Shown one piece after another: positions 1 to 64,000 of a stretch of 64,000 nt of DNA; positions within the stretch are counted from its first letter, which is position 1, and each line of letters opens with the position of its first letter. The stretch is taken from assembly GCA_947627575.1 (NCBI GenBank), contig CANQWN010000002.1:124001-188000 (forward strand), written 5' to 3'. Origin of the DNA: an uncultured Clostridia bacterium (GTDB lineage Bacteria > Bacillota > Clostridia > Christensenellales > Borkfalkiaceae). A program made the translations under genes and the position numbers. The notes under the pieces are model-generated. The model had not been told where the DNA came from and made no database searches. It saw only the letters and a list, made by a program, of their open reading frames with translations.

Positions 1-295
1 CCAAAATCATGGGCACGGCATAGGTTGAAAACTTAACGCCCACAGACAAATCGAAATTATCTATCGCCTTTATAAGCCCCACGCACCCCGCCTGAAACAC
101 GTCGTCCGCGTTGGCGTTTTTTGCCCAGAATCTTCTTACCAGCGAAAGCACAAGGCGCATATTGCCCACTATGAACTTTTCGCGCGCGGCGGCGTCCCCC
201 GCCTTTAACTTTATCATAAGCTCTTCCTGTTCCTTTGCCGAAAGCAAAGGCAATCCCGACGTATCCACGCCGCAGATTACGACTTTTTGCAACAT
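1..295 (-). CDS. sigG: RNA polymerase sigma-G factor, N-terminal part (cut by window edge)
   Basis: This is the forespore late sigma factor of sporulation. The translated start runs MLQKVVICGVDTSGLPLLS, the usual SigG opening, followed by region 2 sequence with a DDVFQAG core-binding segment and GLIKAIDNFDL. About 98 codons are visible; the rest lies before base 1. The ATG at 293-295 has an AAGGAG ribosome site about 10 nt upstream. It follows sigE with a gap of under 40 nt, the normal spoIIGA-sigE-sigG order. SigF is close in sequence, but the N-terminal VxICGVDTS motif and the position favour SigG. Confidence 0.9.
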   Translation of the reverse strand, partial: MLQKVVICGVDTSGLPLLSAKEQEELMIKLKAGDAAAREKFIVGNMRLVLSLVRRFWAKNANADDVFQAGCVGLIKAIDNFDLSVGVKFSTYAVPMIL

Positions 296-333
296 ACAGA
301 TATTCTCCTTTATGTACAAAAAGCCGCCGCGGA

Positions 334-1032
334 TTACAGAATTTGTTTTGATATGTCCTTTTTAAGTTTTGATATTATCTTTTTTTCGAGGCGGGATATG
401 TAACTTTGCGAAATGCCCAACGCGTCCGCCACGTCCTTCTGGGTCATCTCTTCCCCGCCGTCAAGCCCAAAGCGCATCTTCATGATAGTTTGTTCCCTCT
501 GCGAAAGTTTTGAAAGCGAAGCCTTTAAAAGCTCCCTTTCCACCCCGCTTTCGATGCCGGAATATACGCAATCCGCGTCCGTGCCCATCACGTCGGACAG
601 CAACAGCTCGTTGCCTTCCCAATCTGTATTCAACGGCTCGTCAAAACTTACTTCCTGCTTCAAACGCGACATTCGCCGCAAATACATAAGTATTTCGTTT
701 TCGATACACCGCGAAGCGTAAGTTGCAAGTTTTATGTTTTTATCCGAGCGGAAGGAATTTATTGCCTTTATAAGCCCTATCGTGCCCACCGATACGAGGT
801 CGTCCCCGTCCACGCCGGACACATCGAACTTTTTGGCTATGTACACCACAAGGCGCAGGTTATGTTCCACCAATTCCGCTTTGGCTTTTTCGTCCCCGCT
901 TTCAAGCAGGGAAATTTTTGCGCTTTCCTCCTCTTGTGAAAAGGGCAGCGGCAACGCCTCGGTTCCGCAGATATAATCAAGCGTGTTCCTGCCGAATATG
1001 AGCGATAAAATATGTTTTATCTTTTCAAACAT
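334..1032 (-). CDS. sigE: RNA polymerase sigma-E factor precursor (pro-SigE)
   Basis: Mother-cell early sigma factor, 232 residues, the expected length. The first 20 or so residues form a hydrophobic, membrane-associating pro-sequence, and the processing region reads DYICGTEALP, close to YIGGSEALP of Bacillus subtilis pro-SigE. Region 2 (LRLVVYIAKKF, GLIKAINSF, KLATYASRCIENEILMYLRR) and region 4 with a helix-turn-helix (TQKDVADALGISQSYISRLEKK) are intact. The ATG directly abuts the TAA of spoIIGA, so the two are co-transcribed and probably translationally coupled. SigK is the closest alternative, but pairing with spoIIGA settles it. Confidence 0.95.
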   Translation of the reverse strand: MFEKIKHILSLIFGRNTLDYICGTEALPLPFSQEEESAKISLLESGDEKAKAELVEHNLRLVVYIAKKFDVSGVDGDDLVSVGTIGLIKAINSFRSDKNIKLATYASRCIENEILMYLRRMSRLKQEVSFDEPLNTDWEGNELLLSDVMGTDADCVYSGIESGVERELLKASLSKLSQREQTIMKMRFGLDGGEEMTQKDVADALGISQSYISRLEKKIISKLKKDISKQIL

Positions 1033-1815
1033 TTATTCCTCCATCAAATCGGGATTCAGCGCCGCGGAAGCTATCGGGCGCGGACTTATGCCCACCGTAA
1101 CGTTTTTTAATACGCTTATTTTATCCGCATAGCGGATTTCCATCTTATCTGCCGTAAACACTTTCAGCTTTTTGCTTCCCGTCACAGTATGTATTTTTAC
1201 CGACGAAGATATACTTGCCGCGTCGATAATTTGCGCCGCCGCGGACAGCGGAATTACGCTTACGGGACTGCCGCGGTAACTTACCCTGTTGCCGCTATCG
1301 AAAAAGCCGCAGAATTCCACGCTGTCATTACCCGAATACAGCTTTACCGTAACCTCGCTTTTTTCGGATACGGTTAGTCTGCGTTTTAGTTTGCGCGCAA
1401 ACATAACCGCCGTAACCGCGAAAAACGCGGGCACCCCGATGGGCACGGACGAGATTAAGTATCCCGCGCCGCTTTGGTAATTTACTCCGGCAAGCGCAAA
1501 AACCGCGATAAGCGCGCCCCCGACGGCGAACGTGAAGCCCGTGAACGCCGCCGTGAAAACAAAATAGCTTTTAAGCCTGCGATACCTGCCCGCCACTGCG
1601 CAGATGACGGCGCCGGACAGAATTTTAACCGCAACCGAAGCTACTGCCGGCAGCGTAAACAGCGGAAATACAACCGCGAATACCGCGCCGCCCGCCGCGC
1701 CCAAAGCTATCCTGCGCCAGCCCGCGGGATTTTTGCAGACGAGTTTGGCGCAATACAGCAATGTGAAATCCATACAGAAATTTTCGATAAGGGCAAATTC
1801 AACGTAAACCTGCAT
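1033..1815 (-). CDS. spoIIGA: SpoIIGA, sporulation sigma-E processing peptidase
   Basis: Membrane-embedded aspartic protease that cleaves the pro-sequence of SigE on a signal from the forespore. The 260-residue product has about five hydrophobic helices in residues 1-140, then a soluble domain with the catalytic motif FFDSGN, with Asp near residue 173. The start MQVYVEFALIENFCMDF aligns with the usual SpoIIGA N-terminus, so the ATG at 1813-1815 is well placed although no Shine-Dalgarno sequence precedes it. The TAA touches the sigE start codon. Confidence 0.9.
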   Translation of the reverse strand: MQVYVEFALIENFCMDFTLLYCAKLVCKNPAGWRRIALGAAGGAVFAVVFPLFTLPAVASVAVKILSGAVICAVAGRYRRLKSYFVFTAAFTGFTFAVGGALIAVFALAGVNYQSGAGYLISSVPIGVPAFFAVTAVMFARKLKRRLTVSEKSEVTVKLYSGNDSVEFCGFFDSGNRVSYRGSPVSVIPLSAAAQIIDAASISSSVKIHTVTGSKKLKVFTADKMEIRYADKISVLKNVTVGISPRPIASAALNPDLMEE

Positions 1816-1824
1816 TGCACAGGT

Positions 1825-1849
1825 ATTATAGCGTAGCGGGTATGTCGCA
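1825..1849 (-). promoter_or_regulatory. Candidate spoIIGA promoter with a Spo0A-like box
   Basis: On the minus strand a TATAAT occupies 1825-1830, only nine bases from the spoIIGA ATG. About 12 bp further upstream, 1843-1849 reads TGTCGCA on the plus strand, a 6/7 match to the Spo0A box TGTCGAA. In B. subtilis spoIIG is driven by SigA with Spo0A bound near -35, so the layout fits. The inferred 5' leader is only about 3 nt. Confidence 0.35.
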
Positions 1850-1911
1850 AAGTGCGAAAAAAGGGCGGTTTACGTCGAATAAGGGCGAGTGCGGTTTTTG
1901 CGCCCGCAACA

Positions 1912-1944
1912 ATACGGCGCGGCGGTTTACCCGCCGCGCCGTAT
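1912..1944 (-). terminator. GC-rich hairpin after dusB
   Basis: A 14-bp perfect stem (ATACGGCGCGGCGG and its complement) with a short loop lies just past the dusB stop. The following T tract on the minus strand is poor (TTGTTGC), so termination is plausible but not certain. Confidence 0.45.
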
Positions 1945-1961
1945 GCGCGTAATAGCTGTAT

Positions 1962-2903
1962 TCAGATTATATCCGCCGAAAGGACGGCTTGCTTTAACTG
2001 CCGCAAATTTTCGCACGAGATGAACTGCGCCCGAAGGTGCGCCGCCGCGGCTTGCCCGCGGACGAAAAAAGACGCCATTTTGCGCGAATAGACGAGGGCG
2101 AACTTTTCGCCGTATTTTTCCTTTACGCCGTCCGTAAGCGAGATGATAAACTTCTTTTTGTCCGGCGGGGGATTTCCGCATATTTCCGCGAAGATCCACG
2201 GCGAATACATAGCCCCGCGGGCTATCATTACCCCGTCCGCGCCCGTATTTTCAATCATTTTATCCGCGTCGTCCGCGCAAAATATTCCGCCGTTGGCTAT
2301 GACGGGTATGTCCACCGCCCTTTTACATTGCGCTATGGAAGAATAGTCCACTTCGCCGGAATACATCTGTTCCCGCTGTCTGCCGTGGATTGTTATCATA
2401 TCCGCTCCCGCCTGACGGCACGCCTTTGCAAAGTCCGCGCAGACGTTTTTGCCGCCGAAGCCCGTGCGGAATTTTACGGAAACGGCTTTACCGCCGGATT
2501 TGCACGCGGAAATTATTTTTTGCGCAAGCGGAATATCGCCCATAAGCGCGCACCCCTCGCCGTTTTTAAAAATTTTTGGCACGGGACAACCCATATTTAT
2601 ATCTATAATGTCGTACGGCGCAAGCGCTTCGCTTTGCACTACGCGGCGGAAATCTTCCGGTTCGTTGCCGAACAGCTGGCAGGCGAGCGCGCCGCCGTAA
2701 TCTTCGGGCACGGCGAGCAGCGAATTGGTTTTTTCGCTGCCGTAACACAGCCCCTTCGCGCTTACCATTTCGGTAAACGTAAGCCCCGCGCCCATTTCAA
2801 GACACAGCTTTCTGAACACGACGTTGGTGTATCCCGCAAGCGGGGCGAGGAACACGTTGCCGGGCAGAATCACCCCGCCTGCTTCAATCTTCTTTAAGTG
2901 CAT
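1962..2903 (-). CDS. dusB: tRNA-dihydrouridine synthase (DusB family)
   Basis: FMN enzyme that reduces uridine to dihydrouridine in tRNA. The 313-residue TIM-barrel protein shows the N-terminal LAPLAGYTN, the INMGCPVPK segment that holds the catalytic cysteine, the SVKFRTGF strand, the TIHGRQREQMYSG segment and the FMN-phosphate region IANGGI...GADGVMIARGA. The start overlaps the end of yabN by 20 nt, indicating one operon. It is not with nusB or rRNA genes as in some bacteria. Family assignment is firm; the exact tRNA site is inferred. Confidence 0.92.
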   Translation of the reverse strand: MHLKKIEAGGVILPGNVFLAPLAGYTNVVFRKLCLEMGAGLTFTEMVSAKGLCYGSEKTNSLLAVPEDYGGALACQLFGNEPEDFRRVVQSEALAPYDIIDINMGCPVPKIFKNGEGCALMGDIPLAQKIISACKSGGKAVSVKFRTGFGGKNVCADFAKACRQAGADMITIHGRQREQMYSGEVDYSSIAQCKRAVDIPVIANGGIFCADDADKMIENTGADGVMIARGAMYSPWIFAEICGNPPPDKKKFIISLTDGVKEKYGEKFALVYSRKMASFFVRGQAAAAHLRAQFISCENLRQLKQAVLSADII

Positions 2904-4299
2904 TTCCCGCGCGCCACCAATAAACGTTTAATTCGTCGTCGAGAAGTTGGGTTATGTTTTTCCCGTCACCGACAATAAGCTGTTCGCATTTTATAAAGCG
3001 TTCCGCGAACCTGAAAGCCGCCGCGCGCAAAGATTGTTCGCAATCCGCGCCGGCAAGGCGGCAGGTGTTTACGGCGGAAAGCAATACGTCGCCCGCCGCA
3101 TTGAAAATTTCCTTTTCGTCGCCTGATATTGCCGCGCCAATCAGTTTTTTAACGTCGTCCTGCATACTCTCCGCGGCGGACACGGGAGACAGAAAATCCA
3201 TACCGGATTCCGCCGAACGCTTTAAAACTTTTTGCGCGTATGTACAGGAAGGGAAATTGCGCGGAACGGCGGCAACCCTTTCGCCGAAAGCCTTTTGCCC
3301 CTTTCCCTCCGCCTTATTCTTTTCCCATACCCCCAAAGCCTCGCTTTCGGTTGAGGCTTTATCTCCGCCGAAGATATGCGAATGTCTGAAAATAAGTTTT
3401 TTGATAACCCGCGTAAGCGCGTCACCGCCGTTGAACGCGCCCTGTTCGGATTTCAAAACCGAATAGAAAGCCGCCTGCAAAAGAATATCGCCCGTCTCTT
3501 CCTCTATTCCGTCGCCGTCGCCGCGTTCTACGGCGTCGGCAAGTTCGTACGCCTCTTCTATTACGTTGCCCTTTATGCTTTCGCACGTCTGCGCCCTGTC
3601 CCAAGGGCAACCGCCCGGGGCGCGCAACATACGTATTATCTGTTCGAGGTCGGCGTAATCGTACCTCGCTTTGTTTAAAAATTCAGGCTGTTCCACGGCA
3701 ACCGCGCAGGAATAATCGTAGTTCTTCTGCCTGTCTATCTCGTAAACTTTTATCTTTTTCACGCTTTCGCCGCGGATAAACGTACATACCGTATCCTCGC
3801 CGAAAATATCGCTTAAACGCTGCTTTACAACCGAAGCTATGTAATCGCCGTCGATATCGTATATTACAGCCGCATTGCAACTTTTTATCCCTTCCGCGGC
3901 GTACGCGCTTGCCGCAAGATATTCCGCGCGCCCCAACTTTGCAAGCGCGGCGGCATGGGATGATTTTGTAACGCCCTCTATTATACGCACGTTTTTGCTT
4001 TTGGAACAAATTATCCTGCAAGCCTCGTCCTCGCACACGCCTCCGTCCACGCAATAGCAAACGTCGCTTTGCTTTGCGGCGGCGAGAACTTCTTTCGCCA
4101 ACTTTTTATTGAGAGAATCGAACGTACGGCTGGAAGAAAACAATGAATCCAGCGTTTGAACATCGTATTGTTTAAGGCTTGCGAAACTGCTTGTAGCCGA
4201 GGTGCGGGCGAGTATGCGTGACGCGCCGTCCAACGCGCGCTTCGCTTCAAGCGTCAGCCCGCCTTCTCCTACGCCCAAGCCTATCAACGTTATTTTCAT
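2884..4299 (-). CDS. yabN: YabN: tetrapyrrole-methylase-like domain fused to MazG pyrophosphohydrolase
   Basis: A 471-residue fusion. Residues 1 to about 210 resemble the SAM-binding tetrapyrrole methylase fold (MKITLIGLGVGEGGLT). The second half is MazG, an all-alpha nucleotide pyrophosphohydrolase: GGCPWDRAQT, IEEAYELADA and EETGDILLQ carry the metal-binding acidic residues. A second, degenerate MazG repeat follows. I chose the ATG at 4297-4299 because a GAAGGAGG ribosome site lies just before it; a GTG five codons upstream would overlap that site. B. subtilis has spoVT, yabM and yabN in the same order. The gene starts inside the 3' end of the flippase gene (53-nt overlap). Confidence 0.88.
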   Translation of the reverse strand: MKITLIGLGVGEGGLTLEAKRALDGASRILARTSATSSFASLKQYDVQTLDSLFSSSRTFDSLNKKLAKEVLAAAKQSDVCYCVDGGVCEDEACRIICSKSKNVRIIEGVTKSSHAAALAKLGRAEYLAASAYAAEGIKSCNAAVIYDIDGDYIASVVKQRLSDIFGEDTVCTFIRGESVKKIKVYEIDRQKNYDYSCAVAVEQPEFLNKARYDYADLEQIIRMLRAPGGCPWDRAQTCESIKGNVIEEAYELADAVERGDGDGIEEETGDILLQAAFYSVLKSEQGAFNGGDALTRVIKKLIFRHSHIFGGDKASTESEALGVWEKNKAEGKGQKAFGERVAAVPRNFPSCTYAQKVLKRSAESGMDFLSPVSAAESMQDDVKKLIGAAISGDEKEIFNAAGDVLLSAVNTCRLAGADCEQSLRAAAFRFAERFIKCEQLIVGDGKNITQLLDDELNVYWWRAGNALKED

Positions 4300-5584
4300 A
4301 ACCGCCTCCTTCACGAATAATATACCAAAAATTTATCAAAGTTGCAACAAGATAACAGCAATCCGACGAGATTGCCGCGCCCGTTATGGAAAGGTTTGTG
4401 AATTTTATAAGCACAGCCGTAAGCGCAACGCGCAAAATCGCGCTTATCCACTGCGTAGCCGCGCCCACGCGGGGTTTACCGAGAGCCGTAAGCGCCGCGG
4501 ACGAAGTTTGGACGAGAGAGATGGTTACTGCGTTTACCGCGCACACGCGCACCAGAAATATCAAAAGATTTTTTTCTTCCGCGCCGAGGGAACCGAATAT
4601 AAGTTTGGCGGCGAGAGGCGCAAACGCCAACAGAGCGATAGCCATGGGCAGGGAAACGAGAAACGTGTACAGCAGAGCGTTCATCGCCGATTTTTTTGCG
4701 GCGGCGATGTCTCCTCTCTCTGCAAGCGGCGCAATTTTCGGCACGCCTGCCGCCGCCAGCCCGTAAGTGAGCGACGCGGGAAGATTGATTATTGTTACGG
4801 CGCAACCCGAATACACGCCGTAAAGCACGGTTGCGCTTTCCCCCGCAGCCGCAAGCAGGCGCACGGTTATAACGCTTTCCGCAAGCTGACTTAAAGGTTG
4901 GGCTATAGCCGTAAGCGTAAGCGGCACCGTATAGGCGGCTATGTCGCCGAACGGCACTACCGCGGGCGAATAAAGCGGACGCACACCCCTCTTGCGCCTG
5001 TACCAGATTACCGCGGCGGCGCAGGCGAAAACTTCGCTTGCCGTTACCGCAAAAAGAGTGGAAGCCACGGCAAGCGTGAGATTGCGGCGGAAAACGTAAG
5101 CGGTGAAACAGCCCAAAGCAACTTTTACCACTTGTTCCGAAACTTCCGTCACGGCGGTGGGATACATATTCCCCATACCCTGAAAATAGCCGCGGACGAC
5201 GGACAGTACGGACACGAAAAACACCGACGGGCAAAGCATAACGCAACAAAGGCGCACCGCCGGTTCGCCCTGCAACGCGGCGAGGGGCGCGGACAGCGCA
5301 TACATAATCACCGTCCCCACAAGCCCTATGACTGAATAGAGACGGAAAGCCTGACTTTCGGCGCCGCTTTTGCCGGAAGATATCAGGCGCGCCACGCCCG
5401 TCGGGATGCCCGAAGCCGACACGGTGAGAAGTATGCAATACAGGGGATACACCATCTGGTATATCCCCATGCCTCTTCCGCCGAGAAAAGCCGTAAGCGG
5501 TATGCGGTAAACGGCGCCTAAAACTTTGGACAAAAAGCCGCCCGCCGAAATTATCAGCGCGCCCTTTAAATAGGATTGCTTCAA
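4247..5584 (-). CDS. SpoVB/YabM-type lipid-linked oligosaccharide flippase
   Basis: Polytopic MOP-superfamily exporter of 445 residues with about 12-14 predicted hydrophobic segments. The N-terminus (SYLKGALIISAGGFLSKVLGAVYRIPL) and RGYFQGMGNMYPTA are hallmarks of the SpoVB/MurJ/YabM group that moves lipid-linked precursors across the membrane, in this context probably for spore cortex. The start appears to be TTG directly after the spoVT stop, with no clear ribosome site, suggesting coupled translation. The last 17 residues are read out of frame from the start of yabN and are Arg-rich, so a frameshift near the end is possible. Confidence 0.85.
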   Translation of the reverse strand: MKQSYLKGALIISAGGFLSKVLGAVYRIPLTAFLGGRGMGIYQMVYPLYCILLTVSASGIPTGVARLISSGKSGAESQAFRLYSVIGLVGTVIMYALSAPLAALQGEPAVRLCCVMLCPSVFFVSVLSVVRGYFQGMGNMYPTAVTEVSEQVVKVALGCFTAYVFRRNLTLAVASTLFAVTASEVFACAAAVIWYRRKRGVRPLYSPAVVPFGDIAAYTVPLTLTAIAQPLSQLAESVITVRLLAAAGESATVLYGVYSGCAVTIINLPASLTYGLAAAGVPKIAPLAERGDIAAAKKSAMNALLYTFLVSLPMAIALLAFAPLAAKLIFGSLGAEEKNLLIFLVRVCAVNAVTISLVQTSSAALTALGKPRVGAATQWISAILRVALTAVLIKFTNLSITGAAISSDCCYLVATLINFWYIIREGGGYENNVDRLGRRRRRADA

Positions 5585-5585
5585 A

Positions 5586-6128
5586 TTATTCGAACTGGTT
5601 GGCGAGAATGGTCGCCGAAAGCTGGGCGAGTTTGCAAGCCCCCGCCTCTATCTTTGCGCCCTGTTCGGTTGAAACAAGCGCAACCGCGCCCAGACAGTCG
5701 CCGCCGCTGACTATGGGCACAATTATCTGCGCAGTGACGTTTTCTACGCCCTGAACTATCGGAATTACGTCGCCGCCTTCCGCAAGATTGGCGACGTAGC
5801 TTTTGCGTTCGCGCAGAACCTTATCCATTTTTTCGGAAAGCGTTTTGCCGCCGAATTCGCGCTGTCCTTTGCCGGAAGCGTGCAAAACCCCGTCCGTATC
5901 GCAAATTACGGCTACGTAACCCGACAGATCGGAAAGCGATTTCGCCGTGCCTTCGGTAAATTTTTCAAGCGAGGCTATCGGCGAATATTTTTTAAGCATA
6001 AGTTCGTCCCTGTCGGTGAAAATTTCGAGCGGGTCGCCCGATTTAAGGCGCAATGTGGAACGAATCTCTTTGGGGATAACTACCCTTCCCAACTCGTCTA
6101 TTCGCCTTACAATTCCCGTTGCTTTCAT
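5586..6128 (-). CDS. spoVT: SpoVT, stage V sporulation transcription regulator
   Basis: DNA-binding regulator of SigG-dependent genes in the forespore. The 180-residue protein has an N-terminal AbrB/SpoVT swapped-hairpin domain (MKATGIVRRIDELGRVVIPKEIR) and a C-terminal GAF-like domain (about 55-178). A good AAGGAG ribosome site precedes the ATG. It heads a spoVT-flippase-yabN operon, the same order as in B. subtilis. Confidence 0.95.
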   Translation of the reverse strand: MKATGIVRRIDELGRVVIPKEIRSTLRLKSGDPLEIFTDRDELMLKKYSPIASLEKFTEGTAKSLSDLSGYVAVICDTDGVLHASGKGQREFGGKTLSEKMDKVLRERKSYVANLAEGGDVIPIVQGVENVTAQIIVPIVSGGDCLGAVALVSTEQGAKIEAGACKLAQLSATILANQFE

Positions 6129-6164
6129 ATATTCTCCTTAACGATTTGTTACAAATCTTAAAAA

Positions 6165-6194
6165 AAGTATGTGACAGGCGGAAAAACTTATACC
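6165..6194 (-). promoter_or_regulatory. Candidate SigG-type promoter of spoVT
   Basis: Minus strand: GGTATA at 6189-6194, a 17-bp spacer, then CATACTT at 6165-6171. This resembles forespore SigG promoters (roughly GnATA and CATnnTA). spoVT is a SigG gene in B. subtilis. The -10 lacks the final A, so this is only a candidate. Confidence 0.4.
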
Positions 6195-6293
6195 AAAGCG
6201 GCAAAAACAAACGATTGTTGCGCGTAAATACGGTTAAACCGCTATAATCACCGCTCTAATAACGGATATTTTGCAGGCTGATTAAACAAAAAT

Positions 6294-6312
6294 CCACCCG
6301 CACAGCGGGTGG
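6294..6312. repeat. Perfect 8-bp hairpin at the end of the IS remnant
   Basis: CCACCCGC-ACA-GCGGGTGG forms a short perfect hairpin, followed on the plus strand by a T-rich run. IS200/IS605-type elements carry subterminal hairpins instead of terminal inverted repeats, and this one lies on the 3' side of the decayed tnpA. It may mark the element end or act as a terminator. Confidence 0.45.
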
Positions 6313-6431
6313 TATTTCATTTTTTGATAAATAAAGGCATCGCAATGCTCGCACGGACAAAGCCCTAATCATTACCGGCAGCGCACAAATGCGTCGGGGA
6401 ATCGGTCTGCCAGCCATGCGTTTGTTACTTG

Positions 6432-6831
6432 CTACCCTTGAAAGGGTCGTTCGGGATAAAACACACTCATTTGGTCTGCTTCTTTATCTTGCTTTAACTG
6501 GTTTGCTATGTACTCTTTTATTGCAGCTGTGTTCTTCTCCTACTGTGTCCATATAATATCCCTTGCACCAAAATTCGCGGTAGCGGTAGGCAAATTTCAT
6601 ATTGCCCCACTTTTGGTATATCATAAGACTGCTCTTGCCTTTCAAATATCCCATAAACCCCGCTACGCTCATTTTGGGCGGTATGCTTACCAACATATGT
6701 ATATGGTCCGGACAGATTTCCCCTTCCAACACCTCTTCTCCTTTCCATTGGCATAGCGTTATTAATATTTCCCGTATCTCTAACCGTTTTTCTTCAAAAA
6801 ATACTTTTCGTCTGTACTTGAGGACAAATAC
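6432..6831 (-). pseudogene. Decayed IS200/IS605-family TnpA (Y1 HUH transposase)
   Basis: Reading the minus strand across two frames restores most of a TnpA: VFVLKYRRKVFFEEKR, then CPDHIHMLVSIPPK with the HUH motif, MGYLKGKSSLMIYQKW, and EFWCKGYYMDTVG with the catalytic tyrosine region. Near 6535 a frameshift moves the C-terminus (AAIKEYIANQLKQDKEADQ) into another frame, and the first 15-20 residues are out of frame or missing. It is therefore inactive. It sits at the left edge of the accessory island, between spoVT and the pPIWI-RE operon. Confidence 0.85.
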
Positions 6832-6864
6832 TTATCTTAACCATAAAAATTAACGAGTTTAATC

Positions 6865-9381
6865 TTACGGGAAATCAATATATTCCTTAATAGTATTTAA
6901 GTAATGCAAAGGTAAAGGTAAGTTCGTAACGGAAGTATACTGAGGTGAAAGATATCTTAACTGATTTAAGTAGTTAATCGTTTCAAAAGAAGCATCGTTT
7001 TCACATAAACTTAGCGGGAAGTATTCCAGCAACTTTTTTCCACGGTAAGATTTTTCAGAATTTGAAAAGCTGTATTCTTTATTTCCGTCTTTGTATGTGC
7101 TATCATTTCTTTTTTCAATAACACTTGCATAATATACCCCTTTATATTTATAAATTCCATCTGCTTCGCCAGTAGTTTTTGTTCCGTTAGTAAGATAATA
7201 ATTTGGAATCTCATCGTTATCCCTTATTCTTATTATCCTGAGTTTGGAGTTATTAAGATTAAATTGAACAGAATATTTTTTATTTCCTATATCAAAATTG
7301 ACAGGTCTATACTCGCTTAAAAAAGAATACGTACTTATTTTTTTATTCGAAATACCTGGCCATAACTCGCTTCTTACAAAGCCATCGCCGCTCACAATTA
7401 AAATTGCATCCCTATAGCGATAATAATTTTCGAAACCCTTGATTTTTTGCTCAATATATCTCCTTGATGCATCATAACATAGTGCATCAAAATCTTTTTT
7501 CATCGATAATTTACATAGTTCCGAGCAGGCTCTATAATAAATTGTGGGAAGCCCGTTATTTATTACAGGGCACTCAACCGTAATTAATCTATCAATTATA
7601 TCATACTTTACCAACATAGGTACAACTCGTACTATTTCATCCGTTATGGTTTTAATTCTGGAATGTGCGCCTATCGCCAAAACGGGATAATTTAAAAATT
7701 TATCCAACCCTTTTGCTCGGTTTGTATATCCGAATTGCCGAAGCAGGTCACATATTGCGGCAAAAATTTTATACGGTAACCCTTTAATTTCTTTATAGTC
7801 ATTTTTATTTATGGGATTTATAAATTGAGTAACACGATTGGTTAATGCAAATCCACAGCGCAACAAATCTTTTGCGTCTTTAAGATCGCAATTTGAATTT
7901 ATTTTTTTATCGCTTTGAATTTTTGGCAGAATTATAATACTACCTATCATTAAATTTTTAGGTGCTTGCCCTATCATATCACTGATTTGTCTAACCCTAT
8001 CTATTCTTTTAGATATATTTCTGTAATCTTGTATAGGCATTGGATCGGCATAGCCCTTCAATGGAAGCCTTTGAATTTTTATTTCAAATTCTTCTGTACC
8101 TTTACCAATTATAGTATTTATAACGTCTTCGATTTGTTGTGCCAAATCATTATCTTCACTAAATGAACAAATCTCTATTATTGCACCCGAATAACCAGTT
8201 TTAGACAAGCACTCACAAATATCATTCCCGTTATCTTTGCTTGCTTTAAGCTGAATAGGATTTAATCTTGCAACTCTTGTTTTAACCTTATCTATCGGGT
8301 CAATTTTTAATACGAATTCTTTAACTAATTCATAAATTGAATTATAAAATACGGCTTTATCAAGCGCACTTATACCCGTCCCGATTTTAGATTCGCCAGC
8401 ATAACTATTTTCTGTCGAACATGAACAAAAAATTTGTGGGTTACTTTTGATTTCGTCATTGTATGCTTCTAATTCATTCAAAACTTCTTCAGCTTTTGGT
8501 AAACCCTTGGGATAAGCAAAATCATAACAGTTTTCATCCGACTCTCGCCATTTTACTTTGCGCATAACGGAATCATATTCCATAGAGATTCTATAATAGA
8601 TAGGTTCCTCGCTATGTTTAACAAAGGCAGTCATACTGTTTTTCAAAAATTTGTTAGATCTGTTCGAAGAGTTTTTGAATATTCTCCTGCTGCAATTCAA
8701 AAGAAGTATTGGTGACGACACCCCACTTCCCGGTATTGTTTGCAAACAAAGCGAGAATACGTAAGCATATAAATCATTCTTATAACCCCTTATAACTTGC
8801 GACATTAATTCATTACGTCCCGAATAATTCAACACTAACTTTGTATTATCGTAAATAATAGTTTTTCCTACTAAACTTTCCATTAATTTAAGGCAAAACC
8901 CGTTGTAGGCATATTGACTAGCAATCTTCCCGCTTTCGTCAATAATATGTATATATTCAGTATTAATATGCTTTAAAAGTTCTTTCGGATTTATTAAATT
9001 TATAAATTTTGAAAGCGCTTCTTGCACGCCGTTATTTTTTTTACTGCTATAACATGCTTGTGCGGCAGCCTTAATATTAATACAGATATCTTCGCAAACG
9101 GTTTGATTTATCTCATTCAAGCAGACTAACCATTTTGAATCATCGCTGTTTTTACGCATACCGTTGATTTCGATTAATCCATGAACCCAATTTAAGCAAA
9201 TTTGGCTGAGCTTGTTGCACAATGGCAAATTATAATTTTCATAATCATACTTGGGATTTACCGCTATTGCCAACTCCTTTAGACTTTCTTTCCATTCTAT
9301 CGGAAATCCAACAGTGTGAATTTTAATCGTTAAAGCCTTCGGAATAAAAGCCATCATTTGAAGTTTCTTCTGCTGGTTCAT
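6865..9381 (-). CDS. PIWI-like protein of the pPIWI-RE class
   Basis: An 838-residue protein without obvious catalytic DEDX residues. I assign it to the prokaryotic PIWI proteins of the 'RE' class because its C-terminal end (RYLSPQYTSVTNLPLPLHYLNTIKEY, residues about 809-834) matches the closing helix of PIWI/RNase H-like domains, the segment LIVSGDGFVRSELWPG (661-676) looks like an RNase H core strand, and RIIRIRDNDEIP (715-726) supplies an Arg/Glu pair of the kind that names the class. It is translated third in the operon after a nuclease and a DinG-type helicase, the set reported for pPIWI-RE modules. The start has an AAAGGAG site and overlaps the helicase gene by 59 nt. Predicted role: nucleic-acid-guided or R-loop-recognising component of defence against plasmids or phage. 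This is inferred, not shown. Confidence 0.75.
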   Translation of the reverse strand: MNQQKKLQMMAFIPKALTIKIHTVGFPIEWKESLKELAIAVNPKYDYENYNLPLCNKLSQICLNWVHGLIEINGMRKNSDDSKWLVCLNEINQTVCEDICINIKAAAQACYSSKKNNGVQEALSKFINLINPKELLKHINTEYIHIIDESGKIASQYAYNGFCLKLMESLVGKTIIYDNTKLVLNYSGRNELMSQVIRGYKNDLYAYVFSLCLQTIPGSGVSSPILLLNCSRRIFKNSSNRSNKFLKNSMTAFVKHSEEPIYYRISMEYDSVMRKVKWRESDENCYDFAYPKGLPKAEEVLNELEAYNDEIKSNPQIFCSCSTENSYAGESKIGTGISALDKAVFYNSIYELVKEFVLKIDPIDKVKTRVARLNPIQLKASKDNGNDICECLSKTGYSGAIIEICSFSEDNDLAQQIEDVINTIIGKGTEEFEIKIQRLPLKGYADPMPIQDYRNISKRIDRVRQISDMIGQAPKNLMIGSIIILPKIQSDKKINSNCDLKDAKDLLRCGFALTNRVTQFINPINKNDYKEIKGLPYKIFAAICDLLRQFGYTNRAKGLDKFLNYPVLAIGAHSRIKTITDEIVRVVPMLVKYDIIDRLITVECPVINNGLPTIYYRACSELCKLSMKKDFDALCYDASRRYIEQKIKGFENYYRYRDAILIVSGDGFVRSELWPGISNKKISTYSFLSEYRPVNFDIGNKKYSVQFNLNNSKLRIIRIRDNDEIPNYYLTNGTKTTGEADGIYKYKGVYYASVIEKRNDSTYKDGNKEYSFSNSEKSYRGKKLLEYFPLSLCENDASFETINYLNQLRYLSPQYTSVTNLPLPLHYLNTIKEYIDFP

Positions 9382-12300
9382 AATTTACATTCTCCTTTAA
9401 TGCTTTATAAAATGTTTCGTATAATGCTTTTGCCACATATTCATCTGTTTTTATCAAATTTTCTAAATAATCGCAAATTTCTTTCAAAATATCAAAAGAG
9501 CCTTCACCTCTTCCACCATTGAATGCCCCGTCGGCAAAATATATCCTTGGAGGTTCTTCAATTTTGGATATATCGCTTACGCGGGCGGATCTTCCATAAA
9601 TTTGATCCAGCATAATAAACACAGTTGCGACAACATCTTTTTTTCCTGCATCTGATAAATAATTTAAACTGTGTTTCCCACTATCTTTCTGCATTAAATC
9701 CCAAAATTTTCCCGCCTCATTTTTTATTTCATCGGAAAACGATCCCCAATCGTCAACCTTTTTATCACAAAACCGCTTAGAAATATATCCGTTCAATTTA
9801 CCAACTCTCAAAGATATATCGTCAGGAACAGACATAGGTCTTACTAAAAAGAATATACTCCTTATTGCCGAATTCGCATTTTTATCAAGTATGTTGTATC
9901 CTCTACATATAACCGATGCGGGCGCAATGAGAATCTTCTCCTCGGCCTTATCAAAATAAATAAGTTCATTTTTTCGTAACATACAATCTTCACGAGCTTC
10001 ATCATCACGAATCAGCACAGCACATTGATGTTTGCTTTTGATTTCAGCAAGGAACTTTTTAGTGTGACACCAAGTTTCTCTTGCTTCATCATAGCTATTG
10101 ACAATAAACAATATTTTGCCCGATTTACTTAATTCTGTCTCTATATCCTGACGTATTTCATAAAGCAATTGAAATATCCGTTTTGAGCGTCCATCTTTAC
10201 TTCCGCCTGATATAACAGTAGTTGCACCGCATGTACGAATTATTGATTTGCTTAAATATTCCGTTGTTTCTTCTGAAGATTGAATTATATAATTCACAGG
10301 AATATTAATGTGATATTGTAAAGACCCCGGGGCATAACTTGATCCGGAAAGTAAAATAGCGTGAGGCCCTAAAGGATTACCCTTTTCATCGACTTGCAAC
10401 CAAGGTAAAGATAGCATTAAGTATCTACCGAATGCATATTGCCTATAGACTTTTAATTTCTCATCCGATTTAGAATACATCATACCAAATATATTACCCA
10501 TTGGAGCTGATGGCAAAAATTTTTGTTGAGTAACAAATCTTGCCTGTAAAAAATCAGATATATTATTATTTCTAAGAACTTCTCTATCAACCGATTTTGC
10601 GGCATTGTCTATTCTATGTACAAGCCTATCAAAATAAATTACTTTTAATAGTAATTTCACATGCCGGAAATCTTGTTCATTGACTTTAATCTTATAGTTT
10701 AAAAATAATCTATTAAGTCTTGCATCAATATGACTATCTTCTCTACAGGAATCATCTACAATTTCAAGTAATTGATTAACTAATCCATCTTTATCCAAAG
10801 AATCCTCATTTACATTAATGCATAACCTTAATGCCTCTTCTAATTTTTTATCAATCTTATCGCAATGCATTCTTTCAATTAAAGTGAGAGCAGAAAACGT
10901 AGATGTAACCAAATTTCTCCAAACACCATTCTCTGCCTTCACCAATTCATCTATGTCATATGAAATTGCGTCGTAAACAGTTATAGCATCACGAGTAAGA
11001 TTGAAAAATCTTCTTTCGTTCCTATCAATGTCAACTTCAGAATGCCTCTTTCTCATATCAGCCGCACTGGCATCTGCATGTGAAGTTATAAAATCATTAA
11101 ATGCGGTGTTGGGTGCAAAAAAATCGTCCAATGTATTTTGAATTCTATCACACTCATCAAATAGCGCTACATCAAAATTATTGATTACTTCCTCTAAAAA
11201 AAGACGATGGCTTTTACCAATAAATGAAGCCGCCAAGCCTGCTACCGTAGTAACCACAACGGATGATTTCTCGGCTTCACGAAGCATCGCTGTAGCGGGA
11301 CATATATCAAAAAAAGCACATCGCTGTTTTCCTTTTTGGTCCTTATCACACGAGTGTAAATTATAGCAGGGTCTTTCACTATATTCCCACGCATCTTTGT
11401 TTTCATCATTCAGTCCATTAAGAATGCAGGGCGCTGACAAATATCTTGCAATATCTCTATCAATATATTTTTCCCCTTTTTTAAGTAGAGAAGAAGAATA
11501 TCTCTCTTGATTGGATTTACCAATCAAAGGAGATACTTTCAATGAAAGCTCTTTAAAATATTTGTAATAATCAATAACTTCATTAATTGAATTTAAAACA
11601 ATTACTACCCTATATCCTTTTTCAGCCAGATAAAAGCTTATTACTTTTAATAAAGTACTTTTACCCGAACCTACCATTCCTACAATGTTTACTACATCTT
11701 CTATGCTTAGGAGATCATTTTGACTTTTTGCATTTACCAGCCTGTTTCTTTTTAAAACATCATAGCAATAGTCGTCGGCATTTATATCTTTCATCTTTAA
11801 TGCAAATTTTAATAACTCTTCATATCTAATTTCAATTTTTTCCCTTTTACCTTTAATACTTTTTACTTCTTGCAAATCATTTTTAATTAAGCAATTGATC
11901 TTATCAGGCATAGGCATATCGACAGTAATAGGGTGCTTATCTTTACTATAGAATTTATATCTACCGGCTTTAGCCGCAGACATATTGTTTTGTGTTTTTC
12001 CTTTATAATAAATATAATTTAAATAATGTTGCTCTCTATCCGGTATAGGAATATCCTTATCGGTTTTAATTAAAACATTGTTCTCTACATTATAAAGCCT
12101 GATATTGTTGTATTGCTTGTCCATATACAATTCAAAATCTTTTTCCCATTGCATTTTTGAGGCATAAACAAGATACTTCATCCTTAACTGTTGCAACAAA
12201 AAAAGCTGTTCATCCTTTATACTGTGATTTATTATTTGATATCCTCTTAATAGCACATATGCTTTTGATGGATTTAATTTGGGTGAGACTTTAAGCAGAA

Positions 12301-12397
12301 TACACAAAATATTTTCAATACTTAAAAAACCCCTCAATTTGTCAAAATCATTAAAATAGTTCTCTAAACCTTTTTGTAGTAATTTCAAGTCAGCCAT
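9323..12397 (-). CDS. DinG/XPD-type superfamily 2 helicase of the pPIWI-RE module
   Basis: A 1024-residue helicase. Visible motifs: Walker A GMVGSGKST (240-248); a cysteine cluster C324, C344, C350, C360, C366 between motifs I and II, as expected for the iron-sulphur domain of the DinG/XPD group; motif II FDECDR (413-418) in place of DEAH; a motif III-like LLSGSS (682-687); a motif V-like CRGYNI (831-836); and motif VI YGRSAR (934-939). Residues 1 to about 230 are family-specific. It overlaps the nuclease gene by 8 nt upstream and the PIWI-like gene downstream, so the three are one operon. Likely job: unwinding duplex or R-loop DNA for its partners. Confidence 0.8.
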   Translation of the reverse strand: MADLKLLQKGLENYFNDFDKLRGFLSIENILCILLKVSPKLNPSKAYVLLRGYQIINHSIKDEQLFLLQQLRMKYLVYASKMQWEKDFELYMDKQYNNIRLYNVENNVLIKTDKDIPIPDREQHYLNYIYYKGKTQNNMSAAKAGRYKFYSKDKHPITVDMPMPDKINCLIKNDLQEVKSIKGKREKIEIRYEELLKFALKMKDINADDYCYDVLKRNRLVNAKSQNDLLSIEDVVNIVGMVGSGKSTLLKVISFYLAEKGYRVVIVLNSINEVIDYYKYFKELSLKVSPLIGKSNQERYSSSLLKKGEKYIDRDIARYLSAPCILNGLNDENKDAWEYSERPCYNLHSCDKDQKGKQRCAFFDICPATAMLREAEKSSVVVTTVAGLAASFIGKSHRLFLEEVINNFDVALFDECDRIQNTLDDFFAPNTAFNDFITSHADASAADMRKRHSEVDIDRNERRFFNLTRDAITVYDAISYDIDELVKAENGVWRNLVTSTFSALTLIERMHCDKIDKKLEEALRLCINVNEDSLDKDGLVNQLLEIVDDSCREDSHIDARLNRLFLNYKIKVNEQDFRHVKLLLKVIYFDRLVHRIDNAAKSVDREVLRNNNISDFLQARFVTQQKFLPSAPMGNIFGMMYSKSDEKLKVYRQYAFGRYLMLSLPWLQVDEKGNPLGPHAILLSGSSYAPGSLQYHINIPVNYIIQSSEETTEYLSKSIIRTCGATTVISGGSKDGRSKRIFQLLYEIRQDIETELSKSGKILFIVNSYDEARETWCHTKKFLAEIKSKHQCAVLIRDDEAREDCMLRKNELIYFDKAEEKILIAPASVICRGYNILDKNANSAIRSIFFLVRPMSVPDDISLRVGKLNGYISKRFCDKKVDDWGSFSDEIKNEAGKFWDLMQKDSGKHSLNYLSDAGKKDVVATVFIMLDQIYGRSARVSDISKIEEPPRIYFADGAFNGGRGEGSFDILKEICDYLENLIKTDEYVAKALYETFYKALKENVNYEPAEETSNDGFYSEGFND

Positions 12398-13511
12398 TAT
12401 TCAGTTCCTTTTTTATCATTTTTTTTAGCATGTTCATAGAAATACAGCGGAAATTATTTTTTGTAATTACACTGTTGCAAATTTTAAGATAAGCATTGTT
12501 TTTCTTTATAATTTTATCGGGAATGACATAAAAGCCCTTATTTATATTTGCATTATAAAATTGATTATCATTTTTTATTTTATCTCTTAATATATAGGGA
12601 TTAACAACAGTTTTTACATCAATTCCCCAGCAAGCCCCATTGGCAAACATAACTTTAATATCATAGCGATCCATCTCAGGCCATAATTCGCAATTTATTT
12701 TAAGCTGCTTACAAAAATCTTCTATCTCAAGTTCTGCTTTACCTGGATAACTTATGTATCTTGCTACCCCATGCTTTAGCCTCAAATCAAACTCATCGCC
12801 TACTTTACTTAAATTCTTTTTATCAAACTTTTTACCTTCCACACAGTCAAAATTGCAACATTGGGGTTGATACCCTTTAAATGAAATGGTCCATCCGCAG
12901 TTAGGACATCTATACATCTCTTCAGGAATATTTTCATACGCAAATTCAAATATGTCTTTAATATATTGGTCGTTGTTGCAATTTATTAAGAAATTATTTC
13001 TTTTCCTATTTGTTAATAAAGGATTCTCAATTAATAATCGACGAACTGCTACATAATTTTCCTGTGATAACTTTTCTCTCATCAAGTTATAAACTTTATG
13101 CTCGTCAATAGCCGATAAATCATTTTCGGTCGCATCAAGATAGTCTAAGCATTCACCGGTTAGTCCATAACTTTTTTCATTTTTTATTAAATAAATGAGT
13201 GGTTCCATTTCCCAAAACGCTTCACTCTGTAACTCTGCAATAGCTTCCTCATCCCATTTACTAAACCATTCTCTTACGGGCAACGTAAAAATTTTACAAA
13301 TCATCTCTGTTTCATTTAATGTAGCCAAATACTCTTTTAACTCATCGCCTGTTTGGGTTACATATTGTACCGCCAAAGCACAATACATGTTTATTCCCTG
13401 CCGTAACAACAATCCTGTTCTATATTGCTCCGGCTCATCATTTGAAAGCTTTTCCTTAAGCCCGAAAGCAATATGAGCAAACATTTTTTCAAATTTTGTA
13501 TCTTGCCTCAT
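12390..13511 (-). CDS. Zinc-ribbon/PD-(D/E)XK nuclease-like protein of the pPIWI-RE module
   Basis: First gene of the operon, 373 residues. An alpha-helical N-terminal half is followed by a zinc ribbon (CPNCG at 202-206, with C218, C219 and C223) and a restriction-endonuclease-like core: an acidic residue near E260/E262, D284 in YDIKV, then D298 and K300 in GIDVKT, the D-x13-D-x-K pattern of PD-(D/E)XK enzymes. The ATG has an AGGAG site 8 nt upstream. Nuclease activity is inferred. In the published module description a REase-fold protein accompanies the helicase and PIWI protein, which matches. Confidence 0.72.
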   Translation of the reverse strand: MRQDTKFEKMFAHIAFGLKEKLSNDEPEQYRTGLLLRQGINMYCALAVQYVTQTGDELKEYLATLNETEMICKIFTLPVREWFSKWDEEAIAELQSEAFWEMEPLIYLIKNEKSYGLTGECLDYLDATENDLSAIDEHKVYNLMREKLSQENYVAVRRLLIENPLLTNRKRNNFLINCNNDQYIKDIFEFAYENIPEEMYRCPNCGWTISFKGYQPQCCNFDCVEGKKFDKKNLSKVGDEFDLRLKHGVARYISYPGKAELEIEDFCKQLKINCELWPEMDRYDIKVMFANGACWGIDVKTVVNPYILRDKIKNDNQFYNANINKGFYVIPDKIIKKNNAYLKICNSVITKNNFRCISMNMLKKMIKKELNNG

Positions 13512-13529
13512 TCGTTTTTCTCCTAAAAA

Positions 13530-13561
13530 AATCCGTCCTTCAAAACACTGAAGGACGGATT
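13530..13561 (-). terminator. Intrinsic terminator directly before the pPIWI-RE ribosome site
   Basis: On the minus strand a perfect 13-bp stem (AATCCGTCCTTCA and complement, 6-nt loop) ends in a run of seven T. The run leads straight into the AGGAG ribosome site (13520-13524) of the nuclease gene. It therefore lies inside the 5' leader of the operon, after the promoter, and can act as an attenuator. Confidence 0.75.
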
Positions 13562-13676
13562 ATCATTAAACTTTGTGAATTCAAAGTACTAATCTCATCT
13601 TTAAGCAAGTTAAAGTAACCCTACAAAATGGTTAACTTACAAAATTACCTTAACTTTTATTGTGTTTTGTCTTGGA
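13562..13676 (-). ncRNA. Structured 5' leader of the pPIWI-RE operon
   Basis: The transcript expected from the promoter at 13684-13712 has about 115 nt before the terminator hairpin. A 12-bp stem can form between 13645-13656 and 13607-13618 (one G-U pair), and a 6-bp stem between 13570-13575 and 13582-13587. I do not recognise it as a known riboswitch or T-box, and no obvious antiterminator partner for the terminator arm is visible. Confidence 0.4.
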
Positions 13677-13683
13677 CAATTAC

Positions 13684-13712
13684 ATACTAACATACCAAAA
13701 ATTATTTGTCAA
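13684..13712 (-). promoter_or_regulatory. SigA-type promoter of the pPIWI-RE operon
   Basis: TTGACA (13707-13712), 17-bp spacer, TAGTAT (13684-13689) on the minus strand. The predicted start point is about 165 nt upstream of the nuclease ATG. The stretch 13713-13985 further upstream is AT-rich, and I see no gene or RNA in it. Confidence 0.65.
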
Positions 13713-13985
13713 GCTTTTTAATAAAATAAAAAAACTTTTTGAAACTTCTGTGCCGTACACGCGTCAAATACAATGATACCGTTCCATAATACGAAGAAAA
13801 GTAGGCGTTATTACTGAACCCCGAGTCTTTAACTTCATAATTAGTATTGTTCCATTAAATATTATAAATATAATTATCGACACAAAACTTTGCCTTATAT
13901 TAAATTTTAGCAATATTTATTAAATAAAAACCGTAGCTTATCCCATACTGAAGTTTTGATTGGTCGCTGTAAAAAATATTGTAAT

Positions 13986-15317
13986 TTACATAGAGTTGAT
14001 TGTTGGACTATAATTTTCTTTTTCTGCTTTTTTTAACTCTCGCTTACGGAAGAAAAGTTGTTCTTCTATAACAGAAACAATTAAATGCACTACCATACCA
14101 AACCCAAACATTAAAATAATAACGTCCATAGTGAAGTTAATGGCTTTAGTTAAATATAAAATAAAGAAAATGCCGTAATACACAAGGTTTATTATCAGCG
14201 AATTGATTGCATTGTATATCGTATGCCCCGTTCCGACAAAGTAGTTGTCTATAATGGAACATCCAGCATAAGCAATATAGAACGGAGCCAGTTTTATGGT
14301 AATTAAGAAAATCTCGTGCGCATTTTCAAGCCCTTCGGCATAACGGTAAAACGGAGTCCATAACGGAATGGTAATCGCCCACAATAAAACTACGCAAGCC
14401 GCAATAAAATAGTAATTGAATTGCTTTAAGGCAAGATAGCCGTCTTTGCAGTCGTGCCGTATAACCTCGCTTAGAGCAGTAATCGGAATAAGCAACCATC
14501 CCCATATAAAGTTATTTGCTATCCAATAATTGCCCTGTTCGGCTACCATATTTACCATTTTGCCTATCATTACGGCATAAATTAAATTATCGACAAACTG
14601 TTGTACCCCTGAAAATACGCCTACTTTACCCCATTCCTTTAAAGTCTGCAAATCACTCTTATGATACCAAGCCGGTCTAATAAGTTTTTGGAAATACAAT
14701 ACTAAAAATCCTGCCACGGCAAGCAAAGCGTTTACTATAATATTTGAAGCCGCTATTCCATATACACCTATCGACGGAATAAGTAAAAAATCGACAATGA
14801 CAGACAATACTGTTTGCACTGCCAAAAATATGTACACGTTTTTGTCTTTTCCGACTACGACGAAAACTACGTTAAAGAAGCTCGGCAAAATCCCCACCAT
14901 AAAGGCTATGGTTTCAAGTTGCAAATAATGATTTGTTACGGAAAGATCGACTTCAGCAGGATTCATCGCGGAAACCAACACAGAGCCGTAAATCAAAACA
15001 CCGACCGAAAATAATATGTATAGAGCAAAAGCGATTACGCCAACCTTAAAGGCATGTTTTGCAAAGTTTTCTTCATCGTGTTTCAATAATTTATTTAAAA
15101 CCGAATAAAGCGGAATAATTAAAAATGCTCGAAGAGTTTCGTCAATTAAATCAAACCACTCCATCTGCCCTATGACGTCAAATACGCCGCTTTCACTGTT
15201 AGACGAAATAATAAAAGTTCTCACCGTTTGATATATCGCCGGGATGAGCGCAAGAACGCAAAGCGACGTAAACAAACGCCAATTAAAATTTTTTAAATTT
15301 TTAAACTTTTCTTTCAT
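13986..15317 (-). CDS. MATE-type multidrug/toxin efflux family transporter
   Basis: A 443-residue membrane protein with about 12 hydrophobic helices and the two-halved arrangement of the MATE group (MOP superfamily). Short basic loops and a charged C-terminal tail (RKRELKKAEKENYS) are cytoplasmic features. I start at the ATG at 15315-15317, with AAGGA seven nt upstream; a TTG two codons earlier overlaps the ribosome site region. AT-rich and foreign-looking like the rest of the island. Substrate unknown; a defence or toxin-export link is only suggested by location. Confidence 0.7.
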   Translation of the reverse strand: MKEKFKNLKNFNWRLFTSLCVLALIPAIYQTVRTFIISSNSESGVFDVIGQMEWFDLIDETLRAFLIIPLYSVLNKLLKHDEENFAKHAFKVGVIAFALYILFSVGVLIYGSVLVSAMNPAEVDLSVTNHYLQLETIAFMVGILPSFFNVVFVVVGKDKNVYIFLAVQTVLSVIVDFLLIPSIGVYGIAASNIIVNALLAVAGFLVLYFQKLIRPAWYHKSDLQTLKEWGKVGVFSGVQQFVDNLIYAVMIGKMVNMVAEQGNYWIANNFIWGWLLIPITALSEVIRHDCKDGYLALKQFNYYFIAACVVLLWAITIPLWTPFYRYAEGLENAHEIFLITIKLAPFYIAYAGCSIIDNYFVGTGHTIYNAINSLIINLVYYGIFFILYLTKAINFTMDVIILMFGFGMVVHLIVSVIEEQLFFRKRELKKAEKENYSPTINSM

Positions 15318-15413
15318 ATTCAAATCCTTCTTTTGTTGGAAATTTCTGAAAAATATTCAGCGCCCTATTTTTTTGTCGTTTTACACCTTGCAAATTGCAA
15401 AGGCAACGACGGA

Positions 15414-16166
15414 TTACAAACCACCTATTTCGTTCAATTTGAAAAGCAGAACCTGCTTATAAAAACTATCCGGTTCGGCGGCAAGCCACTTAAACGCCCT
15501 TGCAAAATCAACCGTGAAACCTTTGCCGAAATATTCGTACATTTCCCTGTGCGAGCCGGAAAAAGGCCTTGCGACGACGCGCTTGATATTTTCCGCAATT
15601 GGCAAATCGCGGTTTACCGAAGGGTTGCAATTCAACAAACTTTTGCCGTTATCGAAAATGGGCGCGGGCATATAGCTTCCGTCCTCGTTCATAATTATGC
15701 CGAGGTTATGAAAGTGCCTGTCCTCGTTTAATACGATGTAGTCAAGCGTAAACACTTTTTTAAAGTATTCTGTCAAATCAAGCCCCACCGTTTTTTCGCA
15801 AAAACTCAATACGTATGCAACTTTTGCGCCTATCCCATTAAATTCTTTTATCTTTTCGTACAGCGGAATACCTTCAACGTTGCCGTGCAGACGTTCAAGC
15901 GTGACAAAGGACTGCGTGGGCGATAAAAAACTTTTACTTCTGCAACCGTACTTTCCGTTGATTTTACCCCTTTCGTAGACGACGTAATCTTTGGGGTTTA
16001 AAGACGAAAATGTCAAAAGCTCCGACACAAGGTACTCAACCTCACCTTCGCAACCTTCGTTGTCCTCCTTATACCAATACCCGTCCTTGAAAAATTTTAG
16101 CTGGGTGCCGTCGCTGGTGCCCTCTGTATCTACGAGAAAATCTTCGGTAATTTTTACGTCAAACAT
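15414..16166 (-). CDS. HipA-like kinase, C-terminal catalytic domain only
   Basis: A 250-residue protein matching the kinase lobe of HipA toxins, which phosphorylate aminoacyl-tRNA synthetases. It has a loop GTSDGTQLKFF near the N-terminus, the catalytic-loop motif LNEDRHFHNLG and the metal-binding motif PIFDNG. It is much shorter than classical HipA (about 440 residues) and lacks the N-subdomain, like the small-kinase (HipT-type) systems. The ATG at 16164-16166 has GAGGAGG upstream and overlaps the HTH gene by 8 nt. Whether it is a toxin is not shown. Confidence 0.75.
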   Translation of the reverse strand: MFDVKITEDFLVDTEGTSDGTQLKFFKDGYWYKEDNEGCEGEVEYLVSELLTFSSLNPKDYVVYERGKINGKYGCRSKSFLSPTQSFVTLERLHGNVEGIPLYEKIKEFNGIGAKVAYVLSFCEKTVGLDLTEYFKKVFTLDYIVLNEDRHFHNLGIIMNEDGSYMPAPIFDNGKSLLNCNPSVNRDLPIAENIKRVVARPFSGSHREMYEYFGKGFTVDFARAFKWLAAEPDSFYKQVLLFKLNEIGGL

Positions 16167-16716
16167 TCCGCAACCTCCTCGGCGCAACATCCTCCCATGT
16201 CAAACTTTCGCCGTTGAACCTGAACCACAAAAAATCGTTATAGGACACGCCGTGGGTCTTTTTGACGATTGCAAGCGGGTCGTAATAGGGAATTTCGAGC
16301 TTTTTAAGGTAGTTGCCGATATTGCGGCAATCGCGCTGCCAACAGCGGGTTTCAAGTATATTCGAGAGTTTGAAAACGTCCATTTCGGTATCGCGGAAAA
16401 TTTGTTTGACGGGGTGCGAAGTAAACCTTTGCACCTTAGCCTTGTTCCCCTTAACCGTGACGTATGATACAAGTTCATCGCGCCAAAAGCATAAAATTTC
16501 AAGCCCTTCCCACCTGTTTTGCGGTTGTTGCGGCGCAAAATTTAATTGCATCCCAAGCGCGCTTGCCAATTTTTGCAGTGTAGACATATTTGGCGAGACT
16601 ATCCCCGCCTCTATCCGCCCGACGGTTGACTGCGGCAAATTGCACCTTTCGGCAAGCTCTCTCTGCGACATTTTAAGTTGTTTTCTCTTCTTTGAAATTT
16701 CCGCAACAAATTCCAT
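16159..16716 (-). CDS. XRE-family HTH regulator, probable HipB-like antitoxin with extra domain
   Basis: 185 residues. An N-terminal XRE helix-turn-helix (KMSQRELAERCNLPQSTVGR and following helix) is joined to a C-terminal domain of about 110 residues that I cannot name; it may substitute for the missing HipA N-subdomain. I start at the ATG at 16714-16716, which has GAGGTG six nt upstream. It is first in a two-gene operon with the HipA-like kinase and probably binds the palindrome in its own promoter. Confidence 0.75.
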   Translation of the reverse strand: MEFVAEISKKRKQLKMSQRELAERCNLPQSTVGRIEAGIVSPNMSTLQKLASALGMQLNFAPQQPQNRWEGLEILCFWRDELVSYVTVKGNKAKVQRFTSHPVKQIFRDTEMDVFKLSNILETRCWQRDCRNIGNYLKKLEIPYYDPLAIVKKTHGVSYNDFLWFRFNGESLTWEDVAPRRLRNV

Positions 16717-16734
16717 TGAATTCACCTCAATCAT

Positions 16735-16764
16735 ATAATAGCATAAATGCTATCAAAATGTCAA
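16735..16764 (-). promoter_or_regulatory. Promoter of the HTH/HipA-like operon with palindromic operator
   Basis: TTGACA (16759-16764), 18-bp spacer, TATTAT (16735-16740). A perfect palindrome ATAGCAT-AA-ATGCTAT (16738-16753) lies over the spacer and -10, exactly where an autorepressor would block RNA polymerase. HipB-type antitoxins act this way. Confidence 0.7.
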
Positions 16765-16793
16765 CAGAATACAGATAAATTGCAAAACGCACG

Positions 16794-16821
16794 CAGGCGG
16801 GGTGCAAATGCACCCCGCCTG
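16794..16821 (-). terminator. Hairpin after the DUF819 gene
   Basis: A 12-bp GC-rich inverted repeat (CAGGCGGGGTGC and its complement around AAAT) about 100 nt past the DUF819 stop. The T tract is weak on the minus strand. It also marks the right edge of the AT-rich island. The 96 bases between it and the DUF819 stop hold nothing I can name. Confidence 0.5.
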
Positions 16822-16917
16822 TTGTTACAAATTTATTTTACTGCCCATACGGTATGTTACGCCCGAGGGTATGCGGCAAGTTTTGCCAACGGGGACGCTG
16901 TTAAAGCCCGCAAGATA

Positions 16918-18120
16918 TCAGGCTATCAACAGCAGAAGTTTGCCCACGCCCAACCCCAACAACGTGCCGATTGCAAGCCCGAGGGCGCCGCAAATCACGC
17001 CCGGGGCTATCATATCCTGACGCTTGCACGCGTTTGCCACAGGCGCAATGAACGGCGGGCCGTATATGCCTGCCGTGGACGTGATTATCGCAGAATATGC
17101 GTCCACGCGGAAAATTTTGCACAGCAAGGCGTGAAGTATTATAACTGAAAGCTGACAGCCCGCGAAAAACGCCAGCGTGGGCAGTATTTCGACGGAAAGC
17201 TGCTTCCAATCAATACTCATAGACAGGGCGAGAGAGAAACAGAGTATCAGGTATGAACCGAGGGAATATTCCCCCTTGATTTCACGTATGGGCTTTATGA
17301 AAGAGAGAGCCACGCCCAGCACCGAGACGGACAGCAATATGTACAGCAGATTTTCGCCGACGGTGCCTTCGGCAACGTATTCAAGCAAGGCGCCTACGCC
17401 CAGACAGCCGACGGAAAGCGCCAACGCGCCCACAAGTTTTAAAATGCTTTTCCAATCCCTTATTCCGAAGCCGAAAGAATAGTCGTCGCGGCGCGCTCCG
17501 CCCTCTGCGGCGGTATTTTTTTTGTCGTCATCGCTTTGCGGCATAGGTTGGGCAACCGCCTTTTTTCTTCCGTCCAGAATTTTTGAATATATCCGCGGGG
17601 CAACCGAAACGAGCAACAAAAAGTACACGCCGCCGACTATCGTATCCGAAACGTTGGCTGCCGCTATCGTGGTTTCGCCCGCGTTAAGCCCCGCGCCTAT
17701 GGCGTTGAGGTTGGGCGTGCCGCCCGTATAAAGCCCAACGGACATAGCCGCAAGTTTTGCGGAGGGGAAAAATTTGAACGTAATGAAAAATGCGGCTACG
17801 GCAACCGCTATCGCGGAAACTATGCACAGCGTATAGCCCACCACCGTGCCGCGGGTAAGTTTTTTAAGGGCGCGGAGATCTATGCTGAACAGTATCAGGG
17901 GTATCGAGAGGGCTACAAGCACGTAAGCCACCGTTGAAATAAGCGATTTATCGTAGCCGTAACCCGTAAAACCTATCGTTGAAAAGGCGAAGCCCACTAT
18001 ATAACAACAAGCGACGGCGCCTATCACGCCTATCGCTTTGTTTATCCGTGTGAGATATATTATCAATACCGGCAAAGTTACCACGCATATCAGCGCGATA
18101 ACCGTCAGAGCAACGTTCAT
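16918..18120 (-). CDS. DUF819 family (YjcL-like) integral membrane protein
   Basis: A 400-residue polytopic protein with about ten hydrophobic helices. GLYTGGTPNLNAIGAGL is the family's most characteristic segment, repeated in related form as STAGIYGPPFIAPVA in the second half, suggesting an inverted two-domain transporter. A polar linker lies around residues 190-220. The ATG overlaps the stop of the upstream acyltransferase gene (ATGA), so the two are co-expressed. The substrate is not known for this family. Confidence 0.85.
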   Translation of the reverse strand: MNVALTVIALICVVTLPVLIIYLTRINKAIGVIGAVACCYIVGFAFSTIGFTGYGYDKSLISTVAYVLVALSIPLILFSIDLRALKKLTRGTVVGYTLCIVSAIAVAVAAFFITFKFFPSAKLAAMSVGLYTGGTPNLNAIGAGLNAGETTIAAANVSDTIVGGVYFLLLVSVAPRIYSKILDGRKKAVAQPMPQSDDDKKNTAAEGGARRDDYSFGFGIRDWKSILKLVGALALSVGCLGVGALLEYVAEGTVGENLLYILLSVSVLGVALSFIKPIREIKGEYSLGSYLILCFSLALSMSIDWKQLSVEILPTLAFFAGCQLSVIILHALLCKIFRVDAYSAIITSTAGIYGPPFIAPVANACKRQDMIAPGVICGALGLAIGTLLGLGVGKLLLLIA

Positions 18121-19223
18121 ATCCGCTTACCGTATATCCTGAAAATTTTGTTTAAAATGCCGCTGACCTTTTCCACATTGCGGCAGGACTGATAGTTGTT
18201 TTCCATTATGGTGCCCGCTTCCATTGCGGTTATACCCGATTTTTTGCAAGTTTTGTAAAATTCGTGGTAGAGCATAAAATTTACGCCGTGGTTTTGGTAT
18301 TCGGGTATGACGTACTGCAACATGGCGCGCACGGACCTGATGCGCGAGCGGTAATACAGCGCCCTGACAAGCGCGACGGGATTTGTTCTGCCCTTCATTT
18401 TGCGGAACACCGTAAAATAATTGGGAATTGCCATCATAACGCCGACGGGCTTATCGTCGCTTTCCCTGCGGCAGATTAAAATAAGTTTTTCCCAAAGAAA
18501 GGCGCGCCAACCCTTTACTATCCGCTCGATATCGGCGCGGGAGGGCGCGGATTGATAAATTTCTTCCTTGTCCGCCGCGATTATTACCGAATACACGTCG
18601 TCTATCTCTCTGTCGATTTTGGAAAAATCGGCGGCGCGGACGTAAAGCCCGTAACGCTTTTTAAGTTTTTCGGTCAGTGGCTGTATGCGCCCCACGTCGT
18701 ACCTATCGTACGAGAGCGCGTACGAATAGGTATCGGCATGTTTTTCAAAGCCGCAATCTTCAAGCAAATCGGCATAGTACGGCGGGTTGTAAGAAGTTAA
18801 AATCATAGGCTCGTATTCAAAGCCCTTTACAAGCAAGCCGCGCCTGTTATCCTGATCGTAAGGGAAATACGGACCCTGTATGTAGGACGCGCCCGCTTCC
18901 GCCAGAATTTTGCACGCTTCCGAAAATATCATCCGTGAAACTTTGAAATCGTTTACACATTCAAAGTGCGAAAAATACCCGCAATTTGAAATGCCGAGAT
19001 GTTTATCGGGGGCGACGGTAACCAAAATGCGCGCTATATATTTGCCGCCGTTTTCCACGGCAAGCGCCCTATACGTCTTATTTTTCAGTACAAGCAATTT
19101 TAAAGTTTTTAAAAGGTCGCCGCGCATATAGGGGACGTAAAAAGGGTCGTTCTTATATAATCCGTCAGCCATAGAGACGAATTTTTTAAGCTGGCTTGCC
19201 GTTTTAAGTTCCTTTACTTGCAC
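18117..19223 (-). CDS. GNAT-like acyltransferase (YghO-like family)
   Basis: A 368-residue cytosolic protein. The first part (GNGGKYIARILV..., GYFSHFECVNDF, ILAEAGASYIQGPYFPYDQDNRRGLLVKGF) and the C-terminal part (MLQYVIPEYQNHGVNFMLYHEFY) look like acetyl-CoA-dependent GNAT halves of the poorly characterised YghO-type group. The start codon is GTG with an AAGGTGA site. Forms an operon with the DUF819 permease. The acyl acceptor is unknown. Confidence 0.65.
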   Translation of the reverse strand: MQVKELKTASQLKKFVSMADGLYKNDPFYVPYMRGDLLKTLKLLVLKNKTYRALAVENGGKYIARILVTVAPDKHLGISNCGYFSHFECVNDFKVSRMIFSEACKILAEAGASYIQGPYFPYDQDNRRGLLVKGFEYEPMILTSYNPPYYADLLEDCGFEKHADTYSYALSYDRYDVGRIQPLTEKLKKRYGLYVRAADFSKIDREIDDVYSVIIAADKEEIYQSAPSRADIERIVKGWRAFLWEKLILICRRESDDKPVGVMMAIPNYFTVFRKMKGRTNPVALVRALYYRSRIRSVRAMLQYVIPEYQNHGVNFMLYHEFYKTCKKSGITAMEAGTIMENNYQSCRNVEKVSGILNKIFRIYGKRI

Positions 19224-19257
19224 TTGATCACCTTGTTTGAAAAATGTAATTTACAGT

Positions 19258-19286
19258 ATTAAATCCGCCCCGACGACGCGGGGCGG
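19258..19286 (-). terminator. Intrinsic terminator after lgt
   Basis: Stem CCGCCCCG/CGGGGCGG with a 6-nt loop, followed on the minus strand by ATTTAAT. It lies just past the lgt stop codon and before the acyltransferase gene. Confidence 0.6.
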
Positions 19287-19293
19287 AAATTAT

Positions 19294-20187
19294 TTATGCT
19301 TTGATTTCTTCCGTTTGATTTTGTTCGTCTTCCGCAGGTTTGGGATTTTCGGGATGCTTCATAAGTTTTGAAAGCACATACTTTTGCAGGAATATATAGC
19401 CCACGCCCAAAATCACCATTATTATAGACCAGAACTGTGAAGGCGTTATAAGCGTGCCGAGGAACTGCCCCCTTTCGTCGCCGCGGACAAATTCGAGGCA
19501 GAAACGCCATATGCCGTATGCGATTGCATACAATGCGAAGTTATAGTTGAATTTAAACCTGAAATACAGCGCCGCCATAACGCCCGCAAGCACGAAGAGA
19601 AAAATCATCTCGAAAAGTTGCGTGGGGATAACGGCGCCCGGATCGTAAATTCCGCCCGTAAAGATATTGTAGCTTTTTGCGCAATGCAGCCCGTACCACG
19701 CGTCGGTGGGTTTGCCGTAGCAACAACCCGCAAAAAAACAGCCCAATCTGCCGAAGCCGTGAGCTATCGTTATGCCTATCGGGATAAAGGGCAACGCGTC
19801 TGTAAGCGTGGCGTTCATTTCGGCTTTGAGAAAGCGGATTTTGGTGCGGGGGCGCACGACGTACATATACAGGTTCCATACGCCGAGGAAACTTATTACG
19901 CCGCCGATAAGCCCGCCTATAAACGTCATACCGCTTGCTATATCGAAGCCGTCCTGCGGGGAAGCGATATAGTTGTACGTAGCCTGAAACAGCGCGGCGG
20001 AAAAAATGCCGAAGCCCGTGCCGAATATGCCTATGAAAAGCACGCTGTCAAGCGACGCCTCGTTAAACTTTTTAAGGTGCATGGCGATGTACAGAAATAC
20101 AAAACAGCACACTATGCCGATCGCCATACATATTCCGTAAAGATATACCGGATTTCCGAAAATTTTGAAAATAGGTTGGGGATGCAT
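19294..20187 (-). CDS. lgt: Prolipoprotein diacylglyceryl transferase
   Basis: Transfers diacylglycerol from phosphatidylglycerol to the lipobox cysteine of prolipoproteins at the membrane. 297 residues, seven or so hydrophobic helices, with the signature HGFGRLGCFFAGCCYG (conserved His, Arg and Gly) in the middle and VRGDERGQFLG near the C-terminus. The C-terminal 30 residues are acidic and polar (EDEQNQTEEIKA). It has its own promoter and terminator. It would lipidate the giant lipoprotein at 42.1-51.7 kb and the S41 protease. Confidence 0.93.
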   Translation of the reverse strand: MHPQPIFKIFGNPVYLYGICMAIGIVCCFVFLYIAMHLKKFNEASLDSVLFIGIFGTGFGIFSAALFQATYNYIASPQDGFDIASGMTFIGGLIGGVISFLGVWNLYMYVVRPRTKIRFLKAEMNATLTDALPFIPIGITIAHGFGRLGCFFAGCCYGKPTDAWYGLHCAKSYNIFTGGIYDPGAVIPTQLFEMIFLFVLAGVMAALYFRFKFNYNFALYAIAYGIWRFCLEFVRGDERGQFLGTLITPSQFWSIIMVILGVGYIFLQKYVLSKLMKHPENPKPAEDEQNQTEEIKA

Positions 20188-20212
20188 ACTTTTTTAACCT
20201 TTTGTTTAATCA

Positions 20213-20241
20213 ATTATAACACTCTTTTACATTATTTGCAA
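20213..20241 (-). promoter_or_regulatory. SigA-type promoter of lgt
   Basis: TTGCAA (20236-20241), 17-bp spacer, TATAAT (20213-20218) on the minus strand; the AAAGG ribosome site and lgt ATG follow within 26 nt. Confidence 0.6.
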
Positions 20242-20288
20242 CAAAATGCGGCTATGTGGCTATATTTTATAACGTTTTGCAAAATCGC

Positions 20289-20326
20289 AAAAAAATACGG
20301 GCGGCGCATAAGTATGCGCCGCCCGT
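20289..20326 (-). terminator. Strong intrinsic terminator after the ssb-like gene
   Basis: A 14-bp stem (ACGGGCGGCGCATA and complement, 2-nt centre) followed by TATTTTTTT on the minus strand, just past the stop at 20337. Confidence 0.8.
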
Positions 20327-20336
20327 GCGGAAATTT

Positions 20337-21026
20337 TCATATCCCGTTCTGTTCGTAATTCTTCGGCGAAGAATACAGGTCGAATTCTTCGTCTATATCG
20401 AATTCGTCGTCCTCGTCGAATGCGGCAAGTTTGGAAATGGAAACTTCGTACGCGGTCATCGTAAGATAGCTTTCGTCCGGCTGTTTTTTCTGATATTCGC
20501 GGCTTTGTATCCTGCCTGAAAGCGCGATTCTGTCCCCGACGGACAATCCGCGGACGAAGCGGGCGTTCCTCCCCCACGCTATGGCGGGAATGTAGTCCGA
20601 CTTGTTGTAACTGCGGTTTACGGCTATAAGCAGATCGGCTATTTCTCGGTTGAAGGGCGTGGTGCGGTATACGGGCGGTTTGCAGATATAGCCCGAAAGC
20701 ACTATGGCGTTGGGATTTTTACCGTTTTCCTCATCTAAAAGTTCGCGCACGAACACGGTGAGCATAAGCCGCGATTTGCCGTTTTCCAGCTTGTTGTAAC
20801 TTCTGAACTGCCCCAGCGCGCAGATGGTAGAGCCCACTTTCAGTTCCTTCGTCATTATCCTTTCGGATACGGTTACGGGCAGGATATCCGCCTGCCCTGA
20901 TAGGCGCATCACCTTTACGGGAAATTCGTAAAAGCCCTCGCCGTACACTTCGTGCGAAAATACCGCTTCCGCCGCTATTTCGCCGCATAAGTAAACCCTG
21001 TTGTTCTTTTCCGTACTGTAATTCAT
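20337..21026 (-). CDS. Single-stranded DNA-binding protein-like, two OB folds
   Basis: A 229-residue protein in which two SSB-like OB domains follow each other: NRVYLCGEIAAEAVFSHEVYGEGFYEFPVKVMR... (about 9-90) and ANAIVLSGYICKPPVYRTTPFNREIADLLIAVNR... (about 103-190). The second contains PAIAWGRNARFVRGLSVGDRIALSGRIQSREY, a typical SSB strand pair. The C-terminus is acidic (DEDDEFDIDEEFD) but ends in EQNGI rather than the DDDIPF tip. A separate classical ssb is expected elsewhere. AGGAGG precedes the ATG. It is 31 nt after the pdaB-like gene. Confidence 0.8.
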   Translation of the reverse strand: MNYSTEKNNRVYLCGEIAAEAVFSHEVYGEGFYEFPVKVMRLSGQADILPVTVSERIMTKELKVGSTICALGQFRSYNKLENGKSRLMLTVFVRELLDEENGKNPNAIVLSGYICKPPVYRTTPFNREIADLLIAVNRSYNKSDYIPAIAWGRNARFVRGLSVGDRIALSGRIQSREYQKKQPDESYLTMTAYEVSISKLAAFDEDDEFDIDEEFDLYSSPKNYEQNGI

Positions 21027-21057
21027 ATATGCCTCCTTTCGGTTTTTCCTTTCAAAT

Positions 21058-21840
21058 TCAGTTTGCGGGGCGTTGTACTCCCCCGCCGTCGATATAGTAA
21101 TTTTCCCTGTATATCAGCTCGCCCACGGGCACGAAGGTGTAGCCCCTGTTTTTGAGGGTGGATATTATCACGGGTACGGCTTCCGCCGTGTGAAGCCCGT
21201 TGTTGTGCATAAGTATTATCGAGCCTTGCTTTACGCCGTTTATCACGCGCATAGCTATGTCCGCCGCGGAAAGATCTTTCCAATCGAGACTGTCTACGTC
21301 CCACTGCACCGTGTAAAAGCCCAACTGCGAAGCCGTTTTTATAAGCTCGTCGTCATAGTCGCCGAAGGGCGGGCGGAACAGCTCTACCTTTTTGCCCGTG
21401 ACGGAAGTTATCGCTTCCGCAGAGGACAGCAGTTCTTCCTCTATCTCGCGGGCGTTTTGTTTGGACATATAACTGTGCGTGGAAGAATGTGTGCCTATCT
21501 CGCAACCCGCCGCATCGATCTTTTTTACAAATTCGGGATATTTTTCAACCCAGAAGCTGACGCAGAAGAAAGTTGCGCGCGCTTCGCCCACTTCCAGCGC
21601 CTTCAATATGGCGTCGGTATAATCCGCGCCCCACGCGCAGTCGAAAGTGACTGAAACAAGTTTTTGTTCGCGCTGTACGGAATAGATGGGCACGAGGCGG
21701 GGAGAAAGGTTGTAATACACGGCGTACGCGCCCGAATACCGCGCGCCGATGGCAAGCGCAACCATAACCGCAACCGCCGCCGCGGACAAGAGAAGTTTGC
21801 CGAGTTTTAATGTAACTATAAATTTTGTTCGCTTTACCAT
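21058..21840 (-). CDS. PdaB-type polysaccharide deacetylase
   Basis: A 260-residue protein with an N-terminal membrane anchor (about 12-35) and an extracellular NodB-homology domain. Motif 1 is TFDCAWG, the PdaB-type variant with a single Asp rather than DD. Motif 2 is HSSTHS with the metal histidines and motif 3 is RPPFGDYD. Motifs LQWDVDSLDW-like (TVQWDVDSLDW) and LMHNNG complete the site. PdaB helps maintain cortex during spore development; chitin or peptidoglycan deacetylase activity is inferred. It heads a two-gene operon with the ssb-like gene. The upstream 220 bases contain only the rarA terminator. Confidence 0.85.
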   Translation of the reverse strand: MVKRTKFIVTLKLGKLLLSAAAVAVMVALAIGARYSGAYAVYYNLSPRLVPIYSVQREQKLVSVTFDCAWGADYTDAILKALEVGEARATFFCVSFWVEKYPEFVKKIDAAGCEIGTHSSTHSYMSKQNAREIEEELLSSAEAITSVTGKKVELFRPPFGDYDDELIKTASQLGFYTVQWDVDSLDWKDLSAADIAMRVINGVKQGSIILMHNNGLHTAEAVPVIISTLKNRGYTFVPVGELIYRENYYIDGGGVQRPAN

Positions 21841-21980
21841 ATTAAGATTTCCGCTTGGTCGTAATAAAAATGTTTTTGTAATATTGTGGCTAATTATTAA
21901 GTTTTTGCCCCGCCGTAAAAATTTATCCTGAAATAATTTATTTTTTATGTCCGCGGATTATGACGTAAAATGCAAAGCGG

Positions 21981-22013
21981 CAAAAAAAAGCCGCAAGGCG
22001 CGTTGCCCTGCGG
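21981..22013 (-). terminator. Intrinsic terminator after rarA
   Basis: Stem CCGCAGGGC/GCCTTGCGG (one G-U) followed on the minus strand by CTTTTTTTT, about 50 nt past the rarA stop. Confidence 0.65.
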
Positions 22014-22063
22014 GTTTGAAAAATATGTAAAAAAATGTCGTTGGTTAAGGCATATTACGGGGG

Positions 22064-23377
22064 CTATTTGTTTTTGCCCTTGTTTTTGCGGTTTTGCTTT
22101 ACCTGATTTTCGTAACCGTAATCGGACGGAACGTAGTACACCCTGTCCTTTAATTTATCGGGCAGGTACTGCTGTTCCACCCACCCGCCCGAATAATCGT
22201 GCGGGTACTTGTAATCGGCGCTTTGGGCTTTTGTCTGCCTGTCGCCGAAAGTGTTGTCTCGCAGGTACGGCGGCACGCCCTCGTCGTCGCGCACTTCCGC
22301 CGCGTCCTTCTTTGCGGCGTTCATCGCCTTTACCACGCTGTTGCTTTTGGGTGCTTCGCAAACGTAAATTATGGCGTTTGAAAGGGGGATAAGTCCCTCT
22401 GGGTAGCCCGTTTTTTCCAGCACGTACATTGCGGACGAAGCCACGACAAGCGCGTTGGGGTCGGACATACCCACGTCCTCCGAAGAATGTATCACCAGCC
22501 TGCGGGCTATCATCATGGGGTCGCAACCGCCCTCTATAAGCCGCATTGCGTAGTACAAAGCGGCGTTGGAATCGCTGCCGCGCAAGGACTTGCAGAACGC
22601 GGAAAGATAATCGTAATAGGCGTCCTCGTTATAGCTTAACGCCTTGCGCTGAATAGATTGTTCCGCGTCCGACAGGGTAACTTTTATACTGCCGTCCGCC
22701 TGCGGAGGGGTTGTAAGCACGGCAAGTTCAAGCGCGTTGTACGCGGTGCGTAGATCCCCCGCCGCCGTGCGGGCTATGTGGCGCAGCGCCTGCTCCTCCA
22801 CTTCCGCGGGATATTCGCCCAAACCTCTGCGCTTATCCTTCAATGCGCGTTCCAGCGCGCCGCGGATCTCTTCTTCGGTCAGCTGTTTGAATTCAAATAC
22901 GCGGCAACGGGATACTATTGCGGGCGTCATTGAAGCGTAGGGGTTTTCCGTAGTGGAACCTATGAAGATAACCGTGCCCTTTTCAATGGCGGGCAACAGG
23001 GAATCGGACTGCGTTTTATTGAAGCGGTGACATTCGTCTAACATAAGATAGGTGCGCTTGCCGTATAGGCGCAGATTTTCGCGCGCCTGATCCACCGCCT
23101 TTTTTACGTCGGCAACGCCCGCCTGCACGGCGTTCAATTTTATAAACTCGCCGTGGGTGGTTGAAGCGATTATGTTGGCAAGCGTGGTTTTGCCCGTGCC
23201 GGGAGGACCCCAGAATATGCAACTGCCCAACCTGTCCAGAGAGATTGCCCGCCGAAGCAGACTGCCCTCCGCCACTATATGTTTTTGCCCTATAAATTCG
23301 TTGAGATTGTTTGCGCGCATGCGCTCGGCAAGGGGTTTGGCTTTGTCCTCGTTGCCGTTAAGGTCGAATAAATCCAT
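22064..23377 (-). CDS. rarA: Replication-associated recombination protein A (AAA+ ATPase)
   Basis: A RarA/MgsA/WRNIP1-family clamp-loader-like ATPase of 437 residues acting at stalled forks. It shows Walker A WGPPGTGKTTLAN, Walker B MLDECHRFNK, sensor 1 FIGSTTENPY and the tetramerisation region GGCDPMMIARRLVIHSSEDVG. It ends in a basic KQNRKNKGKNK tail. The ATG follows the patatin gene stop directly, with the ribosome site inside that gene's last codons. Confidence 0.93.
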   Translation of the reverse strand: MDLFDLNGNEDKAKPLAERMRANNLNEFIGQKHIVAEGSLLRRAISLDRLGSCIFWGPPGTGKTTLANIIASTTHGEFIKLNAVQAGVADVKKAVDQARENLRLYGKRTYLMLDECHRFNKTQSDSLLPAIEKGTVIFIGSTTENPYASMTPAIVSRCRVFEFKQLTEEEIRGALERALKDKRRGLGEYPAEVEEQALRHIARTAAGDLRTAYNALELAVLTTPPQADGSIKVTLSDAEQSIQRKALSYNEDAYYDYLSAFCKSLRGSDSNAALYYAMRLIEGGCDPMMIARRLVIHSSEDVGMSDPNALVVASSAMYVLEKTGYPEGLIPLSNAIIYVCEAPKSNSVVKAMNAAKKDAAEVRDDEGVPPYLRDNTFGDRQTKAQSADYKYPHDYSGGWVEQQYLPDKLKDRVYYVPSDYGYENQVKQNRKNKGKNK

Positions 23378-24172
23378 TTAATCCTCAATCAACTTCCGTA
23401 TTTTATCTATGTTTTTCAGCCCGGCGGCATAGCCTTCCGCATACGCCCTGTCCAATTGCTTTATGGCGTACTGGTTTATGCCATTCATTTCGGGCTGTAT
23501 AAGCAGATCGCAGATATCCGAATATTGTTCAAGCAGGCGTTTGGTGTTGTTGGCGTCCATTACGTCGAAGGTGCGCATTATAACCGAAAGTATGTTATGC
23601 ACGTCGTCCACGGGCAGGGAAGCGTTTTTAAGCACGTCCACCGCCACTATTACCTCCGCGCCCATCTCCTTTGCCTCCCTTATGGGAAGCCTGACGAGAA
23701 CGCCGCCGTCCACAAAAAATCTGCCGTCCGCGCGTACGGGGCGGAATACCGCCGGAATTGTGCAGGAAGCCTGTATGGCAAGCGCGGCGTCGCCCTCGCG
23801 AAAGACGTAACTTTCGCCCGAATACAAATCGGTGGCAACGCAGGCGAAGGGGATTTTAAAATTTTCTATCTTTTCGCCGTCAAGCAGTTTTACAAGCACG
23901 TCGCTCAATTTTTTGCTGCGTAGCAAAGCCATCTGCGAAAGGGGACGGATAGACGGGTCTATAAGGTCGCTCTTTTTGATTTTAAGCGCTATTTCGCGCA
24001 TTTCGGCAGGGGATTTTCCGCTTGCATAGCAACCGCCCACTACCGCGCCCATAGAACTGCCCGTCACGCAGAAAGGGGTTATGCCCGCTTCCTCCAACGC
24101 TTGCAGAAAGCCTATGTGCGCAACCCCGCGCGAACCGCCCGCACCGAGGACAAGCGCCAATTTTTTACTCAT
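23378..24172 (-). CDS. Patatin-like phospholipase (RssA/YlbK-like)
   Basis: A 264-residue patatin-fold acyl hydrolase with a Ser-Asp dyad. The oxyanion loop is GAGGSRGVAHIG, the nucleophile elbow GSSMG, and the Asp motif DGGV. Highly similar layout to the uncharacterised RssA/YchK/YlbK group. It is divergent from ylbJ, and in B. subtilis ylbK and ylbJ are also neighbours, which supports a YlbK assignment. Substrate unknown. Confidence 0.85.
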   Translation of the reverse strand: MSKKLALVLGAGGSRGVAHIGFLQALEEAGITPFCVTGSSMGAVVGGCYASGKSPAEMREIALKIKKSDLIDPSIRPLSQMALLRSKKLSDVLVKLLDGEKIENFKIPFACVATDLYSGESYVFREGDAALAIQASCTIPAVFRPVRADGRFFVDGGVLVRLPIREAKEMGAEVIVAVDVLKNASLPVDDVHNILSVIMRTFDVMDANNTKRLLEQYSDICDLLIQPEMNGINQYAIKQLDRAYAEGYAAGLKNIDKIRKLIED

Positions 24173-24204
24173 AATTTACCGCCTTATACAGTATTTTAGA
24201 ATAA

Positions 24205-25152
24205 ATGAAGTTTGTCCGCGCCCTTAAAACCGTTGTGCCCGCCGCCGCGCTTTGTTTTGTTGCGGCAGCTATAACCGTATATCCGGAAAGATATGTTGAA
24301 AAATGCCTGCAAGGATTTGCGCTGTGGGCGGAATGTGTTTTGCCGTCGCTGTTCCCGTTTATGGTAATTACGCTTATCTTTATAAAGACGGGCGCCGCCG
24401 AACGCGCCGCCCTGCCGCTTAAAAGAGTTTGCGGGATTTTACGTCTGCCGCCCGCCGCCGCGGTATGCACTGTTATAAGCGTGCTTTCGGGCTATCCCGC
24501 GGGCAGCCGCGCCGTGCGGGAATTTTACGACGGCGGCTGCTTTACCGCCGCAGATTGCCGCAAAACCGCATACCTTTGTTCCACTTCCGGTCCGCTGTTC
24601 ATAATCGCCAGCCTCGGCTTTAAGATGTTCGACGACAAAACCGCGGGCGTGAAGCTATTATGTTTTCACCTGATTTCCGTAGCCGCGGTGGGGATAATAG
24701 TTGCGCTTGCTTCCGGCAAGAGCGCGGGCGGAAAAGTTATGCGCCGCGCCCCAAACGGGGATTTGCTGTACGACGCGTTTCTTTCCGCCGTAAACGCCGT
24801 TGCGCTTGCGGGCGCGTTTATAGCGTTTTTTTGCGTGGCGGGACAGATAGCCGTGGATTTTAACCTTACTTTGCCCGTGGAAAAACTTATTTCCCTCTTC
24901 GCCGGCGAAGATTGCGCCGAAGCCGTTGCCGCGGGATTGTTTGAAATGACAAGCGGGTGCCGCGCGCTTTCAGCCGTTGGCGGAAAATTTGCGTTACCGC
25001 TTTGCGGGTTTTTGGTTACCTTCGGCGGCGTTTCGATACTGTCGCAACAGCTGTGCTATCTTATAAAGTGCAAGGTAAGCTGTATTAAATTTATAGGCGT
25101 GAAGTTCCTTCAAGCCTTATTATGTTTCTTTATCGCCCTTATATTTCAATAA
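24205..25152 (+). CDS. ylbJ: YlbJ-type sporulation integral membrane protein
   Basis: 315 residues with about eight hydrophobic helices of the nucleoside-recognition/Gate type. Typical YlbJ segments are CVLPSLFPFMVI, VLSGYPAGSRAVREFY and CSTSGPLFIIASLG. In Bacillus, YlbJ is made under SigE and needed for heat-resistant spores. It is the only plus-strand gene in the first half of the window, reading divergently from the patatin gene with a 32-nt gap. No Shine-Dalgarno sequence precedes the ATG; TATACAGT, close to a SigE -10 (CATACAnT), is at 24185-24192. The 3' end overlaps pheA on the other strand by 7 nt. Confidence 0.85.
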   Translation: MKFVRALKTVVPAAALCFVAAAITVYPERYVEKCLQGFALWAECVLPSLFPFMVITLIFIKTGAAERAALPLKRVCGILRLPPAAAVCTVISVLSGYPAGSRAVREFYDGGCFTAADCRKTAYLCSTSGPLFIIASLGFKMFDDKTAGVKLLCFHLISVAAVGIIVALASGKSAGGKVMRRAPNGDLLYDAFLSAVNAVALAGAFIAFFCVAGQIAVDFNLTLPVEKLISLFAGEDCAEAVAAGLFEMTSGCRALSAVGGKFALPLCGFLVTFGGVSILSQQLCYLIKCKVSCIKFIGVKFLQALLCFFIALIFQ

Positions 25153-25934
25153 CAGCCCAAAATTTTTAAGCTGTTTGCCGCGGCGCGCACCTTTTCAAGC
25201 GCGGCGGACGTTTCCTCCGCACCGTAATCGGCGGATACTTCCATAAAAAAGCGATATTCGCCAGGTCTGTCCTTTATCGGGCGGGATTCTATGCGGGTGA
25301 GATTTAATTTTTCAAGCGGCGCAAGCAGGCGCAACAGCGCGCCCGCCTCGTGACGGCAGGTTGCGGAAAAGAACACGCGTTCGCCGTGCGCGCTTTGGGG
25401 TATTTCGCCCTTTACTATCATAAGAAACTGCGTGAAGTTGGTGCGCTCGTCCGCGATATTGCAGGGGGAAACGCACATACCTTGCGGCGCGGCGTGCGCC
25501 CCGGCTATGCACGCGCAGGTTTTGTCCTTCAACATTTCCAGCCCGGCTGACGTGGAAGAAACGGCGATAAGTTTTGCCTCGGGATAGTTTTCGGCGAGGT
25601 AACCCGCGCACTGTTCCAACGCCTGCCTGTGGGAATATATCTTTGTAATGTTCCCCGCGCCTTCAAGCGTTATAAGCCTGTGGTCTATTTCGAGTATGCA
25701 GGATTTGGAAGCGTATACCCCGTCCGTCGCCTGCAACAGGTCGATAACCTGCGTTACGCAACCGTTTAAACTGTTTTCCGCGGGAAGAACAGCCGCGCAT
25801 GCCGTGCCGCAGAGGACGGCGTTAAGCGCCGCCTGAAAACTTGCGCACGGAAACGCGGAGGCTTCGGGGCAGAGACGTTGCGCCGCAAGCTGGCTGTAAC
25901 TGCCCTGCGGACCGAGATATGCAACCTTAAGCAT
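25146..25934 (-). CDS. pheA: Prephenate dehydratase with ACT domain
   Basis: Converts prephenate to phenylpyruvate for phenylalanine synthesis. 262 residues: a periplasmic-binding-like catalytic domain (YLGPQGSYSQLAA at the N-terminus, SSTSAGLEML) and an ACT domain with the phenylalanine-binding ESRP motif. The catalytic TRF motif is TQF here (NFTQFLMIV): the essential Thr is kept, the Arg is changed. I start at the ATG at 25932-25934, just after the aroF stop, with AAGGTG as ribosome site. Last gene of an eight-gene operon that begins at bioY. Confidence 0.9.
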   Translation of the reverse strand: MLKVAYLGPQGSYSQLAAQRLCPEASAFPCASFQAALNAVLCGTACAAVLPAENSLNGCVTQVIDLLQATDGVYASKSCILEIDHRLITLEGAGNITKIYSHRQALEQCAGYLAENYPEAKLIAVSSTSAGLEMLKDKTCACIAGAHAAPQGMCVSPCNIADERTNFTQFLMIVKGEIPQSAHGERVFFSATCRHEAGALLRLLAPLEKLNLTRIESRPIKDRPGEYRFFMEVSADYGAEETSAALEKVRAAANSLKILGCY

Positions 25935-25936
25935 AT

Positions 25937-26959
25937 TTACACCTTGTCGGCAACGTCGAGAATAAGCCTTTCGGTATCTTCCCAACCGAGACAGGGATCC
26001 GTGATGGATTTGCCGTAAACCACGTCCTCCGCCTGATTGCCTTCCTCTATGAAACTTTCTATCATAAAGCCCTTTACTATTTGCTTGAAGTCCTTATCGT
26101 AATTTCTGTTTTGCATAACTTCTTCGCAAATACGTATCTGCTGTTTGAACTTTTTGCCGCTGTTGGAATGATTTGCGTCCACTATTATCGCGGGATTTTT
26201 AAGCCCCGCCTTTGCATAGCCCTCGGCAACCTGCATAACCGTTTCGTAATGGAAGTTGGGTATATCGTTGCCGTAGCCGTCTACGCCGCCGCGCAAAATG
26301 GCGTGCGCGAGGGGGTTGCCCTGCGTTTTTACCTGCCAGCCGTTAAGTTTGAAAACCTGCCCGCTTTGGGCGGCGTATATCGAATTAAGCAGTACGAGAA
26401 TGGAACCGCTCATCGGGTTTTTTACGCCTACGGGCACATCTATCCCGCTTGCCACAAGCCTGTGCAACTGATTTTCGCTGCTGCGCGCGCCCACGGCGAT
26501 ATAACTTAAAAGATCTTCCACGTAATGTATATTGGCGGGATAAAGCATCTCGTCCGCGGCGGAAAGCCCGCTTACTTCGATGGCTTTTATGTTCAGGTCG
26601 CGTATGGCGTAGATGCCCTTTAATATATCCTCCGATTTGGTGGGGTCGGGCTGGGAAAACATACCCTTATAGCCCACGCCGCGCGTGCGGGGTTTGTTGG
26701 TGTAAATTCTGGGGACAAGCACCAACTTGTCCTTAACCTTTTCGTTAAGTTTGCCGAGGCGTTCAACGTAATCGAGAACGGGCGCCGCCTCGTGCGCGGA
26801 ACAGGGTCCCACGATGAACAGAAGTTTGCGGCTTTTGCCCGTGATAACGTCCGATACAAGCGCGTCCCTTTCCGCCTTTATCTTTTTTAAACTTTCGGGC
26901 ATGGGTTTAGCCGCAAGTATTTCTTCGGGTTCGGGTATCCTTATCTGTCTTTCAAACAT
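25937..26959 (-). CDS. aroF: 3-deoxy-7-phosphoheptulonate synthase (class I, AroG type)
   Basis: First committed step of the shikimate pathway, condensing phosphoenolpyruvate and erythrose 4-phosphate. 340 residues with the AroF/G/H signatures FIVGPCSAHE, PRIYTNKPRTRGVGYKG, VGARSSENQLHR, PVGVKNPMSG and VDANHSNSGKK (metal ligands). GGAGG precedes the ATG, which overlaps coaD by 8 nt. With pheA behind it, it feeds phenylalanine synthesis. Which aromatic amino acid inhibits it cannot be read directly. Confidence 0.93.
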   Translation of the reverse strand: MFERQIRIPEPEEILAAKPMPESLKKIKAERDALVSDVITGKSRKLLFIVGPCSAHEAAPVLDYVERLGKLNEKVKDKLVLVPRIYTNKPRTRGVGYKGMFSQPDPTKSEDILKGIYAIRDLNIKAIEVSGLSAADEMLYPANIHYVEDLLSYIAVGARSSENQLHRLVASGIDVPVGVKNPMSGSILVLLNSIYAAQSGQVFKLNGWQVKTQGNPLAHAILRGGVDGYGNDIPNFHYETVMQVAEGYAKAGLKNPAIIVDANHSNSGKKFKQQIRICEEVMQNRNYDKDFKQIVKGFMIESFIEEGNQAEDVVYGKSITDPCLGWEDTERLILDVADKV

Positions 26960-27440
26960 CTTTGTCCTCCGTCATAGCAATAAAATCATCCAAAATCTCT
27001 TCGGGAACGTATTCCGCGTAATCCTTGCCGAACTTTACCGAATTGCGAACCAAAGTGGAACTTACCTGCACCCTGTCCTGCAAGGACGGTATATATATCG
27101 CAACCATTTCGGGATAAAGTTTTTTGCTGGCGAAAAAATCCGCCGTTTCGTATTCAAAATCTATCGTATTCCTCACGCCGCGCACGTAAAACGGGGTGTT
27201 TTCCCGTTTAAGCAGATCCACCGCCGCGCCGCCGAAGGATATCACCTTTACGCGCTTTTCGCCGCCGAACAGTTTTTTAAGCAACGAAAGGCGCTGTTCC
27301 GCCGTAAGCATAGGTTTTTTGCCCGTGTTTACCATTACGGCGACAACTACTTCGTCGAAAATTTTAAGACATTCTTCCACTACGTACTTATGTCCGCAAG
27401 TGGGCGGGTCGAACGTGCCCGCAAAGACGCATTTTTTCAT
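26952..27440 (-). CDS. coaD: Phosphopantetheine adenylyltransferase
   Basis: Penultimate step of coenzyme A synthesis. 162 residues, the normal length. Nucleotidyltransferase motifs: GTFDPPTCGHKYVV with the T-x-G-H signature, YVRGVRNTIDFEYE and VSSTLVR. It follows rsmD with a one-base gap, a very common pairing in Firmicutes. Confidence 0.95.
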   Translation of the reverse strand: MKKCVFAGTFDPPTCGHKYVVEECLKIFDEVVVAVMVNTGKKPMLTAEQRLSLLKKLFGGEKRVKVISFGGAAVDLLKRENTPFYVRGVRNTIDFEYETADFFASKKLYPEMVAIYIPSLQDRVQVSSTLVRNSVKFGKDYAEYVPEEILDDFIAMTEDKDV

Positions 27441-27441
27441 T

Positions 27442-27981
27442 TCAATCCTCTACCGCCCGCAAAAAAGTGAGATAAATCCTGCCGTAACGGCGGCTGTCCG
27501 TAATTTCAAGCGGACATTCGCCCGGAAAGGGAACGTCCCTTTCGTACACTGCTACGCCGCCCCTTTTCAAAAGTCCGCGGGCGGCGATAACTTCGGCGGC
27601 GGGCAGTCCGTATTCCGCCCTGTACGGCGGATCCATAAAAATTATGTCGTACGCGCCGCGCGCGCTTTTAAGGCAATCGAGATAATCCTGACAGGTCACG
27701 CGGTAATTGTTTTCGCCTTTAAGACGGGCGAGATTTTTGGCAAGCACCGTAAGGCTTTGCCGAGAAGAATCGTTGAAATGCACGCTTGCCGCCCCGCGGG
27801 AAAGGCACTCTATGCCTAAATTGCCGCTTCCGCAGAACAGGTCAAGCACTTCCGCGCCGTATATGCGCGGAGAAAGTATGTTGAACAGGCTTTCCTTTAC
27901 CCTGTCCGCCGTGGGGCGGATATTTTCCGCCGTGAAAGACGCGAGGTTAAGCCCGCGGTATTTGCCCGAAATTATCCTCAT
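27442..27981 (-). CDS. rsmD: 16S rRNA (guanine(966)-N(2))-methyltransferase
   Basis: SAM-dependent Rossmann-fold methylase of 179 residues. MRIISGKYRGLNL at the start, VLDLFCGSGNLGIECLSRGA for SAM binding, and the catalytic DPPY motif (FMDPPYRAEYG). The ATG overlaps the preceding stop (ATGA). Paired with coaD as usual. Confidence 0.93.
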   Translation of the reverse strand: MRIISGKYRGLNLASFTAENIRPTADRVKESLFNILSPRIYGAEVLDLFCGSGNLGIECLSRGAASVHFNDSSRQSLTVLAKNLARLKGENNYRVTCQDYLDCLKSARGAYDIIFMDPPYRAEYGLPAAEVIAARGLLKRGGVAVYERDVPFPGECPLEITDSRRYGRIYLTFLRAVED

Positions 27982-28583
27982 TTATGGCGCTTGCCCTTTA
28001 TTTGGCTTGCTTCCGCAACTTTAACCTGCCGTTTGTTTTCCTGATATGCGCCCAAAGCGTAAGCCGCCGCGTGCACCGCAACGGGATACAGCACAAACAC
28101 AAAGTTTATCCATTGCGACTGCCCGGCGAGGTATATGGGATAGAACGCCCAACCGAAGGCGTATTTAAGCACAAATTCGCACACGGTGTTGGGAACTATA
28201 CAGTTTATCAGTTGAAACAGTATAAAAGGTACGGCGGAAAGCGCGCCTATGGCAAAACCTTTCCACAGCTTGTACTCGCCCGTATGGCAAAGCGCGCGTA
28301 TATCGTTTGTTTCGCCCTCGCGCTTTTTGGCGTTTTGCACGCTTTTTCTTACAGCCGTTATGCCGTTGGCTCTGCCGAAAATTATATATGCGCCGGCGAG
28401 GAGAAGCTCGCCGAAAACAAGCGCGGCTATGCCCACCGCCATATCGTCCGAAAAATAATCGGAAAACAGAATTACCGAAGCGCTTAAAATAAGTTGCAGC
28501 ATAAGCGGGAACGCGGCGCCCATAAGCAAATCTTTAAATTCAAGCCAAAAGCGCTTGCCCATCGATATTTCATTCTCGTTCAA
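27978..28583 (-). CDS. Membrane protein of unknown function
   Basis: 201 residues with four to five hydrophobic segments (about 17-35, 47-65, 105-130, 138-155, 157-178) and a basic C-terminal tail. I do not recognise a family. The start is uncertain: a TTG at 28583 behind AAGGGGGA, or an ATG seven codons later. It lies between the 5-formyltetrahydrofolate cyclo-ligase gene and rsmD in the same operon with overlaps on both sides, so it is surely expressed with them. Confidence 0.65.
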   Translation of the reverse strand: MNENEISMGKRFWLEFKDLLMGAAFPLMLQLILSASVILFSDYFSDDMAVGIAALVFGELLLAGAYIIFGRANGITAVRKSVQNAKKREGETNDIRALCHTGEYKLWKGFAIGALSAVPFILFQLINCIVPNTVCEFVLKYAFGWAFYPIYLAGQSQWINFVFVLYPVAVHAAAYALGAYQENKRQVKVAEASQIKGKRHK

Positions 28584-29100
28584 AACGGTAAATCCCCCTT
28601 TCGCAAATAAATATATCCAGCGGAACGTCCCAGACGTCCTCTTGAAATTCTTCCGTCTGAAAGCCGTATCCCAACCCCACTTTCAACGTGGGCTTGTCCG
28701 CGAGAAACCTATCGTAATATCCGCCGCCGTAGCCTATGCGGTAGCCGCGCGGGTTTACGGCAAGCAAAGGCACCACCGTAACCTGCGGAACTATATCCGC
28801 AGCCGCGCCCAAAGGTTCTTCCACACCGAAGGCGCCTACGGAACATTCGCCAAAGGGCACAACGGCAAGATTTTTGCCTTCCACGCGCGGCGCATATATT
28901 TTTTTGCCCGCCGCGGCAAGCCCTTCCGTTATCAGGCGCGTGCCCGCCTCGTCGCCCTTGGCGTTATATATAAAAAAACTTTCGTAACCGCCAAAGGCAA
29001 GCAGAAATTCTTCCGCGATGGCTTTATCCGCTTCCTCGCGGCGGACGCCTGCGAAATATCTGCGCTTTATTTTAAGTTTTTTGCGTATTTCCTCTTTCAT
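28570..29100 (-). CDS. 5-formyltetrahydrofolate cyclo-ligase family protein
   Basis: Converts 5-formyltetrahydrofolate to 5,10-methenyltetrahydrofolate with ATP. 176 residues with the N-terminal basic helix (RKKLKIKRRYFA), the VPLLAVNPRGYRIGYGGGYYDRFL signature that binds ATP and folate, and the C-terminal strand WDVPLDIFICERG. The ATG follows the alr stop by one base. Confidence 0.9.
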   Translation of the reverse strand: MKEEIRKKLKIKRRYFAGVRREEADKAIAEEFLLAFGGYESFFIYNAKGDEAGTRLITEGLAAAGKKIYAPRVEGKNLAVVPFGECSVGAFGVEEPLGAAADIVPQVTVVPLLAVNPRGYRIGYGGGYYDRFLADKPTLKVGLGYGFQTEEFQEDVWDVPLDIFICERGIYRFERE

Positions 29101-29101
29101 A

Positions 29102-30061
29102 TCAGCCGCCGATATACGTTTTTTCAGCGCGGCGGGAACAGTTTACCAGCACCTCGTACGGGATGGTGCCCAAACGTTCCGCATAACTTTGCGCGTCGTC
29201 CATAACGCACAGCAAATCCTCTGATTTTTCGCTTACGAACGCGTCCATACACAGGTTGTTCACGCCCAACGGAAATATGCGCGAAAAGCCGTCTGCATAG
29301 CCCAAACGGTATGCGGACAGACTTTTTACCTTGTGCGGCAAAGGCGCGTATCCCGCGCCGCCCTGCGGGCTTTGCACCGTCTGTATCCTGCGGGCGTAAA
29401 TTTTAAGCGATTTTTTATAACCTTCTGCGGAAAAGCCGCGCGGGGCGTAGCCGTAAAGCAATATCCCGCAACGCACGCCGTCGGCAAGATATTCTCCGCC
29501 GCGCAGAAAGCCGCCGCTTGCGGATATATGCAGTGGCAAGCCGTAACGGCGGGCAGACTGCAAAATTTCAAGCTGGCGGAGGGAAGCCTCGCCGTCCTCC
29601 GCCGCGTACAGGTGGGAATATATTCCGTCCGTAAAACTGCCCCGCAACTCTTTCAGGACGGCTTCAAGCTCTTCAGGCGGACAGCCGTACCTGTTCATAC
29701 CCGTATTTAATTTTATCTCGCAACGGCAACCCCTTGCCATACGCGCGCAATCGCGCGAGTTGACGGTGACGGTAAGCGAATACGCGCGGGCGCGCGCGAC
29801 GTCGTAACCGTCCCGGGGGGGCGTAAGCACAAGTATCGGCGAGCAAACGCCCGCCACGCGGAGGGCTATCCCCTCTTCCACCATCGCCACGCAAAAGCCG
29901 TACACGTAAGGTTGCAGGCAATGCGCAACGCGTACCGCGCCGTGCCCGTAGGCGTCCGCTTTTATAACGGCGTATAGGCGTTTGCCGTTTAATGCGCTTT
30001 TTATTTTAAGCGCGTTGTGTTTGATATTTTCAAGGTTTATTACGGCGAGAGTTTTCTGCAT
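29102..30061 (-). CDS. alr: Alanine racemase, short form
   Basis: PLP enzyme that makes D-alanine for peptidoglycan. The PLP lysine is in AVIKADAYGHG (K34). The barrel motif LNTGMNRYG, the phosphate-binding region SASGGFLRG, RCGILLYGY and the C-terminal CMDAF follow. At 319 residues it is about 50 shorter than most Alr proteins, mainly in the barrel and C-terminal domain, but catalytic signatures are present. It could instead be a specialised paralogue. Second gene of the bioY operon. Confidence 0.87.
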   Translation of the reverse strand: MQKTLAVINLENIKHNALKIKSALNGKRLYAVIKADAYGHGAVRVAHCLQPYVYGFCVAMVEEGIALRVAGVCSPILVLTPPRDGYDVARARAYSLTVTVNSRDCARMARGCRCEIKLNTGMNRYGCPPEELEAVLKELRGSFTDGIYSHLYAAEDGEASLRQLEILQSARRYGLPLHISASGGFLRGGEYLADGVRCGILLYGYAPRGFSAEGYKKSLKIYARRIQTVQSPQGGAGYAPLPHKVKSLSAYRLGYADGFSRIFPLGVNNLCMDAFVSEKSEDLLCVMDDAQSYAERLGTIPYEVLVNCSRRAEKTYIGG

Positions 30062-30082
30062 AACCCATTTTATGACGGGTTT

Positions 30083-30667
30083 TTATTGCGCGTTACCGCC
30101 GCTTTCGCCCTTTAACATACTTTTATCGCCCGTGCGCAGATACGGCGCGACGCGGCGCGCCAAAAACGACGCAAGCAGGCACAGCACAAAATCTTTGGGC
30201 ATATATATCAGGTTGCCCGTAATAAGCAAGCCCGTGAGGTTGGAAACGCCCAAAAGGTGCGCGGCTATTATGCAGTAAGGTATGCCTATGATATAATTTG
30301 ACGCAAACGCGCATATCGCCGCAATGACATATCTGCGGGATTTGAGGGAAGTTTTTTGCGCTATCGCGCCGCCCGTGCCCGCCGCCGCTATAAAGCCTAT
30401 TATGTAGCCGAACGAAGGTTTTAAAACGTAAGCCAAGCCGCCGCCCGCCGCAAAGACGGGTATGCCGACAAGCCCCATAAACACGTACGCGGACATTGCC
30501 GCTATGCCCTTCTTCCAACCCAACAGAAGCCCGGCGCAGACGCTTATTACCGTCTGGAAAGTAAGCGGAACGGGCTGAAAAGGTATAGATATGTATGCGG
30601 AAACGCACATAAGCGCGGCGAAAACCGCGCATTGGGCGCAGTCCGCGGCGAAACGCTTTCTTTTCAT
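30083..30667 (-). CDS. bioY: BioY family biotin transporter substrate-binding subunit
   Basis: S-component of an ECF-type biotin uptake system. 194 residues with about six helices. BioY motifs: ISIPFQPVPLTFQT, MGLVGIPVF, GPSFGY-like KPSFGYIIGF and a C-terminal MPKDFVLCLLASFLA. I start at the ATG at 30665-30667; a TTG 12 codons upstream is in fact the -35 box of the promoter. First gene of a probable operon down to pheA. Confidence 0.9.
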   Translation of the reverse strand: MKRKRFAADCAQCAVFAALMCVSAYISIPFQPVPLTFQTVISVCAGLLLGWKKGIAAMSAYVFMGLVGIPVFAAGGGLAYVLKPSFGYIIGFIAAAGTGGAIAQKTSLKSRRYVIAAICAFASNYIIGIPYCIIAAHLLGVSNLTGLLITGNLIYMPKDFVLCLLASFLARRVAPYLRTGDKSMLKGESGGNAQ

Positions 30668-30674
30668 ACTTAAA

Positions 30675-30703
30675 ATTATATTACGGGAAAGAAATATTGT
30701 CAA
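30675..30703 (-). promoter_or_regulatory. Consensus promoter of the bioY operon, leaderless layout
   Basis: TTGACA (30698-30703), 17-bp spacer, TATAAT (30675-30680): a perfect SigA promoter. The -10 ends only 7 nt before the bioY ATG, so transcription should start at or next to the A of the ATG. No biotin operator-like palindrome is visible. Confidence 0.75.
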
Positions 30704-30747
30704 CCCATTGCGTTTGAGTACGTACGGAAATGCCGTCCGCGGGGCAT

Positions 30748-30772
30748 AAAAAAATTCCCCGCGGACGGGGAA
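30748..30772 (-). terminator. Intrinsic terminator after the Wzz-like gene
   Basis: TTCCCCG/CGGGGAA stem with a 4-nt loop and seven T on the minus strand, about 10 nt past the stop codon. Confidence 0.8.
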
Positions 30773-30782
30773 TTTTAAATTT

Positions 30783-32201
30783 TTATTGTTTGTCTTCGCC
30801 GGAAGGATTATCCTTAACCTCTTCGGAAGGTTCTTCGGTTACGGCAAGCGCCGCCTGCGCCTCCGCGGGAACGCGCTGTCTGCGGCGGACGCGGAACTGC
30901 GAAACGTAGCCGGCGACATACGCCGTTACAACGCCTATTACAAGCCCTATCACTACGCCTAAAATTGCGGCTTTTAATAGCCCTATGCCGCCCGTAGAGG
31001 CGATTACGTTGGGCGAGATGTAGGAAATGCTGGAAGATTTTACGTTAAGCTGTTTGCTTAACTCTTCATACTGCCGTATGAACCCGTCGGACGAGGTAAG
31101 CTGTTCGTAGACGGTGCGAATTTTTTTTGCGTAATCTTCGGTGGCTTTTACGTGGTCCGCCTTTACAATTCTTTCACCTGTTTCGGTAACGGTGAATTGG
31201 AATTCCTGTGCGTGGGTTACGGGGTCCTCTTCGGAAACGTCGCCCTCGTAATAGTTGGAAAAATAGCTGAATATCGTGGTTCTCCGGCGGGCAAGATTTA
31301 CGTACTTTTCCTCGAAGGAAGCTATCACGCTTGCCGCGTCGGCGGAAGGAATGTTGTTGTCCTTGAGATAGGTGCGGATATTGGCGAGAATGTTTTGCGT
31401 GTCCTCAATCTGCTCGTTAAGTACAATCACGTCGCTTTCGTATTTGGCAATTTCGCTTTCCCAATTTTTGAGATATCTGTGGCTTGCGGCTTCGGACAAG
31501 ATGGAATCGAGGTCCTGCCTTTCCGACCACGCGGTGAATTGCTGTTTATATATCGCGGCGGAAACGCCGTTGTCGTCCACAACGTTGCCCAGAGAATTGT
31601 AAAGCCCGGACAGATAGCTTATTTCCTTTTTGAGGTAATCTACCTGCGCCGAAAAATCGATGGCGTTTTCAAAGTCGTTGCCGTTGAGATATACGTTATA
31701 ATTTACGTCCTTTTCGGCAAACTGACCGATGGGATAGTATGCAAGGGCTGATAAAAACTTTTTGGCTACGCCCTCGTTTGAAAAATACTTGGCTTTGACG
31801 GAAACGGTGACATTGTGGGTATACAACGAACTTTCGCCGTTTTTGATTTCGGTGGCGGTCTCCTTGCAACTTATGTCGTTTTTGGAAATCATCTTCTTTA
31901 TGTTTATGCCGCCGAAATCTTCGTCGGAAGCCTTAACCTCTTCCAACACACTGTCGGAAGTATAGTCGCTGTAATAGAAGCGATCGGAATCAGGATAAGT
32001 GTATACGGACGGGCTTGTATCGTTGGGCATGCTTAAAGTAAAACTTATCTCATACCTCCCGCCGCTTGCATTCATACCGAAATACATGGCTACGGTAAAC
32101 ACAACCGCCACCGCTATCCCGACGATCAATCCCAACCAGCGTTTTAAGTAAATGGTATGGAAAATATCCATCAGGGATACGCCTTTTTCCTCTTCTTCCA
32201 T
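30783..32201 (-). CDS. Wzz/chain-length-determinant-like membrane protein
   Basis: 472 residues with the architecture of polysaccharide co-polymerases or tyrosine-kinase adaptors: a short cytoplasmic N-terminus, a membrane helix (about 20-42), a long extracellular region with coiled-coil stretches (about 240-300 and 350-390), and a second helix (GLLKAAILGVVIGLVIGVVTAYV) followed by a charged cytoplasmic tail. I start at the ATG at 32199-32201 with GGGAGG upstream. No kinase or other polysaccharide gene is adjacent, so its pathway is open. Confidence 0.65.
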   Translation of the reverse strand: MEEEEKGVSLMDIFHTIYLKRWLGLIVGIAVAVVFTVAMYFGMNASGGRYEISFTLSMPNDTSPSVYTYPDSDRFYYSDYTSDSVLEEVKASDEDFGGINIKKMISKNDISCKETATEIKNGESSLYTHNVTVSVKAKYFSNEGVAKKFLSALAYYPIGQFAEKDVNYNVYLNGNDFENAIDFSAQVDYLKKEISYLSGLYNSLGNVVDDNGVSAAIYKQQFTAWSERQDLDSILSEAASHRYLKNWESEIAKYESDVIVLNEQIEDTQNILANIRTYLKDNNIPSADAASVIASFEEKYVNLARRRTTIFSYFSNYYEGDVSEEDPVTHAQEFQFTVTETGERIVKADHVKATEDYAKKIRTVYEQLTSSDGFIRQYEELSKQLNVKSSSISYISPNVIASTGGIGLLKAAILGVVIGLVIGVVTAYVAGYVSQFRVRRRQRVPAEAQAALAVTEEPSEEVKDNPSGEDKQ

Positions 32202-32229
32202 TTTTATCCTCCCGTAATATCCATTTATC

Positions 32230-32258
32230 ATTTTACTATAATAAAATATTAATGTCAA
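32230..32258 (-). promoter_or_regulatory. SigA-type promoter of the Wzz-like gene
   Basis: TTGACA (32253-32258), 17-bp spacer, TAAAAT (32230-32235) on the minus strand, about 30 nt before the chosen ATG. The stretch 32259-32410 beyond it is AT-rich, with nothing I can identify. Confidence 0.65.
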
Positions 32259-32410
32259 TTATATTTCGGCATTTAAAATTTACGCTTGCGCACTTGTGCA
32301 AACGGCGGGCTTATATCAGCCTTGCCTTGCAGAAAATTCGTTTTTTTATATTATGCGTATGAGGCGCAACAATATGCGTGAAAATTTTATAAATAAAATA
32401 CGTAAAACGG

Positions 32411-32506
32411 CGTTTAAATTTAAGGCGGCGGCGCAAACGCGCCGCCGCCTTTCCATAATCAGCGATTATATCAGTTTCTGGGATTTTTGATGTTTGCCTG
32501 CGCGGC
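32411..32506. repeat. Left copy of a 96-bp direct repeat (duplicated ppdK 3' end and terminator)
   Basis: Matches 33322-33417 at 94 of 96 positions. It contains the last 11 or so codons and stop of ppdK (AQANIKNPRN) and the GC-rich ppdK terminator (32422-32451), but no ppdK reading frame leads into it. Together with the right copy it brackets an 815-bp AT-rich cassette. Confidence 0.9.
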
Positions 32507-32529
32507 TGTACTGCTTAAGTGGCGGCAAA

Positions 32530-33015
32530 TTATCTTTTAACTAAAACCAAATCGTCCTCGTGAACGGAAATATCCGCAATATCCTCTGCCGTGCTTTCGT
32601 CCGTAAATATAACATAATAGCAACTATCTATACACTTTGCTTCCATTATTACGCCCTGCATCCCTTTATGTACGCCGTATTTCGCATATTTCTCTTTTTC
32701 GGCAATTAATTCCACCAAATCAAATTCTATAAACTTCTGCGGCTTAAAACTGTCTTTTGTTAAATCTCTCGTTTGCTTGAATTTTTCAAAATCTTCTATG
32801 CTTTTTCCGTAATGAAAATCACAATAATCAAGATACTTGCTTTTTACTTTAACATATGCATAATCACCGTAATTTTGGCTATTTAAAAATAATACACAGC
32901 ACTTATCGGCTATTATATCAAAAACTACGCCCGTTTCACCCTTGTGTATTCCTTTTTCAGCCAATTCTTCAAGCTCTTCATTTAATTCCACGTCGTCATA
33001 AATTTTTAATTTCAT
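32530..33015 (-). CDS. Hypothetical protein with two similar domains, cassette-borne
   Basis: 161 residues and unusually AT-rich for its surroundings. Two related halves are visible: LNEELEELAEKGIHKGETGVV (near residue 11) and IAEKEKYAKYGVHKGMQGVI (near 105), each followed by a strand-rich stretch with Cys-Cys or Cys-Tyr and an acidic end. This suggests a tandem SH3-like or immunity-type fold, but I cannot name a family. I start at the ATG at 33013-33015 with GGGAG upstream. It is the only gene in the repeat-flanked cassette. Confidence 0.65.
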   Translation of the reverse strand: MKLKIYDDVELNEELEELAEKGIHKGETGVVFDIIADKCCVLFLNSQNYGDYAYVKVKSKYLDYCDFHYGKSIEDFEKFKQTRDLTKDSFKPQKFIEFDLVELIAEKEKYAKYGVHKGMQGVIMEAKCIDSCYYVIFTDESTAEDIADISVHEDDLVLVKR

Positions 33016-33084
33016 TTTACTTCTCCCGTATACGGCGTTGCACAGGATATTAAACCCAAAGGGTGAACTATCCACCCCGTCTTT

Positions 33085-33113
33085 ATTGTAACATTTTTAT
33101 TTTTGGTTTTCAA
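33085..33113 (-). promoter_or_regulatory. Promoter of the cassette gene
   Basis: TTGAAA (33108-33113), 17-bp spacer, TACAAT (33085-33090) on the minus strand, about 70 nt before the ATG. Further upstream, 33114-33321 is AT-rich; a short open stretch there may be the remains of another gene, but I cannot support a product. Confidence 0.55.
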
Positions 33114-33321
33114 CTCTGATTCATTAGTTATTCTCTGTCCGCGTTCATCTGAAAGTTGCAATTCCTTATCTTCGATTTCGTCTAATCTACAACGCTTTTT
33201 ATCATTTGTATCATATTTTCATCAAATTGCCATATTGTCATTTTCCATACTTCTCAAAATGAATTTTTTGCGGCTTAACCATACCCGATTTGATAATGAA
33301 AATCTTTACGGTTTGTATTGA

Positions 33322-33417
33322 CGTTTAATTTTAAGGCGGCGGCGCAAACGCGCCGCCGCCTTTCCATAATCAGCGATTATATCAGTTTCTGGGGTTTTTG
33401 ATGTTTGCCTGCGCGGC
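33322..33417. repeat. Right copy of the 96-bp direct repeat (authentic ppdK 3' end)
   Basis: Contains the ppdK stop codon (33382-33384), its last codons, and the strong terminator hairpin at 33332-33362. Two mismatches to the left copy. The distance between the copies is 911 bp. Confidence 0.9.
33332..33362 (-). terminator. ppdK terminator
   Basis: Stem of GGCGGCGGCGC and complement around a TTTG/CAAA loop, followed by TTAAAATTAA on the minus strand, 20 nt past the ppdK stop. An almost identical copy is at 32422-32451. Confidence 0.7.
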
Positions 33418-36027
33418 GGAAAGACGCGCGATGGGCACGCGGTAAGGCGAGCAGGAAACGTAATCAAGCCCTATCTTATGGCAGAACTCTATGGAAGAAG
33501 GGTCGCCGCCGTGTTCGCCGCAGATGCCGCAATGAAGTTCCTTGCGGGCGGATTTACCCAACTTTACAGCCATATCCATAAGTTTGCCTACGCCTACCGT
33601 ATCCAGCCTTGCGAAAGGATCGCTTTCGTAAATTTTGTTGCTGTAATAGGAGCCGAGGAATTTGCCCGCGTCGTCGCGCGAGAAGCCGAAAGTCATCTGC
33701 GTGAGGTCGTTGGTGCCGAAGCAGAAGAATTCCGCTTCCTTGGCGATATCGTCGGCGGTGAGCGCCGCGCGGGGTATCTCTATCATAGTGCCTACTTCGT
33801 ATTTGAGATTTACGCCGGATTTGGCTATGATTTCGTCCGCGGTGGCAACAACTACCTTCTTGACGTAAGCAAGTTCCTTAACTTCGCCTACGAGAGGTAT
33901 CATTATTTCGGGAACGACGTTCCAATTTTTATGCTTCTTCTGGACGTTTATCGCCGCCTTTATAACGGCTTTGGTCTGCATAACTGCGATTTCGGGATAA
34001 GTTACGGTAAGGCGGCAACCCCTGTGCCCCATCATGGGGTTGAATTCGTGCAGGTCGGAGATTATCTGTTTGATCTGCGCGACGGTTTTGCCCTGCGCCT
34101 TTGCAAGCGCGGCGATATCCTCTTCTTCGGTGGGTACAAATTCGTGAAGGGGCGGATCGAGGAACCTTATCGTTACGGGCTGACCCTGAAGCGCTTCCAT
34201 AAGTCCTTCAAAGTCCGCCTGTTGCATAGGTTCTATCTTTGCAAGCGCCGCTTCCCTGCCTTCCTTGGTGTCGGAGCAGATCATTTCCCTAAAAGCGCCT
34301 ATCCTTGAAGGATCGAAGAACATATGCTCTGTACGGCAAAGCCCTATGCCCTGCGCGCCGAATTTAGCCGCCTGAACGGCGTCCTTGGGAGTATCGGCGT
34401 TGGTTCTTACGCCCATTGCCTTATATTTATCGGAAAGTTCCATTATCCTGCCGAAATAGCCGGAATTGGGATCGGCGGGGATGGTGGGGATAATGCAATT
34501 GTAGATATTGCCGGTAGAGCCGTCGAGGGAAATACCGTCGCCTTCCTTGTAAACTTTGCCGCCGAGGGTGAAGCGTTTGTTTTCCTCGTCCATCTTGATG
34601 TCGCCGCAACCGGAAACGCAGCAGGTGCCCATACCGCGGGCAACTACCGCGGCGTGCGACGTCTGTCCGCCGCGAACGGTGAGAATACCCTTTGCGTACT
34701 TCATACCCTCGATATCTTCGGGGGAAGTTTCAAGTCTTACGAGAATGACGTTTTTGCCCGCCTTGCCCTCTTTTACGGCGTCCTCGGCGGTGAACACTAT
34801 GCTGCCCGTCGCCGCGCCGGGAGAAGCGGCTATGCCCTTGCCTACCACGTTGTTCTTGTCCGCGGCTTTAAGCGCGGCGGGGTCGAACTGCGGGTGAAGA
34901 AGCATATCGAGGGATTTTGCGTCTATCTGCATGAGGGCTTCCTTTTCGGTAATCATACCCTCGTCTATGAGGTCGCAGGCGATTTTTATCGCGGCGGCGG
35001 CGGTGCGCTTGCCGTTACGCGTCTGCAACATATAAAGTTTTTCGTTTTCGATGGTGAATTCCATATCCTGCATATCGCGGTAATGATTTTCAAGCGTGGT
35101 GCAGACTTTTTGGAATTGCGCGTATACTTCGGGGAATACCTTTTTCATTTCGGCGATGGGCATCGGGGTTCTTACGCCCGCAACTACGTCTTCGCCCTGC
35201 GCGTTGACGAGGAATTCGCCCATAAGTCCCTTTTCGCCCGTGGCGGGATTGCGGGTGAACGCAACGCCCGTGCCGGAAGTGTTGCCCATATTGCCGAACG
35301 CCATCATCTGTACGTTTACGGCTGTGCCCCACGAATAGGGAATGTCGTGGTCCATACGGTATACGTTGGCGCGGGGGTTGTCCCACGAACGGAACACGGC
35401 TTTAACCGCTTCGAAAAGCTGTTCCTTGGGGTCGTCGGGGAAGGGCTTGCCTATCTGCGCCTTGTATTCGGCTTTGAATTGGTTGGCAAGTTTTTTGAGG
35501 TCGTCCGCGTCGAGTTCTACGTCGTAAACTACCCCCTTTTCTTCCTTTAATTTATCGATAAGCGCTTCAAAGTGCTTTTTGCCTACTTCCATTACCACGT
35601 CGGAGAACATCTGAATGAATCTGCGGTAGCAGTCCCACGCCCAACGGGGATTTCCGGATTTCGCGGCAATGGTATTTACTACGTCTTCGTTTAAACCGAG
35701 GTTGAGGATGGTATCCATCATACCGGGCATAGACGCCCTTGCGCCCGAACGTACGGAAACCAACAGGGGGTTTACCTTATCGCCGAACTTTTTGCCGCAT
35801 ATCTTTTCCATCTTGTCGATATACGTAAGGATTTCCTTGCGGATATCCTCGTTTATCTTGCGGCCGTCTTCATAGTACTGTGTGCACGCTTCGGTTGAAA
35901 TTGTGAAGCCTTGCGGTACGGGAAGCCCGATTTTAGTCATTTCGGCGAGATTGGCGCCCTTGCCGCCCAACAACTCGCGCATGTTTGCGTTCCCTTCGGT
36001 GAAGAGGTAGCAATACTTTTTTGCCAT
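33382..36027 (-). CDS. ppdK: Pyruvate, phosphate dikinase
   Basis: Interconverts pyruvate, ATP and phosphate with phosphoenolpyruvate, AMP and pyrophosphate; in anaerobes it often serves glycolysis with PPi. 881 residues, the usual length: ATP-grasp domain at the N-terminus (LLGGKGANLAEM, SVRSGARASMPGMMDTILNLGLN), the phosphohistidine domain (GGQTSHAAVVARGMG) and the TIM-barrel PEP domain ending with ELHCGICGEHGGDP, whose Cys is catalytic. The ATG at 36025-36027 follows GGAGG; a TTG six codons upstream is inside that ribosome site. Single-gene unit with its own promoter and terminator. Confidence 0.97.
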   Translation of the reverse strand: MAKKYCYLFTEGNANMRELLGGKGANLAEMTKIGLPVPQGFTISTEACTQYYEDGRKINEDIRKEILTYIDKMEKICGKKFGDKVNPLLVSVRSGARASMPGMMDTILNLGLNEDVVNTIAAKSGNPRWAWDCYRRFIQMFSDVVMEVGKKHFEALIDKLKEEKGVVYDVELDADDLKKLANQFKAEYKAQIGKPFPDDPKEQLFEAVKAVFRSWDNPRANVYRMDHDIPYSWGTAVNVQMMAFGNMGNTSGTGVAFTRNPATGEKGLMGEFLVNAQGEDVVAGVRTPMPIAEMKKVFPEVYAQFQKVCTTLENHYRDMQDMEFTIENEKLYMLQTRNGKRTAAAAIKIACDLIDEGMITEKEALMQIDAKSLDMLLHPQFDPAALKAADKNNVVGKGIAASPGAATGSIVFTAEDAVKEGKAGKNVILVRLETSPEDIEGMKYAKGILTVRGGQTSHAAVVARGMGTCCVSGCGDIKMDEENKRFTLGGKVYKEGDGISLDGSTGNIYNCIIPTIPADPNSGYFGRIMELSDKYKAMGVRTNADTPKDAVQAAKFGAQGIGLCRTEHMFFDPSRIGAFREMICSDTKEGREAALAKIEPMQQADFEGLMEALQGQPVTIRFLDPPLHEFVPTEEEDIAALAKAQGKTVAQIKQIISDLHEFNPMMGHRGCRLTVTYPEIAVMQTKAVIKAAINVQKKHKNWNVVPEIMIPLVGEVKELAYVKKVVVATADEIIAKSGVNLKYEVGTMIEIPRAALTADDIAKEAEFFCFGTNDLTQMTFGFSRDDAGKFLGSYYSNKIYESDPFARLDTVGVGKLMDMAVKLGKSARKELHCGICGEHGGDPSSIEFCHKIGLDYVSCSPYRVPIARLSAAQANIKNPRN

Positions 36028-36077
36028 AAATAATTTTTCCTCCAAATTTAATCTTTAAACAATGTTTAACCTTATCT

Positions 36078-36106
36078 ATTTTAATATAAAACACGGGTTT
36101 TTGCAA
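36078..36106 (-). promoter_or_regulatory. SigA-type promoter of ppdK
   Basis: TTGCAA (36101-36106), 17-bp spacer, TAAAAT (36078-36083) on the minus strand, giving a leader of about 45 nt. Confidence 0.6.
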
Positions 36107-36190
36107 GTTTTTAAAGGGAGTTTTTTTATTCGGCGCGTAAAATAACGGAAATTAAATAAAATAAGCGGGTTTAACCCCGCCGCAATACAA

Positions 36191-36213
36191 TAAAACCGCC
36201 CCCGCGGGGACGG
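36191..36213 (-). terminator. Terminator after recO
   Basis: Stem CCGTCCCC/GGGGGCGG (one G-U) followed by TTTTATT on the minus strand. A second small hairpin (GCGGGGTTAAACCCGC, then TTATTTTATTT) lies 20 nt further on. Confidence 0.65.
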
Positions 36214-36225
36214 AAATTAATTTTT

Positions 36226-36945
36226 TCAGATAAGCCTTATGTACTCGGCAAGGCTTTTTAAAGCCGAACCCGTTTTGTACGGGATATATTCCCGCAGGAT
36301 ACGCAAAGCGCGCTTTTCGCCGTCGGGGGTTATAAATTCTTCCGCAAAGGGCTTTGAGGACAGCTTGCGCATAACGTTGTAGGTTACGCCGCTTGCCATT
36401 TCGCCGTCGCCGCAATCGCGGCAGGTGAACACGCCCGCGGGAAAATCGAAACGCAAAATATTTTCGTTTATAAGTTCTTTACGGCAATAGGGGCAGTTTT
36501 CGAGGGAAATGCCGTAGCCCGCGTACCTCAACGCTTCAAGCAGGTAGCTTATCAAAGCGGAACGTTCGTCACCCACGCATATCTGCGACAGAAGCCTTAC
36601 GGTGGAAGAGAAAAGGCGGCTGCAATCTTCGCCCTCGTATGTAAGCGCGTCCGCCGCTTCCATTGCCGCGCAGGCGGCGTAAAACTTGTTTATGTCCGTG
36701 CGCAAATCGTAAAAACTTTCGTTTTCGGAAGCGCCGACGACGGTGTACCGTTCGCCCGTGCGGGCGAGGACGTATTCCGCAAAACAAAAGGGCTGGGCGG
36801 CAAATTTAAGTTTTGCGCCCGCCTTTTTTACCCCGCGTATGCCCGCCGTGATCTTGCCCTTTTCCGCGGTTAAAAGCGTAAGTATTTTATCGTTTTCCTT
36901 ATAGTCGGTTGCGCGGAGCATAACCGCGTTTACCTTAACTTCCAT
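36226..36945 (-). CDS. recO: DNA repair protein RecO
   Basis: RecFOR-pathway mediator that anneals single strands and loads RecA. 239 residues: an N-terminal OB fold (AVMLRATDYKENDKILTLLTAEKGKITAGIRGVKK), an alpha-helical middle, and a four-cysteine zinc motif (CPYC ... CRDC). It starts two bases after the yqzL stop and closes the yqfC-to-recO operon. Confidence 0.93.
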   Translation of the reverse strand: MEVKVNAVMLRATDYKENDKILTLLTAEKGKITAGIRGVKKAGAKLKFAAQPFCFAEYVLARTGERYTVVGASENESFYDLRTDINKFYAACAAMEAADALTYEGEDCSRLFSSTVRLLSQICVGDERSALISYLLEALRYAGYGISLENCPYCRKELINENILRFDFPAGVFTCRDCGDGEMASGVTYNVMRKLSSKPFAEEFITPDGEKRALRILREYIPYKTGSALKSLAEYIRLI

Positions 36946-36946
36946 A

Positions 36947-37054
36947 TCAATCTTGTCCGTGTAATTTACGGTAGAGCATATAATAACTTACCGAACCCGT
37001 CTTTTCAAACATTTTCCACGCGAGTTCGGCGGCGTCCTTATCCCTTTCCTTCAT
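36947..37054 (-). CDS. yqzL: YqzL-like small protein
   Basis: A 35-residue protein, MKERDKDAAELAWKMFEKTG and then SVSYYMLYRKLHGQD. The AWKxFEKTGxxxYYxLY core matches the YqzL family, which sits between era and recO in B. subtilis, exactly as here. AGGGGG precedes the ATG. Function unknown. Easily missed because of its size. Confidence 0.85.
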   Translation of the reverse strand: MKERDKDAAELAWKMFEKTGSVSYYMLYRKLHGQD

Positions 37055-37118
37055 GGCGCACCCCCTTGAATAAAAGAATGTGCGCTTACGGGCGTTTTAT
37101 GCGTATATGCCGCGCAAA

Positions 37119-38000
37119 TTATTCCGAATACCCGAAATCTTTTATAAGCTGCGGGCGGTTGCGCCAATCTTCCTTAACGCGGACGCAGGTGGTTAAAAAC
37201 ACCTTTGCGCCCAAAAGTTTTTCCATATCCGCCCGCGCGAAAGAGGAGGCTTCCCGTATGGCTTCCCCGCGCTTGCCTATCAAAATGGATTTATGGTTGG
37301 GCTTTTCGCATATGATGTCGAGGCTGACTTCATACAAGCCGTCCTCCCTGCGGGAGAAGGAATTTACGCAGACGGCGACGCCGTGGGGAACTTCCTCGTT
37401 GAATTTAAGCAAAATTTTTTCGCGCATTATTTCGGCGAGCATAAACTTTTCGCTTTTATCGGTAAGCACGTTTACATCCATCACCCTGTCGCCCTCGGGC
37501 ACGCTTTCGGAAAGAAACTTTTCAAGTTTTTTAACGCCCGTGCCCCTGCGCGCCGAAACGGGGAAAATATCGCAGGTTATGCCGCTTTCATACATTTTTT
37601 TTACGTCGGCGAGGATATTTTCCTTCGGCATTATGTCTATCTTCGTATAAGCCACGGCGCAGGGCGTTTTGCCGCAACAATACCTGCGCATAAGCGCAAT
37701 GTCGTCCTCCGAAATCCCGGCGTGCCCGTCGTGGACGTAAAGCAGAAAATCGACGTCTTTCGCGCTCTGTTCCGCCGTCTTTTGCATCACGTCGGAAAGT
37801 TTGTTGTAGGCGCGGTAAAGCCCCGGCGTATCCACAAACACAAGCTGATAATTTTCGGCGTTAAGCACGCCCATTATCGCCGTGCGCGTGGTTTGGGGCT
37901 TGGGGGAAACTATGGAAACTTTTTCGCCTACAAGCACGTTTACAAGCGTGCTTTTGCCGGCGTTGGCTTTGCCTATTACCGCTATGAACCCGCTGCGCAT
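37119..38000 (-). CDS. era: GTPase Era
   Basis: Ribosome-associated GTPase needed for 16S rRNA maturation. 293 residues: G1 GKANAGKST, G2 T in the switch I region, G3 DTPGLY, G4 TKID, and a C-terminal KH domain (HKSILIGKRGEAIREAS). I start at the ATG at 37998-38000, which overlaps the ybeY stop (TGATG) and has GAGGG upstream; a TTG one codon earlier is less likely. Confidence 0.95.
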   Translation of the reverse strand: MRSGFIAVIGKANAGKSTLVNVLVGEKVSIVSPKPQTTRTAIMGVLNAENYQLVFVDTPGLYRAYNKLSDVMQKTAEQSAKDVDFLLYVHDGHAGISEDDIALMRRYCCGKTPCAVAYTKIDIMPKENILADVKKMYESGITCDIFPVSARRGTGVKKLEKFLSESVPEGDRVMDVNVLTDKSEKFMLAEIMREKILLKFNEEVPHGVAVCVNSFSRREDGLYEVSLDIICEKPNHKSILIGKRGEAIREASSFARADMEKLLGAKVFLTTCVRVKEDWRNRPQLIKDFGYSE

Positions 38001-38467
38001 CAAACGTCCCTCGTAAGATTTATTTTTGCAAGCGCCTTTTCTTCCTCCGCGCGCATAAGCGCTTTATCCTCTTCGGCGATATGGTCGTAGCCCAAAAGGT
38101 GACATACGCCGTGGACGGCGAGATAGAAAATTTCGCGCAGTTTGCTGTGCCCGTATTCCTCCGCCTGACTTTCCGCCCTTTCGAGGCAGATGGCTATACT
38201 GCCCAAAAACAGGTTGCCGTTTTCGTCCACGTCGGCGGCGCGCCCCGCCTTTTTTATCTTTTCGCCCGGCTTTAATTGCAGGGCGGGGAAACTTAACACG
38301 TCCGTTACGGCGTCTATCCCGCGGAAACGGGAATTAAGCCCGCGTATGTACTCTCCGTCCACCACCGCTATTTCGGCGGCGACGGGGATATCGCTTTTTA
38401 TTTCGCCCTCGAACGCGCGGGAAACGGGCGAAAAATCGTAACCTTCGGAATATATTACAAGGGACAT
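38000..38467 (-). CDS. ybeY: Endoribonuclease YbeY
   Basis: Metal-dependent RNase for 16S rRNA 3' processing and ribosome quality control. 155 residues with the zinc motif HGVCHLLGYDH. Stands between pgpH and era in the standard Firmicutes order. Confidence 0.95.
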   Translation of the reverse strand: MSLVIYSEGYDFSPVSRAFEGEIKSDIPVAAEIAVVDGEYIRGLNSRFRGIDAVTDVLSFPALQLKPGEKIKKAGRAADVDENGNLFLGSIAICLERAESQAEEYGHSKLREIFYLAVHGVCHLLGYDHIAEEDKALMRAEEEKALAKINLTRDV

Positions 38468-38468
38468 T

Positions 38469-39938
38469 TTAAGATTTCCTTGAAAGTTTAAGTTTGGGAT
38501 AGCTTACCCTTGAATGGTATACGCCCGTAAGCTGGTTTACTATAGTGCGCTTTACTATGGCAAGTTCCTTCATTGTTATGTTGCAATCGGAAAACTGGTC
38601 CATATCCAGCCTTTCCTCTATAAGCGAACGCACAAGTTTTTCCACGTTTTCGGGCGAGCGGTCCGTAAGCGAACGGGTTGCCGCCTCGGAAGCGTCCGCA
38701 ATCATTATCAGCGCGGCTATTTTGGAGGCGGGGGTGGGTCCCGCATAGGAATAGTTGCCTATATTCAGCTCGCCGTCGGACATTTTAAGCGCCTTTACGT
38801 AGAAATACTTTATGGGCATAGAGCCGTGGTGCTGTATGGCTACGTCCGCAAAGAAATCGGGCAGATGGTTCTTCCTGATAAGCGCCGCGCCATCGCGGGT
38901 GTGCGAACGTATGATATCCACGGAAAGTTCGGGCGTGAGTTCGGCGTGGAGGTTGTAATCGGTTTGGTTTTCGGCGAACATTTCGGGGTTTTTAAGTTTG
39001 CCCACGTCGTGATAATACGCCGCCGCGCGGGCAAGTTCGGCATTTTCGCCTATTTCCCTTGCGCACGCTTCCACTATCTGCGCCACCACTACCGAATGGT
39101 TGTATGTGCCCGGGGCGTTGTTTTTAAGCCTGCGGATAAGTTTTGCGTCGTCCGAAGTAAGTTCGCGCAGACGGAAAACGGTAAGTTCCGAAAACACAAT
39201 TTCAAAAACGGGCAGGAAGAACATGTACAGCATTGTGGAGAACACGCAGTTAAGCGCGCCGTACATAAGCAGGTTAAGGAAGCCCTTGACGGACCATACA
39301 AGCGCGGGATTGGCTATTTCTATTACGAAATTTATAATCTCCACCGGTATGAACAGCACTATCGTAAGCAAAATACATTCCACGCGGTTTTTGATGTGCC
39401 GGAAGAAGAATATAGCTATTATGCCCGAACAGAAAGTACACAAAAGGTTTGCGTACGTTTCAATCATATTTTCGTTGGTTATGTCGAGATTGTGCGAAAA
39501 GCGGTCGATCATAAGCAACATAATGGCGAACACGGTATTGAGGAAAATTGCGTCTCTGCGGCGGAAAAGCGTAACCGTCATCAAGGCGAGAAAAGTTAAG
39601 GGGCGCGCCGCCGCGTCCATATACCTGCCCAAAATATAGCACATTATCAGCGCTATATAGAAAATGAGGAACAGCTCTACCGTCTTTGAAACGCGCGCGA
39701 GGGTTGAGGGGCTTTCAAAAAGCATATAACAATAAGTTATAACCGAAAGCACCGCAAGCGCAACGCCTGTTATTATAAGGTTCTGCCCGCTGTTTTTTAC
39801 GTAATCCACAAAGTCGCCCACGTTGCCCTTGACGTTTACAAACGCCATTATAAGCACAAGCAGGGCAAGCCCGGCGGTGCAGACTATAAAGGTTAAAACG
39901 CTGTAAAAGATGCGTTTTTTATTCAGTTTTATCGGCAC
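38469..39938 (-). CDS. PgpH-like HD-domain phosphodiesterase lacking the extracellular 7TMR-HDED domain
   Basis: 489 residues with several membrane helices (residues about 10-245) and a cytoplasmic HD domain with AAAYYHDVGKLKNPEMF, RSHTRDG and QHHGSMP. Such HD domains hydrolyse cyclic di-AMP in PgpH. Typical PgpH proteins exceed 700 residues because of a large extracellular domain after the first helix; here it is replaced by a short loop (about 47-60). I start at a GTG (39936-39938) with GAGGAGG seven nt upstream; an ATG ten codons earlier would run over that site. Overlaps the phoH end by 20 nt. Confidence 0.87.
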   Translation of the reverse strand: MPIKLNKKRIFYSVLTFIVCTAGLALLVLIMAFVNVKGNVGDFVDYVKNSGQNLIITGVALAVLSVITYCYMLFESPSTLARVSKTVELFLIFYIALIMCYILGRYMDAAARPLTFLALMTVTLFRRRDAIFLNTVFAIMLLMIDRFSHNLDITNENMIETYANLLCTFCSGIIAIFFFRHIKNRVECILLTIVLFIPVEIINFVIEIANPALVWSVKGFLNLLMYGALNCVFSTMLYMFFLPVFEIVFSELTVFRLRELTSDDAKLIRRLKNNAPGTYNHSVVVAQIVEACAREIGENAELARAAAYYHDVGKLKNPEMFAENQTDYNLHAELTPELSVDIIRSHTRDGAALIRKNHLPDFFADVAIQHHGSMPIKYFYVKALKMSDGELNIGNYSYAGPTPASKIAALIMIADASEAATRSLTDRSPENVEKLVRSLIEERLDMDQFSDCNITMKELAIVKRTIVNQLTGVYHSRVSYPKLKLSRKS

Positions 39939-40905
39939 CCGATAACCTCCTCTTTTCGTCTTTTTCATACGCGCGCACGATACGCATTACAAGCGGATTG
40001 CGCACCACGTCCTTTTCGGTAAGGTTTACCACCTGCACCCCGTCCACGTCGTGCAACACGGCGGCGGCATGTTCAAGCCCGCACTGCTTGCCTTCCGGCA
40101 AATCAACCTGAGTAACGTCGCCCGTTATCACCATTTTGCTGCCCTGCCCCAGACGGGTTAAAAACATCTTCATTTGTTCCCGCGTGGCGTTTTGCGCTTC
40201 GTCCAAAATTACAAAAGCCTGCGAAAGCGTTCTGCCGCGCATATATGCGAGGGGCGCAATTTCGATATTGCCCCTTTCGAGATATTTTGTATAGGTTTCA
40301 AGCCCCAACATTTCCTGCAAGGCGTCGTACAAGGGGCGGAGATAGGGATCTACCTTCGTCTGCAAATCGCCGGGAAGAAAGCCCAACTTTTCGCCCGCTT
40401 CCACCGCGGGGCGGGTTAAAATAATCTTGTCCACCCGCTTTTGCTTTATCGCCTGCACCGCGAGGCACACGGCAAGATAGGTTTTGCCCGTGCCCGCGGG
40501 ACCTATGCCGAACACAACGTCCTTGTTCTTTATCGCTTCAACATAGTTTTTTTGCCCGACGGTTTTGCATTTTATCGGCTTCCCGCGGGATGTTACGGCG
40601 ATTGTATCTGAAGAAAGTTTTGTTATTTCCTCCGCCTTGTCCTCTTCGGAAAGTTCTATACAATAAGCCACCCTGTCCTTATCCACAACTTCGCCGCTTC
40701 TTGCAAGCGACAAAAGCCCGCCTATTACGGAGGCGGTGCGGTTTACGTTTTCCGCCGCGCCCTGTATAAGCAAATTTACGCCGTCCACGTGTACCACCAC
40801 GCCCAGCTCACGCATTATAAGATTGAGATTTTCGTCGAACGCGCCGAGAAGTTTTTGAAGCTCTTCAACGCTTTCCGCCGCAACTTTTTTTGTGTAAATT
40901 TTCAT
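39919..40905 (-). CDS. phoH: PhoH-like ATPase
   Basis: 328 residues. An N-terminal KH-like region is followed by a RecA-type ATPase with Walker A GPAGTGKT, the RPAVEAGEKLGFLPGD signature and Walker B AFVILDEAQNAT. It probably acts in RNA metabolism with YbeY and Era. One base separates it from the yqfD stop; no strong ribosome site is visible, so translation is likely coupled. Confidence 0.93.
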   Translation of the reverse strand: MKIYTKKVAAESVEELQKLLGAFDENLNLIMRELGVVVHVDGVNLLIQGAAENVNRTASVIGGLLSLARSGEVVDKDRVAYCIELSEEDKAEEITKLSSDTIAVTSRGKPIKCKTVGQKNYVEAIKNKDVVFGIGPAGTGKTYLAVCLAVQAIKQKRVDKIILTRPAVEAGEKLGFLPGDLQTKVDPYLRPLYDALQEMLGLETYTKYLERGNIEIAPLAYMRGRTLSQAFVILDEAQNATREQMKMFLTRLGQGSKMVITGDVTQVDLPEGKQCGLEHAAAVLHDVDGVQVVNLTEKDVVRNPLVMRIVRAYEKDEKRRLSGADKTE

Positions 40906-40906
40906 T

Positions 40907-41797
40907 TCAGTTTATATTTATATTCAGCTTATGCAGATAAGTTATTTCCACTATGTATATTACGCCGTTTTGCGCGCTTTTTACGCTGTGACTGCGGGAT
41001 ATAACCTCTTCCCCGAAGATAAGCGCGGCTTTGTACGCGTTTGCAAGGTTGCCCTCGCTTTCGCACGGGGCGGGGTATTCGTACACGCGCGCGCATTGCA
41101 TAACCGCAAAGCCCACGGCTACGCCCGCCGTTTCCCTGTCGCCCGCAAGCGTTTTTGCGGCGATAAGCACGTCGCCCTTTTGCACCTCTTGCCCCGCGGA
41201 TACGCGGGCTATGCCGCAGATTGCGGTGATTTTAAGCACTTTGCCGCCCACGTCGGCGACGAGGTCGCCCGAGGACGACGAGGATAGATTTTCCTCGTCC
41301 ACCTGCACGTCTACATACAGTATGCTGCCGCGCTTTTGCACGTTGCAGAAAGTAACCTGCGGCAGGGCGAGTATCCTGCCCGTGGCGGAAGGCACGTCTA
41401 TGCCGGAGGCGGGGCGGTAAAGGCGCGCGCCGCTTTGCTTTATTATCCGCATAACTTCCGGCGCGAGATAACTGCCGCTGCCCGTAACCGAAATTTTAAG
41501 CACGAGGGAATTTGCGTATATTGCCGCGGCGAGAAAAAGCGCCGCGCCCAAAGCGATTGCAAAACGGCGGAAAAACGCCCTTTTAAGCCTTGCCTTGCGC
41601 GAAAGTTCGGTTACGGCTATATTATAACACGGCTTTTTAAAAATTGCAAAAACTTTTTTTACGTGTTTATCTTTTACGGAAAATATAAAGCGCGCGCCGT
41701 TTTTTACGCAGTCGCGCACGGGGATATGCGCCGCGGAAAGTTTTTTAAGGGCGGTTTCCGCGGGGCACACCACGCATATGCGGGTGAATTTATTCAA
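40907..41797 (-). CDS. yqfD: Sporulation protein YqfD
   Basis: 296 residues: a cytoplasmic N-terminal domain, one membrane helix (about 84-103, FAIALGAALFLAAAIYANSLVL) and an extracellular beta-rich domain with VQKRGSILYVDVQ and GKVLKITAICGIARVSAGQEVQKGDVLI. This is the YqfD pattern; the gene is under SigE in Bacillus. Overlaps yqfC by 8 nt. Confidence 0.9.
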   Translation of the reverse strand: MNKFTRICVVCPAETALKKLSAAHIPVRDCVKNGARFIFSVKDKHVKKVFAIFKKPCYNIAVTELSRKARLKRAFFRRFAIALGAALFLAAAIYANSLVLKISVTGSGSYLAPEVMRIIKQSGARLYRPASGIDVPSATGRILALPQVTFCNVQKRGSILYVDVQVDEENLSSSSSGDLVADVGGKVLKITAICGIARVSAGQEVQKGDVLIAAKTLAGDRETAGVAVGFAVMQCARVYEYPAPCESEGNLANAYKAALIFGEEVISRSHSVKSAQNGVIYIVEITYLHKLNININ

Positions 41798-42035
41798 CGC
41801 GCACCCCCGTCACTTTGCCGCGGATAAAAATATCGCGCTGGAAGTAGCCCGAAATTTGCATATTTTCCCCCTCTACCGTAACGCCGCGCTTTGCAAGCGC
41901 AAGCACTATCCTCTGCGGGGAATATTCGGCTATGTGCTTTACGTTTTTGAAATATGCGCCGCGGGAAGGGTCTACGCGGAAGGTTTCGGAATCTTCAAAC
42001 CCGCACTGTTCAAGCAAACTTTCCAAAAGTTTCAT
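41790..42035 (-). CDS. yqfC: Sporulation protein YqfC
   Basis: A small protein of the YqfC/YabP-like beta-strand family, 81 residues from the ATG at 42033-42035. Diagnostic parts are AYFKNVKHIAEYSPQRIVLALAKRGVTVEGENMQISGY and the C-terminal RGKVTGVRVE. A TTG 17 codons upstream is also in frame, but that region overlaps promoter-like sequence. No ribosome site is visible before either. First gene of the string leading to recO. Confidence 0.8.
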   Translation of the reverse strand: MKLLESLLEQCGFEDSETFRVDPSRGAYFKNVKHIAEYSPQRIVLALAKRGVTVEGENMQISGYFQRDIFIRGKVTGVRVE

Positions 42036-42040
42036 AACAT

Positions 42041-42048
42041 ATTGTATG
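42041..42048 (-). promoter_or_regulatory. SigE-type -10 element of yqfC
   Basis: CATACAAT on the minus strand is an exact match to the SigE -10 pattern CATACAnT. An AT-rich ATAATATA lies 15-16 bp upstream as a possible -35. The element ends 6 nt before the chosen ATG. yqfC-yqfD is SigE-controlled in B. subtilis. Confidence 0.4.
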
Positions 42049-42090
42049 CTTAAAAACAAATTTATATTATGGCGGCGGCGGGGCAAAAGT

Positions 42091-42123
42091 AAACCGCCCG
42101 CGGCATATGCCGCGGGCGGTTTT
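42091..42123 (-). terminator. Terminator after the giant lipoprotein gene
   Basis: A perfect 16-bp inverted repeat (AAACCGCCCGCGGCAT and complement) about 20 nt past the stop, followed by ACTTTT on the minus strand. Confidence 0.7.
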
Positions 42124-42140
42124 GCTGTTACTTTGTTTTA

Positions 42141-45100
42141 TCAGAAGTAAATTGTGCAAGCCATATCCTGTTTTGCGACGTTGGAAGCTATTTCTATTAT
42201 CCAATCGCCGTAAACATCGGAGAAGTATCTGCCGTCCCTTAAAGTGAGGTTGGCGGAAGGGTTAAGCACCCAACCTTCGGTATCGAAGGTGACGCCGTGC
42301 GATGAATCAATGAATGTTCTTTCTTCGTTATCATTGCCCGGGCTAAAAACGCCGCCTTTCCTCTTCCAACCGACAAATCTGTTCATCTGATAATCCGCCT
42401 TACCGGCTTCACCCACTTCAAACACAAGGTTGTTCCACCAGCAACGCGAAATTTTAACCGTTTGCCCTTCAAGTACGGTCAACTTATGGGTTACCGTGCC
42501 GACGTTGAGATATTTGTTGGGTGTATCAGCATTTTTGCCGGGCGCGTCTATTATACCTGTGTCGGAAACCGAATATCTGAGGTTTGTATCACTACCCGAG
42601 AAGGTGAACGACGCGGTGTACTGCATTCTGCCGACGAACAAGGTGTTATCGGCGGAAATTTGCACGGCTACAGTGGAAGAAACTTCGGTTGTATACGCTT
42701 CGTCCGCATACCACTTGTAGAAGGTGTAGCCATCGTTTACTGAAACGGGTAAGGTATTGCCGGAAGTTGCCACTGAAACGGACAGTTGGCTGTGGTCCTT
42801 TACCCATACGGCGTAGTACGTGGCTTCCGCCTGTCCCTTGACGGCGGTAAATTCGCCGAAGGCGAGACTGCCGTCCTTTTCCTGCGCCCAACCCGCGAAG
42901 GTGTAACCTGCGGCTGTGGGCGCTTTAAGCGCAAGATTGTTTGCGACGTTGGTAAGGTGAACTTTATCGCCCGCCTCGTAATGTTCGCCCTCGTAATCGA
43001 AAGCGATATCGCTGTTTACATAAATGTTATCAACGGTGTTAAGCTGCCATTTTGCCGTAAGCGAAACTGCGTTTGCAGGCATTTGGAAAGTTACGGACAA
43101 GGTATTTTCAACCGTTATGCCGTCCGCCTGCCAGCCCTCGAAGGTGTACGATTGTTCCGCGCCGTTGGTTGCCGTTACGGTTACCGTGGCGCCCTTGGCA
43201 ATCACAATGTCGCCGCCGTACGTCGTCTGTTCCCCTTCTACGGTGTAGCTTACGGGGCAATCCGTAATAGGCGAGGAATATGCAAATTTATACATACACT
43301 TATCGTCGCCGTTCTGGTTTATCGTTACTTTTATGCTTGTATAGCCGTATAAGGCAGTTGTAACGGGCTTTTCGTCGGGAAGACTTACTATTTCGACAGA
43401 AATATCGTAACCGTTGATATAGTTGCCCTCTTCATAGGTTTTGGCGTTGAGTACCGCGGTAATTGCGGAAACGATGTCCTCTTTGAGGGCGCTTACCTTA
43501 TCGCCCGTAACCATTCCGTCGGTAAGTATGCCGTTGAGAATGGAAGCGTCGCCAAGACTGTGGTCGCCCTCAATTTCGGCGAATTGCACAAGTCCCCAAG
43601 GATTGCCGTTTGCCCTTGTACAGGTACTGTTTACGGTATACTCGTAATGATCTTTGCCGTTAATTGAAGTGCCGGTACCGTCCGTACAGTTGTGCCCTAT
43701 ATAGCGGTATTTGGCGTTATACTTCGATCCCATGTTGTTGAATACCGACCATTCGGGTATATAACTTTCCATTATACCGCCATTTTCGTTTATGACGTTA
43801 TAGTAGACGTTGAGGTTGGTTGAATTCCCATCCTCGTTTTCACCCATGCAGCCGTAGAAGGCATAGTTGCCGTCGCTGCCGGTGCTTAATGTACCGAGCA
43901 AAGTTACTTTTTCTGCGGTGAATACTACCGACTGCATACCGCGGTTATCGAGGAATGCAAGCGAACCTACTTCGGTTATGTTGGAAGGAACAACTATGTT
44001 CTTTATTGAAGACGCGGCTTGCTTTGACGCGTTGGCAAAAGCCCTTTCGGCTATCTTTGTAACCTTGAAACCGTTTATCTCGTTTTCAAGCACAAGCCTG
44101 TTGCCGCCCTCTTCCAACTTCTTCGTATAGCCCAACTGCAACATCTGTTCCGCGTCGAAGCCAACTACCGTGAAGTAACTATCGGTATAGAGGTGTGTGG
44201 ACTCGTTCATAATGGAAGTCAACTTATAATTTACGCCGTTTACGGTGGTTGTTTCGTGTACGTAATTGCCGAATACGGATTTTGCAACGCCGTCCGCAAC
44301 GTTATTATCCTTTACATTGGCTGAATTGCCTACGGGGTTGGAAAGCGTGCCGTCCTCCGCCCTATCGTTATACCAGCCGAGGAAGGTGTAGCCGGGAACG
44401 CTGTATTCGGGCAAATAGTCGCTATAAGCGAACGCGCCTTCGATATAATCAAGTCCGTTGCCGAGGGTGTAATCTTCCACGTTGATATAGAAGCGGATGG
44501 TTGTTACGGGAACTACTTTCGCCCAGAATTCCTTGTCGCCGTCCATGGTAACTTTTGTCAAGTCTTTGTAGTTTATGCCGTCGCAAGGTTCTCCATTGGC
44601 GTTATTATGCACGCTGCCGTCGCACAAATGGTCGGTGAATACATACTTTTGGGTATGCTGTTCGTCCGCCCAGACGGGGAACAGAACGTCGCGCATAAAT
44701 ACCGTGGAACCGTAAGGCAACTGATCCTCGTACACGATGGTATCCTGCATACCGTTGCCGTAGTAACCGTGAATTTTTAAGGTTACCTTTTCGAGTATGG
44801 GCGACGCGTGGTAGGAATTATCTTCCGAGTAGTACGCGCCGAATACGTTGGTTCTGTGTTCGGTATCTATCGACGCGTCTGCATAGTAATCGAAATTGAT
44901 TGCCCTGCCGTGGTCTGCCGCTTCCTGAATGGCGAGTTTGAGATAGTTGGGACCTGCAAGTCCGCTTCTGTCTACCGCTTCGCCATCAACCGCGCGGGTG
45001 TAGTAAGGGAACGATTCAAGTGCTTCGGTTACAAGTTTGTATTCGCCGTTTGTATCCTTATAATAATACGTATCGTTTTCAAATACGTAGTAAGTATTTT

Positions 45101-48100
45101 CGGCGTTATATTCCAGCCCATACAGCTCGTAATTGCCGTTTGCAGTCTTGGTGTAGTAATTTACGCCGGGAACAAATTCGGTTATTTCAACCTGTGTGAA
45201 CAATTCCGAAATGCTCGGGTCATATACTTCCGCAAAGTTGAGGAGACTGCCGCCGAACGTTTCGTACTGCCCTTCGAGATACTTTGAAAGGTCTGCGGTT
45301 ATCGTAATGTCGGCAGGACCCGCCGTGAGGGCGGCAGAGGCTTTAAGCCCGCAAATGCGGTAATCGCCGTATTCGTCCTTGTCGCGCATTATCGCCGCAT
45401 AAAGTTTGGTTATCGCGCTTGTCAGCCCGGAGCCGTTTACGTCGAACAGGTAGTAGCTTGCGTCTTCAGCCGTCAAGCCCAACTCGTTTACGGCGGCGCC
45501 GTTCACTTCGCCGTAAGAATACTGCTTATCGCCGAGGTTGAACTGATAGCCGTTGAGATAGCGGGCAAGATCAAATTCGTTGCTGTTCTTGCTTACGCCG
45601 AACGTTTCGTACAGCTTATAATCGGTGCGCGGCGTGGTAAGCCCGCTTCCTATATTGATATTGCCGCCTACGGCGTCTATAATGTATCCCCACAACGTGC
45701 TGTTGGTGCCGAGAAGCCATTGCAAAGGCGAATCGGTTTTGCTTAACATATTGTCGAGGAAGTAATCCATAGTCATTACGCGGAACCTGCGGTTTGCAGA
45801 CGCTTCAAGGTCTTTGCCGAGGGTGAGATAGCCCTTGGAATAGCTTATGCCTACGGTATCCTGTTGAGTTATATCAAATATTTCGCTTACGTTGCTTAAA
45901 TCTGCTATAGCGGTGAAGTAGAAATCGCCGTCGCCGTCTATACCTATCGTAAAGTTGGTGAGATTTAAGGGAATATCCTTGTTTATAACGGGCAAGATAC
46001 TTATACCCAATATTGCTTTAAGGTCAAGCGCAAGGTGAACGTTCAACTGCCCGCTGAATGTATAGAGGGTATAGAAGTTGCCGCCGTCGTCGGTTATGGT
46101 GTTGGTTATATCCGAAATGAGGGGCGAAACAAAGCCTATATCCATATACTTTTCCGTCCAGCCTTCGGCGTATTCGCGGCGGGCGGCGGGAACAGCTTTT
46201 ATCGAAGCCCACTGCGTGCCCTCGCCCTCTTCCGCGGGTAAAGTTATCGCCGCGCGGATTTCATGGGATTGGGGATTGACGTTTACGCTTACGTCGCCTA
46301 TCCTGAACGAAGGCGCAACGCCCAACGCGGAAAGCAGATAATCGGTATGAACTATCGCAACGTTTTCGTGATAGCTGTCTCCGTCGTTTTCCAAATCTAC
46401 GCGCTTGAATTCAAACGCCTGTTTGAAGTCGAGCGAAAGCAAGTTGGAAAGCAGGTCGGTTATCGAAAGTTTGGTATCTTCGGTCATTTCGGGAACGGTT
46501 TCCACCGTCTGAACCGACGCGCCGCCGTTATTGCCCATAAAGCCGGAAATGAGGTCGGGAAGGGCGGGATTGGCGATAAGTTCAAGCAACTGCTGTACCG
46601 CGCTGTATACGTCGCCCTCGCCTGCCTTTACCTTTATGCCGCTTTCTTCGCCGTTTACTATTACCGTCTTGCCCACTTTTTCAAGCGAGATGTAAATAGT
46701 TCTGCCGCTGTAACGGGCGTTGGCTATAACTTCCACGCCCTTTATATTAAGGGTTATGTCGCCCTCTATTATCTTGCCGTCTACCACGCTGTCGCCGTCG
46801 AGAGCCTGCGTGTAATACAGCGTTGCGTCTACGGATATGCCCGCAAGTTGAGGTATTTCGCTGCTGTCGCCGTCTATCTTAACTTCCACGGTGTAGGTCT
46901 TGTCGCCGAGAATTTGCTTTACGGAAAGATCTTCTATTACGGCGAACAGATAGTTGTATACGCTTTTTACAAATATTTCTTCTGCGTAAGCCTTATTATA
47001 GAACTGATAAGGTTCGGTATCGAGAGTACCGTTAAGCGTTGCAACTTTATCCTCCGTGGCAACCTTAACTCCGCCGTCTTCGCTGTATGCGGGGGCGCGG
47101 ACGCCTACGTTAAGCGCAACAACCTTGTCTGCGCCGTTATTTACGTCAAGCTGAAGCCTGAGGTCGCCGTCAGTGGAAAGTTTGGCTTTGCCTATTTCGG
47201 CATAGTTTACTATAAGCGCAACCGCTTCGGCTTCGGGGTCGGCGGAATATTCCAGATTCATTGAAATATCGTCGGCAATGCCGAGTACGGTCTTTAATAT
47301 CTGCTGTAAGTTGAGTTGGGAAAGAATATCCGCAACGGTGCCGCCCGCGCCGCTTTCCGCGTCCGTGCCGGTGGTTATGGCAACCGCTTCGGCAGGGGTG
47401 GCGTTACCGCTCTTTACAGAACCCATAAGGCTTTCTATGGCGGCTTTAAGGGCATCTATGCCCGCCTTTGTATCGTCTATGTCCTCGCGGAAGAGGTTTA
47501 TGCCCAACTGATTTATGGCAACGCGGACGAGGGGCGCGTCTTTTTCCGCCGCTTCGTCATAGATAACCTTCAATGCAAGGCTATCCTTTTTGCTTTCGGT
47601 TGTGCCGTCCTGAATGTAGGCGGTCAAATCAAGCGCAACGCGGATTTTGCTTACGCCGTCTACCTTTTTCCACGTTACCTGCCCGTTGCCCGTCACCGCC
47701 ATGGTAACGCCGTCCGCGGTAACCTGCGCGTCTATGTCGAGAACTATGCTGTTGAGGTCGATAATGTCTATCGCCACGTCGTAAGCCTTGCCCAACATCC
47801 GCACGAGGTCGCCGAGGTCGAGATATTCGTCGATATTCACATCGCCTATTCCGCTGATTTCGGCGGCGTATGCGTTGAGGGTAAGCCAATCGTCTTTGCC
47901 TTCAACCTTTACGCTGCCCTTTATTTCGTGGGAAGCGGGGTTTATGGCTATCTTTGCGGTGCCGATATCGAAGCCGAGGTCTACGCCCAACGTATCAAGC
48001 ACGTAATCAACTGCAAACGTAGCGGTGTTTTCGCCGTCTACCTTGTGGAACTGAACAGCCTTTTCAAAATCGAGATTGAGAAGCCTTAACATTATCTCCG

Positions 48101-51100
48101 TCAAGGACGTCTTTGTCTGTTCGACGGGTACGGGGTTATCGGTAACCGCCATACCGCTATGCGAAGGAACGGAGGCTTCCGCTTTCTTCAAAATAAGGTC
48201 TATAACATATTCAACCGCGTTGTAAACGTCGTCGGTTGCCGCTTTGGCTTTTATGTGCAAATCGTAGGTTTCAACCGGACCTGCGGACTGTTTGCACATA
48301 CCCAAACCGTTCACTTCCAAAAGCAGGTAGCCCTCGTAATAGCCTATCGCAAGGCGGGCGGTTATATCGTATTTTTCCCCTTCGATGGAAATGGCGAACG
48401 CAACGTCGGCGGAAAGTTTTATAAGTTTTCCGTCAGCCTCGTTGTAGGCGAGGGACGCCTCTACCTTTATTCCGTTGTCGCGCAAGGCGGCTATGTCGCT
48501 GTTTGCGCCGTCAAGCGTTACGTCAACCTTGTAGGTTTCGCCGCCGAGCACTTCCTTTATGCTTATATCTTCTATTACGGCGGTTAGATAGTTGTATACT
48601 ACGTGTACGAAAGCCGTTTCCGCTTCCGCCGTGGTGTAGAAGGTTATATCCTTCCAACTATCTTCTATTGCGGTGAATTTGCCGCCGTTGCCCGCCTTTA
48701 CGCCCGCCGTGCCGGAAAGAACTTCCGTGCCCGTGCCGTTGTTTATTTTAAGGCGCAGGGACAAGCCGTCCGCCACGGTAACCTGCGCTTCGCCGTTTAT
48801 CGCGTGGCGTATAAGCAAGCCGTTTATCTGCGCGTCGTCGGTTGTGGTGCGGGTGAGATTTACCGTTACGTCGTTTACGAGGTCGAACACAACGCCGAGA
48901 ATACGCTGTACGTTTTCACTGCCCAGCACTTCTTCCAAAAGCGCGTCCAGCCCCTTGCTTCCGGCGGTTACCGTATCGTTGACAGCCATAACCGCTTGCT
49001 GTGCGGAAGCGTTGCCCGTCTTTTCACCGCCTGTAAGTTTGCTTATCGCGTCCTTTATTTCATTGAAGCCGGAAACGGTGCCGTCGATGTCGTTGCGGGT
49101 TATTTCAAGCCCCAAATCGCCCAACGTGAATTTTACGAAAGGCTTGTCGTCCGCGACGGATTCGTCATACACGAACTTCACTTTCATACTGTCGCGCGCG
49201 GTTGCCGACGTGCCGTCCTGAACGTACAGCACGAGATCGAGCGCGACGCGCATTACGCCGTCCGCCCATACAACTTCGCCCGTGCCGGAAACGTTAAGCG
49301 CAACGCCGTCAAGCGTCAAAGTTGCGTTGATATCGAAAAGTATGTCCTCCGCGTCCACTATCTGCTTTACTTCAACCGCCGCTTTATCCACAAGCCCTAC
49401 AAGTTCAACTACGTTGAGATAGCCGTCCGTTGCGGGTTTGGCAACGTCGATTGCGGAAGCGCCTTCCGCGGAAACGGTCAGCCCGAGATAGGGCGCCGTG
49501 AGGTTGAGGGTGGCTTTGCCGCCGACGTTGGTCAATTTAAGCGCGGCGGAGCCGAATTTTACGTTGCCGACATTAACGTCCAGCCCGGACAGAATTTCGT
49601 CAACGTTTACGCCGAGGCGTATTTCGGAAGAATTTGCGTACAGTTCGCCGAAAATTCTGCCGAAGTTGAGGTGAAGAATTTTATTTACGGTATTTGCTAT
49701 GCCGTTTTCCGCTTCCTCGGGAATTTCGGCGGGGGCGGCGCCCTGATTTCCGTTTATGGTGTTAAGCAGGGTCTTTACCGCGGTAACGGTTTCGTTTATG
49801 TCGCAGTACAGTTTTGCCTTGAAGCCCTGCCCGTTTACCTCGTTTAAGGTTATGTACACCTTGCCGTAGTCGGGGTCGCTTAAATCCATACAATAGTAGG
49901 CGGAAATGCCTATCGTTATGCCCTTGTAAACCGCGGTAACGTCTGCGCGGGCGGCAATTTCGCTGCCGATTTTAAGATATGCGTCTGCCGAAACGTCAAG
50001 CCCCTTTATATAGCTTATTACGTCGCCGGAGCCGTCGAGGTCGAGATTGAGTTTTATCACGTCGCTGTCAAGCAAGCCGTAAACGCTTGCCGCATAATCG
50101 GCGAGATTTGCGGGTGCGGAAGCCTTATCGTGCGAAATTATCGCGGAATCCGCGGACGGCGCGAGGCTTAACGCAAGGTCTACCGCGGCGGAAGAATATT
50201 TGATGCTGTCGATTTTGCCCGAAAGGAAGGCAAACGTATCCGAAGATATATCGCGGGAGAACGCGAGTTCCACGTTGAAGCCTATCCCCGTGCCCAACAG
50301 GTTGTCGGAAACGAGCGAAACGGTTGCGCCCGTATCGGTGAGGGCGGAAAGTTTAAGCCCCGCAAGCAAATCGCCCAAACCGTTGCCGGAGGATTCGCTT
50401 TCTTCGCCTGCTTCGGGGGCTTGTTCTGGTTCGGGAGTTTTAAATTGGTTTATCCATTCGCCGAATTGGGATATGACGGGTTTCAACGCGTCTATATTGG
50501 CGGTGGCGGCAAAGCCTTCGGAATAGTAAACCTCTATATCGCCTTTGGCGAAGGAAATGAACAGATCCTGCTTGCCGCTGCCCTTTTTGGAAACGGCGAC
50601 GCGCGCGTCAATCGTGCCCAAAGGATCGGAAATGTCGAGGGAAAGGAAAACTTTGCCCTCGTATTCGGTGTCGCCCAACTTTAAAGTTGCGTCAAACTGC
50701 TGTCCCTCGGTGGTAAGCACTTTGTTGAAGCCGCCGGCAAGCACGTCCAAAACTTCGGGTCCGTCGTCTTCGGACGAGGAACCGCCGGAAGTGATTTCGC
50801 CTACATACTGTTTGAAGAAATCTTCGTAATAAGCGAAATGCTGTTCGTCGAATGACTGCGCGTCATAACCGAAAGTTGTTGTGGTGCGCGCGGTGCTGCT
50901 TGTCTTTATGCCGCCCAACTGGCTGGGATAAATTTCGGTCTCTTCATAGCAATACGTTTCGAGAACGCGCCACTGCGCGTCGAACGTACAAGTAAGCTCT
51001 ATCTTGTTGAAAATGGGCAAAACTTTAAGTCCGCCGCGGGTTTTCATACCGTTCTGGTAATAATAAACCGACTTGTTGTTGTCGAGATAGAACTTCTGCG

Positions 51101-51713
51101 AATAGGTGCCGTCCTCGTTGGTTACAACCTCGTCGTAACCCGTAACGGTCTCTTCGTTAAGTATATACACCGAAAGTTCGGTGGAAAATTCGCCGTATTT
51201 GGCGAGGTAGGATTCCCTGTCGTAATATTCGGGAGGGGATGTATGCCAATTCTCGTTGGTGCAGGTTGACGACGAGGAAGGCTTGTCGCCGCCGCGCATA
51301 TACACTTCGTTGTTTATGAACAGCGACTGTGTTGCCGCCTTTACAAAGCTGGATGTGGAAATATCGGAACATACCATTACGCCGCCCGGAACGCCCGTAA
51401 GCGACTGGGATTTGTAATCTTTCCACGTCTTCGTAACCTGCGTAACGCCCGAAGCCTTGGACGAGTTGCTGGCGTATACGTGATAGCTTTCCTGATTATC
51501 CAGCACGTACGCCATGTAAGCGAGGTTGTCTATGCCGCTGTGCGCGGTAGGCAACGAGCCGTCGGTGGGGGCTTCCTTTTTTACGCTGCCCGTCTTGTCG
51601 GGCTCCACCACCTGCTTCTGCTTGGGTTTGCACGCCGCAAGCCCGAAAGCGAGGCAGACAATCATTATGATACCTAATGCCCATAGGGCTGATTTTTTAA
51701 GAATTTTTATCAT
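42141..51713 (-). CDS. Giant secreted lipoprotein with tandem ~540-residue repeats, InlB-type repeats and a BspA-like LRR
   Basis: 3190 residues. The N-terminus is a lipoprotein signal with lipobox LAAC (Cys28), so it is anchored outside the cell. A beta-rich region with alternating hydrophobic residues follows. Around residues 680-1850 a unit of about 530-550 residues recurs: NLDF/LNFGR-type starts at roughly 49665, 48075 and 46430, each followed by paired segments such as VNPQSHEI/INPASHEI, ALDLVLYVQDGT/ALDLTAYIQDGT and YNYLTAVIEDISIK/YNYLFAVIEDLSVK. Later come InlB/Flg_new-like repeats (GYTFLGWY, YTFEGWQ, GYTFAGWA near 2440, 2850 and 2940) and a BspA-type leucine-rich stretch (KIAERAFANAS, near 2550). 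No sortase motif. The repeated domain is not one I can name; a lipid- or polymer-binding or adhesive surface role is conceivable. Transcribed alone from a consensus promoter. Confidence 0.85.
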   Translation of the reverse strand: MIKILKKSALWALGIIMIVCLAFGLAACKPKQKQVVEPDKTGSVKKEAPTDGSLPTAHSGIDNLAYMAYVLDNQESYHVYASNSSKASGVTQVTKTWKDYKSQSLTGVPGGVMVCSDISTSSFVKAATQSLFINNEVYMRGGDKPSSSSTCTNENWHTSPPEYYDRESYLAKYGEFSTELSVYILNEETVTGYDEVVTNEDGTYSQKFYLDNNKSVYYYQNGMKTRGGLKVLPIFNKIELTCTFDAQWRVLETYCYEETEIYPSQLGGIKTSSTARTTTTFGYDAQSFDEQHFAYYEDFFKQYVGEITSGGSSSEDDGPEVLDVLAGGFNKVLTTEGQQFDATLKLGDTEYEGKVFLSLDISDPLGTIDARVAVSKKGSGKQDLFISFAKGDIEVYYSEGFAATANIDALKPVISQFGEWINQFKTPEPEQAPEAGEESESSGNGLGDLLAGLKLSALTDTGATVSLVSDNLLGTGIGFNVELAFSRDISSDTFAFLSGKIDSIKYSSAAVDLALSLAPSADSAIISHDKASAPANLADYAASVYGLLDSDVIKLNLDLDGSGDVISYIKGLDVSADAYLKIGSEIAARADVTAVYKGITIGISAYYCMDLSDPDYGKVYITLNEVNGQGFKAKLYCDINETVTAVKTLLNTINGNQGAAPAEIPEEAENGIANTVNKILHLNFGRIFGELYANSSEIRLGVNVDEILSGLDVNVGNVKFGSAALKLTNVGGKATLNLTAPYLGLTVSAEGASAIDVAKPATDGYLNVVELVGLVDKAAVEVKQIVDAEDILFDINATLTLDGVALNVSGTGEVVWADGVMRVALDLVLYVQDGTSATARDSMKVKFVYDESVADDKPFVKFTLGDLGLEITRNDIDGTVSGFNEIKDAISKLTGGEKTGNASAQQAVMAVNDTVTAGSKGLDALLEEVLGSENVQRILGVVFDLVNDVTVNLTRTTTDDAQINGLLIRHAINGEAQVTVADGLSLRLKINNGTGTEVLSGTAGVKAGNGGKFTAIEDSWKDITFYTTAEAETAFVHVVYNYLTAVIEDISIKEVLGGETYKVDVTLDGANSDIAALRDNGIKVEASLAYNEADGKLIKLSADVAFAISIEGEKYDITARLAIGYYEGYLLLEVNGLGMCKQSAGPVETYDLHIKAKAATDDVYNAVEYVIDLILKKAEASVPSHSGMAVTDNPVPVEQTKTSLTEIMLRLLNLDFEKAVQFHKVDGENTATFAVDYVLDTLGVDLGFDIGTAKIAINPASHEIKGSVKVEGKDDWLTLNAYAAEISGIGDVNIDEYLDLGDLVRMLGKAYDVAIDIIDLNSIVLDIDAQVTADGVTMAVTGNGQVTWKKVDGVSKIRVALDLTAYIQDGTTESKKDSLALKVIYDEAAEKDAPLVRVAINQLGINLFREDIDDTKAGIDALKAAIESLMGSVKSGNATPAEAVAITTGTDAESGAGGTVADILSQLNLQQILKTVLGIADDISMNLEYSADPEAEAVALIVNYAEIGKAKLSTDGDLRLQLDVNNGADKVVALNVGVRAPAYSEDGGVKVATEDKVATLNGTLDTEPYQFYNKAYAEEIFVKSVYNYLFAVIEDLSVKQILGDKTYTVEVKIDGDSSEIPQLAGISVDATLYYTQALDGDSVVDGKIIEGDITLNIKGVEVIANARYSGRTIYISLEKVGKTVIVNGEESGIKVKAGEGDVYSAVQQLLELIANPALPDLISGFMGNNGGASVQTVETVPEMTEDTKLSITDLLSNLLSLDFKQAFEFKRVDLENDGDSYHENVAIVHTDYLLSALGVAPSFRIGDVSVNVNPQSHEIRAAITLPAEEGEGTQWASIKAVPAARREYAEGWTEKYMDIGFVSPLISDITNTITDDGGNFYTLYTFSGQLNVHLALDLKAILGISILPVINKDIPLNLTNFTIGIDGDGDFYFTAIADLSNVSEIFDITQQDTVGISYSKGYLTLGKDLEASANRRFRVMTMDYFLDNMLSKTDSPLQWLLGTNSTLWGYIIDAVGGNINIGSGLTTPRTDYKLYETFGVSKNSNEFDLARYLNGYQFNLGDKQYSYGEVNGAAVNELGLTAEDASYYLFDVNGSGLTSAITKLYAAIMRDKDEYGDYRICGLKASAALTAGPADITITADLSKYLEGQYETFGGSLLNFAEVYDPSISELFTQVEITEFVPGVNYYTKTANGNYELYGLEYNAENTYYVFENDTYYYKDTNGEYKLVTEALESFPYYTRAVDGEAVDRSGLAGPNYLKLAIQEAADHGRAINFDYYADASIDTEHRTNVFGAYYSEDNSYHASPILEKVTLKIHGYYGNGMQDTIVYEDQLPYGSTVFMRDVLFPVWADEQHTQKYVFTDHLCDGSVHNNANGEPCDGINYKDLTKVTMDGDKEFWAKVVPVTTIRFYINVEDYTLGNGLDYIEGAFAYSDYLPEYSVPGYTFLGWYNDRAEDGTLSNPVGNSANVKDNNVADGVAKSVFGNYVHETTTVNGVNYKLTSIMNESTHLYTDSYFTVVGFDAEQMLQLGYTKKLEEGGNRLVLENEINGFKVTKIAERAFANASKQAASSIKNIVVPSNITEVGSLAFLDNRGMQSVVFTAEKVTLLGTLSTGSDGNYAFYGCMGENEDGNSTNLNVYYNVINENGGIMESYIPEWSVFNNMGSKYNAKYRYIGHNCTDGTGTSINGKDHYEYTVNSTCTRANGNPWGLVQFAEIEGDHSLGDASILNGILTDGMVTGDKVSALKEDIVSAITAVLNAKTYEEGNYINGYDISVEIVSLPDEKPVTTALYGYTSIKVTINQNGDDKCMYKFAYSSPITDCPVSYTVEGEQTTYGGDIVIAKGATVTVTATNGAEQSYTFEGWQADGITVENTLSVTFQMPANAVSLTAKWQLNTVDNIYVNSDIAFDYEGEHYEAGDKVHLTNVANNLALKAPTAAGYTFAGWAQEKDGSLAFGEFTAVKGQAEATYYAVWVKDHSQLSVSVATSGNTLPVSVNDGYTFYKWYADEAYTTEVSSTVAVQISADNTLFVGRMQYTASFTFSGSDTNLRYSVSDTGIIDAPGKNADTPNKYLNVGTVTHKLTVLEGQTVKISRCWWNNLVFEVGEAGKADYQMNRFVGWKRKGGVFSPGNDNEERTFIDSSHGVTFDTEGWVLNPSANLTLRDGRYFSDVYGDWIIEIASNVAKQDMACTIYF

Positions 51714-51767
51714 TTATTCCTTTTCCCCGGAAAAAATTTTTTCCTTTTAATTTATAAATATACAATC

Positions 51768-51796
51768 ATTATAGCCGCTTATAACACGTTTGTCAA
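51768..51796 (-). promoter_or_regulatory. Consensus SigA promoter of the giant lipoprotein gene
   Basis: TTGACA (51791-51796), 17-bp spacer, TATAAT (51768-51773) on the minus strand, with an AAGGA ribosome site before the ATG. Upstream, between this and the divergent minD-like gene, an inverted repeat TGTAATA-N6-TATTACA (51812-51831) could be an operator. Confidence 0.75.
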
Positions 51797-51932
51797 ACAA
51801 ATTCAGGCGCTTGTAATAAAAAACTATTACAGGTTTTGAGTAAAAATTACAAATTGTGACAGAACTTTTCATTTTCTTCGCTTTTCCTATATTATATAAT
51901 TAGCAATAATGACGGGCGGAGGTAAAAAAGCG

Positions 51933-52664
51933 ATGGCGAACAAGATTTATATGACAAGCGGGAAAGGCGGTTCGGGCGTGACGACGTGCGCGCTGTATCT
52001 CGGGCGGGCGTTGGCGGAAACGGGCGAGCGCACGCTGGTTATAGACGGGGACAGGCTTGCGGCGGGAGGAATATACGCCGCGGGGCTGGCGGGGAAACAG
52101 ACCTACACCCTTGCCGACTGCGAAAAGGGCGCGTGCCGCGCGAGACAAGCCGTTGTAAGCGTTGCGGGACAGCCGAATTTTTTTGTTGCGGGAACGCTGG
52201 GGCTGAAAGACGAGAACGCCGCCGCGGAAGCCGTGGAAGAGCTGGACGGGATATTCGATTACATAATTTGCGACAAAATATGCGCGGGGGCGTGCGACGG
52301 CGCGTTTATAGTTACGGAGCCGTACGCCGCGGCGATAAAGAGCGCGGACGTATGCGCGGACACGCTTGCGGGCGAGGGGTTTGAGGAACCGCAACTTATA
52401 GTGAACAAGCTGAACGGCGGGCAGATTATAGAAGGCGAAGTTATGACCGCGCAGGAGATAGCCGCCCTATTGCACGTAAAACTTGCCGCGGTGATACCCG
52501 AAGATTTAATGCTGCCTACGGGAAAAATAAAAAATTTTACCCGCAAAGCCTTCCGCACGGCGGCGGAAAGGATAGCGGGCAAGGGCGACGGGCTGTGCAA
52601 CGTGCTTAAAAACTATTTCGGCCCCGCGGGCTACGTGAGGCGCAAATTGAGGGCGAGAATATGA
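51933..52664 (+). CDS. MinD-like ATPase with degenerate P-loop
   Basis: 243 residues of the MinD/ParA family. MinD-like order: deviant Walker A SGKGGSGVTT (9-18), VIDGDRLAAGGIYAAGL, a DYIICDK Walker B-like strand and VNKLNGGQIIEGEVMTAQEIAALL. The signature lysine (K11) is kept, but the second P-loop lysine of KGGxGKT is Val16. The C-terminus is basic (GYVRRKLRARI) and may bind membrane. I start at the ATG at 51933 because GGAGGTAAAAAAGCG precedes it. Its stop overlaps the MinE-like start (ATGA). No minC is adjacent. Confidence 0.75.
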   Translation: MANKIYMTSGKGGSGVTTCALYLGRALAETGERTLVIDGDRLAAGGIYAAGLAGKQTYTLADCEKGACRARQAVVSVAGQPNFFVAGTLGLKDENAAAEAVEELDGIFDYIICDKICAGACDGAFIVTEPYAAAIKSADVCADTLAGEGFEEPQLIVNKLNGGQIIEGEVMTAQEIAALLHVKLAAVIPEDLMLPTGKIKNFTRKAFRTAAERIAGKGDGLCNVLKNYFGPAGYVRRKLRARI

Positions 52665-52870
52665 AAGATATCGAAAGTTTGCTGGCGCAGGACAGGGAGG
52701 GCGTAAGCGGCGCCGTGCGCGAGCTTTTTATGCGGGACGTGAAAAACGTTGCCGACGAATACTTCGACGCGGAGGACGCGTCGCTTGAAATTACGCGTAC
52801 GGACGGGGGATTTCTCGTCTGCATACTTTTCAACGCCCACCGCGTGAAAAGCGTAAAAAAACCGCAGTAG
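52661..52870 (+). CDS. MinE-like small protein
   Basis: 69 residues. The segment VKNVADEYFDAEDASLEITRT, then DGGFLVCILFNAHRVKSVKK, follows the MinE topological-specificity pattern (…Di..Vi..Y…l.i.itRtd….l…ipikSik). It is shorter than most MinE proteins, and the N-terminal anti-MinC helix is not evident. Overlap with the MinD-like gene by 4 nt supports a functional pair. The terminator begins inside the last codons. Confidence 0.6.
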   Translation: MKDIESLLAQDREGVSGAVRELFMRDVKNVADEYFDAEDASLEITRTDGGFLVCILFNAHRVKSVKKPQ

Positions 52871-52886
52871 AAAACTGCGGTTTTTT
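52855..52886 (+). terminator. Terminator of the MinDE-like operon
   Basis: AAAAAACCGCAGT/ACTGCGGTTTTTT hairpin overlapping the stop codon of the MinE-like gene, with six T after the stem. Confidence 0.8.
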
Positions 52887-52916
52887 GAAAATTATCAAAG
52901 ATAAATAAAACGGGAT

Positions 52917-54272
52917 TCAGGCGCGGGATTTTATTATATCCACCGCCGCCCGCAATTCGCCGTCGTCAAGAGTGTGAAGCCAGCTTGCGGGCACGGGCAC
53001 GCAACCGTCGTCCGCAGTAAGCCCCACGCCGTGTATGCACCTGCCGTTATCCCAACAGATTTTGGCGCAGGTGATTTTAAGCGCTTCGCCGTTGTAATTT
53101 TCAAAGGTGGTCTGCATAATGCCCTTGCCGTACGTCCTTGCGGTGAGGGGCGCGGAACCCGTGCTTTCAAGCCAATCGAGATATTCTTCGGAATAGTCGG
53201 AAAGAAATATGTCGCCATACCCGCATACGCCGGCAGAGATAAGCGCGCCTATCAACGCCTCGGAGGCGCTTGCCGTGCGGGTGTTGGCAAGCACGTAAAC
53301 TTTTACGCCGCCGCGCAGGCGGTATTCCGCGGAGGGGGCTTTGCAATACGCGTACTCGCGCGAGCCGTCGTTGAATTCCGCGCAGATGGCGCGCACGGAG
53401 GACGGGACGAAGCATCCCGCTATTTCCTGCATTATGTCCACCCTGCCGCCTCCGTCCGAACGCAGGTCGAGGATAAGCGTATCGTACCCGCCCGCGTTGA
53501 ACTGTTTTACGAGGACGCGCATCTGTTCCGCCGCGCCGCCGTAAAATTGCGAAAGTTTGATATACGCGGCGCCTGACGGAAGATAAGAAATTGCCCCGCG
53601 GGAAGAGACGGCAAGCGAAAGTCCGCCGTCTTGCGCGGAGACAAAATCCCACGTCCCCTCGCCCGAAGCCATATACGCATAGGACGCCGTATAAGACGAA
53701 AGGCGTATATCGTATGTTACGGAAGGATCAGAAGCGGAGACGAGGGTGAAAGTTTGGTTTTCTTTAAGCGAGGCGATGTAAGCGGAAACTTCGCCGCTGC
53801 TTTCAAAGGGCTGAAGCTCGCCGTCTTTAAGGTATCCGCTTATCCATTCACCCGCCCTTAACCCCGATATATATGCGGGCGAATTGCCCGTTACCCTTGT
53901 GACGAACGCCCCCTTGCCCTGCGCAAAATTGCAGGAAAAGCCTACGTCGCTACGGTTGCCGGCGTCCTCTTCGAGAACTTTTTTGTACTGTTCCGCGGTG
54001 TAATAATCGGAATATATATCGAGATATTTGCCGACGGCATAATCTATGGAATATTCTTTGGCGGCGCTTAAAAAGGCGTTTGCGTCGTAAGTTCTGTCGT
54101 CGTTATCTATGTCGTAGTAGTTGCGGTTTATAGTTTCGTACACCCATTCTACGCCTTCCTTATGTCTTTCCGTAGAAACACACGCGGAAAAAAGCGGTAT
54201 CGCCGCCGCCGAAAAAAGTGCAAAAATCACGGTGAGAAAGCGCCGCGCGCGGCGCGTCCTGTAATCGGGCAA
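52917..54272 (-). CDS. S41-family (C-terminal processing peptidase-like) lipoprotein protease
   Basis: About 451 residues. A membrane-spanning signal ends in a lipobox-like LFSAC. A PDZ-like region follows (VTRVTGNSPAYISGLRAGEWI, around 125-150), then the tail-specific protease core with LILDLRSDGGGRVD, the nucleophile region TRTASASEALIGAL and the Lys general base in YGKGIMQ. The start is probably TTG at 54272 (GAGGA six nt before); a TTG two codons upstream overlaps the previous stop. Co-transcribed with the HTH gene ahead of it. Substrate unknown; it is close to the giant lipoprotein locus. Confidence 0.83.
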   Translation of the reverse strand: MPDYRTRRARRFLTVIFALFSAAAIPLFSACVSTERHKEGVEWVYETINRNYYDIDNDDRTYDANAFLSAAKEYSIDYAVGKYLDIYSDYYTAEQYKKVLEEDAGNRSDVGFSCNFAQGKGAFVTRVTGNSPAYISGLRAGEWISGYLKDGELQPFESSGEVSAYIASLKENQTFTLVSASDPSVTYDIRLSSYTASYAYMASGEGTWDFVSAQDGGLSLAVSSRGAISYLPSGAAYIKLSQFYGGAAEQMRVLVKQFNAGGYDTLILDLRSDGGGRVDIMQEIAGCFVPSSVRAICAEFNDGSREYAYCKAPSAEYRLRGGVKVYVLANTRTASASEALIGALISAGVCGYGDIFLSDYSEEYLDWLESTGSAPLTARTYGKGIMQTTFENYNGEALKITCAKICWDNGRCIHGVGLTADDGCVPVPASWLHTLDDGELRAAVDIIKSRA

Positions 54273-54274
54273 AA

Positions 54275-54838
54275 TCAATCCTCGCTTTTATTGTTTACGA
54301 CGCGCTCCTGCGCTTCTTTGGCAAGTTTGCGCATTTCCTTTTCATTGCGGACGCGCTGTTCCTCTTCGCGCTTCAACCGCTCCTGCTCGTCCTTGGCTTT
54401 CTTCTCCTCGGCGGCAAGGCGCGCAAGCTCCTCCTCGCGTTCTTTTTCCCGTATTTGATAAAGTATATGCAGGATTTTGAACGTTTGGGCACATTCGAAC
54501 ATACGTATGTCAAGTCCCGTCAGGTCGCGGATTTTATTCAGTCGGTACATCAGGGAATTGCGGTGCATGAACGTACGGCGCGAAGTTTCGGAGATGTTAA
54601 GTCCGTATTTTATAAAGCCGTCTACGGTAGCCATTATATCCTCGTTCCTGAACAGCTTTTCAAGCGTGCTCATCCTGTAGGACTGCATTATCCTGTCCCT
54701 GGATTCGCGCGGAAGCTGTACGAGAATGGAATACACGTCCACCGTAGCCGACGGACGGACTATCTGCCTGCGCTTGAATTTGCTGGGCGGCTTTATCCAC
54801 GGAGCATTGGCGCTGCTTCTGTCATCCTTCGTACTCAT
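54275..54838 (-). CDS. PucR-type helix-turn-helix protein with C-terminal coiled coil
   Basis: 187 residues. An N-terminal basic region leads to a helical segment and then the PucR/CdaR C-terminal HTH (LNISETSRRTFMHRNSLMYR with the following RLNKIRDLTGLDIR). The last 65 residues are a highly charged Glu/Lys/Arg helix (about 120-180), predicted coiled coil. The usual sensory domains of PucR regulators are absent. Start at the ATG at 54836-54838 behind AAGGAGG. Likely a DNA-binding regulator; target unknown. Confidence 0.75.
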   Translation of the reverse strand: MSTKDDRSSANAPWIKPPSKFKRRQIVRPSATVDVYSILVQLPRESRDRIMQSYRMSTLEKLFRNEDIMATVDGFIKYGLNISETSRRTFMHRNSLMYRLNKIRDLTGLDIRMFECAQTFKILHILYQIREKEREEELARLAAEEKKAKDEQERLKREEEQRVRNEKEMRKLAKEAQERVVNNKSED

Positions 54839-54860
54839 AATTTCCTCCTTACCCATCATA

Positions 54861-54889
54861 ATTATAACTCATAATGTCCGTTTTTGCAA
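54861..54889 (-). promoter_or_regulatory. SigA-type promoter of the HTH/S41 operon
   Basis: TTGCAA (54884-54889), 17-bp spacer, TATAAT (54861-54866) on the minus strand, with the ribosome site about 15 nt downstream. Confidence 0.65.
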
Positions 54890-55071
54890 TATATTTTTAT
54901 TATATAGTGTTTACGGGGTATAAATACCTTGCCGAAGCGTAAAATATAAAAAAACGGAACATATATTGACGTTTTAAAAATATTTTAAATAATAAAAACT
55001 GTTTGCCCCCGTACTATGTGCCAATCAACGCGGAAATTTTACCATATAATCGCAAAATTTCCGCATTTCCC

Positions 55072-55100
55072 TTGACAACGGAATTAATTTGTATTACAAT
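55072..55100 (+). promoter_or_regulatory. SigA-type promoter of the 506-residue membrane protein gene
   Basis: TTGACA (55072-55077), 17-bp spacer, TACAAT (55095-55100), giving a leader of about 75 nt. The rest of the 340-bp divergent gap (54890-55071) is AT-rich, without a recognisable feature. Confidence 0.7.
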
Positions 55101-55180
55101 GTTAGAAGTAGATAAAAATATACGTTAAACGGCTGATATGTGCCGCTCTACGCTTATTTAATGCTTAAAAGGAGATTGTT

Positions 55181-56701
55181 ATGGGTGCTTCCGATTCAAA
55201 GAAGAGAAATCTTACGGCGATAATTACATACGCCGTAGCGTTTGTTTGCCTGCTTTGCGGCTTTTTGATACCGCTGAACCACTACGGGCTGCTTGCCATG
55301 CAGATACCCGACGCGCTGGGGCAACTTATCAAAGCCGACTGGGCTGTAGGCAAACCTTTTGTATTTAAGGGCGCGAACGTCGGTATTTTCGGATTTACCG
55401 ACTTTAACTTGTTCGCAGCGCTTTTCCTGCTGTATGCGTTGATAACCTTTATCGGGCTTATAGCCGTTATCCCCGTCGTGATAGGCGGTATAAAAGGTAA
55501 AAGCTATGCCAACGGTTTTGCGCGATTTGTTGAAATCACCGCCTCGGTGATACTTACGATTTACGTGTTGCTTGCGCTTACGCGCATGGGGGCGTTCCAA
55601 ATAAGTTACAGTATGCTTATCGCTCTCGGCGGAACGCTTGCGGCTACCGCCGTGCATGCGATAATCGAGAAAAAGGGCGGCGGCGTTATCAAACTGATAC
55701 TTTTCCTGCTGGCGGCTATCGCGGCGATTGCCATGTACGATTTGCCCGCGCTTATAAGCGCAAAAGTTTCGGTTAAATTTGCGGAGCTTGCGGGAAAGAT
55801 GAAGTCCGCTTCCCTCATATTCGATTCGGATACGGGGTCGGTTGCGGGTATTTCCCTGCTGACGCTGCTTATCGAAGCGCCCGCGCAGTTCAAGACCGTT
55901 TTAAGCACGGCAAACATAACCGGAAAGATACTTTATACCGTAACGCCCGCGCTTACGCTTTGGATTTTTATAAGCTGTATAATAGATGTTATAGGGCTTG
56001 GGACGAAAAGTTCGCGCGGGGCGAAGATATGCAACTGCCTGCGCTACGCTTTCAGCATGTTGCTGATTATATTAGTAATAGTGTTGGCGTTCATAGGCAA
56101 ATTCAAACCGGGCGTTATGCTTTACGTGTTGGCTGTGGTTACGCTGGCGCAACTTATCATCAATATCGTGCGCGCGGCGCTTGCCACCAAAAAGAAGAAG
56201 AGAGACGCGCTGTATTCCGACGTTCCCGATAATTCCTCTGCGGCGCTGTATGCGGAAAACCGTCCCGCTCCTATGCCTGCGCGCGTAAGACCTATGCCCT
56301 CTGCGCCCGCGCCCATGCCCGCGCCTATGCCCGTCTACGGCGTACCCGAACCGGCGGAAGTCGTTCCCGAACCCGTTGCGGAAGAAGCGCCTGCGGCGCC
56401 CGAAGAGACGCCCAAAGCCGAAACCGTTGTGGAAACGCACAATGTGCTTTATACGGTGAACACCATTTACCACGGACCCACGGACGACTTTATAAAGAAA
56501 CTGACGAACGAGGAAAAGATAGAATTTTCGCAGGTGTTCCTCGAAAGATCGAAGGGCAACCTTTCAAACCTGCCCGCTTACACGATAGGCGGAGACAACA
56601 AAAAGTTCTTCTCCGGCGCGTTCATTTACCTCGGCAGATGGCGCGACCTCGTATCAGACGGGCTTATGAACAAGATGTACAACGAAATGAATACCCTTTG
56701 A
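55181..56701 (+). CDS. Multi-pass membrane protein with proline-rich linker and C-terminal domain, unknown
   Basis: 506 residues. Eight to ten hydrophobic helices in residues 10-340, then a Pro/Ala-rich linker (about 360-425: PAPMPARVRPMPSAPAPMPA and similar) and a soluble C-terminal domain (about 430-506) with TDDFIKKLTNEEKIEFSQVF and FFSGAFIYLGRWRDL. I do not recognise a family. GGAGATT precedes the ATG. Own promoter and terminator. The linker and small end domain suggest a membrane scaffold that presents a cytoplasmic binding module; this is inference. Confidence 0.75.
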   Translation: MGASDSKKRNLTAIITYAVAFVCLLCGFLIPLNHYGLLAMQIPDALGQLIKADWAVGKPFVFKGANVGIFGFTDFNLFAALFLLYALITFIGLIAVIPVVIGGIKGKSYANGFARFVEITASVILTIYVLLALTRMGAFQISYSMLIALGGTLAATAVHAIIEKKGGGVIKLILFLLAAIAAIAMYDLPALISAKVSVKFAELAGKMKSASLIFDSDTGSVAGISLLTLLIEAPAQFKTVLSTANITGKILYTVTPALTLWIFISCIIDVIGLGTKSSRGAKICNCLRYAFSMLLIILVIVLAFIGKFKPGVMLYVLAVVTLAQLIINIVRAALATKKKKRDALYSDVPDNSSAALYAENRPAPMPARVRPMPSAPAPMPAPMPVYGVPEPAEVVPEPVAEEAPAAPEETPKAETVVETHNVLYTVNTIYHGPTDDFIKKLTNEEKIEFSQVFLERSKGNLSNLPAYTIGGDNKKFFSGAFIYLGRWRDLVSDGLMNKMYNEMNTL

Positions 56702-56712
56702 CGGGTTATCCG

Positions 56713-56745
56713 AAGGTTCCGGTGCAAAAGCCGGAACCTTTTTTT
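56713..56745 (+). terminator. Terminator of the 506-residue membrane protein gene
   Basis: AAGGTTCCGG/CCGGAACCTT stem with an 8-nt loop and a run of T, 12 nt past the stop. It could also serve the convergent operon. Confidence 0.85.
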
Positions 56746-57109
56746 ATTGCTTTTTTACGAAAACACGGATAGCCCCGCCCTCGTTTTCTATCTCGCCGTA
56801 ACACAGGCTTTTTATGATATACAGTCCCCTGCCGCTTTCCGCAAAGGGATCGGGGCGTTTGCCGTCCACGTCAAGCCCGCGCAGGCTTTCGGCGCGGACG
56901 GTTATGCTTATCAGATCGTCGCACAGCGTGCCGATAAATTCCGCCTCGTCGCCGCCGTGGCGGATGACGTTTGTTATAAGCTCGCAGGAAATAAGCCTGC
57001 TTGCGAACACGGCGTCCTCGTCCACTTCCTCGTCGCGAAGAAACTGCTCAAAGGCTTGCAGACGGGCGTTCATCTGTTTTAAATTTTCAACGGTAAATTT
57101 CACTGTCAT
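56744..57109 (-). CDS. RsbW/SpoIIAB-like anti-sigma ATPase-fold protein
   Basis: 121 residues of the GHKL serine-kinase fold. The N-box is SCELITNVIRHGG (about 40-53) and a Gly-rich G-box SGRGLYIIKSL is near 90-101. The D-x-G of the first G-box is not evident (ITVRAESLRG). It starts in overlap (ATGA) with the sigma factor gene and is last in the operon. Likely binds the SigB-type factor or phosphorylates the STAS protein. The altered box leaves kinase activity open. Confidence 0.78.
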   Translation of the reverse strand: MTVKFTVENLKQMNARLQAFEQFLRDEEVDEDAVFASRLISCELITNVIRHGGDEAEFIGTLCDDLISITVRAESLRGLDVDGKRPDPFAESGRGLYIIKSLCYGEIENEGGAIRVFVKKQ

Positions 57110-57837
57110 TGCAGGGCGTCCTTCAACTTTTCGAGAATTTTACGCTCTGCGCGGGACACGAACATCTGGCTTACGCCCAAAATCCTGCCCACCTCCGACT
57201 GTGATTTGCCCTGTGCGAAACGCAGGTTTACCACCTGTTTTTCCATAGGGTCAAGCTTATCTATTTCCGCCCGCAACGATTCGTTGTCCTCAAATTGTTC
57301 AAAGCCGTCGCCGTCGTCGGGTATAAAATCGTACAACATTCCCTCGCTTTCGCCGTCTCCGCCCGAAACCTTGGAATCGAGGCTGACGGGGGCGCGGTAT
57401 TCCAGCGCTTCCTGCACAAGTTCTTCGGAAGCGCCCAACTTTTCCGAAAGGTATTTAACCGTGGGCTTTTTGCCGTACTCTTTGAAATATTCGTTGCTTT
57501 CCTCACGCACTTTAACCGCGAGGGAATACACCCTGCGCGGCAGGCGCACCGCACGGGAATAATCGCGGAAATAATTTTTCAGCATACCCGTTATGGTGGG
57601 GGTTACGAAAGTGGTGAACTGCGCGCCCATATCGGGGTCGTAACGTTCCACGCCCGCAATAAGCCCTTCCGAAGCCACCTGAAACAGGTCGTCGTATTCC
57701 ACTCCCCTGCCTACAAATTTTTTGGCGAGAATTTCGGCGACGTATATGTATTTTTCGACGATGGCGTTGCGCAGGGAAATATCGCGCGTTTTGCGGTATT
57801 CCCTGAACATTTGCATCTCCTTGCTGTCCTCGGTCAT
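57106..57837 (-). CDS. SigB/SigF-subfamily RNA polymerase sigma factor
   Basis: 243 residues with regions 2 (GRGVEYDDLFQVASEGLIAGVERYD, FTTFVTPTITGMLKNYFRD), 3 (VRLPRRVYSLAVKV) and 4 (VVNLRFAQGKSQSEVGRILGVSQMFVSRAERKI). The TPTITGMLKNYFRD and xxxLPRR segments resemble stress SigB more than SigF. Gene order STAS, ATPase-fold, sigma matches rsbV-rsbW-sigB and spoIIAA-AB-AC. I take the ATG at 57835-57837, overlapping the upstream stop. SigF cannot be excluded without a tree; no other sigF is in the window. Confidence 0.85.
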   Translation of the reverse strand: MTEDSKEMQMFREYRKTRDISLRNAIVEKYIYVAEILAKKFVGRGVEYDDLFQVASEGLIAGVERYDPDMGAQFTTFVTPTITGMLKNYFRDYSRAVRLPRRVYSLAVKVREESNEYFKEYGKKPTVKYLSEKLGASEELVQEALEYRAPVSLDSKVSGGDGESEGMLYDFIPDDGDGFEQFEDNESLRAEIDKLDPMEKQVVNLRFAQGKSQSEVGRILGVSQMFVSRAERKILEKLKDALQ

Positions 57838-58181
57838 ACTTCCAAAGTCACCTTGTTTATAACGCCTTTCACGCGGGAAATGTCGCACTTGCCGACGAGT
57901 GCGGATATCAGCGACAGCGAGAGGGCGTTTTCACATTCGGCGGGCGTTCCGCCCGTACCCGATATTTCGGCGCGCACGCCGTCCTGCGAGGAAAACACCG
58001 CCTTTACCCTTTCAAAGCCGCCGTTTTTAAGTATAAGCGCGCTTTCAGTTACGCAAAGTTTAAAATCCTCTATCCCGTCCAGATCCATATCCGCGGACGA
58101 GCAAACCGCCCCGGCTACGAGGCGCAACGCCGTAAAATACCCGTCGTCCGACAGGTTGAATTCAACGATGAAATCTTTCAT
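57834..58181 (-). CDS. Degenerate RsbW-like protein
   Basis: 115 residues in the position of rsbW/spoIIAB. The fold start (FKLCVTESALILKNGG) aligns with the N-box of anti-sigma kinases, but the conserved Asn/His are lost, and no Gly-rich ATP lid is seen; the matching stretch is LSLSLISALVG. Probably no longer an ATP-using kinase. It may still bind sigma or the STAS protein. It overlaps both neighbours by 4 nt. Confidence 0.65.
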   Translation of the reverse strand: MKDFIVEFNLSDDGYFTALRLVAGAVCSSADMDLDGIEDFKLCVTESALILKNGGFERVKAVFSSQDGVRAEISGTGGTPAECENALSLSLISALVGKCDISRVKGVINKVTLEV

Positions 58182-58486
58182 CTCTCTATCCTCATAAGCG
58201 TATCAAGCGCGCATATTTCAAAAAGTTTTCTTATACGGGGCTGAACTTTTACCAAAGTTACCGTATGCGAATTGGCTTTAAGCTGCTTTACTATCTTTAC
58301 GAAAGTGCCCAAAGTGGTGCTGTCGATAAAAGTGAGCGCGGCGCAATCGAAAACTATGTTTTTGGGGTCGTGAAGATAAGCCGCCTTAACTTCCTCGTAA
58401 AAATTTTCGCTTGCGGAAGAATCGATTTCGCCCGAGAGCGTGAAGCACAGTTCGTCCTGTGCGGAAATAAGTTTTACCTGTTGCAT
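58178..58486 (-). CDS. STAS-domain anti-anti-sigma factor (RsbV/SpoIIAA-like)
   Basis: 102 residues, a single STAS domain. LSGEIDSSASENF and the phosphorylation loop FIDSTTLGTFVKI (Ser in DSTTLG) match anti-anti-sigma factors that free the sigma factor when dephosphorylated. First gene of the operon, with promoter upstream. Confidence 0.88.
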   Translation of the reverse strand: MQQVKLISAQDELCFTLSGEIDSSASENFYEEVKAAYLHDPKNIVFDCAALTFIDSTTLGTFVKIVKQLKANSHTVTLVKVQPRIRKLFEICALDTLMRIER

Positions 58487-58565
58487 AAATTACCTTTTTG
58501 ACGTTTTTAAACGGCTTTACCGCGCAGAAGTGCGGCGGAAAAGCTGCCTTTTGTTTTTCACTATT

Positions 58566-58594
58566 ATTTTATAACCATTTGCAGAAGTTGTCAA
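58566..58594 (-). promoter_or_regulatory. SigA-type promoter of the partner-switching operon
   Basis: TTGACA (58589-58594), 17-bp spacer, TAAAAT (58566-58571) on the minus strand; leader about 70 nt. It reads back-to-back with the citrate synthase promoter, with 23 bp between the two -35 boxes. Confidence 0.65.
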
Positions 58595-58617
58595 TACCCT
58601 TTTAAACGCATTTGCGT

Positions 58618-58646
58618 TTGACAACGGGGCGGCTATATGGTAAAAT
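58618..58646 (+). promoter_or_regulatory. SigA-type promoter of the citrate synthase gene
   Basis: TTGACA (58618-58623), 17-bp spacer, TAAAAT (58641-58646), then a CGGAG ribosome site and the ATG at 58677. Confidence 0.65.
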
Positions 58647-58676
58647 ATCTGTAAAATTCACCACGCGGAGCTTGAT

Positions 58677-60050
58677 ATGGACTTTAACGAGGCGAACTTT
58701 ATCGTCAAATACTCGCACAAACTTTCCGAACTTGCAAAAGTTTCGGCTGTGGAAGGCGGCATAAACCCCGAACTTTACGAAAAATACGAAGTTTACAGGG
58801 GTCTGCGCGACAAAAACGGCAAGGGCGTGCTGTGCGGGCTTACCGAAATTTCGGAAGTGACGGGCTGGGAAACAGAAAACGGCGTGCGCAAACCCGTGGA
58901 GGGCGTGCTGTGCTATCAGGGCTACAACGTGAAAGACCTTGTGGCGAACAGCGTGAAGGAAAACAGGTTCGGCTTTGAAGAGACGGCGTTTTTACTGCTA
59001 TTCGGCAGATTGCCCGATCTTAAAGAATACAAAGATTTTTGCGAAATGCTTTCCGATTTCAGGGTTCTGCCACGCAATTTTGCGCGCGACGTGATAATGA
59101 AGGCGCCCAGCAGAGATATAATGAATATGCTGGCGAGGTGCGTGCTTAACCTTTACAGCTACGACCCCGATCCGGACAACGTTTCGCTTTCCAACGTGTT
59201 GCGCCAAAGCGTTTCGCTGATTGCAACCTTCCCCCTTATGGCGGCTTACAGTTACAGGGCGTACCGCTATTACAACACAAACGACGGTTCGCTTGTGATA
59301 CATAAGCCCGTGGCGGAATATTCGCACGCGCAGAACATACTGCATATTTTGAGGAAAGATTCTTCCTTTACCGATCTGGAAGCGAAAGTGCTGGACATCG
59401 CGCTTACCCTGCACGCAGATCACGGCGGCGGCAACGCCTCCACTTTTACCAACCACCTTGCAACGTCCACCGGGACGGATACCTATTCTGCGGTGGCGGC
59501 TTCGCTCGGCTCGCTGAAAGGTCCCAAACACGGCGGCGCGAACATCAAAGTTATGCAGATGTTCGAGAACATAAAGGAAAACGTGAAAAACCCTTCGGCG
59601 AAAAACGTAACCGACTACGTAAGAAAAATACTTGCCAAAAAGGCGTTTGACAGGACGGGGCTTGTTTACGGAATGGGGCACGCTGTGTACACCCTTTCCG
59701 ATCCGAGGGCGGAAATTTTGAAGCTGTACGCGGGAAAATTGGCGATAGAAAAGGGGCGCGAGGAAGAATTTGCGCTGTACGACACCGTGGCTACCGCCGC
59801 CGCTCAACTTATACGGGAACAGAAAAACCTGAACAAACCCGTAACGCCCAACGTGGACTTTTATTCCGGCTTTGTATATTCGATGCTGAACCTGCCCACC
59901 GAACTGTACACCCCGCTTTTCGCCGTTTCGAGAATTGCGGGCTGGTCCGCGCACAGAATGGAAGAACTGCGCAACGGAAACAAGATAATCCGCCCCGCAT
60001 ATCAATGCGTGCGCGACAGAAAAAAATACGTACCCATAGACGAAAGATAA
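58677..60050 (+). CDS. Citrate synthase
   Basis: Condenses acetyl-CoA and oxaloacetate. 457 residues with the catalytic histidines in LTLHADHGGGNAS and YGMGHAVYTLSDPR and the Asp in NVDFYSGFVY. It belongs to the longer citrate synthase type found in Clostridia, with a 50-residue N-terminal extension. Single-gene unit with its own promoter and bidirectional terminator; no aconitase or isocitrate dehydrogenase gene is near, so it may serve glutamate synthesis. 2-Methylcitrate synthase is the main alternative. Confidence 0.92.
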   Translation: MDFNEANFIVKYSHKLSELAKVSAVEGGINPELYEKYEVYRGLRDKNGKGVLCGLTEISEVTGWETENGVRKPVEGVLCYQGYNVKDLVANSVKENRFGFEETAFLLLFGRLPDLKEYKDFCEMLSDFRVLPRNFARDVIMKAPSRDIMNMLARCVLNLYSYDPDPDNVSLSNVLRQSVSLIATFPLMAAYSYRAYRYYNTNDGSLVIHKPVAEYSHAQNILHILRKDSSFTDLEAKVLDIALTLHADHGGGNASTFTNHLATSTGTDTYSAVAASLGSLKGPKHGGANIKVMQMFENIKENVKNPSAKNVTDYVRKILAKKAFDRTGLVYGMGHAVYTLSDPRAEILKLYAGKLAIEKGREEEFALYDTVATAAAQLIREQKNLNKPVTPNVDFYSGFVYSMLNLPTELYTPLFAVSRIAGWSAHRMEELRNGNKIIRPAYQCVRDRKKYVPIDER

Positions 60051-60081
60051 AACCCGCGGCTTTAAAGCCGCGGGCTTTTTT
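60051..60081. terminator. Bidirectional terminator between citrate synthase and pseudouridine synthase genes
   Basis: AACCCGCGGCTTT/AAAGCCGCGGGCTTTTTT: an 11-bp stem with T runs on both strands, between convergent genes. Confidence 0.85.
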
Positions 60082-60874
60082 ACATTTCGGGGGTTTGGCA
60101 ACTTTCAAAAGTTTTGCCTTTAAGATAGCTTAAAGCCCCGTCCGCCGTAAGGGTTATGCTTTTGGAAACAAGCCGCTGGCGGGCGGCTGAGTATTTTTTG
60201 TTGAGAGCGGCGTCACCGTACTTGCCGTCGCCCAGAACGGGACAACCGACATACGCGAGGTGGGCGCGTATCTGATGAGTTTTGCCCGTATGCAAGATAA
60301 CCTCGCACAAAGCCAAACCGCCGCAACGCTTTAAAACCCTGTATTCTGTTATTATTTCCGCGCCTTCCCTGCCCACTTTAACCAAAGAACGCTTTTCGTC
60401 CTTTAAAAGCGCGGCTTTAAGCACCGCGCTGTCCGACGCAAAATTATCCGCGCAGACGGCGAGGTATTTTTTTATTACTTTTTTTTGCTTGAACGCCTTT
60501 TCAAGCTGTTCGAGGGCAAAGGCGTTTTTGGCGAATAAAATTACGCCCGCGGTGTTTCTGTCAAGCCTGTGCGCGGGGAACGCGCCCAACTCGCACGAAA
60601 GCGCCTCGGTGGACACGCCCGAAACCTTATCGGCGGCTATTATATTTTCGTCCTCGTAAATCACCGTATGGCTGGAAACGCTTTCCTGTTTGGGCGTGGT
60701 GTAGTAGGTAACCACGTCCCCGGCGCAAACGGGCGCATTTTTTCTTACGCGCGCGCCGTTTATCTTTATGTCCCCGCAACGCAAAAGCGCCGCGAAGCAA
60801 AAACTGCCCTGCGGGTAAGTGTAATCGGTGAACTTTTTAAGATCTCCGTCGCGATCTACCGTAAAAACTTTCAT
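60080..60874 (-). CDS. RluA-family pseudouridine synthase
   Basis: 264 residues. An S4-like N-terminal stretch (GDIKINGARVRKNAPVCAGDVV) and the RluA catalytic domain with AHRLDRNTAGVILFAK (catalytic Asp), KKYLAV and HTGKTHQIRAHLAYVGCPVLGDGKYG. The ATG at 60872-60874 overlaps the feoB stop (ATGA); longer in-frame starts upstream would lie inside feoB. Which rRNA or tRNA uridine it modifies is unknown. Confidence 0.9.
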   Translation of the reverse strand: MKVFTVDRDGDLKKFTDYTYPQGSFCFAALLRCGDIKINGARVRKNAPVCAGDVVTYYTTPKQESVSSHTVIYEDENIIAADKVSGVSTEALSCELGAFPAHRLDRNTAGVILFAKNAFALEQLEKAFKQKKVIKKYLAVCADNFASDSAVLKAALLKDEKRSLVKVGREGAEIITEYRVLKRCGGLALCEVILHTGKTHQIRAHLAYVGCPVLGDGKYGDAALNKKYSAARQRLVSKSITLTADGALSYLKGKTFESCQTPEM

Positions 60875-62505
60875 AGCGATGAAACAAAATATACCGCGTA
60901 ACTTGCAAGAAACGCGATAAGCGTTTGAAACAGCACGCACTGCAACGTAAATTTACAGCCCTCTTCCCTTACGCTTGCGGCAAACGCCGAAACGCAGGCG
61001 GGGCAGGCGAGTATGAATACGCACAGGGCAAGCGCGGCACCCGTAGTAAGTCCCGCGCCCAACGGCATAAGCATACCCACGGCGGCGGCTACGTTTTCCT
61101 TTGCTATTATCCCGCATAGCGCGGCGTAGGCTATCCGCCAATCGTCCACGCCCATCGGGCGGAACAGCGGCAACAGAAAGCCGCTTATCCTGCTTAATAT
61201 GCTCTCCTCCGGCGCAACGTAGCAAAACCCGGGCGAGAAATGGGAAAGAAACCAGGACAGCACGCAAAACGCCGTAACTATCCCCGTCACCTTAATTATA
61301 AACCCTTTCAGATAAAAATACAACTTAATTGTCACAGCTTTGAACGACGGAAAAAAGACGGGGGCAACTTCATACAGCAACCCCTCCTTTCCGCCCTTCA
61401 AAAGCACGGAAAACAGCAAACTTAACCCCACCCCGCAAAAGTACAGCGCGACGAGCGGCGGGAAGGGATTTTCAAACACGGGGGAAAGAAAGGTTAAAAA
61501 CACGGGCAGTTTTGCCGAACAGGGAATGTACGGCAATACGAATATGGTGCGGCGGCGGGCGGAGCGCGAAACATAGCCGCGGGTTGTGGCAATCGCCGCC
61601 GAAGTGCAACCGAAGCCCGATACAAGGGTGAACGCCGCCCTGCCCGAAAGGTTTACTTTGGCAAACAGTCCGTCCGTGCAAAAGGACAGCGCGGAAGTTA
61701 TTCCGCTTTCGTCAAGCAATGTAAGAAACATATACAGAAAGGCGAGTTGCGGGATGAAACTTATCACCCCGCCCGCGCCGCCGAAAACGCCCTCTTCCAA
61801 AAGTGAGATAACCGCCTCGTTGCGCATCTCACCCGTGATAAGCGCGCACAGCGAATTAAGCCCGCGCTGGGTAAGCCCCTTTAAAAGCGCGCCCGGCATC
61901 CCCGGGAAAAAGGCGAAAAAGAACATAAAAATTATCGCCGCAACAAAAAAAATCAACGCGAAAAAGCGGTTGTAAAACAACTTGTCCGCACGCGATAATT
62001 TGCAATTACCCCCAACATATGCCTCATCTAACGGCATTTCGCGCTTTATTACGGGCGCAAACCCGCCGTCCGATAGCAGTTTTTTGAATTTTGACGGGGG
62101 CATATCGCAAACGGGCGCGCCGAGGATGGAGGAAAGTTTTTTTGCGTCGATAAATCCGCCCCGCCTTTTAAGCGCGCGCGTTTTTGTGACGTACACCACC
62201 ACCCGCTTGCCGGAAGAAATAAGTTCGCGGGTGAGCGACAAAGAATTTTCCAATGTAAGCGCGTCCACCACGTTTACGACGAGGTCTGCGGCGGAAATTT
62301 CCTTCGCCGCCTCCTGTTCTTCCATCGAATAGGCGGAAAGCGAATACAGCCCCGGGGCGTCCGAAAAGACGTTTTTGCCGCATTTTTTGCGCGTAGCCGC
62401 GGTAGTTACGCCGTGGAAATTGCCCGTGCGCAGGTTGCTGTGCGTGAGGTAATTGAAGAGGGTTGTTTTACCCGCGTTGGGGTTGCCTGCAAGCACTATC
62501 AGCAA
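60871..62505 (-). CDS. feoB: FeoB-like ferrous iron transporter, reduced, with altered G4 motif
   Basis: 544 residues against 650-770 for typical FeoB. G1 GNPNAGKTT (7-15), G2 Thr in HGVTT and G3 DAPGLY (49-54) are intact. The G4 site (NxxD in FeoB) reads TKTR (107-110), so guanine recognition is doubtful. The helical GDI-like region is very short. The membrane part has two Gate-type cores (GGAGGVISFIPQLAFLYMFL, and the GLIAKENVAA-like GIIAKENVAAAVGML). Start is TTG with GAGGTG upstream, overlapping feoA by 7 nt. Iron specificity is inferred from family and feoA. Confidence 0.83.
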   Translation of the reverse strand: MLIVLAGNPNAGKTTLFNYLTHSNLRTGNFHGVTTAATRKKCGKNVFSDAPGLYSLSAYSMEEQEAAKEISAADLVVNVVDALTLENSLSLTRELISSGKRVVVYVTKTRALKRRGGFIDAKKLSSILGAPVCDMPPSKFKKLLSDGGFAPVIKREMPLDEAYVGGNCKLSRADKLFYNRFFALIFFVAAIIFMFFFAFFPGMPGALLKGLTQRGLNSLCALITGEMRNEAVISLLEEGVFGGAGGVISFIPQLAFLYMFLTLLDESGITSALSFCTDGLFAKVNLSGRAAFTLVSGFGCTSAAIATTRGYVSRSARRRTIFVLPYIPCSAKLPVFLTFLSPVFENPFPPLVALYFCGVGLSLLFSVLLKGGKEGLLYEVAPVFFPSFKAVTIKLYFYLKGFIIKVTGIVTAFCVLSWFLSHFSPGFCYVAPEESILSRISGFLLPLFRPMGVDDWRIAYAALCGIIAKENVAAAVGMLMPLGAGLTTGAALALCVFILACPACVSAFAASVREEGCKFTLQCVLFQTLIAFLASYAVYFVSSL

Positions 62506-62723
62506 GGTTGCACCTCTATCCTTTCGGCAAGGCTTTTCCTCAACCCCACGCGCGCCCCGCCGCTTACAAGCAAAATAGCGCCCCTGAATAGCGAAAAGCC
62601 GACGGCGGTTACTATACTGCCGTTGCGTATGCCCAACGCGCCGAGGCGGGCGGCAAGACTGCCGTATGCGCTTACCGAAACCACCTGCGCGCTTTCGCCC
62701 GGTTTAAGATTAAAAGCGGTCAT
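62499..62723 (-). CDS. feoA: FeoA-like SH3-domain protein
   Basis: 74 residues, a single FeoA beta-barrel (LKPGESAQVVSVSAYGSLAARLGALGIRNGSIVTAVGFSLFRGAILLV). It stimulates FeoB in known systems. The start codon is inside a perfect inverted repeat and has no Shine-Dalgarno sequence. Confidence 0.88.
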   Translation of the reverse strand: MTAFNLKPGESAQVVSVSAYGSLAARLGALGIRNGSIVTAVGFSLFRGAILLVSGGARVGLRKSLAERIEVQPC

Positions 62724-62744
62724 AGTATAAACTATGACCGCTTT
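62713..62744 (-). promoter_or_regulatory. Perfect 14-bp inverted repeat over the feoA start codon
   Basis: AAAGCGGTCATAGT, 4-nt centre, and exact complement. On the minus strand the hairpin is followed by TTTTAAT, so it may be the ileS terminator, a block on feoA translation, or an operator. It does not resemble a Fur box. Confidence 0.5.
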
Positions 62745-62763
62745 GAGGCAAAAATGAAATTTT

Positions 62764-64000
62764 TTATGCTTTTACTATGGTGATTACCGCTTTTTCACCG
62801 TTTATGCTCTGTTCCCGGCAGAAACCTTCCGCACTGCCCTCCGTCACCTCTTCGGCGAGGACGTCCGCGGCAAACGAACCGCTTTTGAACACTTGCAGGC
62901 ATTTGCCCGAAGCGAGGTAATACACCTTTATCCTGTCCGTAACCTCAAAACCTGCTTCCTTGCGCATATTCTGGATTTTGGAAACTATCTCGCGCGAAAC
63001 GCCCTCCTCTATAAGCTCGTCGGTAAGCGTTGCGTCGAGGGCGACCGTTATCCCGCCGTCCTGCGCGGCGACATAGCCGTTTGCGCTTTCGGTGAAAATC
63101 TGCAAGTCCTCCGCGGCGAGGGTTATGCCACCTTCCATTTGGTAAACGCCGCCGTCCTTGACGGCTTCCACCACTTCGCGCGCGTTGCAACTGCCGAGGA
63201 AAGCCGAAATTTCGCCCAACCTTTTGCCGTATTTGGGACCGAGCGTCTTTAATTGGGGTTTAAGTTTGAAACTTATATATTTGCCCGCGTCCGAAGCAAA
63301 TTCCATCGCCTTTACGTTAAGCTCTTCGAGGACGATGCACTTTTCCTCTTCCGAAAGGGTTACTTCCTTATCCGAAACCACCGCCATTTTGGCAAGCGGC
63401 TGTCTGTTTTTGATATTGCCGGCGTTTCTTGCCGCCCTGCCCACAGCAACTATATCCAGAACTTCTTCCATTCCCTCTTCCAGCTTTTTGTCGATATATT
63501 TTTCGTCGCATACGGGGAATGAGCAAAGATGCACGCTTTTGGGGCTTGACGGGCAGAAAGCGGGGACGAGGTTGAGATACATCATTTCCGCGATAAACGG
63601 GGTGTAAGGCGCGGTAAGTTTTGCAAGCGTTACAAGCACGGTGTACAGTACTGTGTACGCCGCCGCCTTGTCCTCCGTCATATCCTTGCCCCAATACCTG
63701 TCTCTGCCGCGGCGCACGTACCAATTGGAAAGCACCTCGGTAAATTCCTGCAAGGCGCGGGAACTTTCAAAAATTTCATAGCGGGCGAGGCTTTCGTCCA
63801 CGAATTTTATCAGGCTGTTCAGGCGGGAAAGTATCCATTTATCCATCAGCGACAGCTTACATTTTGCAAGGGAATACTCCGCGGGATTATAGCCGTCTAT
63901 TTCGGCGTACAGGGTGAAGAATGCGTACGTGTTCCAAAGCGTGCCTATATACTTGCGCTGTGCCTCGGACACGGCTTCCTCATAAAAGCGCGAGGGCAGC
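62764..64000 (-). CDS. ileS: Isoleucyl-tRNA synthetase, C-terminal part (cut by window edge)
   Basis: About 412 codons remain, open to base 64000 (LPSRFYEEAVSEAQRKYIGTLWNTY at the edge). This covers the end of the catalytic domain (KCKLSLMDKWILSRLN), the anticodon-binding helical bundle (VLSNWYVRRGRDRYWGKDM and LTAPYTPFIAEMMY) and a long C-terminal extension (GGITVALDATLTDELIEEGVSREIVSKIQNMRKEAGFEVTDRIKV). The extension and sequence style fit the IleS2 (eukaryote-like) type. The KMSKS loop and any T-box leader are outside the window. Confidence 0.93.
   Translation of the reverse strand, partial: LPSRFYEEAVSEAQRKYIGTLWNTYAFFTLYAEIDGYNPAEYSLAKCKLSLMDKWILSRLNSLIKFVDESLARYEIFESSRALQEFTEVLSNWYVRRGRDRYWGKDMTEDKAAAYTVLYTVLVTLAKLTAPYTPFIAEMMYLNLVPAFCPSSPKSVHLCSFPVCDEKYIDKKLEEGMEEVLDIVAVGRAARNAGNIKNRQPLAKMAVVSDKEVTLSEEEKCIVLEELNVKAMEFASDAGKYISFKLKPQLKTLGPKYGKRLGEISAFLGSCNAREVVEAVKDGGVYQMEGGITLAAEDLQIFTESANGYVAAQDGGITVALDATLTDELIEEGVSREIVSKIQNMRKEAGFEVTDRIKVYYLASGKCLQVFKSGSFAADVLAEEVTEGSAEGFCREQSINGEKAVITIVKA

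Follow-up and report, generated by a model that had tools for sequence, protein, structure and literature searches.

The pPIWI-RE proteins are distant bacterial cousins of Argonaute. In DdmDE plasmid defence, an inactive Argonaute reportedly works with a helicase-nuclease. The three-gene pPIWI-RE module was described by Burroughs, Iyer and Aravind in 2013, and, according to the accessible text, RNase catalytic residues are kept in only a subset of the family (PMC3702460). The one experimental paper found on pPIWI-RE, as far as its accessible text goes, reports that PsPIWI-RE from Pseudomonas stutzeri cuts DNA with RNA guides and needs D525 and D610, the phenotype being replication stress (PMC10991935). 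Another paper, PMC7641849, proved in its accessible part to be a keyword match only, via words such as 'Piwi-related'.

The window, i.e., the whole 64,000-nucleotide stretch of DNA that was analysed, contains a locus of this known, little-studied bacterial three-gene system around an Argonaute-like protein, comprising, all on the minus strand, (i) a nuclease ORF of 373 aa (12390..13511), (ii) a DinG-type helicase ORF of 1024 aa (9323..12397), and (iii) a PIWI protein ORF of 838 aa (6865..9381). As far as the accessible text of PMC3702460 describes the module, the locus shares with it the overlapping genes, the X/MID/RNase H, Z and REase domains, the patchy distribution, and the order REase, DinG helicase and pPIWI-RE, which is common to the relatives' loci. 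The ORF overlaps are 8 nt (nuclease/helicase) and 59 nt (helicase/PIWI), and the GC content of positions 7001-14000 is 29-35% per kb against ~50% in the surroundings, bearing out the three overlapping AT-rich genes of the earlier note; its reading of them as a pPIWI-RE module is supported by the Pfam and Ppr profile matches, the gene order and the predicted folds. The operon resides in a 9.3-kb insertion-like stretch (6129..15413, unstranded) bounded by spoVT and a HipA-like gene and comprising an IS200-like remnant, the pPIWI-RE module and a MATE transporter. A genome of the same genus, G268, is devoid of the 9.3-kb stretch and shows a ~125-bp gap at the corresponding site; this comparison uses locus L079, the sole one of 29 spoVT relatives in which spoVT adjoins both an HTH gene and a HipA-like gene.

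The product of 6865..9381 is a pPIWI-RE protein comprising X, MID_pPIWI_RE and RNaseH_pPIWI_RE domains (PF13111, PF18157 and PF13032), the last with the RNase H fold of PIWI, which score 67.4, 37.8 and 56.6 bits, all above the Pfam cut-offs of 30.5, 26.6 and 25; the match to PprPIWI is 1.1e-58. Its AlphaFold2 model, compared by VIA-align as was that of the nuclease, matches Argonaute (Thermus thermophilus Argonaute, 5xow and 4n76) at 9% identity, and a sequence-level search of the PDB gave no credible relative (best E 0.25). In an alignment of the window with 29 loci (A2), R715 is invariant in 30/30 rows and E724 present in 28/30, and the alignment position of E786 makes it another candidate for the glutamate of the R/E pair that names the family; the PIWI/RNase H-like C-terminus proposed earlier stands in its fold, and for its R...E motif R715 is a candidate arginine and E724 or E786 a candidate glutamate. 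The MID residues D502, K504 and R508 are likewise invariant (30/30). The alignment leaves out a near-copy (L033), a split gene (L034), two cut loci (L035, L044) and three spare cyanobacterial rows (L053, L056, L057), and two further loci (L054, L059) gave no PIWI match. The RNase H catalytic aspartates of the first and fourth core strands are absent, G571 and S664 occupying these positions, as assigned via the alignment and predicted strands rather than by superposition. In the G571 column, L045 and L025 are the only two of the 30 rows with D, and the S664 column contains D in 8/30 and E in 5/30, the window's D666 lying two residues further. Because other residues stand in place of the usual RNase H aspartates, the PIWI protein probably cannot cut; it belongs to the same family as PsPIWI-RE, but the matching positions appear to be without the aspartates on which, in the accessible account, that enzyme depends.

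The second protein, encoded by 9323..12397, is the pPIWI-RE DinG-type helicase (PprDinG match 2.7e-106), with an N-terminal Z domain (PF18155, 2.9e-13, 50.6 bits against a cut-off of 25). The GSGKST and DECD motifs and the five cysteines that had been pointed out in it are confirmed, the latter within residues 324-366, where four (C324, C344, C360 and C366) are invariant in 7/7 aligned helicases (alignment A1). The product of 12390..13511 is the pPIWI-RE nuclease, comprising a possible helical Y domain, matched weakly (PF18156, 19.7 bits against a cut-off of 26.7, over 31 residues), a zinc ribbon and a PD-(D/E)xK REase domain (PF18154, 3.9e-24, 85.4 bits against the Pfam cut-off of 26.1; PprRE profile, 1.8e-25). 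The proposed zinc ribbon and D-x13-D-x-K core hold, given that C202, C205 and C223, as well as D284-x13-D298-x-K300, are invariant in 29/29 rows (alignment A3, the window and 28 loci). A sequence search of the PDB gave no credible relative of the nuclease; its structure model (pLDDT 89.5) resembles nuclease-fold proteins, in a comparison that barely covers the N-terminal third and in which the DdmDE structures 9bf1, 8u3k and 9ezy are listed. Profiles, and for the PIWI protein and the nuclease also predicted folds, establish the identity of the three proteins, and suggest their activities.

The earlier note placed the operon under one promoter; the promoter and the genes stand, whereas the ~170 nt ahead of the first gene, with a terminator hairpin (13561-13530) between promoter and genes, had been overlooked. 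This region comprises, on the minus strand, (i) a promoter, TTGACA-17-TAGTAT (13684..13712), recognized by its consensus match and with an extended -10; (ii) a leader RNA of 153 nt from the predicted +1 to the end of the T run (13525..13677), delineated by shuffles and relatives; (iii) a 5' element, GTCCAAGACAAAACAC, made of the first transcribed bases (~16 nt, 13662..13677), whose pairing partner is the terminator loop and 3' arm (13548-13535); (iv) a central hairpin (13607..13656), derived from folds; (v) GATGAGATT (13591..13599), which from folds and alignment is able to take up the terminator 5' arm in an alternative fold; and (vi) an intrinsic terminator, a 14-bp hairpin and T run (13530..13561, dG -21.5) adjoining the ribosome-binding site of the first gene. 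The folding z of 13506-13684 is -5.24 against 200 shuffles, that of the central region is -3.27 in the window and -1.81 on average over 22 leaders, and the duplex of 5' element and terminator reaches -15.1 kcal/mol, equalled by 0/300 shuffles. A consensus scan of 6100-14000 gave 39 promoter-like and 4 terminator-like sites against 38.4 and 4.2 in shuffles, no excess, so that the weight rests on conservation in relatives. The 18-nt terminator core, at up to 2 mismatches, occurs in 1 place in its own genome, as does the reversed control.

The window operon and its closest relatives share one kind of short folding leader RNA that, judging from sequence, looks able to work as a switch. A counterpart occurs in every one of the 21 further clade members whose upstream DNA is readable (weak in L043), cultured carriers such as Agathobaculum butyriciproducens DSM 100391 (L031) and Flintibacter muris DSM 110149 (L041) included, the leader of L036 being the same as that of L035 and counted once; the 22 leaders are not all independent, those of L030 and L033 being 98% identical. 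In the helicase tree, the 22 leader rows and two rows without upstream DNA (L025, L044) form one side at 100/100, in hosts ranging from Lachnospiraceae to Oscillospiraceae, and three-gene pPIWI-RE relatives outside this clade are without the leader. The promoter matches the consensus at 9-12/12 positions in 21/22 leaders, window included, and at 6/12 in L046; the order promoter, 5' element, hairpin and T run ahead of the nuclease gene is found in 21/22, the hairpin picked in L043 being another than the terminator, which was placed there by eye. An automatic scan for promoter, hairpin and start recovers 21/22 leaders, 1/14 non-clade pPIWI-RE loci and 3/135 other ORFs; in the non-clade positive, L023, the hairpin lies directly after the stop of an upstream ORF (8939-9139). 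Positions 1, 2, 7, 8 and 12 of the 5' element are invariant in 22/22 leaders, and the 5' end is constant within versions of the leader sequence, the central part being variable; RNAalifold on versions A and C predicts the terminator only, the central hairpin having no shared sequence. L024 and L027 have the final 62 nt of the leader in common without a difference, whereas their helicase DNA is 87% alike and the 619 nt preceding the leader 44%, a contrast that we take to suggest selection on the leader. By eye, pPIWI-RE loci outside the clade were observed to have palindromes in place of the leader ahead of the first gene.

The leader 5' end can pair with the loop and one arm of its own terminator, at a mean of -12.7 kcal/mol, compared with -6.4 in 348 swaps between groups; each of the four main versions of the sequence matches its own terminator and, of 720 group permutations, only the identity reaches the observed sum. 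The arm used is the 3' arm in version A and the 5' arm in C and D, version B using mainly the loop. Computed without pseudoknots, two mutually exclusive folds result (ddG mean +4.4, range -3.1 to +9.9 kcal/mol), the terminated one being more stable in 21/22 leaders. An alternative structure excluding the terminator is in this computation conserved in the relatives, and weak in L043, where 117/300 shuffles pair as well and the 5' end pairs better with C, C2 and D hairpins than with its own, and in L034, L048 and L041 (40, 20 and 17 of 300 shuffles as good). In 11/22 leaders another 20-nt window, in some overlapping the 5' element, pairs equally well. The version-C terminator shows paired changes at four base-end pairs, its top, needed by the 5' element, being nearly constant; version A has no compensatory double change, the covariation being between groups, and its GATGAGATT helix (helix 3) has 90% of cells paired in five leaders, again with no double change.

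Full leaders of versions A and C were met only beside a pPIWI-RE operon in the genomes searched. Model R1 (version A), of whose training set the window's full-length match is a member, is matched at full length in 5/301 family genomes, all of which contributed to its training set, the remaining 296 giving no such match; the version-C pattern occurs in 2/391 class genomes, the two that, besides the window's own, carry the operon, and solo leader copies were found neither in those 391 genomes (version C) nor in the 301 (version A). Model R2, trained on eight version-C leaders, gives full-length matches at seven loci outside its training set, representing six different leaders, with E 0.003-0.037 in 570 kb, and antisense matches on leaders at 0.029 (L048) and 0.85 (L031). 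A partial R1 match in G293, model positions 81-157 only, is an ordinary terminator between unrelated genes, and the one viral contig with pattern C has it within an ORF, where the layout of a leader is not seen; for pattern B and the version-A terminator, viruses gave 0 matches. No published mention of the leader RNA was found, and the main text of PMC3702460, in which no description of the clade's leader was found, is without the words leader, terminator or attenuat*. A search of 6100-14100 against Rfam 15 gives no match up to E 5, and ten relatives' loci give only three tRNAs at the gathering threshold.

Terminator/antiterminator attenuators are the general class to which such an arrangement compares, sharing with the leader a promoter, alternative pairing, an intrinsic terminator before the first gene, and the absence of a leader ORF preceded by a good ribosome-binding site. 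The leader differs in that its extreme 5' end is the competing strand, that pairing starts in the terminator loop, and that there is no Rfam match. A ribosome-coupled leader-peptide attenuator is rejected, since no start with 5/6 Shine-Dalgarno matches occurs in the 22 leaders (L043 scanned in part). The reading that we prefer, at a probability of roughly 0.6, is that the three-gene pPIWI-RE module was acquired horizontally and that a transcription attenuator, to which the operon's own complex may respond, controls its expression. From conserved sequence we infer a scheme in which RNA polymerase would start at a conserved G and make the ~150-nt leader, most transcripts ending at the terminator, the default fold ahead of the first gene. 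Alternatively, the first ~16 nt, brought to the other end of the leader by the central hairpin, would pair with the terminator loop, acting as a toehold, and then with one arm, opening the terminator and letting polymerase enter the genes. A factor recognizing the 5' end is proposed because pairing by itself would seem to require less conservation than this end shows, an argument weakened by the 'spare' version-B bases GUACA, of which two to four are able to form pairs with the 3' arm (L028, L029 and L035). Its identity is a guess, most simply the operon's own PIWI complex, which when free would mask the 5' end and keep the operon shut, and when occupied by invader nucleic acid would let it turn on. 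In defence, the Argonaute-fold protein would use its MID/PIWI cleft to bind a guide or an RNA-DNA hybrid and would recruit the helicase and the PD-(D/E)xK nuclease, the latter destroying the marked DNA, in a cooperation resembling that of the inactive Argonaute with its helicase-nuclease in DdmDE. That the leader is a gene-encoded RNA partner whose 5' end the complex holds in the MID pocket, the match of 5' end and loop being a built-in self-target that reports free versus invader-engaged complex, is a tentative extension that we would not expect to hold; if true, the guide-binding pocket of a PIWI-family system would double as a sensor of its own operon. The leader, met only with this clade, offers a concrete experimental handle, telling which RNA to seek, at what point its transcript is expected to stop, and which short pairing to break and restore; if the operon's own complex reads it, it would also be a candidate for the natural ligand of a pPIWI-RE protein.

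The leader might instead be a small RNA dedicated to the PIWI complex, acting as its guide, scaffold or inhibitor, which we consider unlikely. The terminator would then yield excess RNA with little mRNA passing, as in type III toxin-antitoxin loci and retrons, and the 5' end would lie in the MID pocket, paired back on the terminal hairpin as a closed RNA. A structured RNA that ends in a terminator and that the version A and C searches met nowhere but beside the operon, a 5' end conserved from +1, and the invariant MID residues would suit such a partner, as would the binding and use of RNA guides by the P. stutzeri protein (accessible text of PMC10991935). A guide, however, would vary, whereas the 5' end is constant within versions and has its own terminator as sole known complement; the middle without conserved sequence, the lack of solo copies of versions A and C, and the leaderless three-gene relatives also argue against it. 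Still less probable is an attenuator read by another factor, such as a host RNA-binding protein, RNA polymerase pausing, or an RNA acting in trans from a phage or plasmid. None of the structural evidence for the switch bears on which factor reads it, but the tie of leader to operon (versions A and C) from Lachnospiraceae to Oscillospiraceae favours one travelling with the operon. The least probable reading makes the terminator a leaky brake only, the complementarity being fortuitous or serving as an inverted repeat in the DNA to which a repressor binds; the four leaders with weak pairing and the palindromes at non-clade loci speak for it, and against it that each main version matches itself and that the two elements sit at the predicted +1 and in the terminator loop, respectively.

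Whatever its control, the module could serve DNA replication or repair rather than defence, an assignment we doubt about as much as that of a small RNA partner. Loss of PIWI-RE in P. stutzeri is reported in the accessible text to cause ciprofloxacin sensitivity and filamentous cells (PMC10991935), and DinG helicases, in that of PMC3702460, to act on R-loops in replication. Against this stand the foreign GC, the insertion relative to G268 and the patchy spread, any match being confined to 9/301 family genomes (three of these with fragments), two of 391 class genomes besides the window's own, and 2/398 phylum genomes including it. PADLOC models cover known and candidate defence systems. A single PIWI protein query of the genome contigs found none of the 37 loci recovered by the alignment-based scan. 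The phage collection and viral contigs contain no DinG relatives, and plasmids carry 22 distant matches below 25% identity, mostly cyanobacterial and proteobacterial.

The three overlapping minus-strand ORFs of the window, encoding the nuclease (12390-13511), the DinG-type helicase (9323-12397) and the PIWI protein (6865-9381), belong with near certainty to the known pPIWI-RE module, and their place, overlap and AT-richness (GC 29-35% vs ~50% in the surroundings) agree with the earlier note. The D-x13-D-x-K nuclease core proposed there corresponds to D284-x13-D298-x-K300, conserved in 29/29 aligned rows; the helicase has the GSGKST motif and the DECD box, with four of the five cysteines that had been counted conserved in 7/7 aligned helicases, and the arginine of the R...E motif, R715, is kept in 30/30 PIWI rows. 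A leader preceding the nuclease gene sets this clade apart as a variant of the already known module. Two papers on the family were found, PMC3702460 and PMC10991935; the words leader, terminator and attenuat* are absent from PMC3702460, passages of two reviews (PMC10573157, PMC10515653) mention PIWI-RE briefly and no leader, and no description of a pPIWI-RE leader or attenuator was found in the accessible portions of the literature searched, preprints and most subscription journals lying outside its scope.

The leader of the window comprises 153 nt (13677-13525, minus strand) between the promoter (13712-13684) and the first gene and ends in a 14-bp terminator hairpin and T run (hairpin at 13561-13530), with the AGGAG of the first gene directly 3' of the T run; this stretch folds better than 200/200 shuffles (z -5.24). 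The succession of promoter, 5' element, hairpin and gene is shared by the window and all 21 further members of the clade whose upstream DNA can be read, and the 5' element begins at the predicted +1. The first bases are GTnnnnGAnnnA, positions 1, 2, 7, 8 and 12 being invariant in 22/22 leaders. The hairpin ends after 77-154 nt in 21 leaders and later in L043, a relative's locus whose hairpin was placed by eye. The longest-ORF start of the first gene falls inside the leader in six loci (L032, L037, L038, L039, L043, L048), and in L032, L037, L039 and L048 a later ATG is visible after the terminator, behind a ribosome-binding site. The leader middle forms a hairpin of varying sequence in most leaders (mean z -1.81) and comprises just 23 nt, without a hairpin, in L037. 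Between two relatives' leaders, L024:4220-4375 and L027:4220-4376, the central-hairpin tip is 50-70% alike and the rest 80-100%, a difference due either to drift of the structure or to a segment that varies.

Complementarity links the 5' element to the terminator loop and part of one arm, and the pairing occurs in four main sequence versions: (i) version A, in the window, L024, L026, L027 and L045, where GTCC..AAACAC pairs with GTGTTTT..GGAC; (ii) version B, in L028, L029, L030, L033 and L035, where CGAAAAATATCA pairs with TGATATTTTTCG; (iii) version C, in L031, L032, L034, L038, L039, L041, L042 and L048, with L037 as C2, where GTACA.GAGA pairs with TCTC.TGTAC; and (iv) version D, in L040 and L046, where ACACGAA pairs with TTTCGTGT or its like. 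The mean duplex energy is -12.7 kcal/mol for own pairs vs -6.4 for 348 between-group swaps, and the identity alone of 720 group permutations attains the observed pairing sum. Version E (L043) fits poorly: pairing of its 5' end reaches -6.9 on its own hairpin, compared with -8.1 to -9.2 on the hairpins of C, C2 and D. When the 5' element was shuffled 300 times per leader, at most 8 shuffles matched the own pairing in 18/22 leaders, the exceptions being L041 (17), L048 (20), L034 (40) and L043 (117); a sliding control was weaker, the own pairing being unmatched by any other 20-nt window in 11/22 leaders and matched in 11/22. In the version C terminator the lower stem varies with pairing retained and the top half is nearly constant. 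In version A, 94% of cells stay paired despite changes, compared with 41-48% in the slid control; no double change was seen there, and the column shuffle is uninformative for this version.

Forcing the 5' pairing yields a fold incompatible with the terminator. Computed without pseudoknots, this fold is less stable by a mean of 4.4 kcal/mol, the difference ranging from -3.1 (L040) to +9.9 (L048) kcal/mol. Once freed, the 5' arm of the terminator is able in version A to pair with an upstream GATGnGATT (90% of cells). On these predicted folds, the two-fold architecture has the form of an attenuator whose default state would be off, and we consider the leader to be a putative transcription attenuator, with a probability of roughly 0.6. 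A small-molecule aptamer is disfavoured because conservation sits in the 5' end and the terminator, and no leader ORF with a good ribosome-binding site was found in the leaders scanned. Version B leaders conserve their first five bases, GUACA, though the loop pairing begins after them, which weakly suggests that some factor may read the 5' end; two to four of these bases are able to pair with the terminator 3' arm in L028, L029 and L035. It is possible, though less likely than not, that the PIWI complex controls its own operon through the attenuator.

Regarding the PIWI protein itself, the first RNase H aspartate position is G571 in the window, with Asp only in L045 and L025 in the 30-row alignment, and the second is S664, with Asp in 8/30 and Glu in 5/30 rows; D666 lies two residues past the latter. 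The MID residues D502, K504 and R508 are invariant. The replaced aspartates, together with the invariant MID residues, make it probable that the protein holds a guide or hybrid without cleaving, and cleavage by the module would likely fall to the nuclease subunit. PMC3702460 reports catalytic residues in only a subset of pPIWI-RE proteins; the P. stutzeri PIWI-RE differs from the window's protein in that it cleaves, for which it requires D525 and D610 (PMC10991935).

An RNA search model built from version A leaders, R1, gave full-length matches in 5/301 family genomes, each of which carries all three genes (with a split helicase in genome G046); these are its own training sequences, so the informative part is the lack of a full-length match in the other 296. 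R1 fails to detect the C2 leader of G128, and a sixth, partial match in G293 was rejected as an ordinary terminator. The model from eight version C leaders, R2, matched L028, L029, L030, L033, L035, L036 and L037 at full length in 570 kb, seven loci representing six different leaders, all outside its training set; it also gave two antisense matches on leaders, missed version A, L040, L046 and L043, and matched none of the 14 non-clade loci. The version C pattern occurs in 2/391 class genomes, G327 and G460, which are the only two class genomes besides the window's own to carry the operon. A promoter-hairpin-start scan was positive in 21/22 leader loci, 1/14 other loci (L023, explained by the terminator of an upstream ORF) and 3/135 control ORFs, and Rfam gave no match to the leaders searched. 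The helicase tree groups the leader rows and two rows without upstream DNA opposite 14 leaderless rows (100/100), its finer reading being limited by long branches.

The PIWI protein matches 9/301 family genomes, the window's own (1.59 Mb, 11 contigs, 97% complete, matching once, to itself) included; three are fragments, namely G037 (contig end), G028 (27 residues) and G176 (doubtful, 89 residues). The G028 match (L008, same family), 70% identical to the PIWI C-terminus, may be what remains of a lost module. The protein occurs in 2/391 genomes of the class sample besides the window's own, and the nuclease family in 2/398 of the phylum sample, one being the window's own. A helicase-alignment scan of the genome contig collection disclosed 37 loci, of which 11 are cyanobacterial (L050-L060) and nearly all of the remaining 26 are labelled Clostridia, with the order nuclease-helicase-PIWI where all three genes were found. 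The cyanobacterial loci are leaderless and most display, by eye, a palindrome of the type AGTTACTAT...ATAGTAACT that ends near the start codon, just upstream of the nuclease gene, perhaps an operator; in place of a leader, the more distant clostridial L047 and L049 show, by eye, a short inverted repeat close to a -10-like box upstream of the nuclease gene. The helicase of L025, a record titled Candidatus Scatousia that NCBI places in Bacteria incertae sedis, shares 56% identity with that of the window and falls within the window's own group in the tree; either transfer across distant hosts or a mistake in binning could explain this. The helicase of L026 and the PIWI gene of L034 are each split into two ORFs, by decay or sequencing error.

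L024 and L027 have similar DNA across the leader (87%), the nuclease gene (84%) and the helicase gene (87%), but only 44% in the alignment of the 619 nt that precede the leader and contain the promoter, which argues that the leader moves together with the module genes; the two promoters themselves look alike. In G268, a genome of the same genus, HTH and HipA-like genes adjoin spoVT (L079) with a gap of about 125 bp, a layout seen in this one of 29 relatives with retrieved spoVT flanks; at this junction the window has 9.3 kb comprising the module, an IS200-like remnant and a gene for a MATE transporter. The overlapping HTH and HipA-like genes (15414-16734, minus strand; PADLOC PDC-M03A 3.2e-12, HipA_C below cut-off) lie upstream of the module, and the remnant (6484-6732, minus strand), an 82-aa IS200/IS605-type transposase piece covering Y1_Tnp positions 44-110 of 121, directly follows the PIWI gene. 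Elsewhere in the window, a minus-strand ORF (42141-51713) encodes a giant surface-type protein of 3190 aa that carries repeats of the Listeria-Bacteroides and InlB types close to the C-terminus.
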